DNA from: Eubacterium maltosivorans
GTDB lineage: Bacteria > Bacillota > Clostridia > Eubacteriales > Eubacteriaceae
DNA: 64,000 bases
Direction: 5' to 3'
Assembly (NCBI RefSeq): GCF_002441855.2
Contig: NZ_CP029487.1
Coordinates: forward strand, 558,001 to 622,000
Part shown: positions 1 to 64,000 of the stretch, in pieces
Position numbering within the stretch: the first letter of the stretch is position 1
How the letters are laid out: every line of letters begins with the position of its first letter
The notes under the pieces: generated by a model
What the model was told of the DNA's origin: nothing
The model's database searches: none
Seen by the model: only the letters and a program-made list of their open reading frames with translations
Position numbers and translations under genes: made by a program

Positions 1-314
1 AAACTGACGCGGCGCTTGACTGGGGTCTGTCAAATGATGAAGCCTCTGTCATTATCACGCGCTGGCCATGTGCGCTCAAGCGTTTTTCTCAGGCCGATAA
101 GGAAGAGTTCCCAGAAGCCTTTAAGCGCCACTGCAAGGTCGATACCGATCTCTGTATCGGCTGTAAGAAATGCCTGAAATCCGGCTGTCCTGCTTTAGCC
201 TTTAACTCTACCGTACCGAAAAAATCCGGTATTCTGGAAGAATCCTGTCTGGGCTGTGAGGTTTGCCTGCAGATCTGCCCGAAACATGCCATTTATGTAG
301 AGGAGGAAAAGTAG
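1..314 (+). CDS. iorA: Indolepyruvate:ferredoxin oxidoreductase alpha subunit, C-terminal fragment
   Basis: This is the 3' end of a gene that starts before the window; the reading frame is open from base 3 to the TAG at 312-314. The visible ~103 residues carry two 4Fe-4S motifs of the bacterial ferredoxin type, CIGCKKCLKSGCP and CLGCEVCLQICP, which form the C-terminal ferredoxin domain of IorA. The enzyme oxidatively decarboxylates aryl pyruvates such as indolepyruvate to acyl-CoA, reducing ferredoxin, in amino-acid fermentation by anaerobes. The iorB gene begins 1 bp after the stop, with the ribosome site inside the iorA end (AGGAGG at 301-306), so the two subunits are translationally coupled. 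The TPP-binding part lies outside the window. Confidence 0.9.
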   Translation, partial: TDAALDWGLSNDEASVIITRWPCALKRFSQADKEEFPEAFKRHCKVDTDLCIGCKKCLKSGCPALAFNSTVPKKSGILEESCLGCEVCLQICPKHAIYVEEEK

Positions 315-315
315 A

Positions 316-891
316 ATGAAAACAAAAAATATATTATTGGTTGGTGTTGGCGGCCAGGGAACCATCACAGCGGCAAAACTGCTGACCACGGGTCTGATGG
401 AAGCCGGCTATGACGTAAAGATGAGTGAAATCCATGGTATGAGCCAGCGTGGCGGCTCCGTTTCATCTCAGGTCCGCTATGGGGATGACGTCCAGTCACC
501 AGTTATCGAGATGGGAACAGCGGACATCATTGTTGCTTTTGAAAAAATGGAAGCACTGCGTTATATTGACTTCTTAAAGGAAGACGGAAAGATTATTGTC
601 AACGATGCAGAGATATGGCCGCTGCCGGTCGTTATCGGCAAAGCGACTTATCCGGAAAAAATTCTGGAAACATTGCAGGAAAAGGCCGATGTCCGCGTGA
701 TGAATGCCTCCGCCATGGCGGAGGAGATGGGGAATCTCAAGGTTATGAATGTGATTCTGCTTGGGGCCATCATCAAATCCATGGGACTTCAGGATATTGA
801 ATGGGATGAAATTATCCGAAATAATGTAAAACCAAAATTTGTTGATCTGAATATTAAAGCGATGGCTGTCGGAATGGACGCCGTTAACTAA
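316..891 (+). CDS. iorB: Indolepyruvate:ferredoxin oxidoreductase beta subunit
   Basis: The 191-residue product has the full length of IorB, the gamma-type pyruvate/ketoisovalerate oxidoreductase domain that pairs with IorA. The N terminus shows the family signature GVGGQGTITAAKLL (about residues 11-24), followed by the conserved EIHGMSQRGGSVSSQVRYG segment near 38-56. Together the subunits convert aryl 2-oxoacids from transaminated aromatic amino acids to acyl-CoA plus reduced ferredoxin in the cytoplasm. The start ATG lies 1 bp after the iorA stop. No terminator separates it from the cysteine-rich gene that begins 6 bp after its stop, so a three-gene operon is likely. Confidence 0.95.
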   Translation: MKTKNILLVGVGGQGTITAAKLLTTGLMEAGYDVKMSEIHGMSQRGGSVSSQVRYGDDVQSPVIEMGTADIIVAFEKMEALRYIDFLKEDGKIIVNDAEIWPLPVVIGKATYPEKILETLQEKADVRVMNASAMAEEMGNLKVMNVILLGAIIKSMGLQDIEWDEIIRNNVKPKFVDLNIKAMAVGMDAVN

Positions 892-897
892 AAGGTT

Positions 898-1176
898 ATG
901 TGTAAAAAAGAATTTGAAACAGAAAACTTCAAATTTTTCCAAAACAGGGATTGTGAATATTTTCCTTGCCATAAAATGGAAAATCTGGACGAGTTTAACT
1001 GTTTGTTTTGTTACTGTCCTTTATATGCGCTGGGAAGGGACTGCGGCGGTGGTTTTGAATACACGGAAAAGGGTATAAAGAACTGTACAAATTGCCTTGT
1101 TCCCCATAAAAAAGAGAACTATGACCGGATCATCGAAAAACTCCTGATTCTTATTGAGCGCGTTAGAGAGCAGTAG
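898..1176 (+). CDS. Cysteine-rich small domain protein
   Basis: The 92-residue protein has eight cysteines. Six are clustered as CEYFPCH and CLFCYCPLYALGRDC near residues 19-52, and two more as CTNC near 77-80. This pattern matches the cysteine-rich small domain family of anaerobes, which is sometimes fused to cobalamin-biosynthesis proteins and is presumed to bind metal; its biochemical role is unknown. It begins 6 bp after iorB, so it is probably co-transcribed with it, and a link to iron-sulfur or redox metabolism is plausible but inferred. No strong ribosome site is visible (AAAGG at 891-895), which fits coupling to iorB translation. Confidence 0.8.
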   Translation: MCKKEFETENFKFFQNRDCEYFPCHKMENLDEFNCLFCYCPLYALGRDCGGGFEYTEKGIKNCTNCLVPHKKENYDRIIEKLLILIERVREQ

Positions 1177-1205
1177 CTCAGGATTATGTGTGAGGAGAGT
1201 TTAGT

Positions 1206-1856
1206 ATGAGTATACTTATTGGCTTGATTTTGGTTGTGGCGGCTTATTTTATCGGTAATCTTGATTTTGCCTATATTATGGTGCGCGCTGTAAAGGGTGA
1301 GGATGTCCGTAATTACGGAAGCGGTAACGCCGGAACGACAAATGTACTCCGGACGATGGGCCTGAAATACGCTATTCCTGTTTTTATTTTGGATGCGCTT
1401 AAGGGCTCTGTCGTGATTCTTGCAGCCAGACTGCTTGGCTTCAGTGAAGCCTGGGTAGCGGCTGCGGGAATCGCAGTGGTCTGCGGTCATAACTGGCCGG
1501 TCTGCCTTGGCTTTAGAGGCGGAAAGGGTACTGCCACCTCCATCGGCGTTTTTATCGTCTTTGACTGGCCGATTGCCCTGATCTGTATTGCCGTTGGACT
1601 GATCTTCCTGGCCATTTTCAGAATGATGTCGCTGACTTCCATTATTGGGATGGTATCCCTTCCGATTGCAGTTCTTATTAAAAGTATTTTTATTACACAT
1701 GGGGCTGTTTTTACACCCGAACTGTTTTTTGCCTTGTTTCTCTGCTGCTCAACAGTGTTCCAGCACCGCGCCAACATCAAGCGGATTATGGCTGGCACCG
1801 AGAGCAAGGTAGGGCAGAAGGTTAAAATGGGTGGAGATGATAAGAAAGGCAACTAA
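1206..1856 (+). CDS. plsY: Acyl-phosphate:glycerol-3-phosphate acyltransferase PlsY
   Basis: PlsY is a polytopic membrane enzyme that transfers an acyl group from acyl-phosphate to glycerol-3-phosphate, giving lysophosphatidate, the first step of phospholipid synthesis in most Gram-positive bacteria. The 216-residue product has the usual length and several hydrophobic helices. Conserved loops are visible as GSGNAGTTNVLRTMG (about residues 38-52) and GFRGGKGTATSIG (about 100-112), the glycerol-phosphate and acyl-phosphate motifs. The ATG at 1206 follows GAGGAG at 1192-1197. A small acidic gene follows after 21 bp and probably shares the transcript. Confidence 0.95.
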   Translation: MSILIGLILVVAAYFIGNLDFAYIMVRAVKGEDVRNYGSGNAGTTNVLRTMGLKYAIPVFILDALKGSVVILAARLLGFSEAWVAAAGIAVVCGHNWPVCLGFRGGKGTATSIGVFIVFDWPIALICIAVGLIFLAIFRMMSLTSIIGMVSLPIAVLIKSIFITHGAVFTPELFFALFLCCSTVFQHRANIKRIMAGTESKVGQKVKMGGDDKKGN

Positions 1857-1877
1857 ACTTTGAAAGGAGACATGAAG

Positions 1878-2111
1878 ATGTCGAATGATAAAAAAGTCGT
1901 TGTTGCTGGACAGGAAAAAGACATCCGCGAAGCAGAGCCTGAGGTCAGACGTCAATCCCTGACAGATGATGTAATGGAATCTGTATCGGTGGAGGAAACC
2001 CATGAGGCCGGTACCTTTGAAAAAGATGTTATCGGAACTGAAGAAGCGGCGACCAACGCCGCTGTAGATTTAGACGTTTTAGAAGAACAGGAAGAAAACC
2101 GGGAAGCCTGA
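1878..2111 (+). CDS. Small acidic hypothetical protein
   Basis: This gene codes for 77 residues from the ATG at 1878. The upstream in-frame TTG (1860) and ATG (1872) are less likely, because AAAGGAG at 1863-1869 has proper spacing only to 1878. The protein is strongly acidic (many E and D, ending EEQEENREA), has no cysteine or hydrophobic segment, and is probably disordered. I do not recognise a family. It follows plsY by 21 bp and is closed by a hairpin terminator at 2131, so it is the last gene of the ior-plsY run. Confidence 0.6.
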   Translation: MSNDKKVVVAGQEKDIREAEPEVRRQSLTDDVMESVSVEETHEAGTFEKDVIGTEEAATNAAVDLDVLEEQEENREA

Positions 2112-2130
2112 TTCTGACTGGTGTTTTAAG

Positions 2131-2159
2131 GAGACTCTCAAAGCAGAGAGTCTCTTTTT
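2131..2159 (+). terminator. Rho-independent terminator after the plsY operon
   Basis: An 8-bp stem, GAGACTCT (2131-2138) with AGAGTCTC (2147-2154), is followed directly by a run of T. Confidence 0.85.
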
Positions 2160-2212
2160 ACTGTTTCTGTTTTCTTTTTACAAGAAAGTTGATGTGGATT
2201 ACAAGAATTTAT

Positions 2213-2243
2213 TCCACGTATTATACCAGATATATGTTATAAT
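2213..2243 (+). promoter_or_regulatory. Possible nrdJ promoter
   Basis: A TATAAT -10 box lies at 2238-2243, 62 bp before the TTG start of nrdJ. The -35 region is weak (TTCCAC at 2213-2218, spacer 19). A GTGGA/TCCAC inverted repeat (2194-2198 and 2214-2218) overlaps this -35 region and could be an operator. It does not look like an NrdR box. Confidence 0.4.
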
Positions 2244-2305
2244 AGAAATCGGCGCAGCACATCTTGTGTACGCCTTTACAAACCGATTTTATAAGGAGTT
2301 TAAGA

Positions 2306-5245
2306 TTGAAAGAGCTGAAAGATCTATTTAAAAGACATTTTACGAAAGAACTGGAAGGCAGTAATAAGACTGTCTACGATCTTTTCGAGTGGCAGAATGT
2401 TGACGTCAATTTAACAAATTATCAGACGGGCGCGACCATTTTGTCCATGGAAGATCTTGAATTTCCAGTTGATTATTCGCAAAATGCCTGTAATATTATA
2501 GCCAGCAAGTATTTCAGACGACGGGGAATCCCAAACGGTCTGGGCTATGAACACAGCATGCGTGAAGTTGCCGACCGCATGGTTGGCTTCTGGGCAGATG
2601 CTTTGAAAGAAGAAGGCATCATCGAGACCGCTGAAGAGTGGCAGATTTTTTACGACGAGATGGTTTACGCTCTGTTGAAACAGATGTGGGCGCCAAATTC
2701 ACCGCAGTGGTTCAATACTGGCCTGGCCAGAAGCTATGGCATCAAAGGTGACAAGGACGACCTTTATTACTACGACGAGGCGGCCGGTGAGGTTAAAGAA
2801 TCAGATGACCGCTATACCCGGACTCAGTCAAGCGCCTGCTTTATTTTGTCCATCGAGGACAAGCTGCTCGGCCATCACTCCATTTCTGAGCATTATGTCA
2901 GTGAGACAAAGCTGTTTAAAGGCGGTTCCGGTGTTGGCACAAACTTTTCATCGCTTCGCGGCGTGAATGAAAAGCTATCGAGCGGCGGGCAGTCCTCAGG
3001 AATGATGAGCTTCCTGCAAGGGCTTGACCGTAACGCAGGCGCCATTAAATCCGGCGGCACCACAAGACGTGCGGCTAAAATGGTCATTGTAGATGTGGAC
3101 CATCCCGAAATTGAAGAATTTGTGGACTGGAAGGTTAGGGAAGAGGATAAAGTCCGCGCTCTTGGAAAGATGGGCTATGATACCTCCATGGACGGTGAGG
3201 CATACCGCACCGTTGCAGGGCAGAACTCAAATAACTCCGTCCGTTTAAATAAAGAATTCATGGATGCTGTCATCAATCTTGAGCACGAACCGGATCACAA
3301 AATGACTTTGAAGGGACGCGTAGACGACGCAGTTAACCGTGAAGTATCCGTCAAGGAGCTGTGGCAGAAAATCAACACAGCTTCCTGGGCCTGCGCCGAT
3401 CCTGGACTTCAGTTCGACGATCTGTTTAACGCCTGGCATACCTGTCCCGGCGGTGAAGATGGCGATACCTCCAAAAAAGAAAACCGGATCAACGCGACAA
3501 ACCCATGCTCAGAGTATGCTTTCCTAAATGATACAGCCTGTAACCTGGCATCCATCAATATTTTCCGCTTCTTTGACCCGGAAACCAACAAAATTGATAT
3601 TGAACGGTTTTCACATTTAGCAGGACTGATCCAGCTGGTGCTGGAGGCTTCGATCTATTGGGGACAGTTCCCAACAGAAGATGTTGCCAGAAAAAGCTAC
3701 CTGTTCCGCACCACTGGTCTGGGCCTTGCCAATGCTGCGTCATTGATTCTGGCGCTGGGCTATCCTTATGATTCCGATGAAGCCCGAAACCTGATCGCAG
3801 CTTTATGCGGCATTATGACAGGACATTCCTACTATGTTTCAGCCATGATGGCCGGAAAGGTCGGGCCTTTTGCGAAATATGAGATCAACAGTCCTTATAT
3901 GAAGCGCGTTATCCGCAACCACAGCCGTGTCGCGGGCTATCTGACCGATGACTATGAGGAAATGACTTATGAACCGCTTAAAATCAATCATGAACTTTTA
4001 GAAGAAATGGGTTTCCTGAATATCAGCAGCCGTATCAAAGACGCGTGGAAGGATGCCATTGACTATGGTGAGCTGAGCGGCTACCGCAATGCGCAGGTTA
4101 GCGTTATCGCGCCGACCGGTACCATTTCCTTTGCCATGGACTGCGGCGCCACCTCTGTCGAACCCTTCTACAACCATGTGGTATTCAAAAAACTGGTAGG
4201 CGGCGGCTCCATGGAAATCGTGAATCCAGTGATGGAGATTGCCCTTAAAAATCTGGGTTACAAGCCAAAGGAAATTTCCGATATACTTGGTTACATGCTG
4301 GATAAGGATGAAAAAGGCTATCTGCGCCACGACAGTCTGTCCGGCGCGCCGCATATCAAGCCAGAGCATATTCCGGTTTTTGACACAGCCAATACCATCC
4401 GCCCAGAGGGCCATGTGCTCATGGTTTCGGCCATTACGCCGATGATCAGTGGTTCGGTTTCAAAGACTGTGAACCTGCCGTCAGACGCGGAGATAGAGGA
4501 TGTTAAGAAAATTCATCTTCTGGCATACACTACCGGCGCCAAAGCCATTGCCGTTTACCGTGATGGCTGTAAGGCATCACAGCCTTTAAGCTCCGGTAAG
4601 CAGGAGGAAGGCGAAAAGCATCTGGAGGATTGTTCTTATAAGGAGCTTCTTGAATTTGCAAGAGACTGTAATCAGGGGGTTCCCAACCGGCGTAAACCAG
4701 ACGGTATGCGTATGAGCCGTACCCATGCGGCTAAAATCGGCGATATTGAGCTTTATATCACCATCGGTTTTTATGATGATGGTAAAATTGCAGAAATTTT
4801 TGTATCCACCGATAAGGATGGTACAGTGGTTAAGGGACTGCTGGCTTCATTGTCCAAGTCCATCTCCAATATGCTTCAGTACAATATTCCGCCGGAAAAA
4901 ATATCCATCATGCTGAGGGGCCAGAAGTACGAGCCGTCAGGCTTTGTCCAGAGGCATCCGTATATTAAATACGCATCCTCTATTTCTGACCTGATCTCCA
5001 AGGTCATTGATATTGAATGCGGTGATTATTCCAAATGCCAGGTGAAGCCGAAAGCTCCCCTCGCAAAGGTAGACGCCAGCACAGCAGCTCCGACACCGGA
5101 AACTATGCCGCTTCAGATGGAAATGGAAATTGAGGGTGAAAAACTCTATGGGGAAGTGTGCAGCCAGTGTGGCAGTGACCGCATGGTCCGCAATGGTACC
5201 TGTAAGGTTTGTATGGACTGCGGCACCACCACGGGCTGCAGCTGA
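2306..5245 (+). CDS. nrdJ: Adenosylcobalamin-dependent (class II) ribonucleotide reductase
   Basis: The enzyme reduces ribonucleotides to deoxyribonucleotides using coenzyme B12 as radical generator, so it works with or without oxygen. I place the start at the TTG at 2306, which has AAGGAG at 2293-2298 with 7-bp spacing; the longer in-frame opening from 2264 lacks a ribosome site. That gives 979 residues, typical for the monomeric long form. Visible motifs are NSPQWFNTG (about residue 130), the active-site strand NPCSEYAF (about 398) and a C-terminal cysteine cluster (CSQCGSDR, CKVCMDCG, ending TTTGCS) that serves as redox shuttle. It is monocistronic between a promoter and a strong terminator. 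Confidence 0.95.
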   Translation: MKELKDLFKRHFTKELEGSNKTVYDLFEWQNVDVNLTNYQTGATILSMEDLEFPVDYSQNACNIIASKYFRRRGIPNGLGYEHSMREVADRMVGFWADALKEEGIIETAEEWQIFYDEMVYALLKQMWAPNSPQWFNTGLARSYGIKGDKDDLYYYDEAAGEVKESDDRYTRTQSSACFILSIEDKLLGHHSISEHYVSETKLFKGGSGVGTNFSSLRGVNEKLSSGGQSSGMMSFLQGLDRNAGAIKSGGTTRRAAKMVIVDVDHPEIEEFVDWKVREEDKVRALGKMGYDTSMDGEAYRTVAGQNSNNSVRLNKEFMDAVINLEHEPDHKMTLKGRVDDAVNREVSVKELWQKINTASWACADPGLQFDDLFNAWHTCPGGEDGDTSKKENRINATNPCSEYAFLNDTACNLASINIFRFFDPETNKIDIERFSHLAGLIQLVLEASIYWGQFPTEDVARKSYLFRTTGLGLANAASLILALGYPYDSDEARNLIAALCGIMTGHSYYVSAMMAGKVGPFAKYEINSPYMKRVIRNHSRVAGYLTDDYEEMTYEPLKINHELLEEMGFLNISSRIKDAWKDAIDYGELSGYRNAQVSVIAPTGTISFAMDCGATSVEPFYNHVVFKKLVGGGSMEIVNPVMEIALKNLGYKPKEISDILGYMLDKDEKGYLRHDSLSGAPHIKPEHIPVFDTANTIRPEGHVLMVSAITPMISGSVSKTVNLPSDAEIEDVKKIHLLAYTTGAKAIAVYRDGCKASQPLSSGKQEEGEKHLEDCSYKELLEFARDCNQGVPNRRKPDGMRMSRTHAAKIGDIELYITIGFYDDGKIAEIFVSTDKDGTVVKGLLASLSKSISNMLQYNIPPEKISIMLRGQKYEPSGFVQRHPYIKYASSISDLISKVIDIECGDYSKCQVKPKAPLAKVDASTAAPTPETMPLQMEMEIEGEKLYGEVCSQCGSDRMVRNGTCKVCMDCGTTTGCS

Positions 5246-5271
5246 TTAAGCTAAAAATCAGAAAAATAAAT

Positions 5272-5307
5272 AAACCGGGATATTCAGCTTGGAATATCCC
5301 GGTTTTT
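5272..5307. terminator. Bidirectional terminator between nrdJ and csbD
   Basis: A perfect 14-bp stem (5272-5285 with 5292-5305) starts AAACCGGG and ends CCCGGTTT, followed by T on the top strand and by T on the bottom strand too. It serves the two convergent genes. Confidence 0.9.
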
Positions 5308-5319
5308 TATGTGAATGTT

Positions 5320-5517
5320 TTATTTATTCATACGATCCTTTACATCATCTGCAACATCTTTCGCTTTTTCTTTTACGTCATTTGCTTTTTCTTTGATTTT
5401 TCCGGCTGCCTTGTCCATCATGCCTTCGGCCTGTAAGCCCTTATCGCCTGTTGCACCGCCGACTCGGTCTTTTACTTCGCCTTTTGCCTGATCGGTAAAT
5501 CCTGTATCTTTGCTCAT
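5320..5517 (-). CDS. csbD: CsbD-family stress protein
   Basis: The 65-residue, very hydrophilic, lysine/aspartate-rich protein has the CsbD-family pattern: an N-terminal DQAKGEVKDRVGGATGD segment followed by helical repeats of KIKEKANDVKEKAKDV type. Family members accumulate in general stress, and the founding Bacillus gene is under sigma-B; the molecular role is unknown. The ATG has AAGGAGG on the minus strand (5523-5529). A promoter of sigma-B/F type lies upstream (5554-5578), which fits the family's usual control. Cysteine and tryptophan are absent, consistent with an intrinsically flexible protein. Confidence 0.85.
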   Translation of the reverse strand: MSKDTGFTDQAKGEVKDRVGGATGDKGLQAEGMMDKAAGKIKEKANDVKEKAKDVADDVKDRMNK

Positions 5518-5553
5518 AATAAAGCCTCCTTAATAAGAATTGTTAGTTCTTAT

Positions 5554-5578
5554 ATACCCCCAGACAGGTGAAGAAAAC
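5554..5578 (-). promoter_or_regulatory. Sigma-B/F-like promoter of csbD
   Basis: On the minus strand GTTTTC (5578-5573), a 13-bp spacer and GGGTAT (5559-5554) match the general-stress sigma consensus GTTTNN-N13-GGGWAW. Between it and the ribosome site lies an exact inverted repeat, ATAAGAA/TTCTTAT (5533-5539 and 5547-5553), which may form a leader hairpin or an operator. Confidence 0.5.
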
Positions 5579-5674
5579 AATCGTCTTTCTATTCCTAAGG
5601 AAAGCTTTAGTTTTGAAAAAGAAAAAGCAGAGAATAGACAGAAGGTATACCCAGCGCGTCAGGATAAAACAAAC

Positions 5675-5703
5675 TTGCAAAATTAAGTTAAGTTTGATAT
5701 GAT
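5675..5703 (+). promoter_or_regulatory. Sigma-A promoter of proB
   Basis: TTGCAA (5675-5680), a 17-bp spacer and TATGAT (5698-5703) precede a leader of about 100 bases. The leader contains a short AGAC/GTCT hairpin near 5725-5743 but no T-box consensus. Confidence 0.6.
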
Positions 5704-5810
5704 AATATTTCAGAATAGTCACCAGACCGACGGCGATAGTCTTTAATCAAAAATGGACAGACTAAGCTGCCTGAGTGGAAGACAACAGTAGACAAATGGA
5801 GGCGCATTAA

Positions 5811-6647
5811 ATGCGACAGACAATTAAGGAAGCAGAGACCATTGTCATCAAAATGGGCACCACCTCAGTAACCCATGCCAATGGTACCCTCAATTTAAAA
5901 AAGCTTGACCAGCTTGCAAGGGTTTTGACTGATCTTGAAAACAGTGGGAGAAAGATGGTTTTGGTATCTTCGGGTGCCATCGGCTGTGGCATGAACCGTT
6001 TGGGTTTAAAGGAACGGCCGAAGACACTGGAGGCCAAGCAGGCCACCGCTTCGGTGGGGCAGGGGCTTTTGATGGAGATTTATCATAAGTTTTTTGATGA
6101 ATACCACCAGAATGTGGGGCAGATTCTGCTGACCAAGGATGTATTCAAGCATTCCATTAAAAGAAGCAATGCCATCAATACCTTCAAGGCACTGAAAAAC
6201 CGCAGCATCATCCCGATCGTCAATGAAAATGACTGTATCGCGACGGATGAAATTCAGGAGGAGTGCTTTGGGGATAATGATATCCTGTCTGCCATGACTG
6301 CCGACATTGTGGACGCTGACCTTTTGATTATTCTCTCGGATGTGGATGGCCTGTACGATTCAAATCCCAATGAAAATGAGGATGCCATACTTCTCCAGAC
6401 CGTTGAGACGATTGATTCCGATATTTTAAACAGCGCGGGATGTTCCACCTCCGGCCTTGGAACAGGCGGTATGGTGACCAAAATCGGGGCGGCTAAATAC
6501 GCAACCGACCGGGGAATAAACACCATCATCGCATCCGGTGAGGATGTTAAAGTGATTTATGATATTTTAGAAGGCAATGAAATAGGAACATTTTTTATTA
6601 AACAGGATTTACAGGAGGTCCAAAATGTTAAAAAAAGTAATGATTAG
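5811..6647 (+). CDS. proB: Glutamate 5-kinase, short form
   Basis: ProB phosphorylates glutamate to gamma-glutamyl phosphate, the first step of proline synthesis. The 278-residue protein contains only the amino-acid kinase fold: KMGTTSVTHANG near the N terminus, VLVSSGAIGCGMNRLG (about residues 46-61), VNENDCIATDE (about 136-146) and the glycine-rich GLGTGGMVTKIGAAK near 217-231. It lacks the C-terminal PUA domain of the ~370-residue form, as several clostridial enzymes do. GGAGG precedes the ATG. No proA is adjacent. The 3' end overlaps the start of a small membrane-protein gene by 23 bp. Confidence 0.9.
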   Translation: MRQTIKEAETIVIKMGTTSVTHANGTLNLKKLDQLARVLTDLENSGRKMVLVSSGAIGCGMNRLGLKERPKTLEAKQATASVGQGLLMEIYHKFFDEYHQNVGQILLTKDVFKHSIKRSNAINTFKALKNRSIIPIVNENDCIATDEIQEECFGDNDILSAMTADIVDADLLIILSDVDGLYDSNPNENEDAILLQTVETIDSDILNSAGCSTSGLGTGGMVTKIGAAKYATDRGINTIIASGEDVKVIYDILEGNEIGTFFIKQDLQEVQNVKKSND

Positions 6648-6780
6648 TTTGTCTGCAGTAGCAGCTGGTATGCTGACCGTATTGGGCGCTTTTTATGTAG
6701 CAGAAAAACGCCGTGAAAAAGCAGTCGGCGGTAAATTAATGAAGGTGCAGTACCGTTTTACCAAGGATTTTGACGATTAA
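6625..6780 (+). CDS. Small single-span membrane protein (51 aa)
   Basis: This short gene overlaps the end of proB in another frame. The ATG at 6625 follows AGGAGG (6613-6618), giving a 51-residue product. It starts with MLKKV, then one hydrophobic helix (about residues 5-26, ISLSAVAAGMLTVLGAFYV), then a basic, hydrophilic tail ending FTKDFDD. The strong ribosome site inside proB and the positive-inside arrangement support a real gene coupled to proB. I do not recognise a family. A glycosyltransferase gene for membrane lipids follows 48 bp downstream, so a role at the membrane is possible but speculative. Confidence 0.65.
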   Translation: MLKKVMISLSAVAAGMLTVLGAFYVAEKRREKAVGGKLMKVQYRFTKDFDD

Positions 6781-6828
6781 AAGCAGACAATATATAAAAT
6801 AAAACAGACGAAAAATTTGGAGGGGTCA

Positions 6829-7974
6829 ATGTCTAAGATCTTTATTTTTACAGCATCCACCGGTGCGGGACACAACCTGGCAGCAAAATCCATTGCCCAG
6901 GCTTTATCCGAATATGGTTTTGAGGTAGACGTTTATGATGCCTTCAAGGAAAGCAGCGCCGTTTTAGACAAAATCGTAACAAAGGGCTACAAGCAGCTGG
7001 TTGAAAATGTGCCAAAGCTTTATGAGCAGATTTATAACCAGTTCAACCACATGACGCCTTTTCAGCAGAATATTTTTAAGATGATGACAAAGGTTATGAA
7101 TCCGGAAATTGTTCCCATGATTCATAAGGAACAGCCGCATCTGCTGATTTCAACCCATCCCTTTGTCACCAATATTTTAGGAACCTTAAAAGAGCACGGA
7201 GCCTTTGACCTGCCAGTGCTCTCTTTTGTGACCGATTATAAAATCCACAGCGTATACCTGCACAAAAAAATCAACGCCTATGTGGTGGGCAGTGAGTACA
7301 CAAAGGAAACCATGATTGAAAAAGGGGTAAACCCGGACATTATCTATCCTTTCGGCATTCCCATAAGACAGGAGTTTGTGGAGGATACCCGAAAGAAAGC
7401 TGAGATCGAAGATCCAACGATCCGCGGTACAATACTGCTTATGGCGGGCAGTATGGGTACCAGACAGATGGAAAAAGCCTTTGTTGCGCTGATGAAGGCT
7501 CAGGAAAAAATTAAGATTATTGTGGTCTGTGGCAACAATAAAAAGGTCGAGCGCTCCATTGAGTTTTTAAACAAGGTCTATGAGACAGAGGATAAGGTTG
7601 TGGAAATTCATGGCTTTGTCGATAATATACCCGAGCTCATGGACGAGGCCGACGCTATTATCTCCAAGCCAGGCGGTCTGACAAGCACAGAGGCGATCGT
7701 CAAGTGTATTCCGATGATCATCCCCTATTATTATCCGGGACAGGAGGAAGAAAACGCCGATTATTTGGTGGAAAGCGGCATGGCCATCAAGGTGGACAAG
7801 ATCAAGGAGCTGACCTCCATGGTTGATTTTCTTATTGAGAATAAATACATTATTCAGCAGATGGCTGAAAATATGTCTGAGGAAGCCAGAAACCATTCGA
7901 TGGAAAAAACCATCGAGCTCTGTAAAAAACTGATTTCAGAATATGAAGCGGGAGAAATAATCCCGGAACTCTGA
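6829..7974 (+). CDS. Diacylglycerol glycosyltransferase, MGDG-synthase/UgtP family
   Basis: The 381-residue protein has the two-lobed GT-B fold of the monogalactosyldiacylglycerol synthase family, which transfers hexose from a UDP-sugar to diacylglycerol to make glycolipids and lipoteichoic-acid anchors. The N-terminal STGAGHNLAAKSIAQAL (about residues 9-25) and the downstream YDAFKESS segment are family hallmarks. The donor-binding part is IISKPGGLTSTEAI near residue 282. The start is the ATG at 6829, because GGAGGGG sits at 6819-6825 inside the longer in-frame reading from a TTG. The exact sugar and lipid acceptor cannot be told from sequence. Confidence 0.85.
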   Translation: MSKIFIFTASTGAGHNLAAKSIAQALSEYGFEVDVYDAFKESSAVLDKIVTKGYKQLVENVPKLYEQIYNQFNHMTPFQQNIFKMMTKVMNPEIVPMIHKEQPHLLISTHPFVTNILGTLKEHGAFDLPVLSFVTDYKIHSVYLHKKINAYVVGSEYTKETMIEKGVNPDIIYPFGIPIRQEFVEDTRKKAEIEDPTIRGTILLMAGSMGTRQMEKAFVALMKAQEKIKIIVVCGNNKKVERSIEFLNKVYETEDKVVEIHGFVDNIPELMDEADAIISKPGGLTSTEAIVKCIPMIIPYYYPGQEEENADYLVESGMAIKVDKIKELTSMVDFLIENKYIIQQMAENMSEEARNHSMEKTIELCKKLISEYEAGEIIPEL

Positions 7975-7982
7975 TAAAAAAC

Positions 7983-8104
7983 TTTACACCGTCCTGCGGT
8001 TATGGTATCATTATTACGTTAAGCCCGTTCTCTTGGTTTTTCGAAACTCCAACGAAATACTGTGATTACGGAGTCTATTTATAATTTAAGGAGAATTGAC
8101 ACAA
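7983..8104 (+). promoter_or_regulatory. rpsO promoter and leader
   Basis: TTTACA (7983-7988), a 17-bp spacer and TATCAT (8006-8011) predict a transcript start near 8018. The ~87-base leader contains an ACTCC/GGAGT pairing (8046-8050 with 8070-8074). Ribosomal protein S15 represses its own mRNA in many bacteria through a structured leader, so autoregulation here is plausible. AAGGAGA at 8088-8094 fixes the ATG at 8105. Confidence 0.5.
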
Positions 8105-8371
8105 ATGATTTCAAAAGAAGAAAAAGAACGCATTATTGCAGAGTACCAGACACACGAAGGTGACACTGGTTCTCCAGAAGTACAGATTGCTATTTTAACA
8201 GCAAGAATTAATGGTTTAAATGAACACTTTGCCGTTCATAAAAAAGACCATCACTCAAGAAGAGGTCTTCTGAAAATGGTCGGTCAGCGTAGAGGTTTAT
8301 TAAACTATCTCAAAAAGAAAGATATCATGCGCTATCGTGAATTAATTCAGAGATTAGGCTTGAGAAAATAG
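8105..8371 (+). CDS. rpsO: 30S ribosomal protein S15
   Basis: The 88-residue protein is an unmistakable S15: the [19 protein letters not shown] segment (about residues 15-33), [11 protein letters not shown] (about 46-56) and the C-terminal [13 protein letters not shown]. It binds the central domain of 16S rRNA and nucleates the small-subunit platform. The start is the ATG at 8105; the in-frame codons upstream of it lie inside the ribosome site. It is followed by its own terminator and then by pnp, the common rpsO-pnp order. Confidence 0.98.
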
Positions 8372-8377
8372 TACTGT

Positions 8378-8402
8378 AAGGCGGAGTATTCCGCCTTTTT
8401 TC
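8378..8402 (+). terminator. Terminator after rpsO
   Basis: A perfect 8-bp stem, AAGGCGGA (8378-8385) with TCCGCCTT (8390-8397), has a GTAT loop and a T run. It probably sets the ratio of rpsO to pnp expression. Confidence 0.9.
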
Positions 8403-8490
8403 TTTGAATTTTCGAACATCTGTGCAGATGATTTTGAAATAAACGGAGTCCAGCCGCTTCGTAAATCGGCTGATATCATTGGAGGTATTA

Positions 8491-10569
8491 ATGAGAATAT
8501 TTGAAACAGAAATTGCCGGTCGTCCCTTTAAGGTGGAAATCGGCGAGGTTGCACAGCTTGCTAAGGGCTCTGCAATGATCCGCTATGGTGAAACAAGTGT
8601 GCTGGCCATAGCCGCTGCATCTAAAAAACCTCGTGAAGGTATGGATTTTTTTCCGCTGAGCGTGGATTATGAAGAAAAACAATACGCAGTTGGTAAAATA
8701 CCAGGAGGCTTTTTAAAAAGAGAAGGCCGTCCTTCTGAAAAAGCAATTTTAAACTCACGTTTAATCGACCGTCCGATTCGTCCGCTGTTCCCCAAGGGGT
8801 TCCGCAACGACGTTCAGGTAGTTACTACGGTCATGTCTGTTGAACAGGATAACGCACCGGAAATCGCCGCGATGATCGGCGCATCCATTGCTCTCAGTAT
8901 TTCAGACATTCCTTTTGACGGCCCTACTGGTTCTGTAGCGGTTGGACTGATCGATGGCGAGTTCATCCTGAACCCGACCGAAGCCCAGCGTGAAGCCAGC
9001 GATTTAAGCTTGACAGTCGCCGGTACCAAGGATGCCATTATGATGGTAGAAGCCGGCGCTAACGAAGTTTCTGAAGAAACCATGCTGGAAGCAATTTTAT
9101 TTGCGCATGAAGAAATCAAGAAAATTGTGGCTTTTCAGGAAGCGATTGTCGCAGCAGTGGGTGTGGAAAAGAAGGATTATACCCTTTACCTGCCAACAGA
9201 CGAGCTGACCGCAGAGGTCGAAGCTTTTGTAGGCGGTAAAATGCATGAAGCGGTTCACACTGAGGATAAAACAGAACGTCTTGAAAATATCGACGCGGTT
9301 AAGACCGAGGTGGTTGAACACTTTGGCGAGCTTTATCCTGATCAGTTAAATGATATTGATACGATTTTAACCGCACTTCAGAAAAAAGAAGTCCGCAGCC
9401 TGATTCTGGTAGACCGCATCCGTCCGGACAACCGTAAAATGGATGAAGTCCGTCCAATTAGCGCGAAAATCGACTATATCCCGAGAGTGCATGGCTCCGG
9501 CCTGTTCACCAGAGGCGAAACACAGGTGCTTTCCATCGCGACTTTAGGCGTCCTGAGAGATGCCCAGGTGCTGGACGGCCTATCCAACGATACGGAAAAA
9601 CGTTATATGCACCAGTATAACTTCCCAGGCTACAGTGTTGGCGAGGCAAGACCAATGAGAAGCCCAGGCCGCCGTGAAATCGGCCACGGCGCCCTGGCAG
9701 AACGTGCGCTGCTGCCAATGATTCCGCCGGAAGAAGAATTCCCCTACGCCATCCGCGTGGTATCTGAGGTTTTAAGCTCTAACGGCTCTACTTCTCAGGC
9801 CAGCGTATGCGGCAGCAGCCTTGCCCTGATGGCAGCGGGTGTACCGCTCAAGAAGCCGGTCGCCGGTGTGGCAATGGGCCTGATCAAGGAAGAAGAAAAG
9901 CTGGCCATCTTAACGGATATCCAGGGCATGGAAGACTTCCTCGGAGACATGGACTTTAAGGTTGCCGGTACTAAAGACGGGATCACCGCTATTCAGATGG
10001 ATATCAAGATCCACGGTATCGACAGAGAAATTTTAACCCAGGCACTGGAACAGGCCCGCATTGGCCGTATGCACATTCTGGGCATCATGAACGAAGAAAT
10101 TTCTGAACCGCGCGCAGAATTATCACCATATGCACCGCGTATTATGACGATGACCATTAACCCCGATAAGATCCGTGACGTTATCGGCTCGGGCGGAAAG
10201 GTCATCAATAAGATTATTGAGGAAACCGGCGTTAAGATTGATATTGAGGACGATGGTACCATCTATATCGCGTCTGAAGACGGTGTTGCAGCAGATAAGG
10301 CTAAAGCGATTATCGAAGATATTGTCAAGGAAGTGGAAGTCGGAGAGGTTTATACTGGCGAGGTCGTTCGTATCATGAACTTTGGCGCCTTTGTATCTTT
10401 GCCCGGCGGTAAAGACGGCCTGATCCATATTTCCAAACTTGCCAAGGAACGCGTGAAATCCGTAGAGGATGTCGTGAAGGTTGGTGACGTTGTAACCGTC
10501 AAGGTTGTTGAAATTGACGATAAGGGCCGCATCAATTTATCAAGAAAAGCGTGCTTACCTAAGGATTGA
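8491..10569 (+). CDS. pnp: Polyribonucleotide nucleotidyltransferase (PNPase)
   Basis: PNPase degrades RNA 3' to 5' by phosphorolysis and can add heteropolymeric tails. The 692-residue protein shows the canonical order: RNase PH domain 1 with the [20 protein letters not shown] segment near residues 74-93, a helical linker, RNase PH domain 2 (about 310-540), a KH domain with the GSGG loop near 565, and a C-terminal S1 domain (about 618-690, [15 protein letters not shown]). GGAGGT at 8481-8486 fixes the ATG at 8491. The tail after S1 is short. The dut gene follows 10 bp after the stop, suggesting co-transcription. Confidence 0.98.
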
Positions 10570-10579
10570 GTGTTATAAT

Positions 10580-11029
10580 ATGGAAAAGTGCAAGGTAAAA
10601 ATATACAACGCATCCAAGTACCCGCTGCCGGAGTATCAGAGCTCCGGTGCTGCCGGGGTGGATTTATACGCGGATATAGACGAACCGATTGAGATTTTAA
10701 ACCAGAATATTTACACCATTCCGACGGGAATTTATTTAGAACTGCCGGCGGGATACGAAGCTCAGATCCGGGCGCGTTCGGGTCTGGCCATGAAGCACGG
10801 CATTGCCTTGGTCAATGGGATTGGTACCATTGATTCAGACTACCGTGGTGAAATAAAGGTTATTTTAACAAATCTGAAGGCCTTTTCCCATACCATTCAT
10901 CCCGGTGACCGCATCGCGCAAATGGTAATAAAATCCTATGTGACTGCTGATTTTGTAGAGGTCGACAGTGTAGAGGCTCTGACGGACACAGAACGCAGCG
11001 ACGGTGGATTTGGACATTCCGGTATGTAG
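10580..11029 (+). CDS. dut: dUTP diphosphatase
   Basis: The enzyme hydrolyses dUTP to dUMP and pyrophosphate, keeping uracil out of DNA and feeding thymidylate synthesis. The 149-residue trimer-type protein shows all five motifs: AGVDLYA, RSGLAMKHG, the catalytic GTIDSDYRGEI, DRIAQMV and the C-terminal RSDGGFGHSG. I start it at the ATG at 10580. The longer in-frame reading overlaps pnp and is not conserved-looking. Its ribosome site (AAGGA at 10561-10565) is distant, so translation may depend on coupling to pnp, which ends 10 bp upstream. Confidence 0.95.
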   Translation: MEKCKVKIYNASKYPLPEYQSSGAAGVDLYADIDEPIEILNQNIYTIPTGIYLELPAGYEAQIRARSGLAMKHGIALVNGIGTIDSDYRGEIKVILTNLKAFSHTIHPGDRIAQMVIKSYVTADFVEVDSVEALTDTERSDGGFGHSGM

Positions 11030-11035
11030 GAATAC

Positions 11036-11063
11036 AAGGTACAGAGGATCTGTGCCTTTTTTT
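11036..11063 (+). terminator. Terminator after dut
   Basis: A 10-bp stem with one G.T pair, AAGGTACAGA (11036-11045) with TCTGTGCCTT (11049-11058), has a 3-base loop and a run of T. Confidence 0.85.
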
Positions 11064-11088
11064 ATTAAGTAAGTGAGGTGATAATAAG

Positions 11089-13464
11089 GTGGCAACAGCA
11101 AGCAAAAAGAAACCTGCCAAAAAGCGCGCGGGAAGCAGAGCCAAAAAGCAGCCTGGCATGAGCCCAATGGTCAAGCAGAGAATAACCGGTGCAGTGCTGG
11201 CCGTTCTCGGCCTCTATGTCGGCTATGCTTTTTTGACGGCAACGCCCGGAATTTTAGATAAAATTGTAGGGAAAGTTATCTTTACCTACATGTTTGGCAA
11301 TACAACGATCATGATTGCCCTTTATATGATCGCCTGGGGAATCATGCTGTTTTTTAACAAGCACAGAGGAAATATACAGACGCTGGTCATGGTGTTTTTA
11401 CTTCTGGTTAATCTGATGGTGGTCTTCAGCCTGAATATTCCGAGGCTTATGACCTACAGCGTGCTCGATCTTTTCAGCGTGGCCAGCTATGGCGGCTATG
11501 GAGGAATTATCGGGATACTGCTGTCCTACTTCCTTCAGATGCTTGTGACCAAGGTTGGTACCATTGTCTTTTTGATACTGGCGTCCATCGCCGAGGCCCT
11601 GCTGATCGTACGGGCAAATTTTAACGAATATTATCAGAAAATGAAGGAAAACAAATTCGGCGTTGCGCCTCTGAAGAATAAGGTCGGCGATCTGGTGGAA
11701 GAACGCAAGCTCTCAAAAGAACTGAGTGAAAAGAGCAAAAACGCCAAAAAGAGCAGGACAAAACAGGAAGAGCCGGCAAGTGACAGCTATGACGGCCTGT
11801 TCCAGCGCTCAGAGACTGGAAAGGTTTCGATTGACACAGAAATTCTTGATTTTATTGACGATGTCAATAAAGAGCTGGATGAATCAGACACCTTGGAGGA
11901 TTCCAATGAGGCTCTGCCAGAGGAACAGCAGGAAAGGCTTTCGATCCTTCCTGAAAAGAAGCAAAAACAGAATAAAATTGTGGATGAGCTTTTGGATTTA
12001 TCCGACAACGGGGAGGACCCCATAAACCCTCAACTGGAGGCTGACGAGGTTTATCATTTCCCGGAAACGACTTTGTTAAATCCGCCAGCCTCCGGTTCCA
12101 AAAACAGAAAGGACGCAGTGGTTAAAAAAGCCAGAATTATCGAGGAAACCCTTTCTAATTTTGGTGTGCATGCCAAAATTGTCGGGGTAGACGTCGGCCC
12201 GAGTATTACCCGGTTTGAGCTTCAGCCCGAACCGGGAGTAAAGGTCAATAAGATTGTTAATCTGGCTGACGACCTGGCCTTAAATCTGGCGACCTCGGAT
12301 ATCCGTATCGAAGCGCCTATTCCGGGAAAAGCTGCGGTGGGCATTGAGGTGCCAAACGAGGAGAGCGTTATCGTTGGCCTGCGTGAGATCATTGAGACGC
12401 CGGCCTTTGAAGGCTTTAAAGGGCCCCTGCCTTTTGCCCTTGGCAAGACCCTGTCCGGACAGAATATTATTGGGGACATCAGCAAAATGCCCCATGTGCT
12501 CATCGCCGGAGCCACAGGTTCTGGTAAGAGCGTATGCATCAACAGTATTATCATCAGCCTTTTGTACAAGGCTTCACCTGAGGATTTGCGTTTTATCATG
12601 ATTGACCCCAAAATGGTCGAGCTGAACCAGTATAACGCCATACCACACCTGCTGATTCCTGTGGTCACAGACCCTAAAAAGGCCTCCTATGCCCTGAACT
12701 GGGGAATTAAGGAAATGACGGATCGTTACCAGTTGTTTAAGGAAAACGGCGTGCGTGATATTGACGGTTATAACGAGCTGATGGCTGGCCAGGGCGGCGA
12801 AAAGCTGCCGCGTATTGTCATTGTGGTCGACGAGCTGGCCGACTTGATGATGACATCGCCGAAGGAATGTGAAAACGCGATCTGCCGTATTGCGCAGCTG
12901 GCCAGAGCCTGCGGGATTCATCTGATCATCGCGACCCAAAGACCCTCGGTAGATGTTATCACCGGGCTGATCAAGGCAAATATCCCATCCCGTATTGCCT
13001 TCTCAGTGGCGTCTAATACGGACTCCCGTACCATTCTTGATATGGCCGGGGCTGAAAAGCTGCTGGGCAAGGGGGATATGCTCTACTACCCCGTCGGAAA
13101 ATCAAAACCGCTGCGCGTGCAGTGTACCTTTGTATCTGACGCGGAGATCAACCGCGTAATCAATGCGGTCAAACCCAAAAAACAGCCAACCTACAATGAT
13201 GAGATTGAAGAGGCCATTAACGAGCCCCAGGAAGAAGAGGAAGCCAAGGAGGATGACCTGGACCCGCTGTTTGACCAGGCAGTGGAGACGGCCTTTACCT
13301 ATAATCAGGTATCGACCTCCATGCTCCAGCGTAAGCTGAAGGTTGGCTATGCCCGGGCTGGAAGGCTCATCGACTCCCTTGAGCAAAAGGGGATTATCTC
13401 AGGGCCAAACGGCAGTAAGCCGCGAACCCTGCTGATGACACAGGAAGAGTATTACAGGAGGTGA
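11089..13464 (+). CDS. ftsK: DNA translocase FtsK/SpoIIIE
   Basis: The 791-residue membrane-anchored motor pumps chromosomal DNA through the division or sporulation septum. Four hydrophobic helices lie in residues ~30-185 after a very basic N terminus. A charged linker (about 190-330) leads to the motor, with Walker A GATGSGKS (about 473-480) and Walker B VVDELADLM (about 580-588), then the gamma winged-helix domain (about 725-785) that reads polar guide sequences. The GTG start at 11089 follows GAGGTG (11075-11080). rimO begins 4 bp after the stop, so the two are coupled. Confidence 0.95.
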   Translation: MATASKKKPAKKRAGSRAKKQPGMSPMVKQRITGAVLAVLGLYVGYAFLTATPGILDKIVGKVIFTYMFGNTTIMIALYMIAWGIMLFFNKHRGNIQTLVMVFLLLVNLMVVFSLNIPRLMTYSVLDLFSVASYGGYGGIIGILLSYFLQMLVTKVGTIVFLILASIAEALLIVRANFNEYYQKMKENKFGVAPLKNKVGDLVEERKLSKELSEKSKNAKKSRTKQEEPASDSYDGLFQRSETGKVSIDTEILDFIDDVNKELDESDTLEDSNEALPEEQQERLSILPEKKQKQNKIVDELLDLSDNGEDPINPQLEADEVYHFPETTLLNPPASGSKNRKDAVVKKARIIEETLSNFGVHAKIVGVDVGPSITRFELQPEPGVKVNKIVNLADDLALNLATSDIRIEAPIPGKAAVGIEVPNEESVIVGLREIIETPAFEGFKGPLPFALGKTLSGQNIIGDISKMPHVLIAGATGSGKSVCINSIIISLLYKASPEDLRFIMIDPKMVELNQYNAIPHLLIPVVTDPKKASYALNWGIKEMTDRYQLFKENGVRDIDGYNELMAGQGGEKLPRIVIVVDELADLMMTSPKECENAICRIAQLARACGIHLIIATQRPSVDVITGLIKANIPSRIAFSVASNTDSRTILDMAGAEKLLGKGDMLYYPVGKSKPLRVQCTFVSDAEINRVINAVKPKKQPTYNDEIEEAINEPQEEEEAKEDDLDPLFDQAVETAFTYNQVSTSMLQRKLKVGYARAGRLIDSLEQKGIISGPNGSKPRTLLMTQEEYYRR

Positions 13465-13468
13465 CAGA

Positions 13469-14809
13469 GTGAAGAAGATACATATCACAACCCTGGGCTG
13501 TGATAAGAATACCGTAGACGCCCAGCAGATGCTGGGAATGCTCGCGGAAAATGGCTATACCATTGAGCCGGACCCGGCGCAGGCTGAAATCATCGTCGTC
13601 AATACCTGCTGCTTTATCCAGGCGGCCAAGGAGGAATCCATTGAGTATATCCTTGAATACGCCGGCTATAAGGAAAGCGGTCCGTGTGAGATTCTGGTGG
13701 TGGCGGGCTGTATGGCGGAACGCTATCATAAGGAGCTGGCTGAGGAAATGCCTGAGGTTGACGGCTTTCTAGGTGTGGGCCATATCGACAATATCATTGA
13801 CCTGATTAAATCGATTGAAAGCGGAAGAGGCGGTGAAACCCTCGCGGGAGATATCGACCGGCCTTACCTGGAAGAAATGCCCAGGTATATCGAGGACAAT
13901 ACGATCACAGCCTATCTGAAAATCAGTGAAGGCTGTGACCATCACTGCACTTATTGTGTGATCCCGAAAATCCGCGGAAGGCACCGCAGCCGTCAGCCAG
14001 AGGCCATTTACAGGGAAGCGGCTTACCTTGAGGAAAAGGGTATCAGGGAGCTGATCATTATCGCTCAGGACATCACCCAGTACGGAAATGATCTGGATGA
14101 GGAGATCGATCTGGCCGGACTGCTGACGCGTCTGTCTGAGGATTTTTCTTTCCATTGGATACGCCTGCTCTATATGTATCCTGAGGGAATCACTGAAGCG
14201 CTTCTGGATGTGATTGCAGGCCATGAGAATATCTGTCATTATTTTGACATTCCAATCCAGCATACTGAGGATAAGATTTTAAAACGCATGGGGCGTCCGG
14301 TCAGCAAGAGCCATCTTTTTGAACAGGTTGGGCTGATCCGTAAAAAGCTGCCTGATGCGGTATTGAGGACGGCGATCATCACCGGTTTTCCCGGTGAGAC
14401 AGAAGAAGACCATGAGGGCCTTCTGGCGTCATTGAGAGCGCTTAAGATCAACCGTCTGGGTGTATTTAAATATTCGCAGGAGGAAGGGACTCCCGCGGCA
14501 GCCTTCCCGAACCAGGTGGATGAAGCGGTTATGGAAAGACGGTGGAATGAAATATACGGACAGCAGGAGGAAATAACGGCTGAAGCCAATGAGGCCTTTG
14601 TTGGCAAAAGCCTGGACGTTTTAATAGAAGAAATGGAAGCGCCGGGAACTTATTCCGGCCGAACTTATGGTGATGCACCAGAAATTGATTGTATGGTTTT
14701 TGCCAATAGCGGGGAAGAGGTATTAGACATTGGCAATTTCTATAAAGTAAAAATAATCCAGACACTGGATTATGATTTGATAGGAGATGTAGAAAGTGAA
14801 CTTACCTAA
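13469..14809 (+). CDS. rimO: Ribosomal protein S12 methylthiotransferase RimO
   Basis: RimO is a radical-SAM enzyme that adds a methylthio group to the conserved aspartate of ribosomal protein S12. The 446-residue protein shows the N-terminal methylthiotransferase domain (TLGCDKNTVDAQ, then VVNTCCFIQAAKEES), the radical-SAM cluster CDHHCTYC (about residues 155-162) and a C-terminal TRAM domain. The D-K-N variant of the SKN motif after the first cysteine occurs in clostridial RimO. The GTG start follows GGAGGTG, only 4 bp after ftsK. The 3' end overlaps pgsA by 14 bp. Confidence 0.95.
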   Translation: MKKIHITTLGCDKNTVDAQQMLGMLAENGYTIEPDPAQAEIIVVNTCCFIQAAKEESIEYILEYAGYKESGPCEILVVAGCMAERYHKELAEEMPEVDGFLGVGHIDNIIDLIKSIESGRGGETLAGDIDRPYLEEMPRYIEDNTITAYLKISEGCDHHCTYCVIPKIRGRHRSRQPEAIYREAAYLEEKGIRELIIIAQDITQYGNDLDEEIDLAGLLTRLSEDFSFHWIRLLYMYPEGITEALLDVIAGHENICHYFDIPIQHTEDKILKRMGRPVSKSHLFEQVGLIRKKLPDAVLRTAIITGFPGETEEDHEGLLASLRALKINRLGVFKYSQEEGTPAAAFPNQVDEAVMERRWNEIYGQQEEITAEANEAFVGKSLDVLIEEMEAPGTYSGRTYGDAPEIDCMVFANSGEEVLDIGNFYKVKIIQTLDYDLIGDVESELT

Positions 14810-15341
14810 CAAAATTACCATGGCCCGAATCATTATGATTCCATTCTTTATTATTGCCCTGCTGGTCAATTTTCCATTCCACGAGCCCATCGCAGTGGTG
14901 ATCTTTATTGTCGCCTCTGCCTCTGACGCGGTGGACGGGCATCTTGCCAGAAGCCGGAATCTGATTACAGATTTCGGAAAATTTATGGACCCGCTGGCCG
15001 ATAAGCTGCTGACCTGTTCAGCGTTTATCTGTCTGGTTGAGCTCCAGATGATTCCATCCTGGGTGGTGATCATCATTATTGCCCGCGAATTTGCCATTAC
15101 AGGCCTCCGGACGCTGGCTGCCTCCGACGGCATCGTCATTGCCGCCAGCAAATGGGGTAAAGCCAAAACCATTTCTCAGATGATTGCCATCATCGCGTTG
15201 CTGCTGGTCAACTGGCCGGTTATGGCATTCCCCGCGCTGCTGTTGTTTGGTAACATCATGGTTTATGTTGCCCTTGCCCTGACCCTGATCTCAGGCATTG
15301 ATTATTTCAGACTGAACAAGGGTGTTTTTAGAAGTATGTAG
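14796..15341 (+). CDS. pgsA: CDP-diacylglycerol--glycerol-3-phosphate 3-phosphatidyltransferase
   Basis: PgsA makes phosphatidylglycerol phosphate, the committed step to phosphatidylglycerol and cardiolipin. The 181-residue multi-helix membrane protein has the complete CDP-alcohol phosphotransferase motif, D-G-x2-A-R-x8-G-x3-D-x3-D, from DGHLAR to GKFMDPLAD (about residues 46-68). The GTG start at 14796 lies inside the end of rimO; the overlap is typical for this conserved ftsK-rimO-pgsA-cinA-recA neighbourhood. Confidence 0.95.
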   Translation: MNLPNKITMARIIMIPFFIIALLVNFPFHEPIAVVIFIVASASDAVDGHLARSRNLITDFGKFMDPLADKLLTCSAFICLVELQMIPSWVVIIIIAREFAITGLRTLAASDGIVIAASKWGKAKTISQMIAIIALLLVNWPVMAFPALLLFGNIMVYVALALTLISGIDYFRLNKGVFRSM

Positions 15342-15374
15342 GTTTTTGAAAGTAAATAAATGAGAATAAAAAAC

Positions 15375-15399
15375 AAGCGCGGCGGAAGCCGCGCTTTTG
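15375..15399 (+). terminator. Strong GC hairpin between pgsA and the NdpA-like gene
   Basis: A perfect 9-bp stem, AAGCGCGGC (15375-15383) with GCCGCGCTT (15388-15396), has a GGAA loop. Only a short TT follows, so termination may be partial and allow read-through into the next gene, whose ribosome site is GAGGAG at 15403-15408. Confidence 0.7.
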
Positions 15400-15413
15400 T
15401 GTGAGGAGTTTTT

Positions 15414-16424
15414 ATGGAAATCGATGTTCATGTAAAAAGAGCGATTTTACACATTCTGGATACAGGCGCGGGCATTCCGGTGCTTTCGGATACGCTGCTG
15501 GGCCTGCCCATCGGTATCCAGGAATACTTATATAAGCATCTGACCCGGGCCATGAAGGACCCGGATATTAAGAGAACCCAGTTTGTGGACCCGCCAAGCC
15601 GTTTTTGTGATCTGGTACAGCAGTATAAAAAGGACGGCGAAAGCTTTACCTCTGTCAGCCAGGAAATTGCGAGTCTGCTCTTTGATTTTATGCTGGAAAA
15701 CGTGGGAGTGCCGTCGGCCGATCTGCTGGTGGTCGATTTTATCGGCGATGGAGAGCCTTATTTGGGTGTTTTAAAGCTGAATTACAAGCACAGCTATATC
15801 CACTATGTCGACCACGAGGACGGCCGTTTAAACGATATTCTGCGCCAGCCCTGCTCACTGCCGACAGAGGGGCAGCGGCTGGATGAGTTTGTGATCATCA
15901 ACCTGAATACAGACCAGATTTTTCTTAAGGAAAAGAAGTTTGAGATTGATGATAAAAAGGAGTACTATCTCTCCAACCGTCTGGTTTTATGTGAGGATGT
16001 GCTCTCCGAAAAACAGACATTTGATATTGTGGAAAAAACTGTTAAAAAAATTATCGCCAGCGAGTATAACGGTGACATCGAAAAGCTGAACACTGTCAAG
16101 CGGGTCATTGCCGACGACTACGAATCGGACTCGGTCATCGATATGGACAGTATCGCGCAGGCCACCTTTGGCGATGACTTTACCGTTAAGGAGCGTTTCA
16201 GGGAAGAAGCGGCCAAAAAGGGTCTCACCCAGAGCAAGGTGGCGGTAAGCGATAATATTGAGAACAAGATTTTTAAAAAACAGAAGTTTGTCACAGACTC
16301 CGGTATAGAGCTCTCGATTCCAACAGATTACCTCATGCGGGAAGATATTGTGGAGTTCAGAAATAATCCGGACGGCACCATCTCGGTTGAGATAAAAAAT
16401 ATAGAAGGGTTTGTGCCAAAGTAA
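15414..16424 (+). CDS. Nucleoid-associated protein, NdpA/YejK family
   Basis: The 336-residue protein has the length and features of the 37-kDa nucleoid-associated family: an N-terminal segment in which HILDTGAGIPVLS replaces the usual histidine-rich opening, a central GEPYLGVLKLNYKHSYIHYV strand, FVIINLNTDQIFLKEKK, and a C-terminal third that ends in a short beta-rich tail. Family members bind DNA in the nucleoid; their precise role is unclear. It sits between pgsA and cinA, an unusual insertion in an otherwise conserved order, and may be partly co-transcribed with pgsA. Confidence 0.75.
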   Translation: MEIDVHVKRAILHILDTGAGIPVLSDTLLGLPIGIQEYLYKHLTRAMKDPDIKRTQFVDPPSRFCDLVQQYKKDGESFTSVSQEIASLLFDFMLENVGVPSADLLVVDFIGDGEPYLGVLKLNYKHSYIHYVDHEDGRLNDILRQPCSLPTEGQRLDEFVIINLNTDQIFLKEKKFEIDDKKEYYLSNRLVLCEDVLSEKQTFDIVEKTVKKIIASEYNGDIEKLNTVKRVIADDYESDSVIDMDSIAQATFGDDFTVKERFREEAAKKGLTQSKVAVSDNIENKIFKKQKFVTDSGIELSIPTDYLMREDIVEFRNNPDGTISVEIKNIEGFVPK

Positions 16425-16510
16425 GCGGCTGCCAAATACGCGTTCCGGGTATCCCCCAAATTTTTTGTCGGCATCCAGAGTAAACAACTCTGAATCAAAG
16501 TTTATTAACA

Positions 16511-16539
16511 TTGCAGAATTTTGCCAGAAACAGTATAAT
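16511..16539 (+). promoter_or_regulatory. Sigma-A promoter of cinA
   Basis: TTGCAG (16511-16516), a 17-bp spacer and TATAAT (16534-16539) lie 56 bp before the cinA ATG. Confidence 0.75.
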
Positions 16540-16594
16540 GATAAGGGCCGGAGCTTTATGAAGCCCGCCTGAATTGACATAAGGAGATGGAATT

Positions 16595-17836
16595 ATGAAT
16601 TGTGAGCTCGTTTCGGTTGGAACAGAACTTTTAACGGGAGACACCTTAAATACCAACGTTATGTTTTTGTCCAAGGAATTATCCATAAATGGCTTCTCGG
16701 TGCTTTACCATACCACGGTGGGCGACAATCCGGGGCGTCTGAAATCCGTCATCATGAGGGCTTTAACCCGCAGTGACCTGATCATTACGACCGGTGGTCT
16801 CGGACCTACTCAGGATGACCTGACAAAGGAAACCATCGCGGAAATCTTTGGGATGGAAATGGAACAGCGTCCGGAAATTGTCGCAAAGCTCAAAGCGTTT
16901 TTTGACCGCCGCGGGGTAGAAATGACAGAAAACAACCTGCGCCAGTCCTACGTGCCAAAGGGCGGCGTCATGCTGCCAAACCCCAGAGGCACCGCGCCGG
17001 GGATTATGATCAAGAAAGACGATAAGACCATTATCATGCTGCCAGGACCGCCGCATGAAATGATGGGCATGTACGAAGACTGTGTGGAGCCTGTCCTGCA
17101 CCAGCTGAAAAACCAGCTTGTGATCTCACGATATTACAATCTTTCGGATATTGGTGAGTCCACCGTGGAGGACAGCATCATGGACATCATCGACCGGCAG
17201 GACAATCCCACGGTCGCCACCTACGCCAAGCTGGGCGAGGTGATGATCCGCCTGACGGCCAACGGTGACGATTCTGAAACCATTAACGCTTTGCTGGACC
17301 GTTATGAGAAGGTCATTATTGAGCGTTTTGGAAGCCATATTTTCACACATTCCCAGGACAGCCTGGACGTGACTGTCGGTAAGCTTTTAATGGAAAAGGG
17401 CCTGACCGTAGCGCTGGCAGAATCCTGCACTGGGGGCCTTGTGGCCTCAAAGCTGGCAGAGATTCCGGGAATTTCAGCTTCGTTGAAAATGGGGCTGGTT
17501 ACCTACTCCAACGAAGCTAAAATGCAGCTTTTAAATGTGAGGGCTGAAACCCTTGACCGCTACGGCGCCGTCAGCGAGCAGACCGCGCGTGAGATGTGCG
17601 AGCACCTTAAGGAAATTTCAGGCTGTGATATTACCGCGTCGGTCACTGGCATTGCCGGGCCTGACGGCGGAACGCCGGAAAAACCTGTGGGACTGGTATA
17701 CGTAGGGGTTTGTGCCAAAGGAAAAACCACCATAAAAAAATATCTCTTTGAAGGCAGCCGAAAGATTGTTCAATTGCGCACCGCCAATAAAGTTTTTCAC
17801 TTAATTCGCGAAGCAATCCTTGACAAAACAGAATGA
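16595..17836 (+). CDS. cinA: CinA family protein (molybdopterin-binding domain plus NMN amidohydrolase)
   Basis: The 413-residue protein joins two domains: an N-terminal MoCF-type domain (SVGTELLTGDTLNTN, TTGGLGPTQDDLTKET) and a C-terminal nicotinamide-mononucleotide deamidase domain (LAESCTGGLVASKLAEIPG, SVTGIAGPDGGTPEKPVG). CinA recycles NMN from NAD breakdown, and in competent bacteria it is linked to recA. AAGGAGATGG precedes the ATG at 16595. The recA -35 box lies within the last codons of this gene. Confidence 0.93.
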   Translation: MNCELVSVGTELLTGDTLNTNVMFLSKELSINGFSVLYHTTVGDNPGRLKSVIMRALTRSDLIITTGGLGPTQDDLTKETIAEIFGMEMEQRPEIVAKLKAFFDRRGVEMTENNLRQSYVPKGGVMLPNPRGTAPGIMIKKDDKTIIMLPGPPHEMMGMYEDCVEPVLHQLKNQLVISRYYNLSDIGESTVEDSIMDIIDRQDNPTVATYAKLGEVMIRLTANGDDSETINALLDRYEKVIIERFGSHIFTHSQDSLDVTVGKLLMEKGLTVALAESCTGGLVASKLAEIPGISASLKMGLVTYSNEAKMQLLNVRAETLDRYGAVSEQTAREMCEHLKEISGCDITASVTGIAGPDGGTPEKPVGLVYVGVCAKGKTTIKKYLFEGSRKIVQLRTANKVFHLIREAILDKTE

Positions 17837-17873
17837 TTTCTTTATAATATAGATAGTGACAGAACGAACGTTC
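17820..17873 (+). promoter_or_regulatory. recA promoter with LexA (SOS) box
   Basis: A consensus sigma-A promoter, TTGACA (17820-17825)-N17-TATAAT (17843-17848), is followed by GAACGAACGTTC (17862-17873). This is an exact fit to the Gram-positive SOS box GAAC-N4-GTTC. The box lies just after the expected transcript start, so LexA would block elongation or initiation. Confidence 0.92.
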
Positions 17874-17906
17874 ACAGAACGCTTCGTGGAAATAGAGGAG
17901 AAAAGT

Positions 17907-19067
17907 ATGGCTGAAAAACGCAAACCATTAGAAAAAGTAGAAGAAAAAACAGACAACAGCGCAAAGCAGGAAGCCCTGAACGCTGCTTTAAAGAATATTG
18001 AAAAAACCTTTGGAAAGGGTGCAGTCATGCGTCTTGGAGACGAGAGCGCAAAGATGGATGTGGATGTTATCTCCACCTCCTCCATCGGCATTGATATGGC
18101 CCTTGGAATCGGCGGGGTGCCCCGTGGCCGGATCATCGAGATCTACGGGCCGGAATCCTCCGGTAAAACCACCATCGCCCTTCATATTGTGGCGGAAGCC
18201 CAGAAAGCCGGAGGTAACGCGGCCTTTATCGATGCCGAACATGCGCTCGATCCCGTATACGCAAAAGCCCTCGGTGTGGATGTCGATAACCTGATTGTAT
18301 CCCAGCCGGATACAGGTGAGCAGGCCCTTGAAATTCTTGAAGCCCTGGTGCGAAGCGGCGCCATCGACGTAGCTGTTGTGGACTCTGTCGCGGCTCTGGT
18401 GCCCCGCGCGGAAATCGACGGGGAAATGGGGGACTCCCATGTTGGGCTTCAGGCGAGACTGATGTCCCAGGCCCTCAGAAAGCTGGCGGGGATTATTAAA
18501 AAATCCAATACCGCAGCGATTTTTATCAACCAGCTGCGTGAAAAGGTTGGGGTGATGTACGGTAATCCAGAGGTTACCACTGGCGGCCGTGCTTTAAAAT
18601 TTTATTCCTCTGTCCGGATGGACATCCGCAGAATTGAGACCTTGAAAAAAGGAACGGACATGATCGGGAACCGTACCCGCGCCAAGATCGTAAAGAACAA
18701 GATGGCGCCGCCGTTTAAAACCGCAGAGTTTGACATCATGTACGGCGAGGGTATCTCCAGAGAAGGGGATATTCTGGACATGGCGGTTGAGCTGAACATT
18801 ATTAAAAAAGCTGGTTCATGGTTCTCCTACGGCGAGGAACGCCTGGGACAGGGCCGTGACAAGGTCAAAGAATACCTCAAGGAAAATCCTGAATTTGCCG
18901 ATGTGGTTGAACAGAAAATCCGTGATCATTTTGCAAAGAAGGATGAGCCCGAAGCGCCGGAGGAAAGCTCAGAGACTTTGGCGAAGGATCAGGCTGAAAT
19001 GGCTGCCGAATTATCCGATGAGGATATGGATGAGTTTTTTGAGCTGAATGAGTTTGAGGAAGAATAA
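17907..19067 (+). CDS. recA: Recombinase RecA
   Basis: RecA forms filaments on single-stranded DNA, drives strand exchange and triggers LexA self-cleavage. The 386-residue protein shows Walker [10 protein letters not shown] (about residues 80-88), the [14 protein letters not shown] segment and the L1/L2 DNA-binding loops (about 165-225). A very acidic C-terminal tail ([21 protein letters not shown]) follows. I use the ATG at 17907, which has GAGGAG at 17895-17900; an in-frame longer reading would run through the SOS-box leader. A 63-residue winged-helix gene follows 13 bp downstream in place of the more usual recX. Confidence 0.98.
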
Positions 19068-19080
19068 ACAGGAGAAAAAT

Positions 19081-19272
19081 ATGGAATTAGCGGAATTAAA
19101 AGTAAAAGTACTGGAAGCCATGCGTGAAAACGGCGCGCCGATGAATGCCGGAGCGGTTCAGAAGGCACTGGACGTTGACCGCAAGGAGATTGATAAAGCC
19201 TTTAAAGAGTTAAAAGCTGAAGGCGCCATTGTTTCACCGGTTCGCTGCAAATGGGAGCCGGCTGACAAATAA
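19081..19272 (+). CDS. Small winged-helix-like protein downstream of recA
   Basis: The 63-residue product starts at ATG 19081 (ACAGGAG at 19069-19075). The sequence reads as a helix-turn-helix unit: a first helix LAELKVKVLEAMRENG, then GAVQKALDVDRKEIDKAFKELKAEG resembling a winged-helix recognition helix, then a short wing GAIVSPVRCKWEP. It is the only gene between recA and the terminator at 19285, so it is probably co-expressed with recA under SOS control. I do not recognise a named family; a DNA-binding role is inferred from the fold pattern only. Confidence 0.7.
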   Translation: MELAELKVKVLEAMRENGAPMNAGAVQKALDVDRKEIDKAFKELKAEGAIVSPVRCKWEPADK

Positions 19273-19284
19273 GAAAGCTGACAG

Positions 19285-19320
19285 AAAAGGGTGCGTACAG
19301 TCGTGTATGTGCCCTTTTTT
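19285..19320 (+). terminator. Terminator of the recA operon
   Basis: A ~15-bp stem with G.T pairs runs from AAAAGGGTGCGTACA (about 19285-19299), through a GTCG loop, to a matching arm ending CCCTTTTTT at 19320. Confidence 0.85.
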
Positions 19321-19329
19321 AGTGGTATA

Positions 19330-19361
19330 CAGGGCACGGCACATTTTTGCGCCGTGCTCTG
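19330..19361 (+). repeat. Dispersed hairpin repeat, copy 1
   Basis: Stem GCACGGC (19334-19340) with GCCGTGC (19351-19357) encloses ACATTTTTGC. The stem extends outward to 11 bp with one G.T pair (19330-19361). It lies between the recA-operon terminator and dinB, with no T run after it, so it is not needed for termination here. Confidence 0.85.
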
Positions 19362-19391
19362 CGGTAAACTTACATGCTGGGAGGTGAGAAG

Positions 19392-20624
19392 ATGGAAAGA
19401 GTTCGCCGGATTCTTCATTGTGACCTGAACAGCTTCTATGCGTCGGTGGAGCTTTTGTCCCATCCAGAGCTTAAGGAGCAGCCTGTGGCCGTCTGCGGTA
19501 ATCCGGAAAACCGGCACGGCATTATCCTGGCTAAAAATGAAGCGGCAAAAAAATTTAAAATCCAGACTGCGGAGACCGTATATCAGGCAAAGCGGAAGTG
19601 CCCGGATCTGATTCTGCTGCCGCCTCATCACGACTTGTACCGCCATTACTCAAAAATAATCAATGAGATTTACAACGAATTTACCGACCGGGTGGAGCCT
19701 TTCAGCATTGATGAGTCCTGGCTGGATGTGACCGATACGATGCATCTCTTTGGCGGCAGCGGCACAGCCATGGGCGATCTGGTGCGCGAGACGGTCAAGG
19801 AGCGTACCCGGCTGACCATCTCGGTGGGTGTTTCCTATAATAAAATTTTTGCCAAGCTGGGCAGCGACTATAAAAAGCCCGATGCCGTGACCGTCATTAC
19901 ACCGCAGAATTATAAAACACTGCTGTGGCCCCTGCCAGTCACTGATCTTATCTATGTGGGCAAGAGTGCTTTCAGGAAGTTGAAATGCTATGGCATAAGG
20001 ACCATTGGAGATCTTGCTGTCTCAGACCGCTCTGTGCTTTCTCACGATATGGGAAAGATGGGAGAAATGCTCCACGATTATGCCAACGGCCTGGATGACA
20101 GCCCAGTTCGCTCAGCCACTGAACCGCGGGAGGTAAAATCCGTAGGGCATGGAAACACCTTCAGCAAAGACCTCGAAAATATGGAGGAGGCGAAAAAAGG
20201 CCTTTATCCGCTGGCTGAGACGGTCGCTAAACGCCTTAAGGGCTACCATCTGAAGTGCCGCGGCGTACAGGTGATGATAAAAGACCCGGATTTCCGCCAG
20301 ATTTCAAGACAGATAACCCTGAGCCATCCAACACAGCTGTTTAAAGAAATCTTTGACGCGGCGGCCGCCCTGGTAGATAAATACTGGGATTTCACCAAGG
20401 GAATCCGTATGCTCACGGTAACGGGAATCAATCTGGTGAGCGCAGATACCTGTGAACCGGAACAGCTGACCCTTTTTGGCACAGACAGCTTTGAGAAGCG
20501 TGAGAAGCTGGAAAGGGTGGAAGCAGCCATGGACAAGCTGAAAGAAAAGTATGGCGACGCAATCATTTATACTGGAACCGCTCTGGAGAAAACAGAGCAT
20601 AAAGAAAAAGACCCATCTGAATAA
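19392..20624 (+). CDS. dinB: DNA polymerase IV (Y family)
   Basis: This error-prone translesion polymerase has 410 residues from the ATG at 19392. GGGAGGTG at 19379-19386 fixes this start, and the in-frame ATG at 19374 lies before the ribosome site. Visible elements are HCDLNSFYASVE with the first catalytic aspartate (about residue 10), SIDESWLDVT (about 106-115) with the second acidic pair, and SVGVSYNKIFAKLGSDYKKPD-like palm residues; the little-finger domain follows. The C terminus lacks an obvious clamp-binding QxxLF, though QLTLFG near residue 363 resembles one. No SOS box is seen directly upstream. Confidence 0.92.
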   Translation: MERVRRILHCDLNSFYASVELLSHPELKEQPVAVCGNPENRHGIILAKNEAAKKFKIQTAETVYQAKRKCPDLILLPPHHDLYRHYSKIINEIYNEFTDRVEPFSIDESWLDVTDTMHLFGGSGTAMGDLVRETVKERTRLTISVGVSYNKIFAKLGSDYKKPDAVTVITPQNYKTLLWPLPVTDLIYVGKSAFRKLKCYGIRTIGDLAVSDRSVLSHDMGKMGEMLHDYANGLDDSPVRSATEPREVKSVGHGNTFSKDLENMEEAKKGLYPLAETVAKRLKGYHLKCRGVQVMIKDPDFRQISRQITLSHPTQLFKEIFDAAAALVDKYWDFTKGIRMLTVTGINLVSADTCEPEQLTLFGTDSFEKREKLERVEAAMDKLKEKYGDAIIYTGTALEKTEHKEKDPSE

Positions 20625-20640
20625 ACAGGATGGGTCTTTT
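20607..20640 (+). terminator. Terminator of dinB
   Basis: An 11-bp stem, AAAGACCCATC (20607-20617) with GATGGGTCTTT (20629-20639), overlaps the last codons and stop of dinB. Confidence 0.85.
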
Positions 20641-20676
20641 GGGAAAGTCCGCTGTATGATTTTTATAAAAAGAAGA

Positions 20677-21411
20677 TTATCCTAAAATAACTGCGTTGGC
20701 AAGCAGAGCGCCCAGGATCGCGCCGATCAATGGACCAACAACCGGAACCAGTGCGTAACCCCAGTCAGAGGAGCCCTTGTTCGGGATTGGCAGAATGGCG
20801 TGAGCGATACGTGGAGACAAGTCTCTGGCAGGGTTCATGGCAAATCCGGTGGTACCACCAAGTGAGAAACCACAGGACATGATGATGGCATATACGAAGA
20901 AGTAATTCAAACCAACATCACCGACATTTGTCATGCCTGCATGGCCGATCGCTACAATAAAGAATACCAGTGCGAAGGTTGCTGCAGCTTCGCACAGGAT
21001 ATTCTGGGGGATATTACGGATCTGAGGACCTGTACAGAAGGTTCCTCTAATGGTATCCGCATCTTCGGTGGCAGCAAATTGAGGTCTGTAAACAACCCAT
21101 ACGAGGATTGCGCCGACTAAACCGCCCAGCATCTGTGCAAGAATGTAACCCGGAACTGCTGCCCACGGGAATGCACCGATAACGGCTAAACCGACTGTCA
21201 GAACAGGATTGAAATGTGCACCAGACTGTGCACCAAAGGCCATGGCTGGCAGCATAACTGCAAGACCCCAGCCAAGCATGATATAAACAGCACCGGCACC
21301 TTTAAAGCCGGACTTATTCAAATTAACCGCGGCACAAACGCCGTCCCCTAATAGTACAAGCAGCGCTGTTCCGATAAATTCTGACATGTACGAAAGCATA
21401 GTAACTTCCAT
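20677..21411 (-). CDS. glpF: Aquaporin/glycerol facilitator (MIP family)
   Basis: The 244-residue membrane channel has six helices and the two half-helix boxes. The first reads HFNPVLT, an NPV variant, and the second FAMNPARDLSPR. The aspartate after NPAR is typical of glycerol-permeable members, so glycerol or a similar small solute is the likely substrate. AAGGAGGG precedes the ATG on the minus strand. It is monocistronic; no glycerol kinase or dehydrogenase is adjacent. Its own promoter lies at 21480-21508. Confidence 0.9.
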   Translation of the reverse strand: MEVTMLSYMSEFIGTALLVLLGDGVCAAVNLNKSGFKGAGAVYIMLGWGLAVMLPAMAFGAQSGAHFNPVLTVGLAVIGAFPWAAVPGYILAQMLGGLVGAILVWVVYRPQFAATEDADTIRGTFCTGPQIRNIPQNILCEAAATFALVFFIVAIGHAGMTNVGDVGLNYFFVYAIIMSCGFSLGGTTGFAMNPARDLSPRIAHAILPIPNKGSSDWGYALVPVVGPLIGAILGALLANAVILG

Positions 21412-21479
21412 GATTTTCCCTCCTTATTCAATTGTAAATAGAAAAATAATAGCGTTTACACAAAAACAAAACTATAACT

Positions 21480-21508
21480 GTTATATGTTTATGTGATAAT
21501 GAGAACAA
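21480..21508 (-). promoter_or_regulatory. Promoter of the glycerol facilitator gene
   Basis: On the minus strand TTGTTC (21508-21503), a 17-bp spacer and TATAAC (21485-21480) lie about 70 bp before the ATG. The rest of the 283-bp gap (21412-21694) is AT-rich, with nothing else recognised apart from the terminator at 21655. Confidence 0.5.
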
Positions 21509-21654
21509 TACAGCGTTTTCTTTCGCTACATATATAATACACCCATTTGAAATAAATTCATATTGAATTAAAGTTATGGCAGGTATAACCTGAAATTAAG
21601 TTAAAGTTGAAGCTTTGTGAGCGCGCTTTATTGAAAATGCTTTAACACATCATA

Positions 21655-21686
21655 AAAAAAGCAGCTCCTCAGGAACTGCTTTTTTA
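21655..21686 (-). terminator. Terminator of the flotillin operon
   Basis: The hairpin AAAAAGCAG..CTGCTTTTT has a stem with one mismatch around a TCA loop (21655-21686). It is nearly symmetric and so may work on both strands. Confidence 0.8.
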
Positions 21687-21694
21687 TTGGAGTT

Positions 21695-23245
21695 TTATTT
21701 ATTTTTACGCTCAGCGTCATGCTTCTGGACATCCTTTGCCATCTGGCGCAGAGCGTCGAGGGTAGAGATTTCATCCAGATCGGGGGACAGCGTTTCGATG
21801 GATTCCTCACGCAAAGGTTCCACCTTTGTCTCTTTTAATTCCGACTCAGGGGTTGACGGCACCGATTCTCTGGAGGATGCTTCGGAAACTTTTGGGGTAT
21901 CCGCCAGGTCATCAAGCACCTCGCCGCTCAGGCAGCTGGAGATCAGATCCTTGAGGTCCAGCCCTGTGCCATCCTTGACCGCGTTAAAAATCTGGCTGGC
22001 GGCGCCGGTGACGTCCTGAACCATCTTCGTTTCGTTTCCGTTGCCATACATGGTGATGGAATCTACCTTTTCCATTGGTTTGGCAGCGGCTTCCACCATT
22101 TCAGGCAGTTTTTCGATAACCATCTTGACAACAGACGGTCCTGTCATCTTGCGCATGGCCAGGGCTTCCTTTTCGATGGCGGCCGCTTTGGCCTCACCGA
22201 TAGCCCGAATCCCTTCGGCTTCCTTCTGGCTCGCATAGAGCTTGGCGTCGGCGTCGAATTCCGCCTTGGCTTTGTCGGCCTCTGCCTTCTTTCCGATATC
22301 CGCCATATATTCATTCTCGCGGATACGGATTTCCTGCTGCTTCAGCTCAACTTCCTTCTGGGCTTTGATGATTTCAACTTCCTGCTGCTTGCTGACCAGG
22401 GCCTTGTTCTGTTCTTCTTTTTCGATGTCGTAGGCCACGTCGGACTGGGCCTTGGCGATGGCGCTCTCACGGTGATAGCCCGCGATCTGGACATCTTTTT
22501 CTTTTGTTTTTTCTTCGACCGCCACCTGGTTGGCCAGCTCAATTTCCTTGCTCTCGCGCTCGGCCTGGGACTGCTTGATCCGGGATTCCTTTTCGGCCTG
22601 GGCTCTCGCCACATCTGCTTCTTTCTTGATTTCAGCTGAGTTTTTAACCGCCAGGTTTTTAAGGACCTCATTGTTGTCCGTAAAGGACTGAATCGTCAGG
22701 TTGATGATCTCCATTCCCATTTTCTGAAGGTCCTCCTCGGCGGAGGTGACACACTGGTTAGCGAATTTTTCACGGTTCTGGACAAGGTCCTCAACGCTGA
22801 GCCCGCCCATGCCGCTTCGGATCGTTCCTTCCAGAATCTGCTTGACCATGTCGCGGATTTCATCAATGCGCTTGGTCGAAAACTGTTCAGCGGCCAGCAG
22901 CAGGTATTCAGGCTTGCTGGAGATTTTGACATTGGCCACAGCGTTAACCTTGACGCCAATGTAGTCTTTCGTGGGAATGTATTCTGAGGTGTCGATATCC
23001 ACCTGCATCGTGGACAGGCTCAGTCGATACGCCTTTTCCAGGTAGGGGATAACAATTTTCGCGCCGCCGCCCGGCACGACCTTGATCTTGCTGGTGCCGA
23101 TCACATTTCCCTGGGCGTCCTTGATGGGATGGGAAAAGGGCGATGAGATAAGCAGCGCCTCAGAAGGCGGGGCTTTTTTATAGCCTGTCAGCAACAGTAT
23201 AACCACTGCGATGATGACAATACCGATAATAATAAATGTAAGCAT
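21695..23245 (-). CDS. Flotillin-like SPFH/band-7 membrane scaffold protein
   Basis: The 516-residue protein starts with one hydrophobic helix (residues ~3-22). An SPFH domain follows (about 30-200, with PGGGAKIVIPYLEKAYRLSL), then a long coiled coil rich in A, E, K and Q (about 200-390, the flotillin repeat region with EADKAKAEFDADAKLYA). The acidic C-terminal tail is serine/proline-rich. Such proteins organise functional membrane microdomains. It resembles Bacillus FloT/YuaG, but no NfeD-type partner (YuaF) is next to it; instead a 78-residue gene precedes it by 32 bp. Confidence 0.9.
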   Translation of the reverse strand: MLTFIIIGIVIIAVVILLLTGYKKAPPSEALLISSPFSHPIKDAQGNVIGTSKIKVVPGGGAKIVIPYLEKAYRLSLSTMQVDIDTSEYIPTKDYIGVKVNAVANVKISSKPEYLLLAAEQFSTKRIDEIRDMVKQILEGTIRSGMGGLSVEDLVQNREKFANQCVTSAEEDLQKMGMEIINLTIQSFTDNNEVLKNLAVKNSAEIKKEADVARAQAEKESRIKQSQAERESKEIELANQVAVEEKTKEKDVQIAGYHRESAIAKAQSDVAYDIEKEEQNKALVSKQQEVEIIKAQKEVELKQQEIRIRENEYMADIGKKAEADKAKAEFDADAKLYASQKEAEGIRAIGEAKAAAIEKEALAMRKMTGPSVVKMVIEKLPEMVEAAAKPMEKVDSITMYGNGNETKMVQDVTGAASQIFNAVKDGTGLDLKDLISSCLSGEVLDDLADTPKVSEASSRESVPSTPESELKETKVEPLREESIETLSPDLDEISTLDALRQMAKDVQKHDAERKNK

Positions 23246-23277
23246 AATAATTTCCTTCCTCTCAAAAAATTCTGTGC

Positions 23278-23514
23278 TTAATGCGCGTCTTCAGGGCCGA
23301 TCTTTAATTTGTAGGTTTCGGGATTATCAGCCAGCTTCTGGATAAGTACCTTGCAGGTAATACAGAGCTGAATGGTCTCAAAATTTTTGTTCTTTTCAGC
23401 CAAATCCTGAACTTTATTGATCTCATCCCAGGTCAGCAGGCGGAGTTCCTCCGCTTCCTTTAATGTATAGGCGGATTTATCCCGGATATAGGGCAGAACA
23501 TCTTCAATTTTCAC
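23278..23514 (-). CDS. Small conserved-looking protein upstream of flotillin
   Basis: The 78-residue product begins at a GTG with AAAGGAGG on the minus strand (about 23520-23527). It has no membrane helix. The middle part, LRLLTWDEINKVQDLAEKNKNFETIQ, looks helical, and two cysteines occur as CITC near residues 50-53. It is not a family I recognise. The 32-bp gap to the flotillin gene and the shared strand indicate an operon, so it may be a cytosolic partner of the scaffold. Confidence 0.7.
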   Translation of the reverse strand: MKIEDVLPYIRDKSAYTLKEAEELRLLTWDEINKVQDLAEKNKNFETIQLCITCKVLIQKLADNPETYKLKIGPEDAH

Positions 23515-23827
23515 GGTTTACCTCCTTTAATATAACCATTTCAACCATCTTGATTTCTTATATCTCCTTTCTTAATCCCATTATAGCATGTTCATCTTAT
23601 TTTGTGGCGCTTTTCGAAAAATTTACCAGTTATTGATTTAAGGCGGTGATTGGGGTAAAATAAAGAAAGAAGGCCGCTGATGGCGATCATCACGCAAAAA
23701 ACGCGAAAAAACTCTAAATTTCAGCGCCCTTTCACGAAGCGTTCATAAAACCGTCACATTCTCCATTTAGAATAAAGCTATCAACAAAAATAAAAGCGAT
23801 ATGCGACTTAAATAAATGGAGGAACAA
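23515..23827. promoter_or_regulatory. Divergent control region: flotillin operon / htrA operon, with an 11-bp-periodic operator
   Basis: This 313-bp gap separates two divergent operons. Four TTCA-like direct repeats start at 23720, 23731, 23742 and 23753 (the last is GTCA), exactly 11 bp apart, immediately before a TAGAAT -10 box (23768-23773). No good -35 box is present. This is the layout of promoters activated by OmpR/PhoB-class response regulators, and such a regulator is encoded in the operon downstream. Confidence 0.6.
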
Positions 23828-25063
23828 ATGAACGATCAGTATACAAATAATCAATTTACAAACAATAATGATGAAGAACCAAAGGTAGAAAACGCTCTGG
23901 TGCCCATTGACGGCGACCAGAAAAAAAAGAAAAAACGGTTTGCGGGTAAAAATGTGTTCGCGAAGAAAACCGGGGCCATGATGGCAGTGGGTCTGGTGCT
24001 CTCGGGCGCCTGTGGTTTTGGCGGCGGTATGCTGGCCAGCAGTCTGGGGGGCAACAATAAAAGTGTGATGTACCAGTCCGTGGAGCGTACCAGCACCAAT
24101 TCCAATGAGACCAGTAATTCCGGCGCCATGACCACCCAGCAGATCGCTGAGTCGGCGGGCAACTCTGTTGTAGAAATCAAGACCGAAACAGTGACCAAGG
24201 ACAGCCGGCTTCAGCAAGCAGTGTCCGAAGGCGCTGGCAGCGGCGTGATCGTCACCAATGACGGCTATGTGGTGACCAACAACCATGTGATCGACGGCGC
24301 CAGCAAGATTACCGTCACTCTGAAATCCGGCCAGAGCTATGAGGCAAAACTGGTCGGCACGGATGCCACCTCAGATGTAGCGCTGCTCAAAATCGACGCC
24401 AATGATCTGCAGCCGGCTGTCATGGGCGATTCGGACAAGCTGAGCGTGGGCGAGACCGTTGTGGCGATCGGGAACCCGCTTGGGGAACTGGGCGGTACAG
24501 TTACCGACGGCATTGTCTCAGCCTTGAACCGTGAAATCACCATCGACGGGGATACCATGAACCTGCTTCAGACAAACGCGGCCATTAATCCCGGCAACTC
24601 CGGCGGCGGCCTGTTCAACGAATACGGCGAGCTGGTGGGAATCGTGGACGCCAAGTCAACGGGCACTGGCGTGGAAGGCCTTGGCTTTGCCATCCCGATC
24701 AATGATGTGAAAACAGTGGTCGAGTCCTTATCTCAAAACGGCTATGTAAAGGGACGTCCGAGCCTTGGCGTGTCTTTGGTGGATGTCAACTCAGCTGAAA
24801 CCGCCATGCAGTACCGTGTCTCTGAAATGGGCGTATATGTGGCCAAGGTGGCGGACAGCTCCGGAGCGTCAGCGGCGGGCATCCAGTCTGGCGATATGAT
24901 CGTCTCTGTGGACGGCACGGCAGTCTCAAGCGCTGCGGATGTCAAGACTGCTATTAAGAGCCATCAGGTAGGCGACACTGTTAAAATCGAAGTGCAGCGC
25001 GGCGGCAGCATGCTGACCCTAAACGCCACACTGGGAGAGGAAACCCCCACCACGAATAACTAA
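23828..25063 (+). CDS. htrA: HtrA/DegP-type trypsin-like serine protease with PDZ domain
   Basis: This membrane-anchored quality-control protease has 411 residues from the ATG at 23828 (GGAGGAA at 23818-23824). The N terminus is hydrophilic, with a KKKKKRF patch, then one helix (about residues 52-72), so the catalytic part lies outside the cytoplasm. The triad is visible as VTNNHVIDGA (His about 152), TSDVALLKID (Asp) and NPGNSGGGLF (Ser). One PDZ domain occupies about 320-405. It is followed 20 bp later by a response regulator and kinase, an arrangement like CssRS controlling HtrA in Bacillus. Confidence 0.95.
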   Translation: MNDQYTNNQFTNNNDEEPKVENALVPIDGDQKKKKKRFAGKNVFAKKTGAMMAVGLVLSGACGFGGGMLASSLGGNNKSVMYQSVERTSTNSNETSNSGAMTTQQIAESAGNSVVEIKTETVTKDSRLQQAVSEGAGSGVIVTNDGYVVTNNHVIDGASKITVTLKSGQSYEAKLVGTDATSDVALLKIDANDLQPAVMGDSDKLSVGETVVAIGNPLGELGGTVTDGIVSALNREITIDGDTMNLLQTNAAINPGNSGGGLFNEYGELVGIVDAKSTGTGVEGLGFAIPINDVKTVVESLSQNGYVKGRPSLGVSLVDVNSAETAMQYRVSEMGVYVAKVADSSGASAAGIQSGDMIVSVDGTAVSSAADVKTAIKSHQVGDTVKIEVQRGGSMLTLNATLGEETPTTNN

Positions 25064-25083
25064 CAGAAAAACGAGGTAAAGAA

Positions 25084-25752
25084 ATGTACCGGATTCTAAT
25101 GGTTGATGATGAGGAGAAAATACGGGCGATTGTAAGAAAATACGCGGAATTTGAGGGCAATGAGGTCGTCGAGGCCGCTGATGGTATGGAGGCAGTGGAA
25201 CTCGCCAAAAGCCAGGATTTTGACATCATTATTCTGGATATTATGATGCCAGAGCTTGATGGCTTCTCAGCCTGTAAGGAAATCCGTAAATATAAGGATA
25301 CACCGGTTATCATGCTCTCCGCCAGAGGTGAGGAGTATGACCGGATCCATGGTTTTGAACTGGGCATTGACGACTATGTCGTCAAGCCCTTTTCGCCTAA
25401 GGAGCTGATGATGCGCGTGGGTGCGATTCTCAAACGGAGGGGCGGTGCCAAGGAGAACAGAGACGTGGTCAAAATTGGAGACCTGGAGGTGGATTTTGCC
25501 GGGCGCCGCGTCACGATTTCCGGAAAACCGGTTGAGATGACGCCAAAGGAGTATGATCTCTTTTTTTACATGGTGCGCAACCGGGGGATCGCCCTGACGC
25601 GGGAAAAGCTCATTACAAATGTCTGGGGCTATGATTTTTATGGCGATGACCGCACCCTGGATACGCACATTAAGCTGCTGAGAAAAAGTCTGGGTGATTA
25701 CAGCAGGTGCATCGTGACACTGCGCGGAGTAGGATACCGTTTTGAGGCTTAA
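25084..25752 (+). CDS. OmpR-family response regulator
   Basis: The 222-residue protein has a receiver domain (MVDDEEK acidic pocket, phospho-acceptor Asp in IIILDIMMPELDG near residue 51, Lys in VVKPFSPKEL) and a C-terminal winged helix (about 125-222, ending GVGYRFEA). GAGGTAAAG precedes the ATG. It overlaps the histidine kinase gene by 11 bp and follows htrA by 20 bp. By analogy with CssR it should activate htrA, and hence itself, on secretion or envelope stress. The four 11-bp repeats at 23720-23756 are its likely site. Confidence 0.95.
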   Translation: MYRILMVDDEEKIRAIVRKYAEFEGNEVVEAADGMEAVELAKSQDFDIIILDIMMPELDGFSACKEIRKYKDTPVIMLSARGEEYDRIHGFELGIDDYVVKPFSPKELMMRVGAILKRRGGAKENRDVVKIGDLEVDFAGRRVTISGKPVEMTPKEYDLFFYMVRNRGIALTREKLITNVWGYDFYGDDRTLDTHIKLLRKSLGDYSRCIVTLRGVGYRFEA

Positions 25753-27226
25753 GAATACCAGCATTAAATGGAAGCTTTTCGCCTATATCGCCCTTTTTGC
25801 AGCGGTCATGATCTTTGTGATCTGGCTCTTCCAGATCGTCTTTTTAAACGGCTTTTACCGCCAGACAAAGATCAGTGAGCTTAAATCACTGGCCAACACC
25901 ATCTCCGCCAATATTGACAGCAACGATTTGAGCAATATTGTAACAGAGGTGGCGGGGCGGAACAATATCTGCGCGAAGATCACCGATACCGAAAATAATG
26001 TGGAGATCAACGTGGACACAGTTCCCCGCTGTGTGCTGCACCAGATGACCGCCCAGGATCTGGCGAACCTGTATCTGCAGGCCAAACAGCACGGCGGCTC
26101 CTATTTTGAGAGCTTCTCCAAGGACAGCTACCAGCTGATTAACATTCAGAGCAGCGACGGCCGCCAGGGGGTGATCCCTGAAAAGAAATTTGAGCGGGAT
26201 GAAAACCTGATTTACACCCAGATCATTACAGGCGGCAGTGGCAGACAGTATGTGATCATGCTGAACACCATGATCTCGCCCGTCAACACCACAGTACAGA
26301 CCCTGCGTTCCCAGCTTTTTTATATCAGCATGGTATTCATGGCGCTTGCCCTTATCTTTGCAGCCATTATGTCTAAGAAGGTCTCAAAGCCCATTATCAA
26401 GATTAATGAAAGTGCCAAGGAGCTCGCAAAGGGCAATGTGGCGGTTCACTTTGATGGAGAAGGCTACCGGGAAATCACAGAGCTCAACGATACGCTGAAC
26501 TACGCGGCGGAGGAGCTTTCAAAGGTGGAAAACCTGCGGCGTGAGCTGATCGCCAATGTTTCCCATGACCTGCGCACACCCCTAACCATGATTACCGGCT
26601 ATGCCGAGGTCATGCGGGATATTCCAGGTGAAAACACACCGGAAAACGTGCAGATCATCATTGACGAGGCCAACCGCCTGACAAGCCTGGTCAATGATAT
26701 GCTGGATATCTCCAAGCTTCAGGCCGGCGTGCAGGTCTTAAACGAAGCCCCATATAATCTGACTCAGAGCATCCGCCGGATTCTCACAAGGTATACAAAG
26801 CTCATCGAGCAGGAAGGATATCATATACGTTTTGAGGCGGATCGGGATGTCTTTGTAAAGGCTGACGCGATCAAAATGGAACAGGTGATTTACAATCTGG
26901 TGAATAATGCCGTCAACTATGCCGGCGAGGATAAAACCGTTGTGATCCGCCAGAACGTCTCGGGAGATACAGTGAAGATCGAGGTGCTGGATCATGGCGA
27001 TGGCATCGAGGAGGCGCTGCTGCCCTATGTGTGGGACCGATATTATAAAATTGACAAAGCCCATAAACAGGCGTCCATTGGAACTGGGCTGGGGCTATCC
27101 ATTGTCAAGAATATCATGGAGCTGCATCACCTTCGCTTTGGCGTCAACAGCGCACCGGGAATGGGAAGCAACTTCTGGTTTGAAATGAAGATCATAGAGG
27201 ACAATACCGAAAAAAATCAAAATTAA
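25742..27226 (+). CDS. Sensor histidine kinase, HAMP-type
   Basis: The 494-residue kinase starts at a TTG inside the end of the response-regulator gene. Two helices (about residues 12-36 and 195-216) bracket a ~155-residue extracytoplasmic sensor domain. A HAMP segment, HisKA with the H-box NVSHDLRTPLTMITGY and HATPase_c with the N, G1 (DHGDGIE) and G2 (GTGLGLSIVKN) boxes follow. It is the cognate partner of the upstream regulator by overlap. The signal is probably envelope or secretion stress, given the htrA gene in the same operon. rnpB starts 37 bp after its stop on an independent promoter. Confidence 0.93.
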   Translation: MRLKNTSIKWKLFAYIALFAAVMIFVIWLFQIVFLNGFYRQTKISELKSLANTISANIDSNDLSNIVTEVAGRNNICAKITDTENNVEINVDTVPRCVLHQMTAQDLANLYLQAKQHGGSYFESFSKDSYQLINIQSSDGRQGVIPEKKFERDENLIYTQIITGGSGRQYVIMLNTMISPVNTTVQTLRSQLFYISMVFMALALIFAAIMSKKVSKPIIKINESAKELAKGNVAVHFDGEGYREITELNDTLNYAAEELSKVENLRRELIANVSHDLRTPLTMITGYAEVMRDIPGENTPENVQIIIDEANRLTSLVNDMLDISKLQAGVQVLNEAPYNLTQSIRRILTRYTKLIEQEGYHIRFEADRDVFVKADAIKMEQVIYNLVNNAVNYAGEDKTVVIRQNVSGDTVKIEVLDHGDGIEEALLPYVWDRYYKIDKAHKQASIGTGLGLSIVKNIMELHHLRFGVNSAPGMGSNFWFEMKIIEDNTEKNQN

Positions 27227-27228
27227 CG

Positions 27229-27257
27229 TTGATTTTACAGGCGTTTTGCGGTATACT
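27229..27257 (+). promoter_or_regulatory. Promoter of rnpB
   Basis: TTGATT (27229-27234), a 17-bp spacer and TATACT (27252-27257) predict a start at about 27264, which coincides with the first base of the RNase P P1 helix. Confidence 0.8.
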
Positions 27258-27263
27258 GACTAA

Positions 27264-27607
27264 GCTACTAAGCCAGATAATCGCGGGCAGCGCAGGCTGT
27301 CTGAGGAAAGTCCGAGCTCCGCAGAGCAGGGTGCCGGGTAACGCCCGGTGGAGGCGACTCCAAGGCAAGTGCAACAGAAAGTAAACCGCCGGCCTGGCCG
27401 GTAAGGATGAAAGGGTGAGGTAAGAGCTCACCAGTGGCGAGAGTAATCCGTCAGCTATGTAAACCCCACCTGGTGCAAGACCAAGAACGGATGTAAAAAA
27501 GGCGGCTGCTCGTCGCCGTCCAAATGGTAGGTCGCTTGAATCCATTGGTAACAATGGATCTAGACAGATGATTATCTAAGACAGAACTCGGCTTACAGAC
27601 TTAGTGG
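27264..27607 (+). ncRNA. rnpB: RNase P RNA, class A type
   Basis: This is the catalytic RNA that trims the 5' leaders of tRNA precursors. The universally conserved elements are present in order: GAGGAAAGTCCGAGCTCC near 27301-27318, the ACAGAAAGTAAACCGCC block (about 27374-27390), GGTAAGGATGAAAGGGTGAG, and the 3' AGAACTCGGCTTACAGAC near 27583-27600. P1 forms between CTACTAAG (27265-27272) and CTTAGTGG (27600-27607). The ends are estimated to within a few bases. Confidence 0.95.
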
Positions 27608-27627
27608 TATGAATTAAAAATGAAAGA

Positions 27628-27707
27628 CCCTTTCAAACAGCTTAAACAGGCGGTTTGAAAGGGATTTTTCTTTTTCAGGGCTCCTGATCTTTGACCAGGA
27701 GCTTTTT
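27628..27707 (+). terminator. Tandem terminators after rnpB
   Basis: The first hairpin pairs CCCTTTCAAAC (27628-27638) with GTTTGAAAGGG (27653-27663), followed by ATTTTTC. The second pairs GCTCCTG (27680-27686) with CAGGAGC (27695-27701), followed by TTTTTT. Confidence 0.9.
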
Positions 27708-27759
27708 TATATGAAGAAAGACGAGCGATTATTATTTTGAAATGTATCCTAATTAATAA

Positions 27760-27788
27760 TAGACAAGAACTAAAATAGATGCTATAAT
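27760..27788 (+). promoter_or_regulatory. Promoter of the desulforedoxin-like gene
   Basis: TAGACA (27760-27765), a 17-bp spacer and TATAAT (27783-27788) precede a ~40-base leader with AAGGAGGAAG. Confidence 0.75.
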
Positions 27789-27834
27789 AATGACGGTAAA
27801 ACGTTTATATCGAAGAACGAAGGAGGAAGATATT

Positions 27835-28164
27835 ATGAAGATCAATATGGATAAGGCTGTTGTTGAATTTATTCCAGAAAATCCGATTGAAACCGCTGAG
27901 CTTGAAGCGCTTTGGATTAAAATGGGGAACTGCGTGGGCGATAATAAGAAATTGTCACCGATCGGCGTATATATCCCGACAGAAAACAATGTGGCGCGCT
28001 TTCACATTGGTGGTTTAACAGAAGCAGAAGCAAAGGCTGCACCAGAGCTCCGGGCGCCTTTTGACTGTCAGGTTTACTGCCTGACCTGTAATAAGGTTCA
28101 ATCTGTAAAAGAAGGAGATTTAATTCCTTTCTGCTGCGGAAAACCCATGGAAATCATGGATTAA
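27835..28164 (+). CDS. Small protein with C-terminal desulforedoxin-like metal site
   Basis: The 109-residue product begins at ATG 27835 (AAGGAGG at 27820-27826; the in-frame reading from 27790 lacks a ribosome site). Residues ~1-75 are an unrecognised mixed domain with a single cysteine near residue 33. The last 32 residues contain C-x2-C, then a spacer, then C-C-G-K-P-M, as in desulforedoxin and the N terminus of desulfoferrodoxin, where four cysteines bind one iron. An additional cysteine precedes the site. A redox or oxygen-defence role is likely; the partner is unknown. It has its own promoter and terminator. Confidence 0.75.
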   Translation: MKINMDKAVVEFIPENPIETAELEALWIKMGNCVGDNKKLSPIGVYIPTENNVARFHIGGLTEAEAKAAPELRAPFDCQVYCLTCNKVQSVKEGDLIPFCCGKPMEIMD

Positions 28165-28179
28165 TCATCGAGTATTCAC

Positions 28180-28226
28180 AGCTCTTCTGGTGCAGGCGGT
28201 CCGCTTTGTGAAGAAGGGCTTTTTTA
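28180..28226. terminator. Terminator between convergent genes
   Basis: AGCTCTTCT (28180-28188) pairs with AGAAGGGCT (28212-28220) with one G.T pair, enclosing a smaller GCGG/CCGC hairpin. Six T follow. Confidence 0.75.
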
Positions 28227-28244
28227 TTTTTTTGAAAAAAGAGG

Positions 28245-29015
28245 TCAGCTTCTTAAGCCGACCCCTTTTTCAATCAGATACCAGCAAATGCCATAAAGCA
28301 CAATGATAAAAAGGATGAGGATCATCAGAGACCAGACGACCGGGACATCCGTTACGCCAAGAAATCCAAAGCGAAAGCCTGAGACCATATAGACAATGGG
28401 ATTCACCTTTGATACGGCCTGCCAGATCGGCGGCAGCATTGAAATTGAATAGAATACGCCGCCCAGATAGGTTAATGGCTGCAGCACAAAGGTCGGCACA
28501 ATGGATACATCGTCAAAAGACCTGGCAAAGATGCCGTTCAGCAGTCCAGCCAGCGAAAACAAGACGGCAGTCATCAGCAGGGTCACGAGGATGATGGGCC
28601 AGGAAAAGACATGAAGGGGCACAAAAAATAATGAAATCCCGGTAACGAGGGCCCCGACCAGGATGCTGCGTCCCACCCCGCCGGCGACGAATCCGAAAAT
28701 GATCACCTGGGTGGGCACCGGCGCCACCAACAGTTCCTCAATATTTTTCTGAAATTTTTGAGAGAAGAAGGAGGAGGCGACATTGGCATAAGAGCTCGTG
28801 ATGACAGACATCATGATGAGCCCGGGCACAATGAACTCCATATAGGAAAAGCCGCCCATTTCTCCAATCCGGCCGCCGATCAGGTTTCCAAAAATAACGA
28901 AATACAACGATGTGGTGATGACCGGCGGCACTAGGGTTTGTACCCAGATGCGCAGATAGCGGTTGGTTTCTTTTGCTGCCAGGCGTTTTAGCGCGGTAAA
29001 ATATAGTTTAAACAT
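28245..29015 (-). CDS. ABC-2 type exporter permease
   Basis: The 256-residue protein has six predicted helices and the ABC2-membrane signature near residues 100-180 (RSILVGALVTGISLFF, VPTFVLQPLTYLGGVF). Length and pattern match the YadH/NodJ group of exporter permeases. It overlaps the end of the ATPase gene by 8 bp, so the two form one transporter. The substrate is unknown; homologues export drugs, lipids or polysaccharides. Confidence 0.92.
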   Translation of the reverse strand: MFKLYFTALKRLAAKETNRYLRIWVQTLVPPVITTSLYFVIFGNLIGGRIGEMGGFSYMEFIVPGLIMMSVITSSYANVASSFFSQKFQKNIEELLVAPVPTQVIIFGFVAGGVGRSILVGALVTGISLFFVPLHVFSWPIILVTLLMTAVLFSLAGLLNGIFARSFDDVSIVPTFVLQPLTYLGGVFYSISMLPPIWQAVSKVNPIVYMVSGFRFGFLGVTDVPVVWSLMILILFIIVLYGICWYLIEKGVGLRS

Positions 29016-29943
29016 TTTTTCCCTCCGATTGATGTTTTACATCGGTGATTTTTAAGAACAGTTCTTCCAGGCGGTTGGATTTGTTCCGCATGGAAGCGAC
29101 CTTTATCCCTTGCCGCGTGAGCTGCTCGAAGATGCCATTGACCCCCTGGTCACGCTGGACCTCGGCGACAAGGGTCCGGCTGTCCTCAAAATAATTTTTA
29201 TACCCGCTGATGACGGGTTTGTGATCAAAAGGTTCTAAATCAAAAATAAAGGTTTCAAACTGTAATTTTGACAACAGGTTTTTCATGCTGGTGTTCTCGA
29301 TCAGCTCACCGGACTGAATAATGCCGATATTGCGGCAAAGCATTTCCGCCTCCTCAAGATAATGGGTCGTCAGAATAATGGTCGTCCCCTGTGCGTTCAG
29401 GTTTCGCAGAAAATCCCACATTTCACGTCTCAGCTCAATATCGACTCCGGCGGTGGGCTCGTCCAAAATAAGCAGACGCGGTTCGTGCATCAATGCCCGC
29501 GCGATCATCAAACGCCGCTTCATTCCGCCGGAAAGCATCCGCGCCCGTTCATGGCGTTTCTCGAGCAGGCCGGATTGCCTGAGGTATTTTTCACTGCGCT
29601 TCAGAGCCTCTTTGTGGGGAACGCCGTAATAACCGGCCTGATTGACAACGATCTGTTCAACGGTTTCGAATGGATTGAAGTTAAACTCCTGGGGAACCAG
29701 GCCGATCTGCTGCTTTGCCTGCACAAGCTCCGTGTCAAGGTCATATCCGAATACCTTCACCGACCCGGACGTTTTATTGACCAGGGAGGTGACAATTCCG
29801 ATGGTAGTGGATTTTCCGGCGCCATTTGGTCCGAGCAGCGCGTAGAAATCGCCCTGCTCCACGACCAGATCAATGCCGCGCAACGCCACGACGCCCGATT
29901 CATATGTTTTCTTTAAATTTTTTAATTCGAGTGCAACTGTCAT
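29008..29943 (-). CDS. ABC-2 type exporter ATP-binding protein
   Basis: The 311-residue protein starts at the ATG whose ribosome site is GAGGAG on the minus strand; the in-frame ATG 24 bp upstream lies before that site. Walker A GPNGAGKST, signature LSGGMKRRL and Walker B LLILDEPTAGVD with the H-loop TTHYLEEAE are all present in the first ~215 residues. A ~95-residue C-terminal domain of the DrrA/YadG type follows. It energises the permease encoded immediately downstream (8-bp overlap). A sigma-A promoter lies just upstream. Confidence 0.94.
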   Translation of the reverse strand: MTVALELKNLKKTYESGVVALRGIDLVVEQGDFYALLGPNGAGKSTTIGIVTSLVNKTSGSVKVFGYDLDTELVQAKQQIGLVPQEFNFNPFETVEQIVVNQAGYYGVPHKEALKRSEKYLRQSGLLEKRHERARMLSGGMKRRLMIARALMHEPRLLILDEPTAGVDIELRREMWDFLRNLNAQGTTIILTTHYLEEAEMLCRNIGIIQSGELIENTSMKNLLSKLQFETFIFDLEPFDHKPVISGYKNYFEDSRTLVAEVQRDQGVNGIFEQLTRQGIKVASMRNKSNRLEELFLKITDVKHQSEGKNV

Positions 29944-29979
29944 ATTTTTCTCCTCATTAACAAGCATTCTGTTCTTTCA

Positions 29980-30008
29980 ACTATAATTCACAGAGCCTGA
30001 ACCGTCAA
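29980..30008 (-). promoter_or_regulatory. Promoter of the ABC-2 exporter operon
   Basis: On the minus strand TTGACG (30008-30003), a 17-bp spacer and TATAGT (29985-29980) lie about 37 bp before the ATG. Confidence 0.75.
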
Positions 30009-30044
30009 GCAAAAAATGCGGTTTGAAAGCAGGACTGCTGAATG

Positions 30045-30138
30045 AAAAAGTGCGCCTAACAGGATGTTTCAAAAGCTACGGTCTACCAAGGGATAGGAGA
30101 GTATCGCGCTCATTGAAAATGTTAGGTGCACCTTTTTT
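30045..30138. other. Structured 90-base intergenic element of unknown function
   Basis: A 12-bp stem, GTGCGCCTAACA (30050-30061) with TGTTAGGTGCAC (30120-30131, one G.T pair), is flanked by an A tract on the left and six T on the right. Inside, TTTCAA (30067-30072) pairs with TTGAAA (30113-30118), and GATA/TATC form a small hairpin. The arms are symmetric enough to fold on both strands. I do not recognise it as a known riboswitch or terminator. Confidence 0.6.
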
Positions 30139-30339
30139 AATATATCAGATATTCGGGGCTTTTGCAAGAGCGGTTAAGCTAAGGTTTAGATATGTTATAG
30201 AGTATACCCTTTTATGGACTGCCGATATCTTTTTTATTCTGATGTTTAGAACCCGGGTCTTCGGGTATAAATATAAAAGAACACACATACCTCTTACTTA
30301 AATCAATTAATCTCTCCCCCAATTTACTCTCCCCAAGAG

Positions 30340-30371
30340 AAGCCCCTGATCTTCGGATCAGGGGCTTTTTT
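30340..30371 (+). terminator. UUCG-capped terminator without an identified gene
   Basis: A perfect 12-bp stem (AAGCCCCTGATC 30340-30351, TTCG loop, GATCAGGGGCTT 30356-30367) is followed by T on the plus strand only. No plus-strand coding gene precedes it in the gap, so it may end an unrecognised RNA or be a relic. Confidence 0.85.
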
Positions 30372-30429
30372 GCTGTAATTCGCTAAGATGCGGCAGTGAA
30401 ACTTGTGAAGAATATTCGTTCTCAAACAC

Positions 30430-30600
30430 TTGATTTTTGAAACGAATGTTTGTATAATAAGAGTGTCATCACTTTTCTTTGAGGGGATAATCGCGATAAA
30501 AAGACAGGGCAGAGTGGTCTTGCACAGTGACCAAAGCGAGGTCCGTGCATCGGTTGAAGCGCTCCATGCTCCTGAGCTGTACCGATTGTCCCCCCTCTAT
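30430..30600 (+). ncRNA. Candidate structured small RNA with its own promoter
   Basis: A promoter TTGATT (30430-30435)-N17-TATAAT (30453-30458) faces a region that folds into a rod. GAGGGGATAATCG (30481-30493) pairs with 30583-30597 over 13 bp, with a 2-base CC bulge. Large internal bulges follow, then an inner hairpin TGCAC..GACC/GGTC..GTGCA (30521-30549), and GCTC/GAGC (30561-30577) forms a small side hairpin. A ~145-base rod with a central bubble resembles 6S RNA in layout, but this is only a structural analogy. No convincing open reading frame with a ribosome site lies in it. Confidence 0.45.
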
Positions 30601-30697
30601 GGTTTTTCATTATCTGTTATCTGTGGCGCCTGCCTCTTTCCCGTCTCTTAAAAAACAAAAAATCGAATACAGTATTTTTCAAAACACAAAAATGATC

Positions 30698-32722
30698 TCA
30701 TGGTTTTATAAAGTTCGCAGCTTTCACAATAAGGCTGATGACAGCCTCGATACCCAGGGCGCCGCTGTCCAGAACCAGCTGGTAATTAGCAGGAATGCCC
30801 CAGACCTTTCCGGTGTAACGGCGGTAGTGGGCAGCCCGATCCCGATCTTTCTTTTTGGCGGCGGTAAGGGCGTTTTCAGGCGCAAGGCCGTATTCGGTAA
30901 CAATACGGTCCTTTTTAAAGGCAGTGCCAGCGTGGACGAATACCCGAAGGCAGTACGGGTCGTCCCTTAGAATATCATCGGCGCAGCGTCCGATAATGAC
31001 GCAGGATTCTCTCTGCGCCAGCGCTTTGATGACACGTCTCTGGGCTGAAAAGAGGCTGTCCAGAACACTCATCTTATTGGCACAGAAGAGGTTTTGCTCA
31101 AAGGCTTCATAATTTTTTTCAGAGAAGTCATATAACAGGCTTTGAGCGGTGAGCTCTTCCTCATGATTTGCGATGTAATCTGGGGAAAACCCGCTTTCTC
31201 TTGCCTCCAGAGCTAAGAGCTCTTTATCGTAGACTGCGATGCCCAGGGCCTGGCCTACCCGCTGTCCGATTTCAAGCCCTCCGCTGCCGTACTGCCGGGA
31301 AATGGTAATAATCAGATGGTGAGTGGAGGACTGTGTGGCAGCTGCCGCTTCCACGGGAGCGGCCTTTTGGGCCCGGGGTCTCATAAACAGGAGCACCACC
31401 ACCACACAGATAAACACGACTGCCGCAGTGGCGAGGAAGGAAGCCTGTATGCCACGAAGATCACCGCCAACTGTGGAAACAGAGGACATGACCGTCACAA
31501 AAGCCGCGCTCATGATCGCGCCGCCTACCTGCCGCACCGTGTTCATAATCGCTGTTCCGTGGGCGACCTCAACGTCGGCCAGAGCGTTGACCGACCAGGT
31601 CATGAGCGGCTGGAGCAGGGCGACGATGCCCAGCATGCGCAGCCCGTAAAATACTGTGATAAATAACAGTGAGGTGGATTCGCCTATAAAGGAAAGGGCC
31701 AGAGTGCCGCCTCCCAGAAAGGCAAGCCCTGCCACAGTCAGCAGGAAAGGTCCTCTCTTATCCAGGATCCTGCCTGTCACGGGATTCAGAAAGGCCAGAA
31801 ACAGCGCGCCTGGCAGCATGGTAAGCCCGGAAACTGTGGCGGAAAAGCCCCGAAGCGACTGGATGTAAATGGGCAGAAGCGTGGAGACCGACAGCATGGA
31901 GCCATAGGCGAAGACCAGCAAAACGGTGCCGAAAGTGAAATCCCGGTTTTCAAAGACGCTGAGATTCAGGAGCGGGTCGGAGATTTTAAACTGGCGCAGC
32001 GTAAAGAGAACAATGCAGACAGCGCCTGCCAGAAGCGGCGCCCAGGTCAGCCAGGAGGTAAAGCCATAGTTGCCAAAATCTGTGGCGGCGGTCAGGAGGC
32101 CGCTGAAGCCAAGTGTGGAAAGGACGACAGAGAGGATATCCAGCCGGCTGTCTGAGGACATGGACTCGTCGGGCATCTTGAGCAGGGCCAGCAGAATGCT
32201 GAGCAGCGAGAGGGCGCACATAATATAAAAGATCATCCGCCAGCCAAAGGCGTCCACGACCCATCCTGCAAAGGTGGGGCCAAAAGCCGGAGCAAAGCCA
32301 GTGGTCAGGCCCACAATGCCCATAATGGCGCCGCGGCGGTCGGGCTCATACAGGCGAAAGGTGACCACCTGAGGCAGCGGGAGAAGAATTCCGGCGCCCA
32401 GAGCCTGGATGATCCGTCCTGCCAGAAGCAGAAAGAAGCTGTTCGCGCAGGCAGCGGTGATGCTGCCTGCCAGAAAAAGAAAAATGGAGACAAGGTAAAG
32501 CTTTTTGGCTGAAAATTTTTCCATCAGGTAGCCTGTGCAGGGAATCATTACCCCTAAAAAAAGCAGATAAGCGGTGGTCAGCCACTGGCCTATCCCAGCG
32601 CCAATGTCAAATTCGACCATGATACGCGGCAGAGAAGCAGTCATGACCGTCTGATTAAGTGAGCTGATAAAGGCGCCGATGATAATGACCCCGATGATGA
32701 GTTTTCGGTTTTTAGACTGCAT
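30698..32722 (-). CDS. DHA2-type MFS exporter fused to a cytidylate-kinase-like domain
   Basis: The 674-residue protein has two parts. Residues ~1-455 form a 14-helix drug:proton antiporter of the EmrB/DHA2 type (LNQTVMTASLPRIMVEF in helix 1, GRIIQALGAGILLPLPQ near the helix-4 motif). After a short Ala-rich linker, residues ~470-674 match the cytidylate-kinase-2 family. IITISRQYGSGGLEIGQRV forms the P-loop-like start and VYDKELL the next conserved strand, followed by the lid-like KKKDRDRAAHYRRYTG stretch. It overlaps the upstream TetR gene by 11 bp, so the pair is a regulated efflux operon. What the cytosolic kinase domain does for the exporter is unknown. Confidence 0.85.
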   Translation of the reverse strand: MQSKNRKLIIGVIIIGAFISSLNQTVMTASLPRIMVEFDIGAGIGQWLTTAYLLFLGVMIPCTGYLMEKFSAKKLYLVSIFLFLAGSITAACANSFFLLLAGRIIQALGAGILLPLPQVVTFRLYEPDRRGAIMGIVGLTTGFAPAFGPTFAGWVVDAFGWRMIFYIMCALSLLSILLALLKMPDESMSSDSRLDILSVVLSTLGFSGLLTAATDFGNYGFTSWLTWAPLLAGAVCIVLFTLRQFKISDPLLNLSVFENRDFTFGTVLLVFAYGSMLSVSTLLPIYIQSLRGFSATVSGLTMLPGALFLAFLNPVTGRILDKRGPFLLTVAGLAFLGGGTLALSFIGESTSLLFITVFYGLRMLGIVALLQPLMTWSVNALADVEVAHGTAIMNTVRQVGGAIMSAAFVTVMSSVSTVGGDLRGIQASFLATAAVVFICVVVVLLFMRPRAQKAAPVEAAAATQSSTHHLIITISRQYGSGGLEIGQRVGQALGIAVYDKELLALEARESGFSPDYIANHEEELTAQSLLYDFSEKNYEAFEQNLFCANKMSVLDSLFSAQRRVIKALAQRESCVIIGRCADDILRDDPYCLRVFVHAGTAFKKDRIVTEYGLAPENALTAAKKKDRDRAAHYRRYTGKVWGIPANYQLVLDSGALGIEAVISLIVKAANFIKP

Positions 32723-33290
32723 TGTCAGAGCCCCCTGTTTTAAAGAAATAACCAGTCAGCAGCTTTTGAGCTGTGGACAGCAACGCTTCTGCGGGAAGGG
32801 AGGCTCCATTCAGAATCCAGGTCCGCAGGATGCTGAAGGTGATGCCGGAAAGGCCGGAAAGGATAAAAGGAACGTCCTCCGCGCATTCTGAAAGTGAGGC
32901 TGCCAGCGTCTGAAATTCGTTCTCGAAGCAGGCGTTGTTTGCCATCAGGAAAAGATAGCCGAGGCTGTTGCGGAAAAGCAGGGTCAGGAACTGGCTGTGG
33001 TCGTGCCAGTAAGTGAAATAGTCTGCCAGCGCCTCCAGAGGCGTTTGGAAAAGTCCCTCGGGCAGCTGATCCGCATACATGGAAAACAGTCTGTCCAGAG
33101 AATAGGTAAGGATATCCTCCTTTTGGGAAAAGTTTGTGTAAAAGGTCTGGCGCGAAACGCCGGCCTTTTCTGTAATTTCAGAGATTGTAATGGCCGGGAG
33201 ACTTTTTTTCTCCAGCAGCTCTGCAAAGGCCAGCGCCAGTGCCCTTTTGGAGCGGATAGCAGCGGGATTTTCGTATTTTTTTTCGTTCAT
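32712..33290 (-). CDS. TetR-family regulator of the MFS-kinase gene
   Basis: The 192-residue protein starts at the ATG giving MNEKKYENP; AGAGGTGA precedes it, and the in-frame GTG 12 bp upstream is part of that site. The N-terminal helix-turn-helix reads ITISEITEKAGVSRQTFYTNFSQKEDIL-like (about residues 32-59), and the C-terminal helical domain resembles the YbjK/TetR_C_33 type. It overlaps the exporter gene and should repress the operon until an exported compound binds. An inverted repeat lies over its own -35 box. Confidence 0.92.
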   Translation of the reverse strand: MNEKKYENPAAIRSKRALALAFAELLEKKSLPAITISEITEKAGVSRQTFYTNFSQKEDILTYSLDRLFSMYADQLPEGLFQTPLEALADYFTYWHDHSQFLTLLFRNSLGYLFLMANNACFENEFQTLAASLSECAEDVPFILSGLSGITFSILRTWILNGASLPAEALLSTAQKLLTGYFFKTGGSDNAV

Positions 33291-33316
33291 ATTACAGGTC
33301 ACCTCTTTCTTACTTT

Positions 33317-33352
33317 ACTATAACACATTGCAGAAAGTTTTACAATAGTAAA
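33317..33352 (-). promoter_or_regulatory. TetR promoter with overlapping operator
   Basis: On the minus strand TTGTAA (33345-33340), a 17-bp spacer and TATAGT (33322-33317) form the promoter. The inverted repeat TTTAC-AATA-GTAAA (33339-33352) covers the -35 box, as expected for autorepression. Confidence 0.65.
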
Positions 33353-33433
33353 TTTTTTTACAAATGTCTAACCTATAAAGGCGATCAATTTTAAATAAAG
33401 CAATATAAAATATTTTTATGTCACAGGCAAAAG

Positions 33434-33462
33434 TTGAACTTTTTGTGCAAGTAAGTTATAAT
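33434..33462 (+). promoter_or_regulatory. Promoter of the REC-HD-GYP-GGDEF gene
   Basis: TTGAAC (33434-33439), a 17-bp spacer and TATAAT (33457-33462) lie 62 bp before the ATG. Confidence 0.75.
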
Positions 33463-33524
33463 GAATTAAGACTTATTACAAAACAGTATTTATAGAGAAT
33501 TAAGTCTGTTTAGGGGAGCTGTTT

Positions 33525-35687
33525 ATGGATAATCAGGCAGAAAAAAGAAAGATACTCATCGTTGACGACATGGAGCTGAACCGCGCGCTGCTGTGCGAGA
33601 TGTTCCAGACAAAATATACGATATACGAAGCTGAAAACGGTGCGCAGGCACTGGAAATTCTGGAGCGGGAGAGCGAAAATATCGCGGTTGTGCTTTTGGA
33701 TCTCATCATGCCAGTGCTCGACGGCTTTGGCGTTTTGCAGGAAATGGAGCGTATGAGCCTGACTGGGCGGATACCGGTCATCATGATCACTGCTGAGAAC
33801 AGCGAGGGCGTCATGCAGCGGGGCTATGAGATGGGGGCCGCCGATATTGTCACCAAGCCCTTTAACCCCAATATTGTCATTCAGCGTGTCCACAACATTA
33901 TCGAGCAGTATACCCAGAAGCTCCACCTGCGCCAGCTGGTGGCTGAGCAGACAAGGGCGCTGCGGGAGCAGGCGGAGAAAATGCGTGAAAACAGCGCGCA
34001 GATGATCGATACGCTCAGCAGCATCATTGAATTTAAGAATACCGAATCTGTGTCTCATATACACAACGTGCGTGTGATTACCAGACTGCTTCTGGCTGAG
34101 TTCGCAAAGGGCCACAGCGAGTACGGTTTGTCCGACTCCCTGATTGAGATGATCTCCGAGGCGGCGGCCATGCACGATATCGGTAAGGTAGCCATACCGG
34201 ACAATATCCTCAACAAGCCCGGCCGACTGACCGATGAGGAATTTGAGATCATGAAGACCCATACCTCCCGGGGCAGCGAGATTTTGATGGAGCTGTCTGG
34301 TGTCCAGGATCTGGCTTACTATGACTACTGCTATGATATCTGCCGCCACCACCATGAGCGGTGGGACGGAGGCGGCTACCCTGATGGCCTGGCGGGCAAT
34401 GAGATCTCCATCTGGGCCCAGGCGGTGTCGCTGGCTGACGTTTATGACGCCCTGACCAGTAAACGGGTTTACAAGGACGCCTACACCCATGAAACCGCTG
34501 TCCAGATGATTTTAGACGGCGAGTGCGGGGTGTTTAACCCGCAGCTGATCGAGTGCTTTCTGACAGCGCTGCCTGAGCTTAACCGTTCCATGAAAGGCGG
34601 CGAAATGCTGACGTCGACGGTTACCGCGACCGGTGAGGTAACCATTCCGGAAAAGAAGAAAAAAGAGACTCATGGCGATCTTTCCAGCCGGACCCTATAC
34701 CTGTTAGAACAGGAGCGTCAGAAATATCAGATACTGTCTGAGCTTTCGGATGAGCTCATTTTTGAATATGACCTGCGCACAGATAAGCTGGTCTTTTCTG
34801 ACCGTTTTCAGATATTGACCGGAAAAGACCCGGTGTTCCCACAGATCAGCAGGATATTATCGGATGCGTCGCTGGTCAACGCCGAGGACTACAGCCGCCT
34901 TTACAGGATGCTTGAGCGCGTTACGCCGAACAGGCCGACCTGCAAGGCAGAGCTGCGCATCAATCTGGATGGCCAGGGGTTCCAATGGTACCAGGTATAC
35001 CTTTATCCCATCTGGGATATGGAGTTTGAGCCGGTATGCGTGAGCTACATCGGTAAGCTCATCAATGTGGAGGAGACCAAGCAGCGCAATCTGATGCTTA
35101 AAAAGGAAGCGGAGAGCGATCCGCTCACGGGGCTGTTAAACCAGCGGGCCATGCGGGAGCAGACGATTCTGGCGTTAAAGGACCGTCGTGTGAAGAATGC
35201 GGCCCTGTGCTTTGCCGACGTCGATAACTTTAAATCGGTCAATGATGAGCGCGGCCATCTGTTTGGGGATATGGTACTCAAGGAGGTGGCGGAGATCCTG
35301 ACCAGCAGCGTGCGCCATACCGATCTGGTAGGCCGTGTGGGCGGTGATGAGTTCCTGATTCTGTTCCACGATATCGTCGACCAGCAGGATATAGAAAGGC
35401 GTGTTGCGGCCATCTGTAAAAAGCTGAACAAACGCTTTAAAAGCTATGGCATTACCGGAAGTTTTGGCATTTCCCGTTATCCTCAGGATGGGGAGGATTT
35501 TGACATTCTTCTCCAGAAGGCGGATCAGGCCCTTTACCACTCCAAGGATCTGGGGAAAAACCAGTATAAGGTTTACGATGTCAGCTGCGCCAACCGGCCG
35601 TTCCGCTCTTCCCTGACCAGGGTGGATAACTATAACGAAAAAATCGAGGAGATGGCCAGGGAGTTAAAAAACAGAACAAGCAGTTGA
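33525..35687 (+). CDS. Response regulator with HD-GYP and GGDEF domains (cyclic-di-GMP turnover)
   Basis: The 720-residue cytosolic protein has a receiver domain (about residues 8-125, phospho-Asp in VVLLDLIMP near 59). A helical linker follows, then an HD-GYP phosphodiesterase domain (about 165-350) with HDIGK, HHERWDGGGYPDG and DVYDALTSKR intact. A PAS-like segment (about 405-535) leads to a GGDEF domain with intact GGDEF (about 606) and the inhibitory RxxD site (RHTD) five residues before it. Both the synthesis and the degradation of cyclic-di-GMP are therefore possible. No kinase gene is adjacent, so its phosphodonor is elsewhere. A terminator follows at once. Confidence 0.93.
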   Translation: MDNQAEKRKILIVDDMELNRALLCEMFQTKYTIYEAENGAQALEILERESENIAVVLLDLIMPVLDGFGVLQEMERMSLTGRIPVIMITAENSEGVMQRGYEMGAADIVTKPFNPNIVIQRVHNIIEQYTQKLHLRQLVAEQTRALREQAEKMRENSAQMIDTLSSIIEFKNTESVSHIHNVRVITRLLLAEFAKGHSEYGLSDSLIEMISEAAAMHDIGKVAIPDNILNKPGRLTDEEFEIMKTHTSRGSEILMELSGVQDLAYYDYCYDICRHHHERWDGGGYPDGLAGNEISIWAQAVSLADVYDALTSKRVYKDAYTHETAVQMILDGECGVFNPQLIECFLTALPELNRSMKGGEMLTSTVTATGEVTIPEKKKKETHGDLSSRTLYLLEQERQKYQILSELSDELIFEYDLRTDKLVFSDRFQILTGKDPVFPQISRILSDASLVNAEDYSRLYRMLERVTPNRPTCKAELRINLDGQGFQWYQVYLYPIWDMEFEPVCVSYIGKLINVEETKQRNLMLKKEAESDPLTGLLNQRAMREQTILALKDRRVKNAALCFADVDNFKSVNDERGHLFGDMVLKEVAEILTSSVRHTDLVGRVGGDEFLILFHDIVDQQDIERRVAAICKKLNKRFKSYGITGSFGISRYPQDGEDFDILLQKADQALYHSKDLGKNQYKVYDVSCANRPFRSSLTRVDNYNEKIEEMARELKNRTSS

Positions 35688-35688
35688 G

Positions 35689-35715
35689 CAGAGGGGTTTT
35701 TGTCCCTCTGTTTTT
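35689..35715 (+). terminator. Terminator of the REC-HD-GYP-GGDEF gene
   Basis: CAGAGGG (35689-35695) pairs with CCCTCTG (35704-35710), followed by five T; it begins 2 bases after the stop codon. Confidence 0.85.
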
Positions 35716-35759
35716 ATGTTAAAATAGAAGCATCAAGCACATAAAAGGAGCAGAATAGC

Positions 35760-36731
35760 ATGAAAAAATATAATTGGGCGATCATTGGCACTGGCGTCAT
35801 CGGCAATGAGATGGCAAGGGCGCTGAAACAGGAAAACGGTGAGATCTATGGCGTTTATAACCATCACGTGGAAAAGGGCCGTGCCTTTGCGCACGAATAC
35901 GGGGTTCAGAAAGTCTTTGAGAGCGAGGAGGCTCTGCTTGCTGATCCGGAAGTGGATGTGGTCTATATCGGCACGCCCCACAACTATCATTACGCCACAC
36001 TGATGCGGGCTGTGGAGGCTGGCAAGCACGTTTTTTGCGAGAAGGCCATTACCGTGAATGCGCGGCAGCTGGAGACGGTGGCGGCCCTTGCCTCTGAGAA
36101 GGGCGTGGTGGTCATGGAGGGGATGACCATTTACCATATGCCGCTGTACCAGAGGCTGCGTGAGATCGTGGACTCCGGCGCCATCGGGAAGGTGAAGATG
36201 ATACAGGTCAACTTTGGCAGCTGCAAGGAATACGATGTGAAGAACCGCTTCTTCGACAAGGCGCTGGCAGGCGGCGCCCTCTTGGATATCGGCATCTACG
36301 CCATGTCTTTTGCCCGGTTTTTTATGGAGGCCAGGCCCAATGTGATCCTGACCACACCCCAGTACTTTGAGACCGGCGTCGATGAGCAGTCGGGCATTAT
36401 CCTGAAAAACGACCGGGGGCAGATGGCTGTCACAGCCCTGACCATGCGGGCCAAGCAGCCCAAACGCGGCGTGGTGGCCGGGGAGCTCGGCTACATTGAG
36501 GTGGATAATTACCCCAGGGCCCAAAGAGCGGTCATCACCTACACCAGTGATGGACGGCAGGAGACGGTAGAGGCCGGAAAAACCGGGGACGCGCTCTGCT
36601 ATGAGGTGCGCCATATGCAGGAGGCCATTGAGAGCAGGGCCGGCATCGCGCCCCTTGCCCTGAGCCGGGATGTGATGGAGATTCTGACCGCTGTGCGCGG
36701 GCAGTGGGGAATGCAGTACCCCTTCGAATAA
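35760..36731 (+). CDS. Gfo/Idh/MocA-family oxidoreductase
   Basis: The 323-residue protein has an N-terminal NAD(P)-binding Rossmann fold (WAIIGTGVIGNEMARAL, about residues 5-21). The conserved HVFCEKAITVN strand near 88-98 contains the catalytic lysine of the EKP-like motif, here EKA. The C-terminal beta-sheet domain with GGGALLDIG-like residues (AGGALLDIGIYAMSF) follows near 170-185. Family members oxidise or reduce sugars, inositols or dihydrodiols. The substrate cannot be told from the sequence and no sugar operon is nearby. It has a short upstream gap with a TAAAAT-like -10 box at 35718-35723. Confidence 0.88.
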   Translation: MKKYNWAIIGTGVIGNEMARALKQENGEIYGVYNHHVEKGRAFAHEYGVQKVFESEEALLADPEVDVVYIGTPHNYHYATLMRAVEAGKHVFCEKAITVNARQLETVAALASEKGVVVMEGMTIYHMPLYQRLREIVDSGAIGKVKMIQVNFGSCKEYDVKNRFFDKALAGGALLDIGIYAMSFARFFMEARPNVILTTPQYFETGVDEQSGIILKNDRGQMAVTALTMRAKQPKRGVVAGELGYIEVDNYPRAQRAVITYTSDGRQETVEAGKTGDALCYEVRHMQEAIESRAGIAPLALSRDVMEILTAVRGQWGMQYPFE

Positions 36732-36749
36732 TCAGAGCCCTGCCAAAAG

Positions 36750-36779
36750 CGGGCACAGCACATTTTTGCGCTGTGCCCG
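36750..36779 (+). repeat. Dispersed hairpin repeat, copy 2
   Basis: Stem GGGCACAGC (36751-36759) with GCTGTGCCC (36770-36778), plus an outer C-G pair, encloses ACATTTTTGC. No T run follows, so it is not a standard terminator. It lies 19 bp after the Gfo/Idh gene. Confidence 0.85.
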
Positions 36780-36818
36780 TCTCGGCAAAAGACATGGGCT
36801 TTATCATGATAAGTTCAC

Positions 36819-36847
36819 TTGATATTTAGTCCGAGTTGTAGTAGAAT
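36819..36847 (+). promoter_or_regulatory. Promoter of the membrane GGDEF gene
   Basis: TTGATA (36819-36824), a 17-bp spacer and TAGAAT (36842-36847) precede a leader of about 160 bases, in which I see no cyclic-di-GMP riboswitch consensus. Confidence 0.7.
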
Positions 36848-37013
36848 GGGTGGTAATATTAATCAGGGAAACTTTCATTTTATAGATTATATCGCTAAGG
36901 TATGCTGACCGATTACATCTGTGCCCCAGTCAAATACATTAGCCCGATTTAAAATAATCAACACTCCCGAAAACACAGACATAAAGGCATAAAACAGACA
37001 GGGGAAGGCAGAG

Positions 37014-39005
37014 ATGACAAAATTATTAAAAAAAATCCGTTTTACCACCATTGTTCTTATTTTGGGCGTGGCGCTGATTGTCAGCAGTGTTTTTTCATTG
37101 CTTACAATCCAGAATCTGGAGGGGAACGCCCGCGTGATCAATTACTCCGGCATTGTCCGTGGGGCAACACAGCGCCTGGTAAAGCAGGAACTGCACAATG
37201 AGCAGAACGACGCGCTCATCGGGCGGCTGGATATCATTCTGGAGGAGCTTGAGAACGGCGGAGAAAAGAATCATCTGATAAAGCTGGATAATCTGGAGTA
37301 TCAGGCGCTTGTGGACGCGCTTCAGGGTAAGTGGGGCGCGCTTAAAAACGCGATCTACGATTACCGCGCTGGCGGGACGGCCGGGCCACTCTACGAAATA
37401 AGCGAGGAATATTTCGGGCTTGCCGACCAGACGGTTTTTGCCGCGGAGCATTACACAGAGCAGGCAGTAAGAAACGCGAAGTATTTTCTGCTCCTGGTCA
37501 CCCTGATCTTCCTGATCATGGTGGTGGTCTGCGCTTTTTTTGCCTCCTCCCAGCAAAAACGCCGTGAGAAGCTTCTGGGCGATGAAAAGGAATCTCTGGA
37601 ACGGCAGATTCATTTAAACCAGATGCTGAACGATATCCGCGCGCCCCTCGACGAGCTGCCCGAGCTTATGTATGTTGCGGATTTGGAGACATACGACCTG
37701 CTGTTTATTAACAAGGCGGGTAAAGATACCTTTAACTTTAAGGCTACAGAGGGAAAGAAATGCTACGAGCTGCTCCAGGGTCTGGACGCACCCTGTCCTT
37801 TCTGCTCGACGCCAGAGCTGAAGCCAGAGGAGTATTATAACTGGGAGCATACCAACCCAATAACCGGGCGGCACTATCTATTAAAGGACCGCCTGATCGA
37901 GTGGGAGGGACGGCCCGCCCGGTTTGAGCTCGCCTTTGACTTGACCGAGGCCATGAAGGAAAAGCAAAACCTGAAAAATATGCTTGAGACTGAGCAGGTT
38001 ATCGTGGAGTGCATCCGCGATCTCTACCAGAACCATGACCTGAACCAGGCCATCCCTCTTTTTCTGGAGCGTATCGGAAAATTTCTCAGAGCAGACCGCA
38101 GCTATATTTTTGATCTGAGAGGCGAGTTTCTGAAAAACACCTATGAGTGGTGCGCTGAGGGCATCAAATCAGAACAGGGGTATCTGCAGAGTATTCCAAA
38201 GGACTATTTTGAGCGATGGCTGCGTGTCTTTGACGATCATGAATGCATGGTAATCGACGACTGTGAGGCGCTTAAGACCAGCGAGCCCAGGGAATATGAG
38301 GTGCTTTCCGCCCAGAATATCAAGCGGCTCGTGACCGTCCCGTTAGAACAGGACGGCGAGCTCTATGCCTGTATCGGCGTGGATAATCCGCCGCCGGAGC
38401 TGCTGCAGAACGCCGCGTCAATTTTGCAGACCCTGCGCTATTTTCTGATGCTGGCCATCCGGCGCACCGAGGATGAGGCAGAACTGACCAAGCTGAGCTA
38501 CTATGATACCCTCACCTCCTTTTACAACCGCAACCGCTATATTCAGGATCTCGAGACTTTCTCGGATTACGAGCGTTCTGTGGGCATTGTCTTCCTGGAT
38601 ATGAATGGCCTGAAGGAGGTTAACGACCAGTATGGGCATGGCAGTGGGGACCGGCTGCTGGTGGAATGTGCGCGCCGAATCCGGGAAGGGTTTGGCGAGA
38701 GCAATTTTTACCGCGTGGGCGGAGATGAATTTGTGGTCATTGACCTCGGAGATACCGAGACAGGATTCTCTGACAGGGTTGAAAGGCTGCGCGCATGCTT
38801 TGGACAGGACTCCCGCGTCAGTGTAGCTATCGGCGCGTACTGGACGTCCTGCGGGGCGGACATTGACGCGGCCGTCACCGAAGCGGACGAGAGAATGTAC
38901 TTGGACAAGCAGGTGTTCTATCAGGACCATCACACCTCTAAAAGGTACCGCTATATCAATGATGGCGCGGTTAATCCCCCGGAGGCACAGACAGGTGAAA
39001 ACTAA
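37014..39005 (+). CDS. Membrane GGDEF protein (PilJ-like sensor, PAS, GAF, GGDEF)
   Basis: The 663-residue protein has a helix at about 14-33, an extracytoplasmic four-helix bundle of the PilJ N-terminal type (VINYSGIVRGATQRLVKQEL), and a second helix at about 160-182. A PAS-like domain with the cysteine pattern CYELLQGLDAPCPFC (about 245-259) follows, then a GAF-like domain (about 335-480) and a GGDEF domain with intact GGDEF near 569. The RxxD inhibitory site is absent, so product feedback is not expected. It is a probable diguanylate cyclase sensing an outside signal. AGGGGAAGG precedes the ATG. Confidence 0.88.
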   Translation: MTKLLKKIRFTTIVLILGVALIVSSVFSLLTIQNLEGNARVINYSGIVRGATQRLVKQELHNEQNDALIGRLDIILEELENGGEKNHLIKLDNLEYQALVDALQGKWGALKNAIYDYRAGGTAGPLYEISEEYFGLADQTVFAAEHYTEQAVRNAKYFLLLVTLIFLIMVVVCAFFASSQQKRREKLLGDEKESLERQIHLNQMLNDIRAPLDELPELMYVADLETYDLLFINKAGKDTFNFKATEGKKCYELLQGLDAPCPFCSTPELKPEEYYNWEHTNPITGRHYLLKDRLIEWEGRPARFELAFDLTEAMKEKQNLKNMLETEQVIVECIRDLYQNHDLNQAIPLFLERIGKFLRADRSYIFDLRGEFLKNTYEWCAEGIKSEQGYLQSIPKDYFERWLRVFDDHECMVIDDCEALKTSEPREYEVLSAQNIKRLVTVPLEQDGELYACIGVDNPPPELLQNAASILQTLRYFLMLAIRRTEDEAELTKLSYYDTLTSFYNRNRYIQDLETFSDYERSVGIVFLDMNGLKEVNDQYGHGSGDRLLVECARRIREGFGESNFYRVGGDEFVVIDLGDTETGFSDRVERLRACFGQDSRVSVAIGAYWTSCGADIDAAVTEADERMYLDKQVFYQDHHTSKRYRYINDGAVNPPEAQTGEN

Positions 39006-39046
39006 AAAAGGGAGCACGGCACATTTCTGCGCCGTGCTCCTTTTTC
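39005..39046. repeat. Dispersed hairpin repeat, copy 3 (bidirectional terminator)
   Basis: Stem GGAGCACGGC (39011-39020) with GCCGTGCTCC (39031-39040) encloses ACATTTCTGC. A and T tracts on both sides extend the pairing. It lies between two convergent genes and can terminate both. Confidence 0.88.
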
Positions 39047-39050
39047 CGTT

Positions 39051-41228
39051 TTACATGAGATGGGTGCTTTCCAGCTTCTCGGTAAAGGTGTGGTTGAGCC
39101 GGATAACCGGTTTTCTGAGCACCAGGCCCAGAAGCAGGGAAGGGATCAGGAAGATGGCCAGATAGCCCATCTCGATCCAGTAGGTGTTCTGGTACATGCC
39201 GGCAATGCACTCACGCATGGCGTTCATGCTGTGGGCAAAGGGCATGAGCGGGTAGAGCCTCTGGAAGAACTCTGGGAGCACCTCGATGGGGAAGCTGCCA
39301 CCGGAGCCTGCGACCTGGATAACCATCAGGACAACCGCGATGGCCTTGCCCACATCCCCGAAGGAGACCGTAAGGGTATAGATGAGATGGACATAGACAA
39401 TGCTCGTGAGCCAGCCTGTGAGCAGAAAGAGAATGGGATGCTCACACTGAATTCCGAGAAAGAAAAGATCCCCCAGAACGATGATGGTGCTTTGGATCAG
39501 CCCCAGAATCAGAAAGGTGATGTACCGGCCAAAATAGGCGTGGTGGGGCTTGAGCGAGAGGGCCTTTTCCGTTTTTTCCGAGACATTTACGCTGATCATG
39601 GCCACGAGCACAACGCCGCCGACCCAGATGGCCAGAGTTGTGTAAAAGGGCGCCATGGCGGAGCCGTAATTAGCCACAGGGTAGATTTTTTCGGTTTTAA
39701 GCTCGACCGGTGCTGCCAGAAAGCTGCTGAGCTCGGCAGGACTGCCGGAGAGCAGCGTCTCGATTTCAGCCATGTCGCCGCTGGCGGCTGCGTTCTCAAC
39801 CTCCTTGAGCACACTGCTCAGTTTTGCCTTCACGGCGTCCAGCTGGTCGGCCGAGCGGGTCAGAAGGTCCTTTGCCGTACCCAGGTCCGAAGCGGTCTCG
39901 CCGGAAAGGGCAGCGATGCTGCGGACACTGCCGTTTAGCTGGCCGAGGACGCCGGCCACCTCGCCGCTGCCAAAATCGAGGCTTGAGAACAGCGTGTCCA
40001 GCTGCGGCTTCAGATTGGTTTGATAATCATTTTTTACGTCGCCCATCAGGCCGCTGGCCTCATCGGCCAGGCCTTTGAGGGCTTTGTAATCCGCCTCTGC
40101 CATGCCAGTGGTTTCTGAAATATCCGCCACGGTTTCTGTCAGCTTATCCCGCAGGGCTTCCTGCTGGCTGATGATCTGGTTCAGCCTGCCAATCACAGGC
40201 TGGAGCGCGGGGGCCATATCCGGGTAGGCATCGCTTAGCTTTTGAATGGTATCTCTAAGCTCGGTATCGTGGTCGATGAGAAGCTGAACCTCATCGGCCA
40301 GGCTGTCCAGGCTTTTGGCGGCTTCCCCGGCGTTTTGGCTCACAGAAGAGAAGGCTTTGTCGATCTCGGCTGAGATTTTCTGGTAGCTCTCGCCGCTCAC
40401 ATCAAAGATGGTCCCAATGCCCTGGGAGGCTGTGTTCATGGCGCCCTGAAGGCCCTGGGCGGTGCGCTCTGTCTCTTGCAGAATGCCTGAGCTCTCTGAG
40501 ACGCTGTCGCCGGAGGTTTCAAGAAAGCCGGCGGTGGAGGACAGAACCTTCTGGGTGGATTCGGTCATGGCCGCAAAGGCCCGCACTGTTTTCGCGGAGG
40601 TTTCCACCTCGCCCTCTATGCGCTGGAGGTTTGTCCTGAGGCTGTCGGTCAAAGACTGGCTGCCCTGCCTGTCCGCGGCCTGATAGACAGATTGCAGTGC
40701 CTCGAGGGCGATTTCGGACACCTTTTCCACAAAGAGGCTGTTGACCTGCTCCTGGACAGCAGTCGCCCCTTTATCGGTCACCTTGGGGGCGATGGCGTTT
40801 TCTTTCTCGTTCGTGTAATAGATAATGGCGCTCTTTTTAATATCGGAGGAAAACAGGCTCATGATGTTGGCGCTGAAATCCTCGGGTATCACGATGGCGG
40901 CGTAGTAAGCGCCGGACTTCACGCCCTCCAGGGCTTCGTCCCGGCCTGTAAACTGCCAGTCCATCTGGTCGTTGGCTTTCAGGGCGTTTACCACCTCGTC
41001 GCCCACGTTCATGCTCATGGAGAGGATCTCCCCGTGATAGCCCGCGTCGGTGTTGGCCACCGCGATTTTGATGTCCTTTGTATTGCTGTAGGGGTCCCAG
41101 CTCCCGGCGATATTAAACCAGGCGTACATGGCAGGCACAACGCAGACGCCCATCACGACAATGAGGGCAATGGTGTTATTCCGGATACGGCTGACGTCTC
41201 CGGTAAATATTTTCAAGATTTTTTTCAT
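39051..41228 (-). CDS. YhgE/Pip-family membrane protein
   Basis: The 725-residue protein has an N-terminal helix (about residues 18-40, followed by AWFNIAGSWDPYSNTKDI, the YhgE signature). A ~470-residue extracytoplasmic region with long coiled-coil stretches follows, then a C-terminal block of five or six helices of the ABC-2 type. Relatives include phage-infection protein Pip and components of the EsxA/type VII secretion machinery (EsaA). It starts 4 bp inside the end of the larger paralogue (ATGA overlap), so the two are co-translated and may form a heteromeric complex. The function here is unknown. Confidence 0.88.
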   Translation of the reverse strand: MKKILKIFTGDVSRIRNNTIALIVVMGVCVVPAMYAWFNIAGSWDPYSNTKDIKIAVANTDAGYHGEILSMSMNVGDEVVNALKANDQMDWQFTGRDEALEGVKSGAYYAAIVIPEDFSANIMSLFSSDIKKSAIIYYTNEKENAIAPKVTDKGATAVQEQVNSLFVEKVSEIALEALQSVYQAADRQGSQSLTDSLRTNLQRIEGEVETSAKTVRAFAAMTESTQKVLSSTAGFLETSGDSVSESSGILQETERTAQGLQGAMNTASQGIGTIFDVSGESYQKISAEIDKAFSSVSQNAGEAAKSLDSLADEVQLLIDHDTELRDTIQKLSDAYPDMAPALQPVIGRLNQIISQQEALRDKLTETVADISETTGMAEADYKALKGLADEASGLMGDVKNDYQTNLKPQLDTLFSSLDFGSGEVAGVLGQLNGSVRSIAALSGETASDLGTAKDLLTRSADQLDAVKAKLSSVLKEVENAAASGDMAEIETLLSGSPAELSSFLAAPVELKTEKIYPVANYGSAMAPFYTTLAIWVGGVVLVAMISVNVSEKTEKALSLKPHHAYFGRYITFLILGLIQSTIIVLGDLFFLGIQCEHPILFLLTGWLTSIVYVHLIYTLTVSFGDVGKAIAVVLMVIQVAGSGGSFPIEVLPEFFQRLYPLMPFAHSMNAMRECIAGMYQNTYWIEMGYLAIFLIPSLLLGLVLRKPVIRLNHTFTEKLESTHLM

Positions 41229-43777
41229 TTTTCTGTTCCTTTCCAGCCGTCCTTAAACATTGCCCGGATTTCCTCATCGGTCATGTCGGAGAGCTGCTGC
41301 TCCATTTCAAACTGCTTGCGCATTTTATCCCGGAAATACTCGAGACAGATAAGGTATACCGAGATGCCGATCAGGGATATAATCCACAGCACCAGATAGA
41401 CAATTTTCGAGTCCAGGCTGAACATGAGCACCATGAACACAAGGGGCAGGATGAACATGAGCAGAAATCCCGCCTTTATCTTTTTGCGGTAGCTCTCCTC
41501 AAAGGCGGCCTGGCGGGCCTCCCGTTCTTCGGCTGTCCGGCCCTCCACAGCCAAGGCTCTTGCGATAATGGAGATGGGATCCTTTTTCTGCCGGATACCG
41601 CCCTCGGTCTCGCTGACCATCATCCCAGTTTCGGAGAGCCGCCTGTCAAAAAAGTGATTGAGGTTTAAGAGCAGCGGCCTGAGCCCCAGCCCGATGACAA
41701 AGGCCACAGGGATAAAGATGAGCAGGTGGAGCAAATCCGAAACATAGTGAGCCGCGTAGACACCTGCCACTGCCTCGCGCATGGCGTTGATGCCATAGGT
41801 GAAGGGCAGCAGGGGATGGACCGCCTGAAAGAAGCCCGGCGTCATCTCGATGGGGTAGGTACCCGCGGAGCCGGGAATCTGTAAAATGACGAGAATCACG
41901 CAGATGGCCTTTCCAATATGCTTGAAGGTGACTGAAAGAGCATAGATCAGGTTCACATAGACAAAAGAGGCCAGCAGTCCGGCCAGAATAAAGGCGGCCG
42001 GGCTCTCACACTGGATTTTCATCAGGAGCAGGTCTCCGAGGCATACCACAAACCCCTGCAGAAGGCCGACGGTGATATACAAAAGCCACCGGCCAAAGTA
42101 GGCCCGGGTGGGCGTCAGGTTTTTGATGCTTTCATCCTCGTCCACCTCCAGCTTAAAGATGGCGATCAGAACAATACCGCCAACCCAGATGGCCAGGTTG
42201 CTGTAAAAAGGCGCGAGGGCAGAGCCGTAATTAGCGACGGGGTAGATTTTTTGAGTCTCGACCTCCACGGGGGATTCCATAAACTCTGCGACCTGCTCGG
42301 GCTGGATGCCCGTGGTTGAGAGAAAATTCTGATAGAGTCTGGAGTTTTTAATGGCGCTTAAATCTGTGGAGACCCGGCTGAGCTGCCCGGTAAGGTCCAC
42401 CAGGACACCCTGGGTGCTGTCAAGGGCGTTCTGCGCTTCTGTCAGCGCAGTGCCCAGGTCGTCGAGGATTCCCTGGAGCTGGTTGGCCGCCGGGGTGACC
42501 CCGTTCAGAATCCCGGCGGTTTTCCCGGAGAGGGCGGCAAAGCTATCGAGAGTCTGGTTGACCTGCGGCAGGAGGCTTTGCTGGAACTGGGTGTTAACCC
42601 CTTTGAGGGATTCACCGCCGTCTGTGGCAATCTGGTTCAGGTTCTTTCGCGTTTCGGAGGTCTGGGTAATCATGGTTTTAACGCTGGCGTTGCCGGTCTC
42701 CAGGCGGCCAAGGATTTTCTGCTGGCGCTCAATTTCGGATTCCAGCGACTGGATCAGCCTGGCAAGCTCCGGAGAGGGGCGCTCTTCGTTGAGCTTTTTC
42801 AGCGCGTCCACGATCTCCTGATTGACAGAAAGCATCTGCTCTGCTGAGGTGATGCTGCTCTCAAACCCCGCGTTGATCTTAAGGGCCTGGGCCTCCAGGT
42901 TTCCCAGCTGTGACGCGGCCGTCCCGTTTATCTGTCCCAGAACGCCCTGTCCCTGGCTCAGGATATTTGACAGGCTGCCTGAAAATTTTCCAACGCTTTC
43001 ACGGCTCTGGCTCAGACGGGCCTGCGCGCTTTCGAGGCCCTGCTGGCCCGAGGCGGCGGCGTCCTTAAGGCTGTCGAGGGTGGTTCTGCCGCCGTCTACG
43101 GCGCCCTGTCCCTCAGAGACAGTTCCCCTGAAGTTTTCCAGCAGCACACGGTAAGTGTCCAGATCGCTCCGGGTCGTGTCGATGGCAGAGGTGATGTCCG
43201 CGCTGGCCTGGTTGAGCTTTCCGGATATGCCCACTGCCGAAGCGGTCATGACCTTTGACACGCTCTCAGAGGCCACTGAGGAAAAGGCGCTCTTGATTTC
43301 CTCCTCCAGGGTCTGAGCGCCAGTATCGGTGATCTTGGGCGCAATGGCGTTTTTCTTCTCGTTGACATAGTAGATGATCTCAGATTTCTCAATCCGGCCG
43401 TTTAAAAACTCGGTCAGCCGGCTGCTGAAGTCCTCGGGGATAATGATGGCCGCATAGTATTTGCCGGATTTTACGCCCTCGACAGCCTTCTCAGTATCGA
43501 CAAAAGTCCAGCCAAGCTGGTCGTTTTCCTTAAGATTCGCGATGATCTCGTCGCCGGCGTTGAGATCGCCCGCAACCGTGTTTTTGGTTCCGGTATCCTC
43601 GTTGGCGACGGCGACCTTGATGCCCTTTGTATTGCTGTAGGGGTCGTAGTTTGCCCCGATGTTAAACCATGCGTAAAGGGAGGGAATCACAATAATACCG
43701 ATGGTTACAATGAGCGCGAAGCGGTTTTTACAGAGCCGCCGGACGTCTCTTTTAAAGATATTCCATATTTGTTTCAC
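41225..43777 (-). CDS. YhgE/Pip-family membrane protein with C-terminal extension
   Basis: The 850-residue paralogue of the downstream gene begins at a GTG (MKQIWNIFKRDV) 2 bp after the MarR stop, with GAGGTG as ribosome site; the longer reading overlaps marR. It shares the N-terminal helix with AWFNIGANYDPYSNTKGI, a large extracytoplasmic coiled-coil region (about 45-510) and a C-terminal five-helix block. It then has ~130 extra residues with a charged segment and two more helices (about 785-830). Coiled-coil proteins of this kind may span the cell wall. The MarR-YhgE-YhgE order suggests inducible expression. Confidence 0.88.
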   Translation of the reverse strand: MKQIWNIFKRDVRRLCKNRFALIVTIGIIVIPSLYAWFNIGANYDPYSNTKGIKVAVANEDTGTKNTVAGDLNAGDEIIANLKENDQLGWTFVDTEKAVEGVKSGKYYAAIIIPEDFSSRLTEFLNGRIEKSEIIYYVNEKKNAIAPKITDTGAQTLEEEIKSAFSSVASESVSKVMTASAVGISGKLNQASADITSAIDTTRSDLDTYRVLLENFRGTVSEGQGAVDGGRTTLDSLKDAAASGQQGLESAQARLSQSRESVGKFSGSLSNILSQGQGVLGQINGTAASQLGNLEAQALKINAGFESSITSAEQMLSVNQEIVDALKKLNEERPSPELARLIQSLESEIERQQKILGRLETGNASVKTMITQTSETRKNLNQIATDGGESLKGVNTQFQQSLLPQVNQTLDSFAALSGKTAGILNGVTPAANQLQGILDDLGTALTEAQNALDSTQGVLVDLTGQLSRVSTDLSAIKNSRLYQNFLSTTGIQPEQVAEFMESPVEVETQKIYPVANYGSALAPFYSNLAIWVGGIVLIAIFKLEVDEDESIKNLTPTRAYFGRWLLYITVGLLQGFVVCLGDLLLMKIQCESPAAFILAGLLASFVYVNLIYALSVTFKHIGKAICVILVILQIPGSAGTYPIEMTPGFFQAVHPLLPFTYGINAMREAVAGVYAAHYVSDLLHLLIFIPVAFVIGLGLRPLLLNLNHFFDRRLSETGMMVSETEGGIRQKKDPISIIARALAVEGRTAEEREARQAAFEESYRKKIKAGFLLMFILPLVFMVLMFSLDSKIVYLVLWIISLIGISVYLICLEYFRDKMRKQFEMEQQLSDMTDEEIRAMFKDGWKGTEK

Positions 43778-43778
43778 A

Positions 43779-44213
43779 TTACACCTCTGCGATATTATGA
43801 TACATTTTTTCAAGATACACTTTCAGGTTTGCCCTCTCCTCAGAGGTAAACCCCTCGAGCAGGTGGTCTTCGATCGCCTTCTTTTTTTCGAGAACGCCCT
43901 TAATCAGCGGGTCGTCCTGACGGGTTGGCGCCACCGTTTTCAGGCGCTTATCCTGTTTGCTGACCGCGGTCTCGATAAAGCCCTTGAGCTCCATGGACTT
44001 TAAGATACTGATCACTGTGGAGTGGCTCAGCCGCATATAGCGCTGAATATCCTTCTGTGTGGTTTCCTCATGATGATAACGCGCCTCCATTAAGAAGAGC
44101 AGAATTTTAAGCTGCTGCATGGTCAGGTTAAACTGCTTAAAGTCCCGGTTGACCCGGCAGACAATGGCGTCACTGAGATTTTTGACCAGCAGGCTGATTT
44201 CATCGTTTTCCAT
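43779..44213 (-). CDS. MarR-family regulator of the YhgE pair
   Basis: The 144-residue winged-helix protein starts at the ATG giving MENDEISLL; CGGAGGAT is its ribosome site and the in-frame codons upstream overlap the operator region. The DNA-binding core reads TQKDIQRYMRLSHSTVISILKSM-like (about residues 54-76). It ends 2 bp before the first YhgE gene, so it heads that operon and very probably represses it. A near-perfect 22-bp palindrome covers its own promoter. Confidence 0.92.
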   Translation of the reverse strand: MENDEISLLVKNLSDAIVCRVNRDFKQFNLTMQQLKILLFLMEARYHHEETTQKDIQRYMRLSHSTVISILKSMELKGFIETAVSKQDKRLKTVAPTRQDDPLIKGVLEKKKAIEDHLLEGFTSEERANLKVYLEKMYHNIAEV

Positions 44214-44230
44214 TTTCCATCCTCCGTAGC

Positions 44231-44278
44231 AATATGTCGTATACAACATATTTTAATTTTTAATGAATATTTTGTCAA
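44231..44278 (-). promoter_or_regulatory. MarR promoter with 22-bp palindromic operator
   Basis: On the minus strand TTGACA (44278-44273), a 17-bp spacer and TAAAAT (44255-44250) form the promoter. The palindrome at 44231-44252 has arms AATATGT/ACATATT around GTATAC and only two mismatched positions. It overlaps the -10 box. Confidence 0.75.
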
Positions 44279-44337
44279 GTAGGACATATTCTCAACTTAT
44301 GCGGTTTGACCGGTTTTTATGTGGAAAGGCGGTGCCT

Positions 44338-44371
44338 GGAGCACAGCACGATTTTGCGCTGTGCTTTTCTT
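44338..44371 (+). repeat. Dispersed hairpin repeat, copy 4
   Basis: Stem GCACAGC (44341-44347) with GCTGTGC (44358-44364) encloses ACGATTTTGC, followed by TTTTCTTTT. It sits between divergent genes, upstream of both, where no gene needs a terminator. Confidence 0.85.
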
Positions 44372-44374
44372 TTG

Positions 44375-44427
44375 TTGACATGGGCCCGGATCTTCGTATA
44401 TAATGGATGAAAGTAAGCACTTGCATT
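44375..44427 (+). promoter_or_regulatory. Promoter and operator half-site of the tetR-ALS locus
   Basis: TTGACA (44375-44380), an 18-bp spacer and TATAAT (44399-44404) form the promoter. Just downstream, AAGCACTTGC (44415-44424) is the reverse complement of the core GCAAGTGCTT of the palindrome at 45063-45084, so one regulator could bind both. Confidence 0.65.
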
Positions 44428-44440
44428 GGAGGTGGAGCCT

Positions 44441-45019
44441 TTGGACGAGACGAAACAGAAAATTATGGACGCAACCATGGAGCTGGTGCGGGATAAGGGG
44501 TATGCAGCCACGACCACCAAGGATATCGCGCGGGAGGCCGGGGTGAACGAGTGCACCATTTTCCGCAAATTCAGAGGAAAGAAGGATATTATTCTGAGCG
44601 CCATGGAGGAAAAACGGTGGCGGCCGGAACCCGGGCCGGGTATTTTAGAAAAGGTAACCTATGCGCTTGAGCCGGACCTCAGACTTTTTATGCGCACCTA
44701 TCTGGAACAGATCACCGCTGATTTTGTGGGGCTCTCCATTGGGCTGCGCGCCCCGCAGATCTATGAGGAGACAGCCCCGCTGATTATGAAGACACCGAAG
44801 TCCTTTATGGACGCTTTAAAGGCGTATTTTAAGGAGATGGCAGCCCGGGGGAAAATCGCGGAGACAGATTTTGACTGTCTGGCTATGACCATCTTTTCCG
44901 CAACCTTTGGCTATACCTTTCTCACAGCGTCCTTTGAGAACCGGCTGACACCGGTTGAGCAGGAGGCTTATATCGAAAAAAGCGTGTCCCTTTTTGTCAG
45001 GGGCATTGAGCGGCAGTAA
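44441..45019 (+). CDS. TetR-family regulator next to acetolactate synthase
   Basis: The 192-residue protein begins at TTG 44441 (GGAGGTGGAG at 44428-44437). The helix-turn-helix is clear: TTKDIAREAGVNECTIFRKF (about residues 25-44), with the EC in place of the usual KGTLY segment. The C-terminal ligand domain is unremarkable. It lies 78 bp upstream of an acetolactate synthase gene on the same strand, and matching operator cores occur before each gene. Autoregulation and control of the synthase are inferred. Confidence 0.9.
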   Translation: MDETKQKIMDATMELVRDKGYAATTTKDIAREAGVNECTIFRKFRGKKDIILSAMEEKRWRPEPGPGILEKVTYALEPDLRLFMRTYLEQITADFVGLSIGLRAPQIYEETAPLIMKTPKSFMDALKAYFKEMAARGKIAETDFDCLAMTIFSATFGYTFLTASFENRLTPVEQEAYIEKSVSLFVRGIERQ

Positions 45020-45062
45020 AGTGCGGCACCTTCTTTCCAGAGGGTGCCAAAAAAATAACCAG

Positions 45063-45084
45063 AATGCAAGCAAGTGCTTGCATT
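45063..45084. promoter_or_regulatory. 22-bp palindromic operator before acetolactate synthase
   Basis: Perfect 10-bp arms, AATGCAAGCA and TGCTTGCATT, surround a 2-bp centre, ending 13 bp before the ATG and touching the ribosome site. Bound regulator would block transcription from tetR into the synthase gene. A separate GGCACC/GGTGCC hairpin lies at 45025-45048. Confidence 0.75.
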
Positions 45085-45097
45085 TAAGGAGGGAATT

Positions 45098-46816
45098 ATG
45101 AAAATAACCGGAGCAGCCTTATTTACCAAGGCTCTGAAAGCAGAGGGGGTTGATATGATTTTCGGGTATCCCGGAGGGCAGGCCATTGACCTGTTTGACG
45201 CGCTGTACGATCACCCGTCCATTGAGGTGATCCTGCCAAGGCACGAGCAGGGGCTTGCCCACGCAGCCGATGGCTACGCGCGCTCTACGGGAAAGACAGG
45301 GGTCTGCCTTGTGACCAGCGGTCCCGGCGCCACCAATCTGGTCACAGGTATCGCCACTGCCAATTACGACAGCGTACCGCTGGTCTGCTTTACCGGCCAG
45401 GTGGCAACTGAGCTGCTGGGCAGGGACGCTTTCCAGGAGGTGGATATTGTGAGTATCTCTGGGAGTATTACCAAATACGCGGTCACGGTTTTACGGCGTG
45501 AGGACCTGGCCGGTGAGATCAGAAAGGCCTTCCTCCTTGCCAAAAGCGGTAAGCCCGGCGCGGTGGTGGTCGATATTCCAAAGGACGTGCAGCAGGCTCT
45601 CGGAAGCGACGCCTACACGCCTTCTGGAACGGTGACACAGCCAGAAAACCCGCCAGCGCCTGATAATACCTGGGCAGAAGAGGTGGCCGGCCTGCTCGCA
45701 AAGGCCAAACGCCCGCTAATTTTGGCGGGCGGCGGCGTGCATATTGCCGGTGCGTCAGCCGCGCTCCAGTCCTTTTCGCGAAAGACCGGAATTCCAGTTG
45801 TCACCACCATTATGGGCCGGGGAGCGCTGCCGACAAAACATCCGCTGTATGTTGGCAATATCGGTATCCACGGCAGCTTTGCGGCCAATTCGGCAGTGTC
45901 GGCCTGCGATGTGCTGCTGGCGGTAGGCACCCGCCTGAATGACCGCATAACCGGACGCACAGCGGATTTTGCGAAGAACGCGAAGCTTATCCATATCGAT
46001 ATTGAACCATCCGTTCTGTCCAGAAATGTGCCGGCATACCTGGCCGTGACAGCGGACGCGGGCGATGCTCTGACCGCCCTGGAAAGGCACGCGGTCCTGA
46101 CCGCCTGCCTGCGCTGGCGCCGGCAGATTGGGGAGTGGCAGGCCCTTTATCCGCTTGGCATGGCGGGTGAGGGGCTGACGCCACAGCGGATCATCGAGGC
46201 GGTCAACGCGCTGCTGCCCGAAGCCATCGTGGTAACAGATGTGGGCCAAAACCAGCTCTGGACCACCCAGTTCCTTGAGCACAGGGGCGGCAGGCGTCTC
46301 ATCACCTCTGGCGGACTGGGCACCATGGGCTATGGGCTGCCTGCCGCCATCGGGGCCAGCCTGGGAAATCCAGGAAGCAGGGTCGTGGCCATCATGGGGG
46401 ACGGCGGACTTCAGATGGTCAGCCAGGAGCTGGCCACCGCAGTGGTCTACGGCCTGCCTGTTATCATCTGTGTGCTTAACAACGGCTGGCTGGGTAATGT
46501 GCGGCAGTGGCAGGAGCTTTTTTACGCAAAGCGTTACTCGAGCACCTGCCTCAGGGCCAGGAGGGACTGTCCGCCCTGCTGCTCCGGTCCGTCGGAAAAC
46601 TGTCCGGAGTATACGCCTGATTTTATCCGTCTGGCCGAGAGCTATGGGATGTCCGCCCAGCGGGTCACGGGTGTGGAAGCCGTGAGGCCGGCCCTTGAAA
46701 AAGCCGCTGGCTACGCGGCTGGTCCGTCGCTCATCGAGTTTAGGCTCGAGGCGGGCGCCAATGTCCTGCCCATTGTGCCTCCTGGCAATGCGCTGGATGA
46801 AATGGAGGGGATATAA
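45098..46816 (+). CDS. Acetolactate synthase large subunit (TPP enzyme) with cysteine-rich insertion
   Basis: The 572-residue enzyme condenses two pyruvates (or pyruvate and 2-oxobutyrate) to acetohydroxy acids for branched-chain amino acid or acetoin synthesis. IFGYPGGQAIDLFDAL, the catalytic glutamate in LPRHEQGLAHAADGYAR (about residue 48) and the TPP site GDGGLQM with NNGWLG (about 434-464) are clear. Unusually, after KRYSST it carries a stretch with five cysteines (about 483-503, containing CPPCC) before the YTPDFIRLAE segment. No small subunit is adjacent. AAGGAGGG at 45086-45093 fixes the ATG. It could be the biosynthetic IlvB or a catabolic form. Confidence 0.88.
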   Translation: MKITGAALFTKALKAEGVDMIFGYPGGQAIDLFDALYDHPSIEVILPRHEQGLAHAADGYARSTGKTGVCLVTSGPGATNLVTGIATANYDSVPLVCFTGQVATELLGRDAFQEVDIVSISGSITKYAVTVLRREDLAGEIRKAFLLAKSGKPGAVVVDIPKDVQQALGSDAYTPSGTVTQPENPPAPDNTWAEEVAGLLAKAKRPLILAGGGVHIAGASAALQSFSRKTGIPVVTTIMGRGALPTKHPLYVGNIGIHGSFAANSAVSACDVLLAVGTRLNDRITGRTADFAKNAKLIHIDIEPSVLSRNVPAYLAVTADAGDALTALERHAVLTACLRWRRQIGEWQALYPLGMAGEGLTPQRIIEAVNALLPEAIVVTDVGQNQLWTTQFLEHRGGRRLITSGGLGTMGYGLPAAIGASLGNPGSRVVAIMGDGGLQMVSQELATAVVYGLPVIICVLNNGWLGNVRQWQELFYAKRYSSTCLRARRDCPPCCSGPSENCPEYTPDFIRLAESYGMSAQRVTGVEAVRPALEKAAGYAAGPSLIEFRLEAGANVLPIVPPGNALDEMEGI

Positions 46817-46826
46817 AAAAGGCGGC

Positions 46827-47435
46827 CTAAGCCACCATTTTGACAAAGCTGAGAAGCAGCTTCAGCCCATAAAAAATAATGACCACACCGCAGATTATAT
46901 TGATGACCCGCAGTACCCGGTCGTTGAATTTATGGCTGAACAGGGTAATGAAAGCTGTCAGGCCCAAAAACCAGAGGCAGGAGGCTGAGGCGACCCCGGC
47001 GATAAAGGCGAGGCCCTGCTCTGCGGGCAGCGTGACCCGGAAAGCGCCCAGCATCATGGTGCCATCGATGATGGCCTGGGGATTGAGCCAGGTGACCACA
47101 AAGGCTGTGGCCGCCACCTGGCGCAGCGGCAGGTTTACATCCCCGGATGTATCCAGGGTACCCTTACCCCGCAGCAGGCTGATGCCGATTCCAATGACGA
47201 TGACGCTGCCCGAAAGCAGCACAAGCTTCTGTACCCAGGGAAACTGCTCCATGAGCGCGCCGACGCCAAAGAAACAGGCTAAAGCCAGTGAGATATCAAA
47301 AAAGATAACAATCAGTGCGGTAACTGCGGAACGCCTGCGGCTCTGTGTGAGCGCTGTATTGATGACAAACAGATTTTGAAGACCGATGGGGGCCACGTAA
47401 GCCAGGCCCATGGTCAGCCCTTGAAGAAAATGCAT
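46827..47435 (-). CDS. LysE/ArgO-family amino-acid exporter
   Basis: The 202-residue protein has six helices and the LysE-family start GLTMGLAYVAPIGLQNLFVI (about residues 6-25), as well as AFVVTWLNPQAIIDG (about 110-124). Members export lysine, arginine or other amino acids. AGGAGG precedes the ATG on the minus strand. It is divergent from a MocR-type regulator, which probably controls it. Its end lies 10 bp from the end of the convergent synthase gene, with no separate terminator in between. Confidence 0.9.
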   Translation of the reverse strand: MHFLQGLTMGLAYVAPIGLQNLFVINTALTQSRRRSAVTALIVIFFDISLALACFFGVGALMEQFPWVQKLVLLSGSVIVIGIGISLLRGKGTLDTSGDVNLPLRQVAATAFVVTWLNPQAIIDGTMMLGAFRVTLPAEQGLAFIAGVASASCLWFLGLTAFITLFSHKFNDRVLRVINIICGVVIIFYGLKLLLSFVKMVA

Positions 47436-47447
47436 AAAGACCTCCTG

Positions 47448-47540
47448 ATACCAACCAAAAACGTAATGTTATGCTATAATTATACGTATCAAAAGCGGCT
47501 GTGTACACAGCCAAAATCATAAAAGGAACCCAACCAAAAA
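47448..47540. promoter_or_regulatory. Intergenic control region with CCAACCAAAAA direct repeats
   Basis: CCAACCAAAAA occurs at 47451-47461 and again at 47530-47540, 79 bp apart in the same orientation, next to the ribosome sites of the two divergent genes. The first copy is preceded by ATA, giving ATACCA, the GabR half-site. MocR/GabR regulators bind direct repeats, so this is a candidate operator. Confidence 0.5.
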
Positions 47541-47550
47541 GGAGAGGCCT

Positions 47551-49038
47551 ATGCAAACTTCTAAGATACTTCAAACCGTTTCTTTCGACTGGAAGCCGGA
47601 CAAAAATTCCGGCGTGCCCCTGTATGTGCAGATTGTCCGCTATGTCAGCGGCCAGGTAGCCTCAGGCCACTGGGGCGTGGGCACGCGCCTGCCCTCGCAG
47701 CGGAACATGGCTCAGGCCCTCGGCGTCAACCGCAGCACAGTGGTCACCGCCATGGAGGAGCTGGCTGCCATCGGTCTGGTGGAGGGCAGGGGAAGCGGCG
47801 GCACCCGCATTGCCAGCGACACCTGGTCGGTGCTGCTGTCTGGGGCAGCGCCGGACTGGGGGCGCTATATCCGGTCGGGCAGCTTTCAGGCCAACCAGCC
47901 CACGGTCCAGACCATTAACCGCCTGGAGTTTGAGGACTATGTGCGCCTGGGCACCGGGGAGCTGTCGCCAGCGCTCTTTCCTGAGGAGATGATGCGCCGC
48001 GTCCTTGAAAAGCTGGCCCGGAGGACACCACCTCTCCATTATCTGGAACCCTTGGGACTGCCAGAGCTCCGGCACGTCCTATCTGAGCGTCTGGCAGACC
48101 AGGGAATCACAGCGCCTCCCTCGGGCATCCTCATCACCTCCGGGTCACTTCAGGGACTGCAGCTTATTTCTGTGGGGATTTTAAGCCCATCCTCCCGGGT
48201 TTTTACCGAAGCGCCCACCTATCTGAAATCCCTCCAGGTCTTTCAGTCTGCGGGGATGTCCATCACCGGCATTCCCATGGACGGAGAGGGGCTGCTCTAC
48301 CGCGAGCTGGAAAGGTATCAGAAGGCCCCGGGAAAAAACAGTGAAAACCAGCTGCTCTATACCATTCCTTCCTACCAGAACCCAACCGGCACCCTCATGA
48401 GCGAGGAACGCCGGGCCGGACTTTTTGAGTTCTGCCAGAAAAACCGGCTGCCGGTCATCGAGGACAACGCCTACAGTGAGCTGTGGCTGGACAGTCCGCC
48501 GCCCGCCTCTCTGAAGGCAAGGGATAAAAGCGGTATGGTGCTTTCGCTGGGAACGCTGTCCAAGACTCTGGCGCCGGGCCTGCGGATCGGATGGATCGCC
48601 GGGCCGGAATCCGTGGTGCGCCGCCTGGGGGATATTAAAATGCAAACAGACTATGGCGCAAGCTCACTGTCACAGTGGGCGGCGGCGGAATTTCTGACAA
48701 GCGGCCTGTACGATACCTACCTGCATGGTCTCAGAAAGGAGCTGAGAAAAAGGCGGGCCGCGGCGCTGCGGGTGCTGGCGGACTACTTTAAAGGCCTGGC
48801 GGACTGGAATGTGCCAGAGGGCGGCTTTTATGTCTGGCTGCGGTTTAAAAGCTCTTTGTCCATTGACCGCCTGTTTAAAAAGGCGCTGGAGCACCGAATC
48901 CTTTTAAACCCTGGCAGTATCTATGATTTCTCGCCCAACCATGCTCTGCGCATTTCCTACGCCTACGAACCGCCTGAGGCTTTCAGAAAAGCCATGAAAA
49001 CCCTGGCGGATCTGGGACGCGGTCTGGACAGTCTTTAA
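47551..49038 (+). CDS. MocR/GabR-type regulator (GntR helix-turn-helix plus aminotransferase fold)
   Basis: The 495-residue protein has an N-terminal GntR winged helix (about residues 20-90, ASGHWGVGTRLPSQRNMAQAL, LGVNRSTVV) and a C-terminal fold-type I aminotransferase domain (about 125-485). The PLP lysine lies in LGTLSKTLAPGLRIG near 338, and IPSYQNPTGT is the co-factor loop. Such proteins use PLP with an amino acid as effector. It is divergent from the LysE-family exporter and probably activates or represses it and itself. GGAGAGG is the ribosome site. Confidence 0.93.
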   Translation: MQTSKILQTVSFDWKPDKNSGVPLYVQIVRYVSGQVASGHWGVGTRLPSQRNMAQALGVNRSTVVTAMEELAAIGLVEGRGSGGTRIASDTWSVLLSGAAPDWGRYIRSGSFQANQPTVQTINRLEFEDYVRLGTGELSPALFPEEMMRRVLEKLARRTPPLHYLEPLGLPELRHVLSERLADQGITAPPSGILITSGSLQGLQLISVGILSPSSRVFTEAPTYLKSLQVFQSAGMSITGIPMDGEGLLYRELERYQKAPGKNSENQLLYTIPSYQNPTGTLMSEERRAGLFEFCQKNRLPVIEDNAYSELWLDSPPPASLKARDKSGMVLSLGTLSKTLAPGLRIGWIAGPESVVRRLGDIKMQTDYGASSLSQWAAAEFLTSGLYDTYLHGLRKELRKRRAAALRVLADYFKGLADWNVPEGGFYVWLRFKSSLSIDRLFKKALEHRILLNPGSIYDFSPNHALRISYAYEPPEAFRKAMKTLADLGRGLDSL

Positions 49039-49409
49039 CTTCCGGTCAGCGCGGCAGGGAGGGCTGAACAGGACACCCCCGCCGGGTCAGACCAGGACAG
49101 GGCAGGGCGTTTTAAACTGCCGCCCTCTTCACAAGGACAGGCCTCCTGCGCCTGTCTTTGGCATGACACCTCTGGCCGTCCGGCTTTCACAAAATCCGGA
49201 CGGCTTTTTTTGCGTCCTCAGACGGCCCGCCGACGCGGGGCGGTTTTCTTCCTATTAGAATAAATATAAATGCGTAAATAATAAATGAATTAAGGGATGT
49301 ACAGAGGCCTGCGCCAAAGCTGACAAACCCGCCAGTTTCAGGTGTCCATAGGCAGCGGGAGCAGGCGGATGGTATACTAAAGCCATCAAAACGAAAGGAG
49401 ATATTCACG
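49039..49409. other. 371-bp gene-free stretch with several hairpins
   Basis: The stretch holds GGGCG/CGCCC (about 49105-49125), GACAGGC/GCCTGTC (about 49135-49156) and a real terminator (49175-49211). Near its end, TATACT at 49373-49378 is a possible -10 box for the next gene. I see no coding sequence in it. Confidence 0.6.
49175..49211 (+). terminator. Terminator after the MocR gene
   Basis: A perfect 9-bp stem, GCCGTCCGG (49175-49183) with CCGGACGGC (49196-49204), is followed by seven T. Confidence 0.85.
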
Positions 49410-49643
49410 ATGGCCTATGAAAGACAGAAGCTGAAAAATGAGCTCAAGATCTATCTGAATTATGGAGAAGAAGGCGGTAAAATCAAGAAAAAGCTTAAGA
49501 CCTTTGGTGGTCTGAGCACCGATGAAGCCATTGCCACACCCGAGGCGGTGGTGCGCACCGCCAAAGCTCTGGGCACCCTGATGGACCCCATCATCAGCGA
49601 TATTACCAATGTGATGTATTACGATAATATAGAGACTGCCTGA
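49410..49643 (+). CDS. DUF1659-like small protein
   Basis: The 77-residue protein resembles the DUF1659 group of small Firmicutes proteins: a basic first half (KIKKKLKTFGGLS) that would correspond to the KTF-x-N core, then an alanine-rich helix (AVVRTAKALGTLMD) and a short acidic end. AAAGGAG precedes the ATG. It is paired with a DUF2922-like gene 42 bp downstream, the usual pairing of these two families. Their function is unknown. Confidence 0.65.
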   Translation: MAYERQKLKNELKIYLNYGEEGGKIKKKLKTFGGLSTDEAIATPEAVVRTAKALGTLMDPIISDITNVMYYDNIETA

Positions 49644-49685
49644 CACGGCGTTTAAATCAAGTCAGAAAATGAGAAAGGAGAAAAG

Positions 49686-49919
49686 ATGGAAACTGTCACC
49701 ACAAAAAGCCTGGACCTGGAATTTCTGCTGGAAAACGGCGATACTGATACCCTGAGCCTGCCCGACTATCTGGACGGGCTTACCGAGGAGCAGATCACCG
49801 CAGCGGCCGGCATCGTCATTGCCCAGAATATCTTTCAGCCCGGCGGCTTTGGCTACCAGAAGCTCAAGAGCTACGAATATGTCGATAAAACCGTCCGAAA
49901 GACCGAGCTGGAGATCTGA
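49686..49919 (+). CDS. DUF2922-like small protein
   Basis: The 77-residue protein has the DUF2922 layout: a first beta hairpin (SLDLEFLLENGDTDTLSLPD) and then the LTEEQITAAAGIVIAQNIFQ helix with the conserved I-F pair, ending in a basic/acidic tail. GAAAGGAG precedes the ATG. Together with the DUF1659-like gene upstream it forms a two-gene unit, closed by a hairpin of the dispersed repeat family. The function is unknown. Confidence 0.75.
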   Translation: METVTTKSLDLEFLLENGDTDTLSLPDYLDGLTEEQITAAAGIVIAQNIFQPGGFGYQKLKSYEYVDKTVRKTELEI

Positions 49920-49931
49920 CGACGCATTCCC

Positions 49932-49961
49932 GGGGCACGGCACACTTTTGTGCTGTGCCCT
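49932..49961 (+). repeat. Dispersed hairpin repeat, copy 5
   Basis: Stem GGGCACGGC (49933-49941) with GCTGTGCCC (49952-49960) has a G.T pair and encloses ACACTTTTGT. In this copy the usual A.C mismatch is an A-T pair. TCTTATTATA follows. Confidence 0.82.
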
Positions 49962-50113
49962 CTTATTATAGCCGCGCCCGTAAAAACACCGGCAGTCTGA
50001 CACCACAATAAAGGCCTTTGCCACCTCAGGTTGCGGATATGCAAGCAGTAGCTGCTGGACGGCCGGGGCGCTTTCGGTTAAAATGAGAGAAAAGGGGACG
50101 GAGGTGTTTAAAA

Positions 50114-50653
50114 ATGGGCTTTGGAGAAAATCTAAGGCAGCTCCGGAGGGAGCGGCGGCTCTCCCAGGAGGAGCTGGCCGAACGGCTCATGGTCAGCCGT
50201 CAGGCTGTATCGAAATGGGAGCAGGGCAATGGTTATCCCGAGGTCGAAAAACTGCTTTTGCTGTCAGAGGCGCTGGACGTATCACTGGACCGCCTGATGG
50301 CCGAGAGCGCAGAGGAGCCGGAAATGCACGCTGCCTCCAGAGACAGCAGGCAGCCCGGGCGGATCCTGATCGACTCCTTTGATGGAAAGTCAGTTGTGAG
50401 CTGCTACCGGGTGCAGGCATCGCCCCGGTTCAGGACAGGAAAGGATGAGCCAAAATACGCTCTTTTCGGCGTGGACAACAGCTCATTTTGGGGAGAAAAC
50501 ACGACTGTTCTGGGCTGGTATGACGGCGAGGAGGCCCTTGAACAGGAAATCCAGGAAATCAAAAAAGCCCTGGCCGGGGGCTGTGTCTCCTATACGCTTA
50601 AGTATGCGGTTAAGGTAAAAAGGCGATGGGGGAAAATAAAGATTGTGAAGTAG
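50114..50653 (+). CDS. XRE-family regulator with C-terminal unknown domain
   Basis: The 179-residue protein begins with a classic HTH_3 domain (about residues 5-60: LRQLRRERRLSQEELAERL, SRQAVSKWEQGNGYPEV). A ~95-residue C-terminal domain follows (about 80-179), with FGVDNSSFWGENTTVLGWY and a basic end, which I do not recognise. Such proteins often regulate adjacent exporters or resistance genes. The next gene, 113 bp away, is a Vat-like acetyltransferase. GGAGGTG lies at 50099-50105. Confidence 0.85.
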   Translation: MGFGENLRQLRRERRLSQEELAERLMVSRQAVSKWEQGNGYPEVEKLLLLSEALDVSLDRLMAESAEEPEMHAASRDSRQPGRILIDSFDGKSVVSCYRVQASPRFRTGKDEPKYALFGVDNSSFWGENTTVLGWYDGEEALEQEIQEIKKALAGGCVSYTLKYAVKVKRRWGKIKIVK

Positions 50654-50766
50654 AGGCGTCTGTGTTATGCTTGAGGCAACTGAAAAGAGAGGTGGTATTT
50701 CTTGAAACGCTGCATTGCACTGACTGGAATAGCCTGAAAATAGTTTAACACAACAGGAGGATTAAA

Positions 50767-51396
50767 ATGACTATTCCAGAGAAAAAAATCTATCCCCGTA
50801 CGGGTGACAGACAAACCATTTATCTAAAGGATGTTATCACCAACCCTGACATAACGGTTGGCGACTATACCATGTATAACGATTTTACCAAGGACCCCAT
50901 ATTGTTTGAGAAGAACAATGTGCTATACCAGTACCCCATCAACCACGACCGGCTGGTGATCGGAAAATTCTGTTCCATCGCCTGCGGCGCGCGTTTCCTG
51001 TTTAACAGCGCGAACCACACCATGCGCTCGCTCTCAACCTATCCCTTTCCGCTTTTCTTTGAAGAGTGGGGCCTCGATTCAAAGGATGTGACCGCGGCCT
51101 GGGACAACAAAGGGGACATCGTTGTCGGCAATGATGTCTGGATCGGCTATGAGGCAGTCGTGCTGGCCGGCGTGACCATCGGCGACGGCGCCGTGATCGG
51201 TACACGGGCGGTGGTCACAAAGGATGTTCCGCCCTACACCATTGTAGGCGGAGTGCCTGCACAGCCCATCAAAAAACGGTTTCCCGACAAGGCCGTCGCC
51301 GATCTGCTTGAAATAAGGTGGTGGGACTGGCCCAGAGAAAAAATCGCCCGGAACCTCACCGCCATTCAGGAGGGCCGTACCGGAGAGCTGAAGTAA
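50767..51396 (+). CDS. Xenobiotic O-acetyltransferase, Vat/CatB family
   Basis: The 209-residue protein is a left-handed beta-helix acetyltransferase of the streptogramin (Vat) and chloramphenicol (CatB-type) family. The active-site histidine lies in NSANHTMRSLSTYPF (about residues 79-93). The hexapeptide repeats are VGNDVWIGYEAVVLAGVTIG, GAVIGTRAVVTKDVPPYTIV and GGVPAQPIKKRF. Such enzymes acetylate antibiotics with acetyl-CoA, but many chromosomal members have unknown substrates and give no resistance. AGGAGG precedes the ATG at 50767. Confidence 0.88.
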   Translation: MTIPEKKIYPRTGDRQTIYLKDVITNPDITVGDYTMYNDFTKDPILFEKNNVLYQYPINHDRLVIGKFCSIACGARFLFNSANHTMRSLSTYPFPLFFEEWGLDSKDVTAAWDNKGDIVVGNDVWIGYEAVVLAGVTIGDGAVIGTRAVVTKDVPPYTIVGGVPAQPIKKRFPDKAVADLLEIRWWDWPREKIARNLTAIQEGRTGELK

Positions 51397-51417
51397 AATT
51401 CATACGGTCAGAGAAGC

Positions 51418-51450
51418 GGAGGCACAGCACATTTTTGCGCTGTGCCTCTT
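51418..51450 (+). repeat. Dispersed hairpin repeat, copy 6
   Basis: Stem GGCACAGC (51421-51428) with GCTGTGCC (51439-51446) encloses ACATTTTTGC and extends outward by about three pairs. TCTTGTTTTA follows. It lies 21 bp after the Vat-like gene. Confidence 0.85.
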
Positions 51451-51542
51451 GTTTTATGTTATACTAAAGCCATAGTTAGGTTTGGTCCGCTTGGAGGCAT
51501 GATGTCTTTTTGCGGCTGTGAGAGCATAAAGGAGGTTATACA

Positions 51543-51878
51543 ATGAAGCTAGGCATTATCCGATGTATGCAGACAGAAGATTTCTGTCCCGGAACAATGG
51601 ATTTTAAGGTGATTAAAGAGCGGAAAGGCACCTTTGAGGATGTGACAGAGGATATCGAAATTATCGGCTTTACAAACTGCGGCGGCTGCCCGGCAAAGAA
51701 AGCTGTTCTCAGGGCGAGAGAGCTTGTAAAAAGAGGCGCGGATACCATTGCCTTTGCCTCCTGCATTCAGAAAGGCAACCCCATCGGCTATCCATGCCCC
51801 TTCGCCAGGAAAATGAAAGAGATCGTTCAAAAAGACCTGAGGGATGAGAATATCCGGTTTCTGAATTATACGCATTGA
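51543..51878 (+). CDS. CGGC-domain protein
   Basis: The 111-residue protein has the CGGC family motif in FTNCGGCPAKKAV (about residues 42-54). Other conserved cysteines are at CMQTEDFC near the start and in SCIQKGNPIGYPCPF (about 78-92). The family is found mostly in anaerobes and is thought to bind metal or an iron-sulfur cluster; its function is unknown. AAAGGAGG precedes the ATG at 51543, and TATACT at 51459-51464 may be its -10 box. Confidence 0.85.
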   Translation: MKLGIIRCMQTEDFCPGTMDFKVIKERKGTFEDVTEDIEIIGFTNCGGCPAKKAVLRARELVKRGADTIAFASCIQKGNPIGYPCPFARKMKEIVQKDLRDENIRFLNYTH

Positions 51879-51933
51879 GAGAGGGCAGCTTTGGAACTGT
51901 CGTAAGGCAATAAAACCTGCTTGGAGGAATTCG

Positions 51934-52377
51934 ATGAATATTGAAAAAATCCCTTTTAGTATCATCTCTGACTGGCTGAAAGCCCTGATCGCGGATTATG
52001 AGCTCAGCCTTGAGATGCTTTCAAATTATCTTTCACTAACAAACGAACAGGTTCTTTGCCTTTCGGATGGCAAGCTGGATTTTCTTTCAGACGAAAAGCT
52101 GGATAAAGGCCGTCTTTTTGATAAAGTCTCTGGCCTGTATCTCAGCGCCACAGAGGATAAAGACCTTAAATTAGCCGGATTTCTGGATGTATTAATCACG
52201 CATCATCACCTGTCACAGAAGACGATCGCCAGAATGGCCGGCGTTGAAGAAAAAGATGTCGCGTGTCTTTTGCGGGATCAGCCCGGACTTGTTCCGGAGA
52301 GCGCAAAATACCGCATCGCGGTGACGGTGATGTCGCTGCGGTTCTTCTTAAAGGAGGCTGAACCGGATGCTTATTAA
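51934..52377 (+). CDS. Hypothetical protein with HTH-like helices
   Basis: The 147-residue protein is mostly helical and has two segments that look like helix-turn-helix units: ELSLEMLSNYLSLTNEQVLCL (about 22-42) and HHHLSQKTIARMAGVEEKDVACL (about 88-110). It could be a small transcription regulator with duplicated HTH domains, but I cannot name a family. GGAGGAAT precedes the ATG. It is followed 30 bp later by the alkyltransferase gene and is probably co-transcribed with it. Confidence 0.65.
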   Translation: MNIEKIPFSIISDWLKALIADYELSLEMLSNYLSLTNEQVLCLSDGKLDFLSDEKLDKGRLFDKVSGLYLSATEDKDLKLAGFLDVLITHHHLSQKTIARMAGVEEKDVACLLRDQPGLVPESAKYRIAVTVMSLRFFLKEAEPDAY

Positions 52378-52407
52378 ATCCAATAAATACACAGGAGGTA
52401 CCAGACA

Positions 52408-52941
52408 ATGATTTACACAGATCAATACGCTTCGCCCCTGGGCAAAGTTACAATGGCCAGCGACGGCTCGGCGCTGACAGGGCTTTGGTTTGACGGGCAG
52501 AAATACTTCGGCGACACGCTGACAGAACAATGTGAGCCGGGAAAGCTGTCTGTTTTTGATACCACAAAGCAGTGGCTGGATATTTATTTTCAGGGGAAGG
52601 CGCCCGATTTCACACCGCCGCTGCTGTTTAACGCCAGCCCCTTTCGCGAGGCGGTATGGGCTATATTGCTCTCAATCCCTTATGGGCAGACCATGACCTA
52701 CGGGGAAATCGCGGATAAAATCGCAAAGCAGAAGGGCGCTGCCAGAATGTCCGCGCAGGCGGTCGGCGGCGCTGTGGGGCACAACCCCATTTCCATCATT
52801 GTGCCCTGCCACAGGGTCGTGGGAACAAATGGCAGCCTGACAGGCTACGCAGGAGGTATTGATAAAAAAGTGAAGCTGCTCACACTGGAAAAAACAGAGA
52901 TGTCCGCCTTTTTTATTCCCAAAAAAGGAACGGCGCTGTAG
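52408..52941 (+). CDS. ogt: Methylated-DNA--protein-cysteine methyltransferase
   Basis: The protein repairs O6-alkylguanine by moving the alkyl group to its own cysteine. The 177-residue protein has the N-terminal Ogt domain (YASPLGKVTMASDGSALTG), the FREAVWAILLSIPYGQTMTYGEIA helix-turn segment and the active-site IIVPCHRVVG (about residues 131-140). The C-terminal GYAGGIDKK loop follows. CAGGAGG precedes the ATG at 52408. It is co-directional with the HTH-like gene upstream. Confidence 0.95.
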   Translation: MIYTDQYASPLGKVTMASDGSALTGLWFDGQKYFGDTLTEQCEPGKLSVFDTTKQWLDIYFQGKAPDFTPPLLFNASPFREAVWAILLSIPYGQTMTYGEIADKIAKQKGAARMSAQAVGGAVGHNPISIIVPCHRVVGTNGSLTGYAGGIDKKVKLLTLEKTEMSAFFIPKKGTAL

Positions 52942-52991
52942 GGGCATTGTTTAAGGAAAAATCAAAAATGCAATTTTTATTTTAAGGGGGT

Positions 52992-53876
52992 ATGCGCTTG
53001 CTTCGTCAAATTAAATATTTTCAAGCAGTGGTGCGTAATAACAGCTTTTCAGAAGCAGCAGAAGCGTGTAATATCTCACAGTCGGCTATGTCCCAGCAGA
53101 TCCAGGCACTGGAAAGGGAACTTGGTTTCCAACTTCTGGAAAGGAAAAAACGAAAATTTGAGCTCACGCCATCTGGAGAATACTTCTATAAAAAAAGTAT
53201 AATTCTCACCGCAGATTATGAGCGCATCTGCAGAGAGGCCGCCAAAATCGCCCATGGTGATGAATCAGTTCTGAGTATTGGCTATCTGCGCAGCTATAAC
53301 GGACAGGCGTTTTTCAAGGCTATAGACAAATTCGCTTCGGATTATTCCGATATAATGGTCAAAACAGTACCTGGTAACCATGAAGAATTATTTCAAGCGC
53401 TGCGAGCCGGCGACGTGGATTTAGTCTTTAATGACCAGCGGCGGGCTTTTTCCGATGAGTATGTAAATGTCATTTTAGATAGAAGCAATCTTTATGTAGG
53501 TATTTCAATGCGCAGTCCTTTTGCAGAACTAAAATCCGTAACACTGAGTGAATTAAAAAATACGCCCTGTGTTTTGGTCGCTTCTGCTGAGCAACAGATG
53601 GCTGAAGAAATCTATTATCGTGATGTGATAGGATTTCAAGGCGATTTCCTGTTCGCGGAAAATACGGAGGAGGCGAAATTATCAGTGGTCGGCGATAATG
53701 GTTTTACACTGACAAATGGGGAAAACCATAACCGTGAGATCGAAGACCTGATTTGCCACATTCCTTTATTTCGCGGCGGCAACCAAATGTTCCAGACATA
53801 TTGTGCTTTTTGGAAAAAAGAGCATTGTGAAAAAGAGATAGAAACTTTTGTAGATATTTTAAAAAAGCAGTTCTAG
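52992..53876 (+). CDS. LysR-family regulator
   Basis: The 294-residue protein has the LysR winged helix at residues ~1-60 (MRLLRQIKYFQAVVRNNSFS, AEACNISQSAMSQQIQALE, LERKKRKFELTPSGEYF). A periplasmic-binding-like effector domain follows (about 90-290). AAGGGGG precedes the ATG at 52992. Base composition here is lower in GC than in the genes before 52.9 kb, as it is for the SDR gene downstream. It probably controls that oxidoreductase, although both genes are on the same strand and are separated by a terminator. Confidence 0.93.
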   Translation: MRLLRQIKYFQAVVRNNSFSEAAEACNISQSAMSQQIQALERELGFQLLERKKRKFELTPSGEYFYKKSIILTADYERICREAAKIAHGDESVLSIGYLRSYNGQAFFKAIDKFASDYSDIMVKTVPGNHEELFQALRAGDVDLVFNDQRRAFSDEYVNVILDRSNLYVGISMRSPFAELKSVTLSELKNTPCVLVASAEQQMAEEIYYRDVIGFQGDFLFAENTEEAKLSVVGDNGFTLTNGENHNREIEDLICHIPLFRGGNQMFQTYCAFWKKEHCEKEIETFVDILKKQF

Positions 53877-53895
53877 TTTTTCGAAAAAAATATTT

Positions 53896-53926
53896 AGCTG
53901 TTCTCATACTTGGGGAACAGCTTTTT
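53896..53926 (+). terminator. Terminator of the LysR gene
   Basis: AGCTGTTC (53896-53903) pairs with GAACAGCT (53915-53922), followed by TTTTG. Confidence 0.85.
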
Positions 53927-53964
53927 GTATTAGAAAAACTTATTAAATCGTCCCGAAAATCGAA

Positions 53965-53994
53965 TTGATTTCATAAATCTGCGTATACTATAAT
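53965..53994 (+). promoter_or_regulatory. Promoter of the SDR gene
   Basis: TTGATT (53965-53970), an 18-bp spacer and TATAAT (53989-53994) lie about 39 bp before the chosen start. Confidence 0.65.
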
Positions 53995-54032
53995 ATATTT
54001 AGAAAATAATTGATGAAAAGAGGTATATGATA

Positions 54033-54851
54033 ATGAAAAAAGAAGTTATGCTATGGACTGGAGCTGGTCAGATTGGTATGGCTATCGCACGTAGAATGGG
54101 ATATGGTAAAAAAATTATAGTGGGTGATAAAAAAATGGAAAATGCAAAATTGGCGGCTAGTCTGATGAATGAAGTAGGCTTTGACGTGACGCCGCTTACA
54201 ATGGATTTAGGATCGAGAGAATCCATTCTGCGCATGATAGCTTGCGCAGAAAGTAGCGGCGAGATCACAGCGTTTATAAATGCTGCTGGCGTGTCACCCA
54301 GCCAGGCGTCTGTTGAGACTATTCTAAAGGTTGATTTATATGGAACGGCAGTGCTTCTGGAGGAGGTAGGAAAGGTGATCGCTTGTGGCGGTGCGGGAGT
54401 GACTATTTCCAGTCAGTCAGGGCACCGCATGCCTCAATTAACACCAGAAGAAGACAGGCAGCTTGCATGCACACCAACAGAAAAATTACTGGATTTAAAA
54501 ATTCTTCAGCCTGAAAATATCAAAGACGCACTTCACGCCTACCAGATAGCAAAACGTTGTAACGAAAAGCGCGTTATGGCAGAGGCTGTAAAATGGGGAA
54601 AAAGAGGCGCGCGGATCAATTCTATTTCGCCGGGGATCATTGTAACACCTCTGGCCATTGATGAATTTAATGGTCCCCGTGGCGATTTTTATAAGAATAT
54701 GTTTGCGAATTGTCCTGCGGGCCGGCCTGGTACGGCCGATGAGGTGGCAAATGTCGCAGAGCTTTTAATGAGTGAACGTGCTGCGTTTATTACAGGTTCA
54801 GATTTTCTGATTGACGGCGGTGCGACAGCCGCTTATTTCTATGGAGCGTAA
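54033..54851 (+). CDS. Short-chain dehydrogenase/reductase
   Basis: The 272-residue protein is an SDR: the cofactor loop is TGAGQIGMAIARRMG (about residues 9-23), INAAGVS replaces NNAG (about 84-90), the catalytic serine lies in TISSQSGH, and YxxxK reads AYQIAKRCNEKR. The insertion of ~45 residues between serine and tyrosine is longer than usual. FLIDGGATAAYF closes the fold. Of two in-frame ATGs I chose 54033 because AGAGG at 54019-54023 is better spaced (54027 is also possible). The substrate is unknown; the LysR gene upstream may regulate it. Confidence 0.87.
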   Translation: MKKEVMLWTGAGQIGMAIARRMGYGKKIIVGDKKMENAKLAASLMNEVGFDVTPLTMDLGSRESILRMIACAESSGEITAFINAAGVSPSQASVETILKVDLYGTAVLLEEVGKVIACGGAGVTISSQSGHRMPQLTPEEDRQLACTPTEKLLDLKILQPENIKDALHAYQIAKRCNEKRVMAEAVKWGKRGARINSISPGIIVTPLAIDEFNGPRGDFYKNMFANCPAGRPGTADEVANVAELLMSERAAFITGSDFLIDGGATAAYFYGA

Positions 54852-54934
54852 AAGATGTACCTGACTAAAACACGCATGCGTCAGCTGACTACGCTGCTGC
54901 CCAAAGCTGCAAAGCCAAAATGTGAAGCGGTATC

Positions 54935-55087
54935 AATGGAGAATTGAAAATGGAAAATGGAGAATGTCGGAACACTTTCGCCCTGGCGGGGGCGATTAAA
55001 AATGCGGCCGCCGGCCGCATCGCATCAAATCTGCCGGTGGCAGATTTGCACCTGAACTTTCCACTATCCACTTTCAACTTTCAACTT
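54935..55087. repeat. MITE-like nested palindrome element
   Basis: The left arm 54942-54965 and the right arm 55056-55079 are imperfect inverted repeats: 18 of 24 positions pair, and most of the rest would be U.G in bottom-strand RNA. Between them lie two further perfect hairpins: ATGCGGCC/GGCCGCAT (55002-55020) and CAAATCTGCC/GGCAGATTTG (55026-55048). The arms are made of TTGAAA and TGGA repeats of the kind seen in small non-autonomous elements. No transposase is present. The remainder of the 396-bp gap (54852-55247) holds only the repeat at 55143 and the promoter of the next gene. Confidence 0.6.
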
Positions 55088-55142
55088 AAAAAACCTCTTT
55101 TTAAGACTTTAACTTCTGCCGATTAAGTTTTTTGACAGCCTG

Positions 55143-55172
55143 AGCACAGCATATAATGACGCTGTGCTTTTT
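55143..55172 (+). repeat. Dispersed hairpin repeat, copy 8 (divergent variant)
   Basis: Stem AGCACAGC (55143-55150) with GCTGTGCT (55161-55168) encloses a 10-base ATATAATGAC. The A.C mismatch position is kept, and the inner C-G pair of the other copies is here T-A, a compensatory change. TTTTC follows. Confidence 0.65.
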
Positions 55173-55209
55173 CAATCTTCAGTTACAATGTGTCTTTTAA
55201 CCTAAAATG

Positions 55210-55218
55210 TGATATAAT
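55210..55218 (+). promoter_or_regulatory. Extended -10 promoter of the PBP gene
   Basis: TGATATAAT (55210-55218) is a consensus extended -10 box, 29 bp before the ATG. No good -35 box is visible, as is usual for this class. Confidence 0.6.
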
Positions 55219-55247
55219 TGTTATAAATTCAATAGAGGAGGATAAAA

Positions 55248-57308
55248 ATGCATCGTTTAAAAAAGTATTTGCCTTTTTTGATGGGCGGTATCGTGTTGTT
55301 GGCTGTATTGATCGCTCTGGCTGTCTGGAATAACCGGCAGACACCAGAATGGGTATTGAACCGGTATATGCAATATGTCAATGAAGGTCAGTATGAGGCG
55401 GTGTATGACGAGCTGCTATCCGATAAAGCCAAGAGCTACACGGATCGGCAGACCTTTATTGACCAGTATCGAAATATTTACGGCGGCATTGAGGCCCGGA
55501 ATATAAAAATGAGCAATCTCGAAAAAAGCGATGAGAGCACAGATAACTACACCTATCTCAAATATGATTATGAAATGGACACAGTCGCCGGTCATTATAT
55601 GGGAGGTACCAGCGCGCGCATCACGAAAAAGCCGGGGGGCTGGGCCATTGAATGGAATGAGGGCATGCTTATTCCCGGCTTTTCGAAGTGGCAGACTGTA
55701 TCGGTGGTGCCGGCCAAAGCGGAGCGCGGGAGCATTTATGACCGCAACGGGAACCTCCTGGCTGGAAAAGGGGAGGTCCTGGAGGTTGGCATTGTCCCGG
55801 GAAAGCTGAGCGCTGAAACGAGGGACGCTGATCTTCAAACCATGGCGGCTCTGCTCGGTATGAAAACAGAGGATATCCAGTCAAAGCTTTCCCAAAGCTG
55901 GGTAACCGATGACGTGCGTGTGCCTGTCACCACCCTTGATGAAAAAGACACCACGCTCGAAGCACAGCTTTTAGGGATTGCCGGTATCTACACAGACACC
56001 ACCGAAGTACGGACCTATCCGTATGGCGAAAAGGCCTCGCAGCTCACCGGCTACGTGCAGGGAATATCGGCTGAGGAGCTGGAGGCTCGTGGAGATGAGG
56101 GGTATACAGAGAGCTCTGTCATTGGAAAGACAGGCCTGGAGGCAGCCTTCGAAAACAGGCTCAGAGGAAAGGACGGCTGTAAGATTCTGGTTGATCAGGG
56201 AGGCGTTGACAATTATCAGGATGCAGCGGGAAACTGGATTCAGAGGCCGAGGATATGGACCCTTGCCGAGGACCCTGCCGAAAAGGGGGAGGATATTACG
56301 GTTACCATTGACGCCTCGATCCAGACCAGACTTTATGACGCGTTTGCATCTGATAAAAGCGGTTCTGTGGCCATGAACCCTAAAACAGGCGAGGTGCTGG
56401 CGCTTGTCAGCACGCCCTCCTTTGACGCCAATGCTTTTATCAGCGGATTTTCCGAGGAAGCGTGGAACGCGCTGAGTACAGACGCCTCAATGCCCCTTCA
56501 AAACCGTTTTGGGGCAGCCTACGCGCCGGGCTCGTCCTTTAAACCGCTCACCGCGGGTGTGGGCATGACAAGCGGAAAGCTTGATCCCGGCACGGATTTT
56601 GGCGCAAGCGGTACCAGCTGGCAGAAAGACCCCTCCTGGGGAGACGTGATGATTACAACACTCCAGAGCTATGACGGGCCGGCCAATCTTGAAAACGCGC
56701 TGATTTACTCGGATAATATCTATTTTGCCAAAGCGGCGCTCCAGATAGGCGGCTCGGCCTTTAAAGAGGGATTAGAAAAGGCTGGCTTTGGTCAGGAACT
56801 GGATTTCCCATTGCCGCTGACCAAGTCCCAGGTTTCCAATTCAGGCGATTTCGCGGATGAAGGGCAGCTGGCTCAGAGCGGCTATGGACAGGGCGAGGTG
56901 CTGGTTAATCCGGTACACATGGCATCAGCCTACTCGGCCTTTGTCAATGGCGGCAGCATGGTTAAACCGGTTCTGGAGTACAGCGGAACCCCGCAGTTCT
57001 GGTATCTGAACGCTTTCTCCAAAGAGGCTGCCGACACCATTCGCGATGATCTGATCCAAGTGGTTGAAAACCCGGCCGGCACTGCCCACGAAGCCCATAT
57101 GGACGGGGTGACGCTGGCAGGTAAAACGGGTACAGCGGAAATTAAAGCCTCTCAGGAGGATACAGGCGGTACTGAGATCGGCTGGTTCAATGCGTTTATC
57201 GCTGACCCGGACAGTCCAGAGCAGCTTCTGGTGGTGAGCATGGTGGAGGACGTCAAGGAACGCGGCGGCAGCCATTACCTTGTGCCAAAGGTACGAAACA
57301 TCTTCTGA
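55248..57308 (+). CDS. Class B penicillin-binding protein, MecA/PBP3 type
   Basis: The 686-residue cell-wall transpeptidase has an N-terminal membrane helix (about residues 8-27). An NTF2-like MecA_N domain follows (about 32-140: YMQYVNEGQYEAVYDELLSD), then a PBP dimerisation domain starting RGSIYDRNGNLLAGKGE, and a transpeptidase domain. The catalytic motifs are PGSSFKPLT (SxxK about 428), YSDN (SxN about 487) and AGKTGTAE (KTG about 626). This architecture is shared with PBP2a (MecA) and Bacillus PBP3, which have low beta-lactam affinity; that property cannot be inferred here. GAGGAGG precedes the ATG. Confidence 0.92.
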   Translation: MHRLKKYLPFLMGGIVLLAVLIALAVWNNRQTPEWVLNRYMQYVNEGQYEAVYDELLSDKAKSYTDRQTFIDQYRNIYGGIEARNIKMSNLEKSDESTDNYTYLKYDYEMDTVAGHYMGGTSARITKKPGGWAIEWNEGMLIPGFSKWQTVSVVPAKAERGSIYDRNGNLLAGKGEVLEVGIVPGKLSAETRDADLQTMAALLGMKTEDIQSKLSQSWVTDDVRVPVTTLDEKDTTLEAQLLGIAGIYTDTTEVRTYPYGEKASQLTGYVQGISAEELEARGDEGYTESSVIGKTGLEAAFENRLRGKDGCKILVDQGGVDNYQDAAGNWIQRPRIWTLAEDPAEKGEDITVTIDASIQTRLYDAFASDKSGSVAMNPKTGEVLALVSTPSFDANAFISGFSEEAWNALSTDASMPLQNRFGAAYAPGSSFKPLTAGVGMTSGKLDPGTDFGASGTSWQKDPSWGDVMITTLQSYDGPANLENALIYSDNIYFAKAALQIGGSAFKEGLEKAGFGQELDFPLPLTKSQVSNSGDFADEGQLAQSGYGQGEVLVNPVHMASAYSAFVNGGSMVKPVLEYSGTPQFWYLNAFSKEAADTIRDDLIQVVENPAGTAHEAHMDGVTLAGKTGTAEIKASQEDTGGTEIGWFNAFIADPDSPEQLLVVSMVEDVKERGGSHYLVPKVRNIF

Positions 57309-57316
57309 TTTATAAA

Positions 57317-57358
57317 AAGCCTGATAAACAAAAACATCCTGTTTATCAGGCTTCTTTT
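57317..57358 (+). terminator. Terminator of the PBP gene
   Basis: A perfect 14-bp stem, AAGCCTGATAAACA (57317-57330) with its complement at 57340-57353, is followed by CTTTTTA. Confidence 0.9.
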
Positions 57359-57459
57359 TATGCTATACTTACCTTAGATAAAAAAGCCGCAGAACTTCGG
57401 GGCTTTGCGCGACGCTGCCATAGGTGTTCTGAAAAAACAATAGAAAGGAATGATTTGAC

Positions 57460-57623
57460 ATGCTGATTAAATTTGATGAGATTGAGGAAATAACCATCCC
57501 ACATTTAAACGACGGCGCGGGCGTGGTGTCCGCAAAAATGTATATGGAGCCGTCCAACAAGATTATGGTCAGCCGCCTGCCAGCGCGTCCATCGGTATGC
57601 ACGCTCATACCACGCAGGAGTAG
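57460..57623 (+). pseudogene. Frameshifted and truncated cupin gene remnant
   Basis: From ATG 57460 (AAAGGAA upstream) the frame reads MLIKFDEIEEITIPHLNDG and continues to SRLPA, a normal start of a small cupin protein. At about 57582 the homologous reading jumps to the next frame, SASIGMHAHTTQE, which contains the start of the cupin metal motif (HxH), and meets TAG at 57621. The rest of the cupin barrel is missing; the GNAT gene starts 4 bp after this stop. A 1-2 base indel plus a deletion explains it. Confidence 0.75.
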
Positions 57624-57626
57624 CTT

Positions 57627-58274
57627 ATGGAAATAAAATTGAGATGTGAGCAGACCAAAGATTACCGTGAAACTGAGGCAGTAACCCGGGAGGCGTTCTG
57701 GAATCACTACGCACCGGGATGCTTTGAGCACTATCTGGTGCATGTCATGCGGGACAGCCCTGCTTTTCTGCCTGGGCTGGCTTTTGTCGCTCTGGATGGC
57801 GATAAGATTATCGGAAATGTGATGTGCGTGAAATCCATTATTCAAGGAGATGATGGAAAAGCCTGTGAGGTTCTAACTTTAGGACCGATTTCTGTTCTGC
57901 CTGAATATCAGAAAAAGGGGATCGGCGGCAGAATGCTCAGACAGGTCAGGGCCAAGGCCTGTAAAATGGGGTACCGGGCGATTTTACTGTATGGCGATCC
58001 GGATTACTACACAAAGCAGGGCTTTGTCCCTGCCGAAAACTACAATATCCGAACTGCGGACAACATGTACGCCGCGGCGCTTCAAGTCTGCGAATTGCGT
58101 GTCCATGCCCTGGAGGGCGTACAGGGGCGTTTTATTGAGGACACTGTCTATGATATTTCTGAGACGAAGGCAGAAGCATTTGACAGACAGTTTCCGTTTA
58201 AGGAAAAGTGCAGCGGTACCCCATCACAGCAGAAATTTGAAAAAATTGTCAGGATGAGAAGAAAAGCAGATTAG
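57627..58274 (+). CDS. GNAT-family N-acetyltransferase
   Basis: The 215-residue protein has the acetyl-CoA binding motif A, LGPISVLPEYQKKGIGGRML (about residues 88-107), followed by GYRAILLYGDPDYYTKQGFVPA, typical of the YhbS-like group. The C-terminal ~60 residues form an extension. The substrate is unknown. The ATG at 57627 lies within the frame remnant of the cupin pseudogene and has AGGAG at 57615-57619, inside that remnant's last codons. Confidence 0.9.
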   Translation: MEIKLRCEQTKDYRETEAVTREAFWNHYAPGCFEHYLVHVMRDSPAFLPGLAFVALDGDKIIGNVMCVKSIIQGDDGKACEVLTLGPISVLPEYQKKGIGGRMLRQVRAKACKMGYRAILLYGDPDYYTKQGFVPAENYNIRTADNMYAAALQVCELRVHALEGVQGRFIEDTVYDISETKAEAFDRQFPFKEKCSGTPSQQKFEKIVRMRRKAD

Positions 58275-58328
58275 AATGAGAATCGAAATGGACACAGCCA
58301 CAAGGCTGTATAGATAAGGAATGAAATC

Positions 58329-59273
58329 GTGGAAAAAAAGAAAATAATCAAAGGCTGCCTGTGCGCTGTTTTCTGTGAGATACTTTTTGGGCTGAGCTAT
58401 TTATTCACAAAGCACGCCACCACATCGGTCAGCCCACTGACGCTGCTGAGCTGGCGGTTTCTCGTTGCTTTTCTGGTCATTAACCTGTGTGTGGCCGCCG
58501 GGGTGGTCAAGGTCCGCCTGAGGGGAAAACGGCTGCTGCCTTTGTTTTGGATTGCCATTTTTCAGCCGGTTATCTATTTCGCCGGCGAGACGGCAGGCAT
58601 TAACCTGACAACGGCCTCTGAAAGCGGCGCAGTCCTCTCCATCATACCGGCCGCCACCTTAATGGCTGGAGCGCTGATTTTAAGGGAAAAGCCCACGAAA
58701 TTGCAGGTAACAGGTGTGTGCGTCACCATGGCCGGGGTGATGGTCTGTGTCCTCTCTAAGGGAATGGAGGCTTCCTTTAACCCGACGGGATACCTCATGC
58801 TGCTGATGGCAGTGGTTTCCTACAGCCTGTATTCTGTTTTCTCTGAGCGGGCCGTTTCTTTTTCCAGTGCGGAAAAAACCTATGTGATGATCGCTTTCGG
58901 CGCCATCGCTTTTACGGCCGCCGCTCTTGCGCAGAGCCTGCGGACCGGCACCCTGCCGGAATTTTTATCCGCGCCCTTTGCAAACCCCAGCCTTTTAGCC
59001 GCAGTTCTGTACCAGGGCATTGGCTGCTCGATCATGGCCTTTTTACTTTATAATCTGGCCATCGCTTATATTGGGACCAACCGATCCGCATCCTTTGTGG
59101 GGATATCCACTGTGGTTTCCATTCTGGCGGGCGTCGTTTTTCTAAAAGAGCGGTTTTCTGTGCTTCAGGCGGCCGGAACCTTTTTTGTCATCGGCGGCGT
59201 CTATCTGGCGAATCTGACGCGCGGCAGTGAACGGCCTCACCTCAACGAAAAGAAAACGAAAAAGGCTGAGTGA
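58329..59273 (+). CDS. EamA-family (DMT) transporter
   Basis: The 314-residue membrane protein has ten helices in two EamA repeats of about 140 residues. The first repeat contains GLSYLFTKHATTSVSPLTLL, the second VVSYSLYSVFSERAV. Members export metabolites or drugs, or take up nucleotides and sugars; no substrate is evident. It starts at GTG 58329 with AAGGAA upstream, and ends 74 bp before the next gene. It may share a transcript with the GNAT gene. Confidence 0.9.
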   Translation: MEKKKIIKGCLCAVFCEILFGLSYLFTKHATTSVSPLTLLSWRFLVAFLVINLCVAAGVVKVRLRGKRLLPLFWIAIFQPVIYFAGETAGINLTTASESGAVLSIIPAATLMAGALILREKPTKLQVTGVCVTMAGVMVCVLSKGMEASFNPTGYLMLLMAVVSYSLYSVFSERAVSFSSAEKTYVMIAFGAIAFTAAALAQSLRTGTLPEFLSAPFANPSLLAAVLYQGIGCSIMAFLLYNLAIAYIGTNRSASFVGISTVVSILAGVVFLKERFSVLQAAGTFFVIGGVYLANLTRGSERPHLNEKKTKKAE

Positions 59274-59347
59274 ACCTGCCGAGGGAGTTTTTAACCATCC
59301 CCCTGTCGGAAAGCCATTACCATAAATATTTTAAGGAGGCAATTATT

Positions 59348-59692
59348 ATGAAAAAAGTTAAAATTACGGTTCTCAGAACAATGCTCAATCAGGACCTGGC
59401 CGAGGAATACGGCGTGGACGGCCTCACCGCCTGTCCCATGCTCAGGGAGGGGCAGGTCTTTTATGCCGACTACGCAAAGCCTGAAGGGCTCTGTGACGAG
59501 GCCTGGAAAGCCATCTACCAGTACGCTTTTGCCCTGGCCCACGGCGCGGATAAGGAGCTGTTTTATTACGGTGACTGGATCAAAAAACCCGGTGTGGCCA
59601 TCTGCAGCTGTAACGACGGGCTTCGGCCTGTTATATTCAAGCTGGAAGCCACCGACGCGGAGGGCCAGATCAGTTATACGCCAGTGCGTTAG
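59348..59692 (+). CDS. TIGR04076-family protein
   Basis: The 114-residue protein matches the TIGR04076 family of anaerobes: MKKVKITVLRTMLNQDLAEE at the start, then EYGVDGLTACPMLREGQVF, the strongly conserved AIYQYAFALAHGADKELFYY and CSCNDGLRPVIFKLE. The conserved cysteines suggest a metal or redox role, but the function is unknown. AAGGAGG at 59333-59339 fixes the ATG at 59348; the longer in-frame reading overlaps the EamA gene. Confidence 0.88.
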   Translation: MKKVKITVLRTMLNQDLAEEYGVDGLTACPMLREGQVFYADYAKPEGLCDEAWKAIYQYAFALAHGADKELFYYGDWIKKPGVAICSCNDGLRPVIFKLEATDAEGQISYTPVR

Positions 59693-59704
59693 GGCGGGTA
59701 CCTG

Positions 59705-59732
59705 AAAAGCAGGAACAGACTCCTGCTTTTTT
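59705..59732 (+). terminator. Terminator after the TIGR04076 gene
   Basis: AAAAGCAGGA (59705-59714) pairs with TCCTGCTTTT (59721-59730), followed by more T. Confidence 0.85.
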
Positions 59733-60113
59733 ATTTTGCTCAGGAATCCTGGCATCGCGCTGGATAAGAAATTTGAGGAGCTGCTTTATTTTACCGCCTT
59801 CACCCCATCCTCCGGTAGCATGAATTTTTTTCGGAAATACCGCGGTTTATGGCAAAAAAGGTTACCCTTTCTGATAAAAATGTGTTAAAATAAAAGCACA
59901 TTACTTAAAGAGAAAAATATCATACTCAAATTAAAACAAAGGGGAGAGTCATGCAGGGAGGCGCTTGTATCCATCTGTTCCCGCCATATACCGGGCATAA
60001 TCGAATAAAACACTAAAGGGACACTTGCTGTCACCCGAAAAGGAACTGAAGGCTGAGCGCTGGCGGTTCCTTTTTTATTGTCAAAAACTTAACATCCCAG
60101 CGGGAGCGGCAAC
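59733..60113 (+). promoter_or_regulatory. Leader region with mini-ORF and terminator before the phage-regulatory cassette
   Basis: In this ~380-bp stretch, a 21-codon ORF (59951-60016, MQGGACIHLFPPYTGHNRIK) follows GGGGAG. It is followed by a GGGACA/TGTCACCC hairpin (60018-60035) and a terminator, AAAGGAAC (60039-60046) with GTTCCTTT (60066-60073), just upstream of the first cassette gene. A TAAAAT -10-like box lies at 59886-59891. The order small ORF, hairpin, terminator resembles a transcription attenuator. Confidence 0.45.
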
Positions 60114-60701
60114 ATGCTGATCTCAAAGGGAAGACTGGAGCTGGTGGAGGAGACCCTGAAGGAGGATGGGAAAACCCCGCTGAACTACTATCAATTCATC
60201 TATGGCGAAATGCCCCGCTGCCCCGATTGCGGCGCGCCCATGCACGAAAGAGAGCGTCTCACCGGTAAAAAAGCCCGGGGCTTTACCGGTATGGATGGCA
60301 TCGAGAGTAAGGTGGAGATACGCCGCGTGGTCTGTGACAATAAAGCCTGTTATAATCATAACCACCCCAAACGCGACCTTCCTGACATCCTGGTGCCCTA
60401 CAGCCATTACGACGCCGAAGTGCACCAGGCAGTTGCCGACGGCAGCACCGAGGTGCCCTGCACGCCAGGCACGATCCGGCGGCTGCTCAAAAAGATGGCG
60501 GACCAGCTCATGCTGTTCTTATGGGCGCTCACCCAGCTGGGGATTCGCCTGACCTTTTGTGAAGAGGATGGTAAAGCCCGGGATTTCTGGTCCGCCCTGC
60601 GGGCCGCGACGGCAGGATTTGAGCGCTGGTACCTCCTGGCGCTCAAAATGACCGTTAACCGATTTGGTGCTTTGCACTGGCAATGCAGCGACACAGGGTA
60701 A
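60114..60701 (+). CDS. DUF6431-like zinc-ribbon protein
   Basis: The 195-residue protein has a zinc-ribbon-like N-terminal half: CPDCGAPMHERERL (first C-x2-C, about residues 36-39) and VVCDNKACYNH (second pair, about 79-84). Then comes HPKRDLPDILVPYSHYDAEV with VADGSTEVPCTPGTIRRLLKKM, as in DUF6431 proteins and zinc-ribbon heads of transposases. The C-terminal third is hydrophobic and helical. Its function is unknown; a DNA-binding role is likely. No ribosome site stands out (GCGGGAGC at 60099-60106). It heads a five-gene cassette. Confidence 0.7.
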   Translation: MLISKGRLELVEETLKEDGKTPLNYYQFIYGEMPRCPDCGAPMHERERLTGKKARGFTGMDGIESKVEIRRVVCDNKACYNHNHPKRDLPDILVPYSHYDAEVHQAVADGSTEVPCTPGTIRRLLKKMADQLMLFLWALTQLGIRLTFCEEDGKARDFWSALRAATAGFERWYLLALKMTVNRFGALHWQCSDTG

Positions 60702-60771
60702 GCCAGCGTGATAAGATGCCTGTATCATCCAATAAGCGATGAAATTTCAAATCAAAACTGGAGGTACAGTG

Positions 60772-61611
60772 ATGAAAGAAAACAAAGAGCGCCCGGAAAA
60801 AGACCGTGGCCTTGTTCATTGTGCAAAAAATCAGGAAATAATGGAAAATACGGCTCCGGCAGACCTGTCCGCAGCCAATGTGGTGGTCACCCTGTGCGGT
60901 GAGCAGCCCGTGGTATCCAGCCGGCGGGTGGCCGCGGATTTTGGCAAGGAGCATAAGAGTGTGCTGCGGCGCATTGCCCAGCTCAACCGTGAGACCACAG
61001 CGCAGAATTGTGCCGGTCTCTTTATCCCCTGGTCCTACGCCGACGCGGCGGGCAGAAAGCGCAAGGCTTACCAGATCACCCGGGACGGCTTTACCCTGCT
61101 CATCATGAGCTTTACCGGCGCCCGGGCGCTGGAGTGGAAGATCCGCTACATGCAGGCCTTTAATCAGATGGAGGAAAGGCTGCGCTCCGAAAGGCCCGCG
61201 CTGCCCGAGGGCGACGCCCTCATGGCCATGGCGGTGCTGGAGGCAAAGGATATCATCAAAAACCTGAAACCTGAGGCCGACTATGCCCGAAAAGTCCTCG
61301 ACAACCAGGCCCTGACGCCCATTACCGGCATCGCCAAGGATTACGGCATGACTGCTGAGTTCATGAACCGTCTTCTGCACAGCCTGGGCGTGCAGTACCG
61401 CATCGGCAAACGCTGGTATCTTTATTCGGATTACCAGGCCGAGGGCTACGCAGCCACCAAGTCAGACACCATTTATAAAAAGGACGGCACTGCCAAGGTG
61501 GTGGAGAGCCTGCAGTGGACGCCCAAAGGCCGGCGCTTCCTGTACGAGCTGCTGGCAGAAAACAACCTGTATCCTGTACTGGAGCGTGGACAGCATGAAT
61601 CTTCTGACTGA
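60772..61611 (+). CDS. Phage antirepressor, Rha N-terminal and KilA-C (ANT) C-terminal domains
   Basis: The 279-residue protein joins two domains. The first is a Rha-type domain (about 35-135: VVSSRRVAADFGKEHKSVLR, AYQITRDGFTLLIMSFTG). The second is a KilA-C/ANT domain (about 170-275: ITGIAKDYGMTAEFMNRLLH, QWTPKGRRFLYELLAENNL). Such proteins relieve phage repression or alter host regulation. The start is ATG 60772 with GGAGGT at 60760-60765. It overlaps the next gene by 17 bp. No integrase, capsid or lysis gene is found in the window, so it is outside a normal prophage. Confidence 0.88.
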   Translation: MKENKERPEKDRGLVHCAKNQEIMENTAPADLSAANVVVTLCGEQPVVSSRRVAADFGKEHKSVLRRIAQLNRETTAQNCAGLFIPWSYADAAGRKRKAYQITRDGFTLLIMSFTGARALEWKIRYMQAFNQMEERLRSERPALPEGDALMAMAVLEAKDIIKNLKPEADYARKVLDNQALTPITGIAKDYGMTAEFMNRLLHSLGVQYRIGKRWYLYSDYQAEGYAATKSDTIYKKDGTAKVVESLQWTPKGRRFLYELLAENNLYPVLERGQHESSD

Positions 61612-62152
61612 ATTTCTGGCCTTCTTTGCCTGGCTGAGCCGCCACCCCAAAAGGGCGCTGGAATACAAGGGCTTCTGGGTTTACCTGCTGTATCAGAACA
61701 ACCAGAGCGCCGTGAGAGATGCGGCGGGGGACTGGCACTGGCCCGTATGGTTTGAGGTGGATAACCCCGGGCTCAAGGCTTTTTTAAACCTGGAGGACCG
61801 GCGGCAGATCGCCTATTACCGAGGCCGCCTGATCCGGGACGGCCGCATCGATTACCGGAAAACCGGCGGCGGCTACCAGTACGCTCTGAAGCCCTTTGAC
61901 CACAAAACCGTCCAGACGGCCATCCGCCTGGAAGACCACACCAGCCTGAGCGTATGGACCACGGCAGGGGATAAAGCCGCGCGTCCTGTAAAAGATCATA
62001 ATCCCTGCGGCTTCTGGATTCCGCCCGCCCTGTCCGAGGAGGAGCGGAGGGCTCTTGCCCTGAAATACCCGGACGATGTCCAGCGGTTCTGGGCTGAGCA
62101 GGCTCTGAGAGAACAAAAAGCAAGGGAGGAGGAAGAAAAATGGGCTTACTAA
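61595..62152 (+). CDS. Phage-cassette protein of unknown function
   Basis: The 185-residue protein begins at ATG 61595 (GGAG at 61581-61584; GTG 61586 in frame is too close to it). It starts LLTEFLAFFAWLSRHPKRAL, which is followed by aromatic-rich FWVYLLYQNNQSAV and a DWHWPVWFEVDNPGL segment resembling the winged-helix heads of phage replication organisers. The C terminus is charged. I do not recognise a named family. Overlaps with both neighbours show that it belongs to the same transcription unit. Confidence 0.65.
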   Translation: MNLLTEFLAFFAWLSRHPKRALEYKGFWVYLLYQNNQSAVRDAAGDWHWPVWFEVDNPGLKAFLNLEDRRQIAYYRGRLIRDGRIDYRKTGGGYQYALKPFDHKTVQTAIRLEDHTSLSVWTTAGDKAARPVKDHNPCGFWIPPALSEEERRALALKYPDDVQRFWAEQALREQKAREEEEKWAY

Positions 62153-62361
62153 AGGATACCTACGCCGATCTCTACGGCGAGCGGTTTGACACCAACCCCG
62201 CCTATACCGATTACGACTGCATGGCCGAGGGCGCCCTGCACATCAGCCTGAGAGCGCGCACCCTGTCTGAGGCTGAGGATGCCTTTGCCGAGCTGCTGGA
62301 CAATGCCGAGGACGATGTGCCCGGCCTGGTGCTCAGGCTTCAGTGGGTGGACGAGCAATGA
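62140..62361 (+). CDS. Small acidic phage-cassette protein
   Basis: The 73-residue acidic protein (MGLLKDTYADLYGERFDTN, then EGALHISLRARTLSEAEDAF) ends LVLRLQWVDEQ. It overlaps the previous gene by 13 bp and the following XRE gene by 4 bp (ATGA). AGGAGGAAG precedes the ATG at 62140. I do not recognise a family; the tight packing is typical of phage early operons. Confidence 0.65.
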   Translation: MGLLKDTYADLYGERFDTNPAYTDYDCMAEGALHISLRARTLSEAEDAFAELLDNAEDDVPGLVLRLQWVDEQ

Positions 62362-62600
62362 GCGGCAGCGAGCTGGCCCGCTGGGTCCGTGACAACAGAC
62401 GCTCCAGGGGCCTCACGCAGCCTCAGCTTGCGGAAGCTGTGGGCGTGAGCCATAAAACCATCTTCAGGGCTGAGCGGGGAGAGTCCCTCAGCGCCTATAC
62501 CCTGGATCAGCTTACCCGGTACTTCGGCAGCCCCCTGCCCAAGGAAAAAGCCTGCACTGCCGGCCATTTTGTGCTGACCATCTACAGCGAATATCTGTGA
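62358..62600 (+). CDS. XRE-family regulator of the phage cassette
   Basis: The 80-residue protein is essentially one helix-turn-helix domain: WVRDNRRSRGLTQPQLAEAV, then GVSHKTIFRAERGESLSAYT and LDQLTRYFG. The start is ATG 62358, inside the stop of the previous gene; an earlier in-frame ATG (62343) lies before the GAGCAATGA overlap. It may be the repressor counterpart of the Rha antirepressor. The cassette ends 10 bp later with a hairpin of the dispersed repeat family. Confidence 0.82.
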   Translation: MSGSELARWVRDNRRSRGLTQPQLAEAVGVSHKTIFRAERGESLSAYTLDQLTRYFGSPLPKEKACTAGHFVLTIYSEYL

Positions 62601-62610
62601 TGGTATTCTG

Positions 62611-62640
62611 GCACGGCACATTTTTGCGCCGTGCTTTTTT
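62611..62640 (+). repeat. Dispersed hairpin repeat, copy 7 (terminator)
   Basis: Stem GCACGGC (62611-62617) with GCCGTGC (62628-62634) encloses ACATTTTTGC, followed by TTTTTT. It closes the phage-regulatory cassette. Confidence 0.88.
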
Positions 62641-62692
62641 AATACAAAAAAAGTTTTCTTAAATTAAATCCTCAGGGCTTCCTCAAACGTTA

Positions 62693-62698
62693 TATAAT
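62693..62698 (+). promoter_or_regulatory. -10 box of the ECF sigma gene
   Basis: TATAAT at 62693-62698, 29 bp before the TTG start. No convincing -35 box is seen. Confidence 0.45.
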
Positions 62699-62726
62699 AC
62701 AAGGGGACGCCCGGAGGAGGAAGAAC

Positions 62727-63254
62727 TTGACGCGTGAAGATATTTTACTGAGAAAAATTGAAAATGGAGACCGGCAGGCGCTGGATGGGCTGATTACAGA
62801 CTATTACCCGGATATTTTCCGGTACTGCCTCTGGCACACCAGAGACCGGGCCGCCGCCGAGGATGCGACCCAGGAGACCTTTCTGAAGGCTGTGCGCTTT
62901 CTGGACGGCTACCGCCATCAGGGGCATTTCAGGGCCTGGCTCTATAAAATTGCCGCCAATGTGTGCCGTGACGGATGGCGAAAAGCCGACGAGGAACCTC
63001 TGCCGGAGAACCTTACCTATGATGAAGCGGGCTTTGAGCGCGCCGAATCGGACGCTGATTTTATTTGTATGGTAAGGGGCCTGCCAGAGGAAGCCCGTGA
63101 GCTGGTGCTCCTGCGCTTTGCTCAGGACCTTACCCTGCGCGAGATCGCCCATGTTACCGGGCTGCCAGTGCGCACCGTTCAGTCACGCCTGCGGTCAGCC
63201 CTGAAAAAAATTAAAAAACAGCTGTTAAAAGGAGAAATATGCCATGAACCATAA
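62727..63254 (+). CDS. ECF-type RNA polymerase sigma factor
   Basis: The 175-residue protein has sigma region 2 (about residues 14-85, with AEDATQETFLKAVRFLDGYR and FRAWLYKIAANVCRDGWRK) and region 4 (about 115-170, ARELVLLRFAQDLTLREIAH, GLPVRTVQSRLRSALKKIKK). It starts at a TTG with GGAGGAGG at 62712-62719. An 11-bp overlap with the membrane-protein gene downstream suggests the two are a functional pair. The target promoters cannot be predicted here. Confidence 0.93.
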   Translation: MTREDILLRKIENGDRQALDGLITDYYPDIFRYCLWHTRDRAAAEDATQETFLKAVRFLDGYRHQGHFRAWLYKIAANVCRDGWRKADEEPLPENLTYDEAGFERAESDADFICMVRGLPEEARELVLLRFAQDLTLREIAHVTGLPVRTVQSRLRSALKKIKKQLLKGEICHEP

Positions 63255-63999
63255 ATTCAAAAAGAGAATGAGGCAGGCCTTAAAAGCGCCGGCCCCGGTA
63301 TCCGAAGAGCATCTGGAAGCGACAAGGGAGGCCGCCCGCGGGCTTTACGCTGACAGCAGGCAACGGAAAAAAATTTCTTTTCCCGAGTTTTTGCTTATGC
63401 AGATACGTTTTTGCGGCGTCTGGGTCTGGCTTTTGCAGGGCGGCGCCCTGTTTGCCCTTTTTCTGGTTTTAAACAGCATTCTCGGCGGCGATTTCAGCGC
63501 CATAAAGCCGCAGCATCTGCCCGAGCTGCTCAGCCTCTGTGCGGTGGTGGTCGCGGCCACAAGCCTGCCGGGCATCAGCCGTTCCTGGCAGCACAGGATG
63601 TATGAGACGGAGGCGGCGACGCGTTTATCCCTGCCCGGCCTCATCCTCTGCCGGCTGCTCATTCTGGGGCTGGTGGACTTTTTCATTCTGGCCGCCGCCT
63701 TTACCGCGGCCCTCTGGCAGACCAGCCTGAGCGGCTTAAACGCCGCTGTCTATCTGCTGCTGCCCTTTCTGAGTGCCTGTCTCGGCAGCCTTCTGATCAT
63801 CCGGCATGTGCCCGGAGAACGTCTGCTTTTTTTCTGCACCTTGTTCTGCGGTGCGCTTTTTCTGGCCCTGTGGCTGGCCGGAAGCCTGAACCCGGTCATT
63901 TATCAGCAGACCGGACCGCTTACGGTGCTCACACTCCTCTGCGGAGCGGGTGTTTTAGCGCAGTGCAGGAAGCTCGTCAACGACTATAACATTGAATAG
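63244..63999 (+). CDS. Six-helix membrane protein encoded with the ECF sigma factor
   Basis: The 251-residue protein begins with a basic cytosolic segment (MNHKFKKRMRQAL, about residues 1-52). Six hydrophobic helices follow (about 55-80, 92-112, 125-150, 158-180, 190-212, 220-240), ending in a short hydrophilic tail. AAGGAG precedes the ATG at 63244, which overlaps the sigma gene. Because anti-sigma factors usually lie in this position it could bind the sigma factor, but I see no zinc-binding anti-sigma motif. The TAG at 63997-63999 is complete, and the window ends one base later. Confidence 0.8.
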   Translation: MNHKFKKRMRQALKAPAPVSEEHLEATREAARGLYADSRQRKKISFPEFLLMQIRFCGVWVWLLQGGALFALFLVLNSILGGDFSAIKPQHLPELLSLCAVVVAATSLPGISRSWQHRMYETEAATRLSLPGLILCRLLILGLVDFFILAAAFTAALWQTSLSGLNAAVYLLLPFLSACLGSLLIIRHVPGERLLFFCTLFCGALFLALWLAGSLNPVIYQQTGPLTVLTLLCGAGVLAQCRKLVNDYNIE

Positions 64000-64000
64000 G

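Follow-up and report, generated by a model that had tools for sequence, protein, structure and literature searches.

The element at positions 30408-30600 (+ strand) of the window, the whole 64,000-nucleotide stretch of DNA that we analyzed from a Eubacterium genome of 4,337,501 bp (G000), is on sequence grounds the 5' end of a decayed dinB2 gene, a gene for a Y-family polymerase. With modest confidence, we favor the interpretation that this surviving 5' portion of an inactivated SOS-type dinB2 now specifies an untranslated, structured RNA under LexA control and that this RNA is most likely regulatory.

The element lies in the gap that separates an ABC operon (− strand, first gene starting at 29967) from the end of an MFS gene (30698, − strand). 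Within this gap, the + strand carries one unit at 30241-30377 and a second, distinct one at 30408-30600. An earlier note had described a region without a coding gene, which holds for its present state, although it once was a coding gene; both the identity of the dinB2 5' remnant and the small-RNA-like unit upstream of it, with its own terminator, had been overlooked. The position of the remnant is orthologous in G000 and three congeners (G001, G002, and G003), to the left of the same response-regulator gene. The genes between the remnant and the response-regulator gene differ among these genomes, and no ABC genes occur in the stretch of G001 that was examined. Other features nearby include a long inverted repeat upstream of the ABC operon (30049-30137; GTGCGCCTAACA ... 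TGTTAGGTGCACC) flanked by T-runs on either side, for which we found no second copy in the G000 genome; the MFS transporter itself, which is fused to a cytidylate-kinase-like domain (30698-32722, − strand; MFS_1 E=5.1e-54, Cytidylate_kin2 E=8.6e-46); and a bacterial class A RNase P RNA (27265-27611, + strand; 283.9 bits).

A DNA search of 61 genomes detected the element in the three congeners. At a second site in G001, the same promoter and leader stand ahead of an intact gene for a Y-family DNA polymerase (Pfam IMS, PF00817, E=2.4e-43), which we named dinB2. The window frame from 30496 aligned in register with residues 1 to 31 of this intact G001 dinB2 (18 of 31 identical, BLASTP E=1e-9), identifying 30496-30588 (+ strand) as the former dinB2 codons 1 to 31; the homology stops after about codon 31. 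Model R1, which we also used to trace the distribution of the element, weakly cross-matched the 5' end of the intact dinB2 of G000 (1399497-1400762; E=0.067), and this match fits a dinB2 origin. DNA local alignments to G000 dinB2 exceeded all shuffles (100 each) for the remnants of the window (19 versus a maximum of 17), G003 (16 versus 14), and G001 (21 versus 19) and did not for that of G002 (15, with a shuffle maximum of 16). None of the four remnants exceeded its shuffle maximum (100 shuffles each) in alignments to G001 dinB2 or to dinB1. Due to these mixed DNA alignments, the dinB2 origin rests mainly on the in-register protein match together with the shared promoter and leader. The longer G001 remnant frame alone gave no significant BLASTP match (E=1.7).

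Y-family searches of G002 and of the draft genome G003 returned only dinB1 (48-49% identical) and a distant Y-family frame. In the window, dinB1 is another Y-family polymerase gene directly downstream of recA (19389-20624, + strand), and a pattern scan of its upstream region (19100-19400) found no LexA-type box. The intact G000 dinB2 has a LexA-type box and is divergent from a gene reading MCGRYVLYSDKEQAE (G000:C1:1399497-1401683; L024, L095), which we take to be YedK/HMCES-like.

All four remnants have lost the dinB2 start codon, the former ATG now reading GTA in G001 and ATA in the other three. The leader (30463-30495, + strand; 80-91% identity to the three congeners) contains the former ribosome-binding site GAGGGG at 30481-30486, and in none of the four remnants does an ATG, GTG, or TTG occur within 20 nt after it; an ATG is present within this distance in the intact G001 dinB2.

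The sigma-A promoter that the earlier note had placed ahead of this region exists as TTGATT-17-TATAAT (30430-30458, + strand), with the -35 TTGATT at 30430-30435, the -10 TATAAT at 30453-30458, a 17-nt spacer, and 10 of 12 consensus matches. Promoter-like sites alone were not beyond chance (4 in 2 kb versus 2.1 +/- 1.6 in shuffles), but the relatives change this assessment, as the promoter is conserved in all three other genomes with the locus. Two LexA-box-like palindromes accompany it: GAATATTCGTTC at 30410-30421 (+ strand), upstream of the -35 and differing by no more than one change in each of the four remnants, and AAACGAATGTTT at 30440-30451 (+ strand), between the -35 and -10 and likewise altered by no more than one change in any copy. 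The intact G001 dinB2 has GAATATGCGTTC for comparison with the upstream box. The inner box shares its form with the lexA promoter box GAACAAATGTTT, found in all four genomes with lexA, the G000 recA box GAACGAACGTTC, and the G000 dinB2 box GAACGAATGTTT. Both remnant boxes are each one or two letters off GAAC-N4-GTTY, the form at lexA, recA, and G000 dinB2, so that the promoter carries LexA boxes of the genus form, as expected of an SOS regulon member. These similarities suggest that LexA binds the remnant promoter boxes. A scan of a sequence collection with a 20-mer of the promoter gave 20 loci, among which the sole Eubacterium title was E. callanderi FD; near relatives of the window's genome may lie outside this collection.

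During normal growth, LexA on the box between the -35 and -10 would block transcription, and LexA would probably also occupy the upstream box. DNA damage would then lead to LexA cleavage and to synthesis of the RNA, predicted to be an untranslated structured product of approximately 130-140 nt whose most likely role, once induced by SOS, is regulatory. Translation as dinB2 is impossible, since the ATG has been lost and pairing in the closing helix of the fold described below occludes the former ribosome-binding site. A search for antisense targets by leader complements yielded 17 sites, the leader itself included, versus 14 in the control, an outcome that offered no candidate beyond background.

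The strongest alternative, which we regard as a realistic but lesser prospect, is that the element is a plain gene fossil: a dinB2 copy was truncated in the ancestor of the genus, its LexA promoter persists because it decays slowly or because bound LexA does no harm, and whatever transcript arises is noise. We weighed this alternative against rates of sequence change, with the fourfold sites of neighboring genes as the neutral yardstick. Of these genes, those lying in the regions retrieved were used, which gave six in G002, three in G003, and five in G001. Fourfold-site identity to G000 was 0.65 for G002, 0.68 for G003, and 0.61 for G001. The corresponding identities of the promoter, leader, body, and 3' arm were 0.93, 0.89, 0.75, and 0.85 for G002; 0.86, 0.91, 0.70, and 0.94 for G003; and 0.75, 0.80, 0.71, and 0.52 for G001. 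Contrary to the expectation for a fossil, the promoter and leader together show slower change than fourfold sites in each of the three comparisons, which share G000 and are not independent (G002, 83/91, P=8.5e-9; G003, 80/91, P=7.9e-6), and do so even against the most distant copy (G001, 70/91, P=7.4e-4). In line with a fossil, the body is near the neutral yardstick (P=0.045 for G002, 0.41 for G003, and 0.038 for G001), the 3' arm of the closing helix has been lost in G001 (17/33 identity), and a simple scan listed no intrinsic terminator near 30600.

Of 40 family genomes searched with model R1 (80 candidates scored per genome), four contain the element, each of them a member of this genus, and it was not found in the other 36; a match was absent from G004, a genome that is 80% complete. 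We also considered a match in G010 (L008/L075) as a homologue in another genus. Its fold looks similar to that of the remnant, and the adjoining frame is presumably TnpB-like. The match is AT-rich and promoter-like, lies on a 3.4-kb contig, and was not found by R1; we took it as chance.

The fold of the element provided further evidence on whether more than a fossil is present. The structured RNA spans 30483-30593 (+ strand) and consists of four helices with conserved pairing: a closing helix in which GGGGATAATC pairs with GATTGTCCCC (30483-30492/30584-30593), two middle helices of the consensus fold (30496-30508/30571-30582 and 30512-30516/30560-30564), and an inner hairpin (30521-30527/30543-30549), which in the window contains a single A-C mismatch. 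The closing stem and the inner hairpin of the earlier note were thus both recovered, the hairpin at the very place proposed, but its large asymmetric bubble is not conserved and gives way to internal loops between the four helices. The folding energy of the window alone is unremarkable, as a fossil would predict (z of -1.39, a value matched or bettered by 15 of 200 shuffles). Among 100 segments sampled from 20000-40000, a quarter likewise had a z of -1.4 or lower. Single-sequence z values for the remnants were -1.5, -2.3, -1.2, and -2.4. The two intact dinB2 5' ends gave 0.05 and 0.58 and hence are without such a fold, which argues against a fossil.

Conservation of the paired bases in relatives, a check proposed in the earlier note, was found in the four-genome alignment. 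RNAalifold, applied to the four remnants aligned by sequence only, gave -26.2 kcal/mol, with a column-shuffle z of -3.17 (4 of 2,000 shuffles as low). As controls, we used 38 coding blocks, representing 19 places on both strands with 40 shuffles each, which came from the two of eight genes tried that were available in four genomes. The control blocks had a mean z of -0.48 (sd 0.87); two were at or below -2, the lowest was -2.68, and none of the 38 reached -2.98. The reverse strand of the remnant had a z of -3.58 (0/500), and because it scores as well, the fold alone gives no strand.

In the named structure, 88.6% of cells were paired, versus 32.5-52.0% with slid partners, and seven cells were changed on both sides, versus zero to one when slid. 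Few shuffles reached the observed values for paired cells (4/500), double-change cells (4/500), or the covariation score (6/500); the remaining two of the five pair measures were weak (pairs with double change, 32/500; further pair types, 329/500). The inner hairpin holds three of the five doubly changed pairs, and the closing helix has none, with 5 of its 10 pairs broken in G001. From a total of 31 pairs, 28 form in the window, 30 in G002, 27 in G003, and 24 in G001. With only four sequences, of which G002 and G003 are a close pair (fourfold identity 0.76), the compensatory changes amount to few events. The fold is conserved with compensatory change beyond chance, as judged from four sequences only and with a z of -1.84 (14/300) when G001 is left out, and this conserved pairing also speaks against a plain fossil.

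A quite different reading, in which the element serves a gene downstream of it as an SOS-controlled promoter or leader, appears unlikely. A + strand gene begins approximately 0.3-0.4 kb past the RNA in G002 and G003; it is a GPP34-domain gene by Pfam in G002, and the G003 gene has the same sequence start. In the window, the next gene (the MFS-kinase fusion) is convergent, and the next long gene in G001 is a response regulator. The element is conserved and the downstream gene is not.

We consider it very improbable that the locus is a gene for a short SOS-induced peptide, akin to LexA-controlled small toxins. The old dinB2 frame runs without a stop as far as 30651 in the window and further on in G001, where an extra base sits in the leader, and G003 has frames of 93 and 37 amino acids further down behind weak ribosome-binding-site-like letters, the shorter one in the old dinB2 frame. 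Against a peptide, G002 and G003 are each missing one base inside the old dinB2 frame, no frame of at least 15 amino acids preceded by a ribosome-binding site was listed in the window, G002, or G001, and all four remnants lack a start codon close behind the old ribosome-binding site. Pfam gave zero matches for the window and G001 frames of the remnant, and an excess of third-position substitutions was not consistent among the remnants. Because of the Pfam result, the lost start codon, the frame deletions, and the inconsistent third-position excess, we rejected a small protein.

Least probable is a 6S or second 6S RNA, which the element resembles only in size and rod-like shape: an Rfam scan of 30460-30610 returned zero families at E<=10, RF00013 was absent at E<=10 over 29960-30720, the sequence is dinB2-derived, and a full-length 6S RNA lies elsewhere in the genome (G000:C1:3963685-3963863; 79.5 bits versus a cut-off of 46.4; the only match at E<=10). 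Of the 6S-like novel small RNA proposed in the earlier note, the small RNA candidate is upheld by a promoter and paired bases conserved in relatives, but the 6S assignment fails.

The adjoining unit (30241-30377, + strand) has a SigB-type promoter, GTTTAG-N13-GGGTAT at 30244-30268, a C-rich body, and a GC hairpin with a T-run at approximately 30339-30372, which we read from the sequence and which the simple terminator scan did not list. Across its family, the promoter takes the form GWTTAA-N13/14-GGGTAT (GGATAT in two copies), followed by a 5' segment GAACACACATACCTCTTACTT and a GC hairpin with a T-run. Model R2, built from 21 copies, gave 38 strong matches (E<=3.7e-8) in four genomes, building copies included (10 in G000, 8 in G001, 9 in G002, and 11 in G003), and, among the rest of the 40 genomes, six had weak matches only (E of 4e-4 to 0.01); 81 candidates were scored per genome, and the counts may be low. 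Rfam gave zero families at the gathering score for 30241-30377. Another copy of the unit lies approximately 0.8 kb upstream of G000 dinB2, an order that echoes that of the window. G000 has one sigma factor above the SigB/F/G cut-off, and a sigB is annotated in E. limosum (PMC5651825). The unit looks like a member of a stress-sigma-controlled small-RNA family, and its C-rich stretches could pair with Shine-Dalgarno sequences.

Going beyond the LexA-controlled structured RNA that we favor, we tentatively suggest that the element may be a bacterial SOS regulatory RNA that acts in the DNA-damage response and arose from a translesion-polymerase gene, now dead, of which it was the 5' end. It is conceivable, at a similarly tentative level, that the element took over a complete promoter and LexA operator from the parent gene, that the coding part disappeared, and that compensatory change reshaped the leader and codons into an RNA. 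We offer with the same reserve that the RNA may stand in for the lost polymerase in two species. The origin of new bacterial small RNAs has mostly been inferred from faint traces. At this locus, the donor gene, an intact paralogue, the loss of the start codon, and the gain of structure can all be read within one genus, and the presence of a ready-made regulatory input makes the transition from a dead gene to a regulated RNA directly testable. The analysis also corrects the 6S label and points out an adjoining multicopy small-RNA-like family.

Compared with LexA-controlled Y-family polymerase genes of the dinB/umuC type (PF00817), the element has in common the promoter, the LexA-type boxes, the leader, and the first 31 codons, but it has neither a start codon nor, in two of four genomes, an unbroken frame, and its conserved RNA fold was not seen in the two intact genes. 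Our literature search did not find a title describing this RNA. LexA-controlled RNA genes are known from enterics, at the istR-2/tisB locus and at symE/symR. These differ from the element in organism and sequence, and no antisense partner or toxin frame like theirs was found at the element, but they and, by prediction, the element alike place RNA output under LexA.

Follow-up and report, generated by a model that had tools for sequence, protein, structure and literature searches.

Fusion of an MdrT-like DHA2 exporter to a Cytidylate_kin2 (PF13189) domain in Eubacterium maltosivorans, and the recurrent coupling of this kinase-like family to transporters

The multidrug transporter MdrT of Listeria monocytogenes exports bile acid as well as c-di-AMP, and its TetR repressor is BrtA (PMC10294697, PMC6108528). 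For a Lactococcus pump with 45% identity to MdrT, a lowering of c-di-AMP via export has been reported (PMC6108528). A different arrangement is found in the macrolide operon mph(A)-mrx-mphR, in which a phosphotransferase gene is combined with a repressor gene and one further gene (PMC11215539). Among proteins of the kinase-like family Cytidylate_kin2 (PF13189), the solved structures nearest in sequence to the domain described here are 3hdt from Clostridium symbiosum, deposited as a putative kinase, and 3fdi from Eubacterium ventriosum, deposited as an uncharacterized protein. Here we describe a gene that encodes both an MdrT-like exporter and a PF13189 domain, located in a 64,000-nucleotide stretch of DNA from Eubacterium maltosivorans (contig NZ_CP029487.1, positions 558,001–622,000; the window). 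Both parts belong to known families, and no description of the coupling of PF13189 to this or other transporters was found in the open-access literature.

The features of the locus are listed in Table 1. Like MdrT, the pump is a DHA2 exporter of the major facilitator superfamily (MFS) with a TetR gene before it in the same direction, but MdrT stops after its last helix and lacks a kinase domain, whereas the window pump continues into PF13189. The domain shares its fold with 3hdt and 3fdi; these are standalone proteins, in contrast to the window domain, which is fused behind an exporter and carries a leucine after the glycine loop.

Table 1. Features of the exporter–Cytidylate_kin2 locus (positions in the window)
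Feature	Position	Strand	Evidence
Fusion gene, DHA2 MFS exporter and Cytidylate_kin2 domain, 674 aa	30698..32722	-	Open frame, translation, Pfam, NCBIfam
14-helix DHA2 exporter half, MdrT-like, residues 1-450	31373..32722	-	MFS_1 14-403; TIGR00711; 41% identity to MdrT; 14 model helices
Ala-rich flexible linker without internal start codon, residues 451-467	31322..31372	-	Codon listing; pLDDT under 50 at 453-466
Cytidylate_kin2 (PF13189) domain, residues 471-674	30701..31312	-	Pfam E 9e-46; nearest solved structures 3hdt, 3fdi by sequence and fold
ISRQYGSGG, P-loop position with Gly at the Walker A lysine, residues 474-482	31277..31303	-	Profile alignment with host CMP kinase; family counts
TetR-family regulator gene, overlaps fusion gene start by 11 nt	32712..33302	-	ORF list; TetR_N above cut-off
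Cassette upstream region, promoter-like sites and short inverted repeats, candidate operator	33303..33428	-	Consensus scans only
TetR-exporter cassette, approximate extent absent at the syntenic spot of congeners	30703..33428	.	blastn against L208, L209 and ORFs there

The coordinates of the gene in the initial annotation (30698–32722) hold, but its strand has to be corrected: on the minus strand the 674-codon frame is uninterrupted, and a plus-strand reading was dropped, as its translation is closed by many stops. The Pfam domains of the protein are MFS_1 at residues 14–403 (E 5e-54) and Cytidylate_kin2 at residues 471–653 (E 9e-46). Both matches are far above the curated cut-offs, and the two-domain assignment is therefore not due to chance. 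The AlphaFold2 model of the whole protein comprises 14 long helices, a disordered segment (453–466, pLDDT under 50) and a P-loop kinase fold. Thus, the single frame, the profile matches of Pfam and NCBIfam and the structural model bear out the initial description of a 14-helix DHA2 exporter that runs on in-frame into the PF13189 domain. As the number of helices in the model is even and the tether disordered, the domain should be located on the cytosolic side of the membrane.

The joint between the two halves encodes AQKAAPVEAAAATQSST, which is rich in Ala; neither a start codon that precedes the domain nor a remnant of a stop codon is present there, and the host genome was assembled as one contig of 4.34 Mb. 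A frameshift artefact, named at the outset as a finding that would undo the fusion, is therefore unlikely, and the fusion of the exporter and the PF13189 domain is real.

The exporter half scored 275.8 bits against the DHA2/EmrB model TIGR00711 (cut-off 230.2 bits; NCBIfam), and the 14 long helices that AlphaFold2 predicts for it agree with the 14-helix topology of EmrB-type pumps. The best matches in the PDB are EmrB, EfpA and QacA. Listeria MdrT, annotated as a cholic acid efflux transporter, is among the close annotated matches (41% identity over 415 aa). The nucleoside analogue that was originally suggested as cargo has no direct support; bile acid and c-di-AMP are the substrates of the annotated pump that is closest to it.

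The overlap between the TetR gene and the exporter gene was found as described previously (11 nt, with TetR_N above its cut-off). The inducibility that was deduced from it is probable: TetR control of the fusion gene, and hence induction, would follow from the gene layout. The TetR protein matches BrtA over the DNA-binding helix-turn-helix part only (22% over 63 residues). Because of this restricted match, and with 41% identity between the pumps and the cassette absent from congeners, the two systems are, judging from their sequences, alike in layout and not orthologous.

The domain belongs to PF13189, as its ISRQYGSGG start had indicated: the match of 156.7 bits (gathering cut-off 28) covers positions 1–174 of the 176 positions of the profile. 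The predicted fold of the domain superimposes on 3hdt with a Z-score of 23.1 (rmsd 1.4 over 164 residues, 31% identity) and on 3fdi with a Z-score of 22.5 (27% identity). CMP kinases follow (Z 12–14), and then gluconate and shikimate kinases; chloramphenicol phosphotransferase appears at rank 48. The domain thus has the fold and the overall motif order of a canonical CMP kinase (Cmk), but not its GK[ST] P-loop, and the host carries a canonical cmk gene elsewhere. In a profile alignment, GPAGAGKST of the host CMP kinase is aligned with SRQYGSGGLE of the domain, which places Gly482 at the position of the lysine and Leu483 at that of the Ser/Thr. The domain therefore departs from the Walker A pattern GxxxxGK[ST] of active CMP and nucleoside kinases. 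A Walker A match in one other locus (L159) was dismissed as a chance occurrence, out of register.

The glycine at the position of the canonical P-loop lysine is a property of the family. It is invariant in the aligned PF13189 members (70/70), and almost all of the 131 domains in a wider set share the motif R-x-aromatic-G-S-G-G. The next position holds a basic residue (Arg, His or Lys) in 123 of 130 domains and Leu in the window copy. Polar residues of the domain that are conserved family-wide are R476, Y498, D499, R579, R629, W641, N646 and Y647. All six columns that are invariant in the 70-row alignment are retained in the window domain, and for this reason its sequence does not look degenerate or decaying. 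Judged by sequence, the domain is a PF13189 member that lacks the signature of an active P-loop kinase. Loss of the nucleotide-binding residues had been put forward as evidence against a kinase; the canonical lysine is indeed missing throughout the family, but the invariant residues of the family itself are kept.

The whole protein was used as a query against 81 relatives, 391 genomes of the class and, from the family that contains the closest pumps, 71 genomes; these sets partly overlap and together amount to about 540 genomes or fewer. A full-length match to the fusion protein was present in its own genome only, and no further MFS-PF13189 fusion was found among these genomes, in line with the earlier remark that such a fusion is unusual for exporters. 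A frame of 687 aa in G028 was considered as a second MFS fusion and rejected, as it is a biotin carboxylase fusion. A plasmid-borne horizontal copy was also dropped, since no plasmid record covered 80% of the fusion protein.

Two congeners (G002 and G003) have a GPP34-type gene at the syntenic position, where the window has the TetR and fusion genes, with flanks that are 78–90% identical; the presence of the cassette thus varies within the genus. The gene in G002 (L209:3455-4117, plus strand) is a bacterial member of the GPP34 (Golgi phosphoprotein 3) family. In the same congener, a transposase-like gene splits the gene for an HD-GYP/GGDEF response regulator (L209:4298-7950, plus strand), which is intact in the window (33525–35687). 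Beside the variable spot, positions 30045–30611 contain no obvious gene and are 78% identical to congener DNA, possibly representing a conserved regulatory or RNA element.

PF13189 domains are coupled to transporters in several other arrangements. The set of 131 domains includes 17 that are fused to DUF6198-type and 4 that are fused to MATE proteins (examples checked with Pfam); in these proteins, too, the module follows a polytopic membrane part at the C-terminus, but this membrane half is unrelated to the window exporter. The host genome itself encodes a DUF6198 (YczE-like) membrane protein fused to PF13189, and another of its Cytidylate_kin2 genes starts directly behind an ABC exporter gene (L037:2-2228, plus strand). 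A third PF13189 type is located behind a MATE gene in congeners. The two components of the window fusion are found next to each other in three genomes of the same family (G033, G035 and G063), where an MdrT-like MFS gene is followed by a Cytidylate_kin2 gene. In contrast to the window, the genes are separate in these clusters, a MarR gene precedes the pair in G033 and G035 in place of TetR, and the MFS halves are 33% identical. The MFS protein of G033 is 43% identical to MdrT, and the MFS and kinase frames of this genome overlap.

Unfused PF13189 copies lie beside a MATE gene in 20 cases in the 131-domain set, 15 of them directly behind it. Among unfused loci in named genomes, MatE (Pfam) was found in 16 of 59 immediate upstream genes, versus 3/54 at the second upstream position and 4/60 downstream; a separate count of PF13189 neighbours versus other genes gave p = 1e-4. 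The named-genome scan yielded 80 loci that were chosen by similarity to a query alignment containing MATE and DUF6198 fusions, so that frequencies derived from them are biased upwards and do not apply family-wide; a comparison of positions within one locus suffers far less from this bias. Among relatives that were chosen without regard to context, 10 of the 54 strong PF13189 matches are in frames of 434–687 residues. Seven of these long frames were examined, and correspond to five DUF6198-type fusions, the window MFS fusion and one biotin carboxylase fusion.

Several loci deserve separate mention. The biotin carboxylase fusion (G028, L036:4031-6091, minus strand) lies in a locus with lactam-utilisation/5-oxoprolinase-type genes. 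A Lachnospiraceae contig (L128:870-4978) contains a MATE gene with a kinase gene behind it, adjoining a MATE-kinase fusion on the other strand. In seven Lachnospiraceae loci (L158, L160, L165 and similar), a standalone Cytidylate_kin2 gene is situated behind a pseudouridine synthase gene, and signal peptidase II is encoded further upstream in six Lachnospiraceae Cytidylate_kin2 loci, a housekeeping context.

In a tree of the 131 domains, the genomic contexts cluster, and MATE fusion requires more than one change. The window domain groups with DUF6198-fused domains in this quick tree (support 90) and is unresolved in a second tree, so that an origin from DUF6198 fusions is supported by one of the two trees. 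A test rejected a clade made up solely of the window domain and the MFS-adjacent kinases (p 4e-4), but not a clade enlarged by two rows (p 0.24). As the enlarged clade survives this test, the pairing with MFS pumps may have arisen once or twice.

Based on these results, we tentatively favor a role of the PF13189 domain as a tethered sensor or regulator, an accessory of an inducible, TetR-controlled pump. In this model, an MdrT-like DHA2 antiporter would carry a module with a P-loop kinase fold on a flexible tether at its cytosolic C-terminus, and similar modules would assist unrelated exporters either as a separate partner gene or as a fused domain. The module would most likely bind a cytosolic nucleotide or phosphometabolite and adjust the activity of the pump, instead of acting as a classical ATP-dependent kinase; both ligand binding and regulation of the pump through the module are inferred, while the results themselves extend to the anatomy of the protein and its genomic association. 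A sensor or regulator is favored because unlike transporters and a biotin carboxylase have the module in common and the catalytic lysine is missing family-wide; for the former reason, a general ligand-sensing role also fits better than a single cargo-specific reaction. On the other hand, the conserved polar residues appear to resemble an active site, and the folds nearest to the predicted one are those of small-molecule kinases, so that catalysis through an unusual P-loop is conceivable. In addition, the standalone copies that adjoin housekeeping genes, such as that for pseudouridine synthase, speak against a role confined to pumps.

It is also possible, if somewhat doubtful, that a toxic small molecule is the substrate that the domain phosphorylates, and that the pump joined to it expels either the product or what is left of the drug, which would result in modify-and-export resistance within one protein. 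The similarity of the fold to CMP, shikimate and gluconate kinases and, lower down, to chloramphenicol phosphotransferase would be in agreement with this, as would the retention of the charged residues that are invariant in PF13189 and the existence of operons such as mph(A)-mrx-mphR, where a phosphotransferase gene accompanies that of a repressor and one other (PMC11215539). However, the whole family is devoid of the Walker A lysine, the range of partners (MATE, DUF6198, ABC, MFS and biotin carboxylase) is hard to reconcile with one cargo, and we found no PF13189 member with a known substrate or proven phosphotransfer. The kinase acting on the cargo that was envisaged in the initial annotation is consistent with the CMP kinase-like fold, but is weakened by the glycine at the lysine position and the leucine that follows it.

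By analogy with MdrT, the pump could export c-di-AMP or another nucleotide, which the domain would bind or process. We consider this unlikely, despite the 41% identity of the MFS half to an exporter of both c-di-AMP and bile acid, the reported effect of the related Lactococcus pump on c-di-AMP (PMC6108528) and the nucleotide-kinase fold of the domain. An identity of 41% does not fix the substrate, the MATE and DUF6198 partners are not known as c-di-AMP exporters, and most MdrT-like pumps lack such a domain.

It is more improbable still that neighbouring genes were joined without consequence, with a domain that has no function or serves only to keep the pump stable or anchored. That there is a single MFS fusion in about 540 genomes, that Leu stands where a basic residue usually follows the glycine loop, and that the frames of the separate genes of G033 overlap, so that they would be easily joined, could all be explained in this way, but the domain is complete, retains all family-invariant residues and has repeatedly been fused to other transporters. 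Finally, an assembly or sequencing error that joined two genes is highly improbable, since the fusion, although backed by one genome only, has a linker that is Ala-rich like a natural tether and free of start codons and stop remnants, and its exporter and kinase-like halves are each continuous at full length.

The coupling of PF13189 to several unrelated pumps suggests a shared role in efflux, and this general association merits more attention than the single fusion gene. As a bolder generalization, which we put forward with considerable reservation, PF13189 may serve bacterial efflux in general as an accessory module that has so far gone unrecognised: its P-loop kinase fold without the lysine would sense or modify small molecules, and would be connected to MATE, MFS, ABC and DUF6198 membrane proteins in operons or by fusion. 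The window protein lends itself to studies of this kind, as its module is permanently joined to one partner. Should the domain prove to regulate or assist export, this would give access to the function of a large kinase-like family, for which we found none assigned, and provide insight into the post-translational control of drug pumps.
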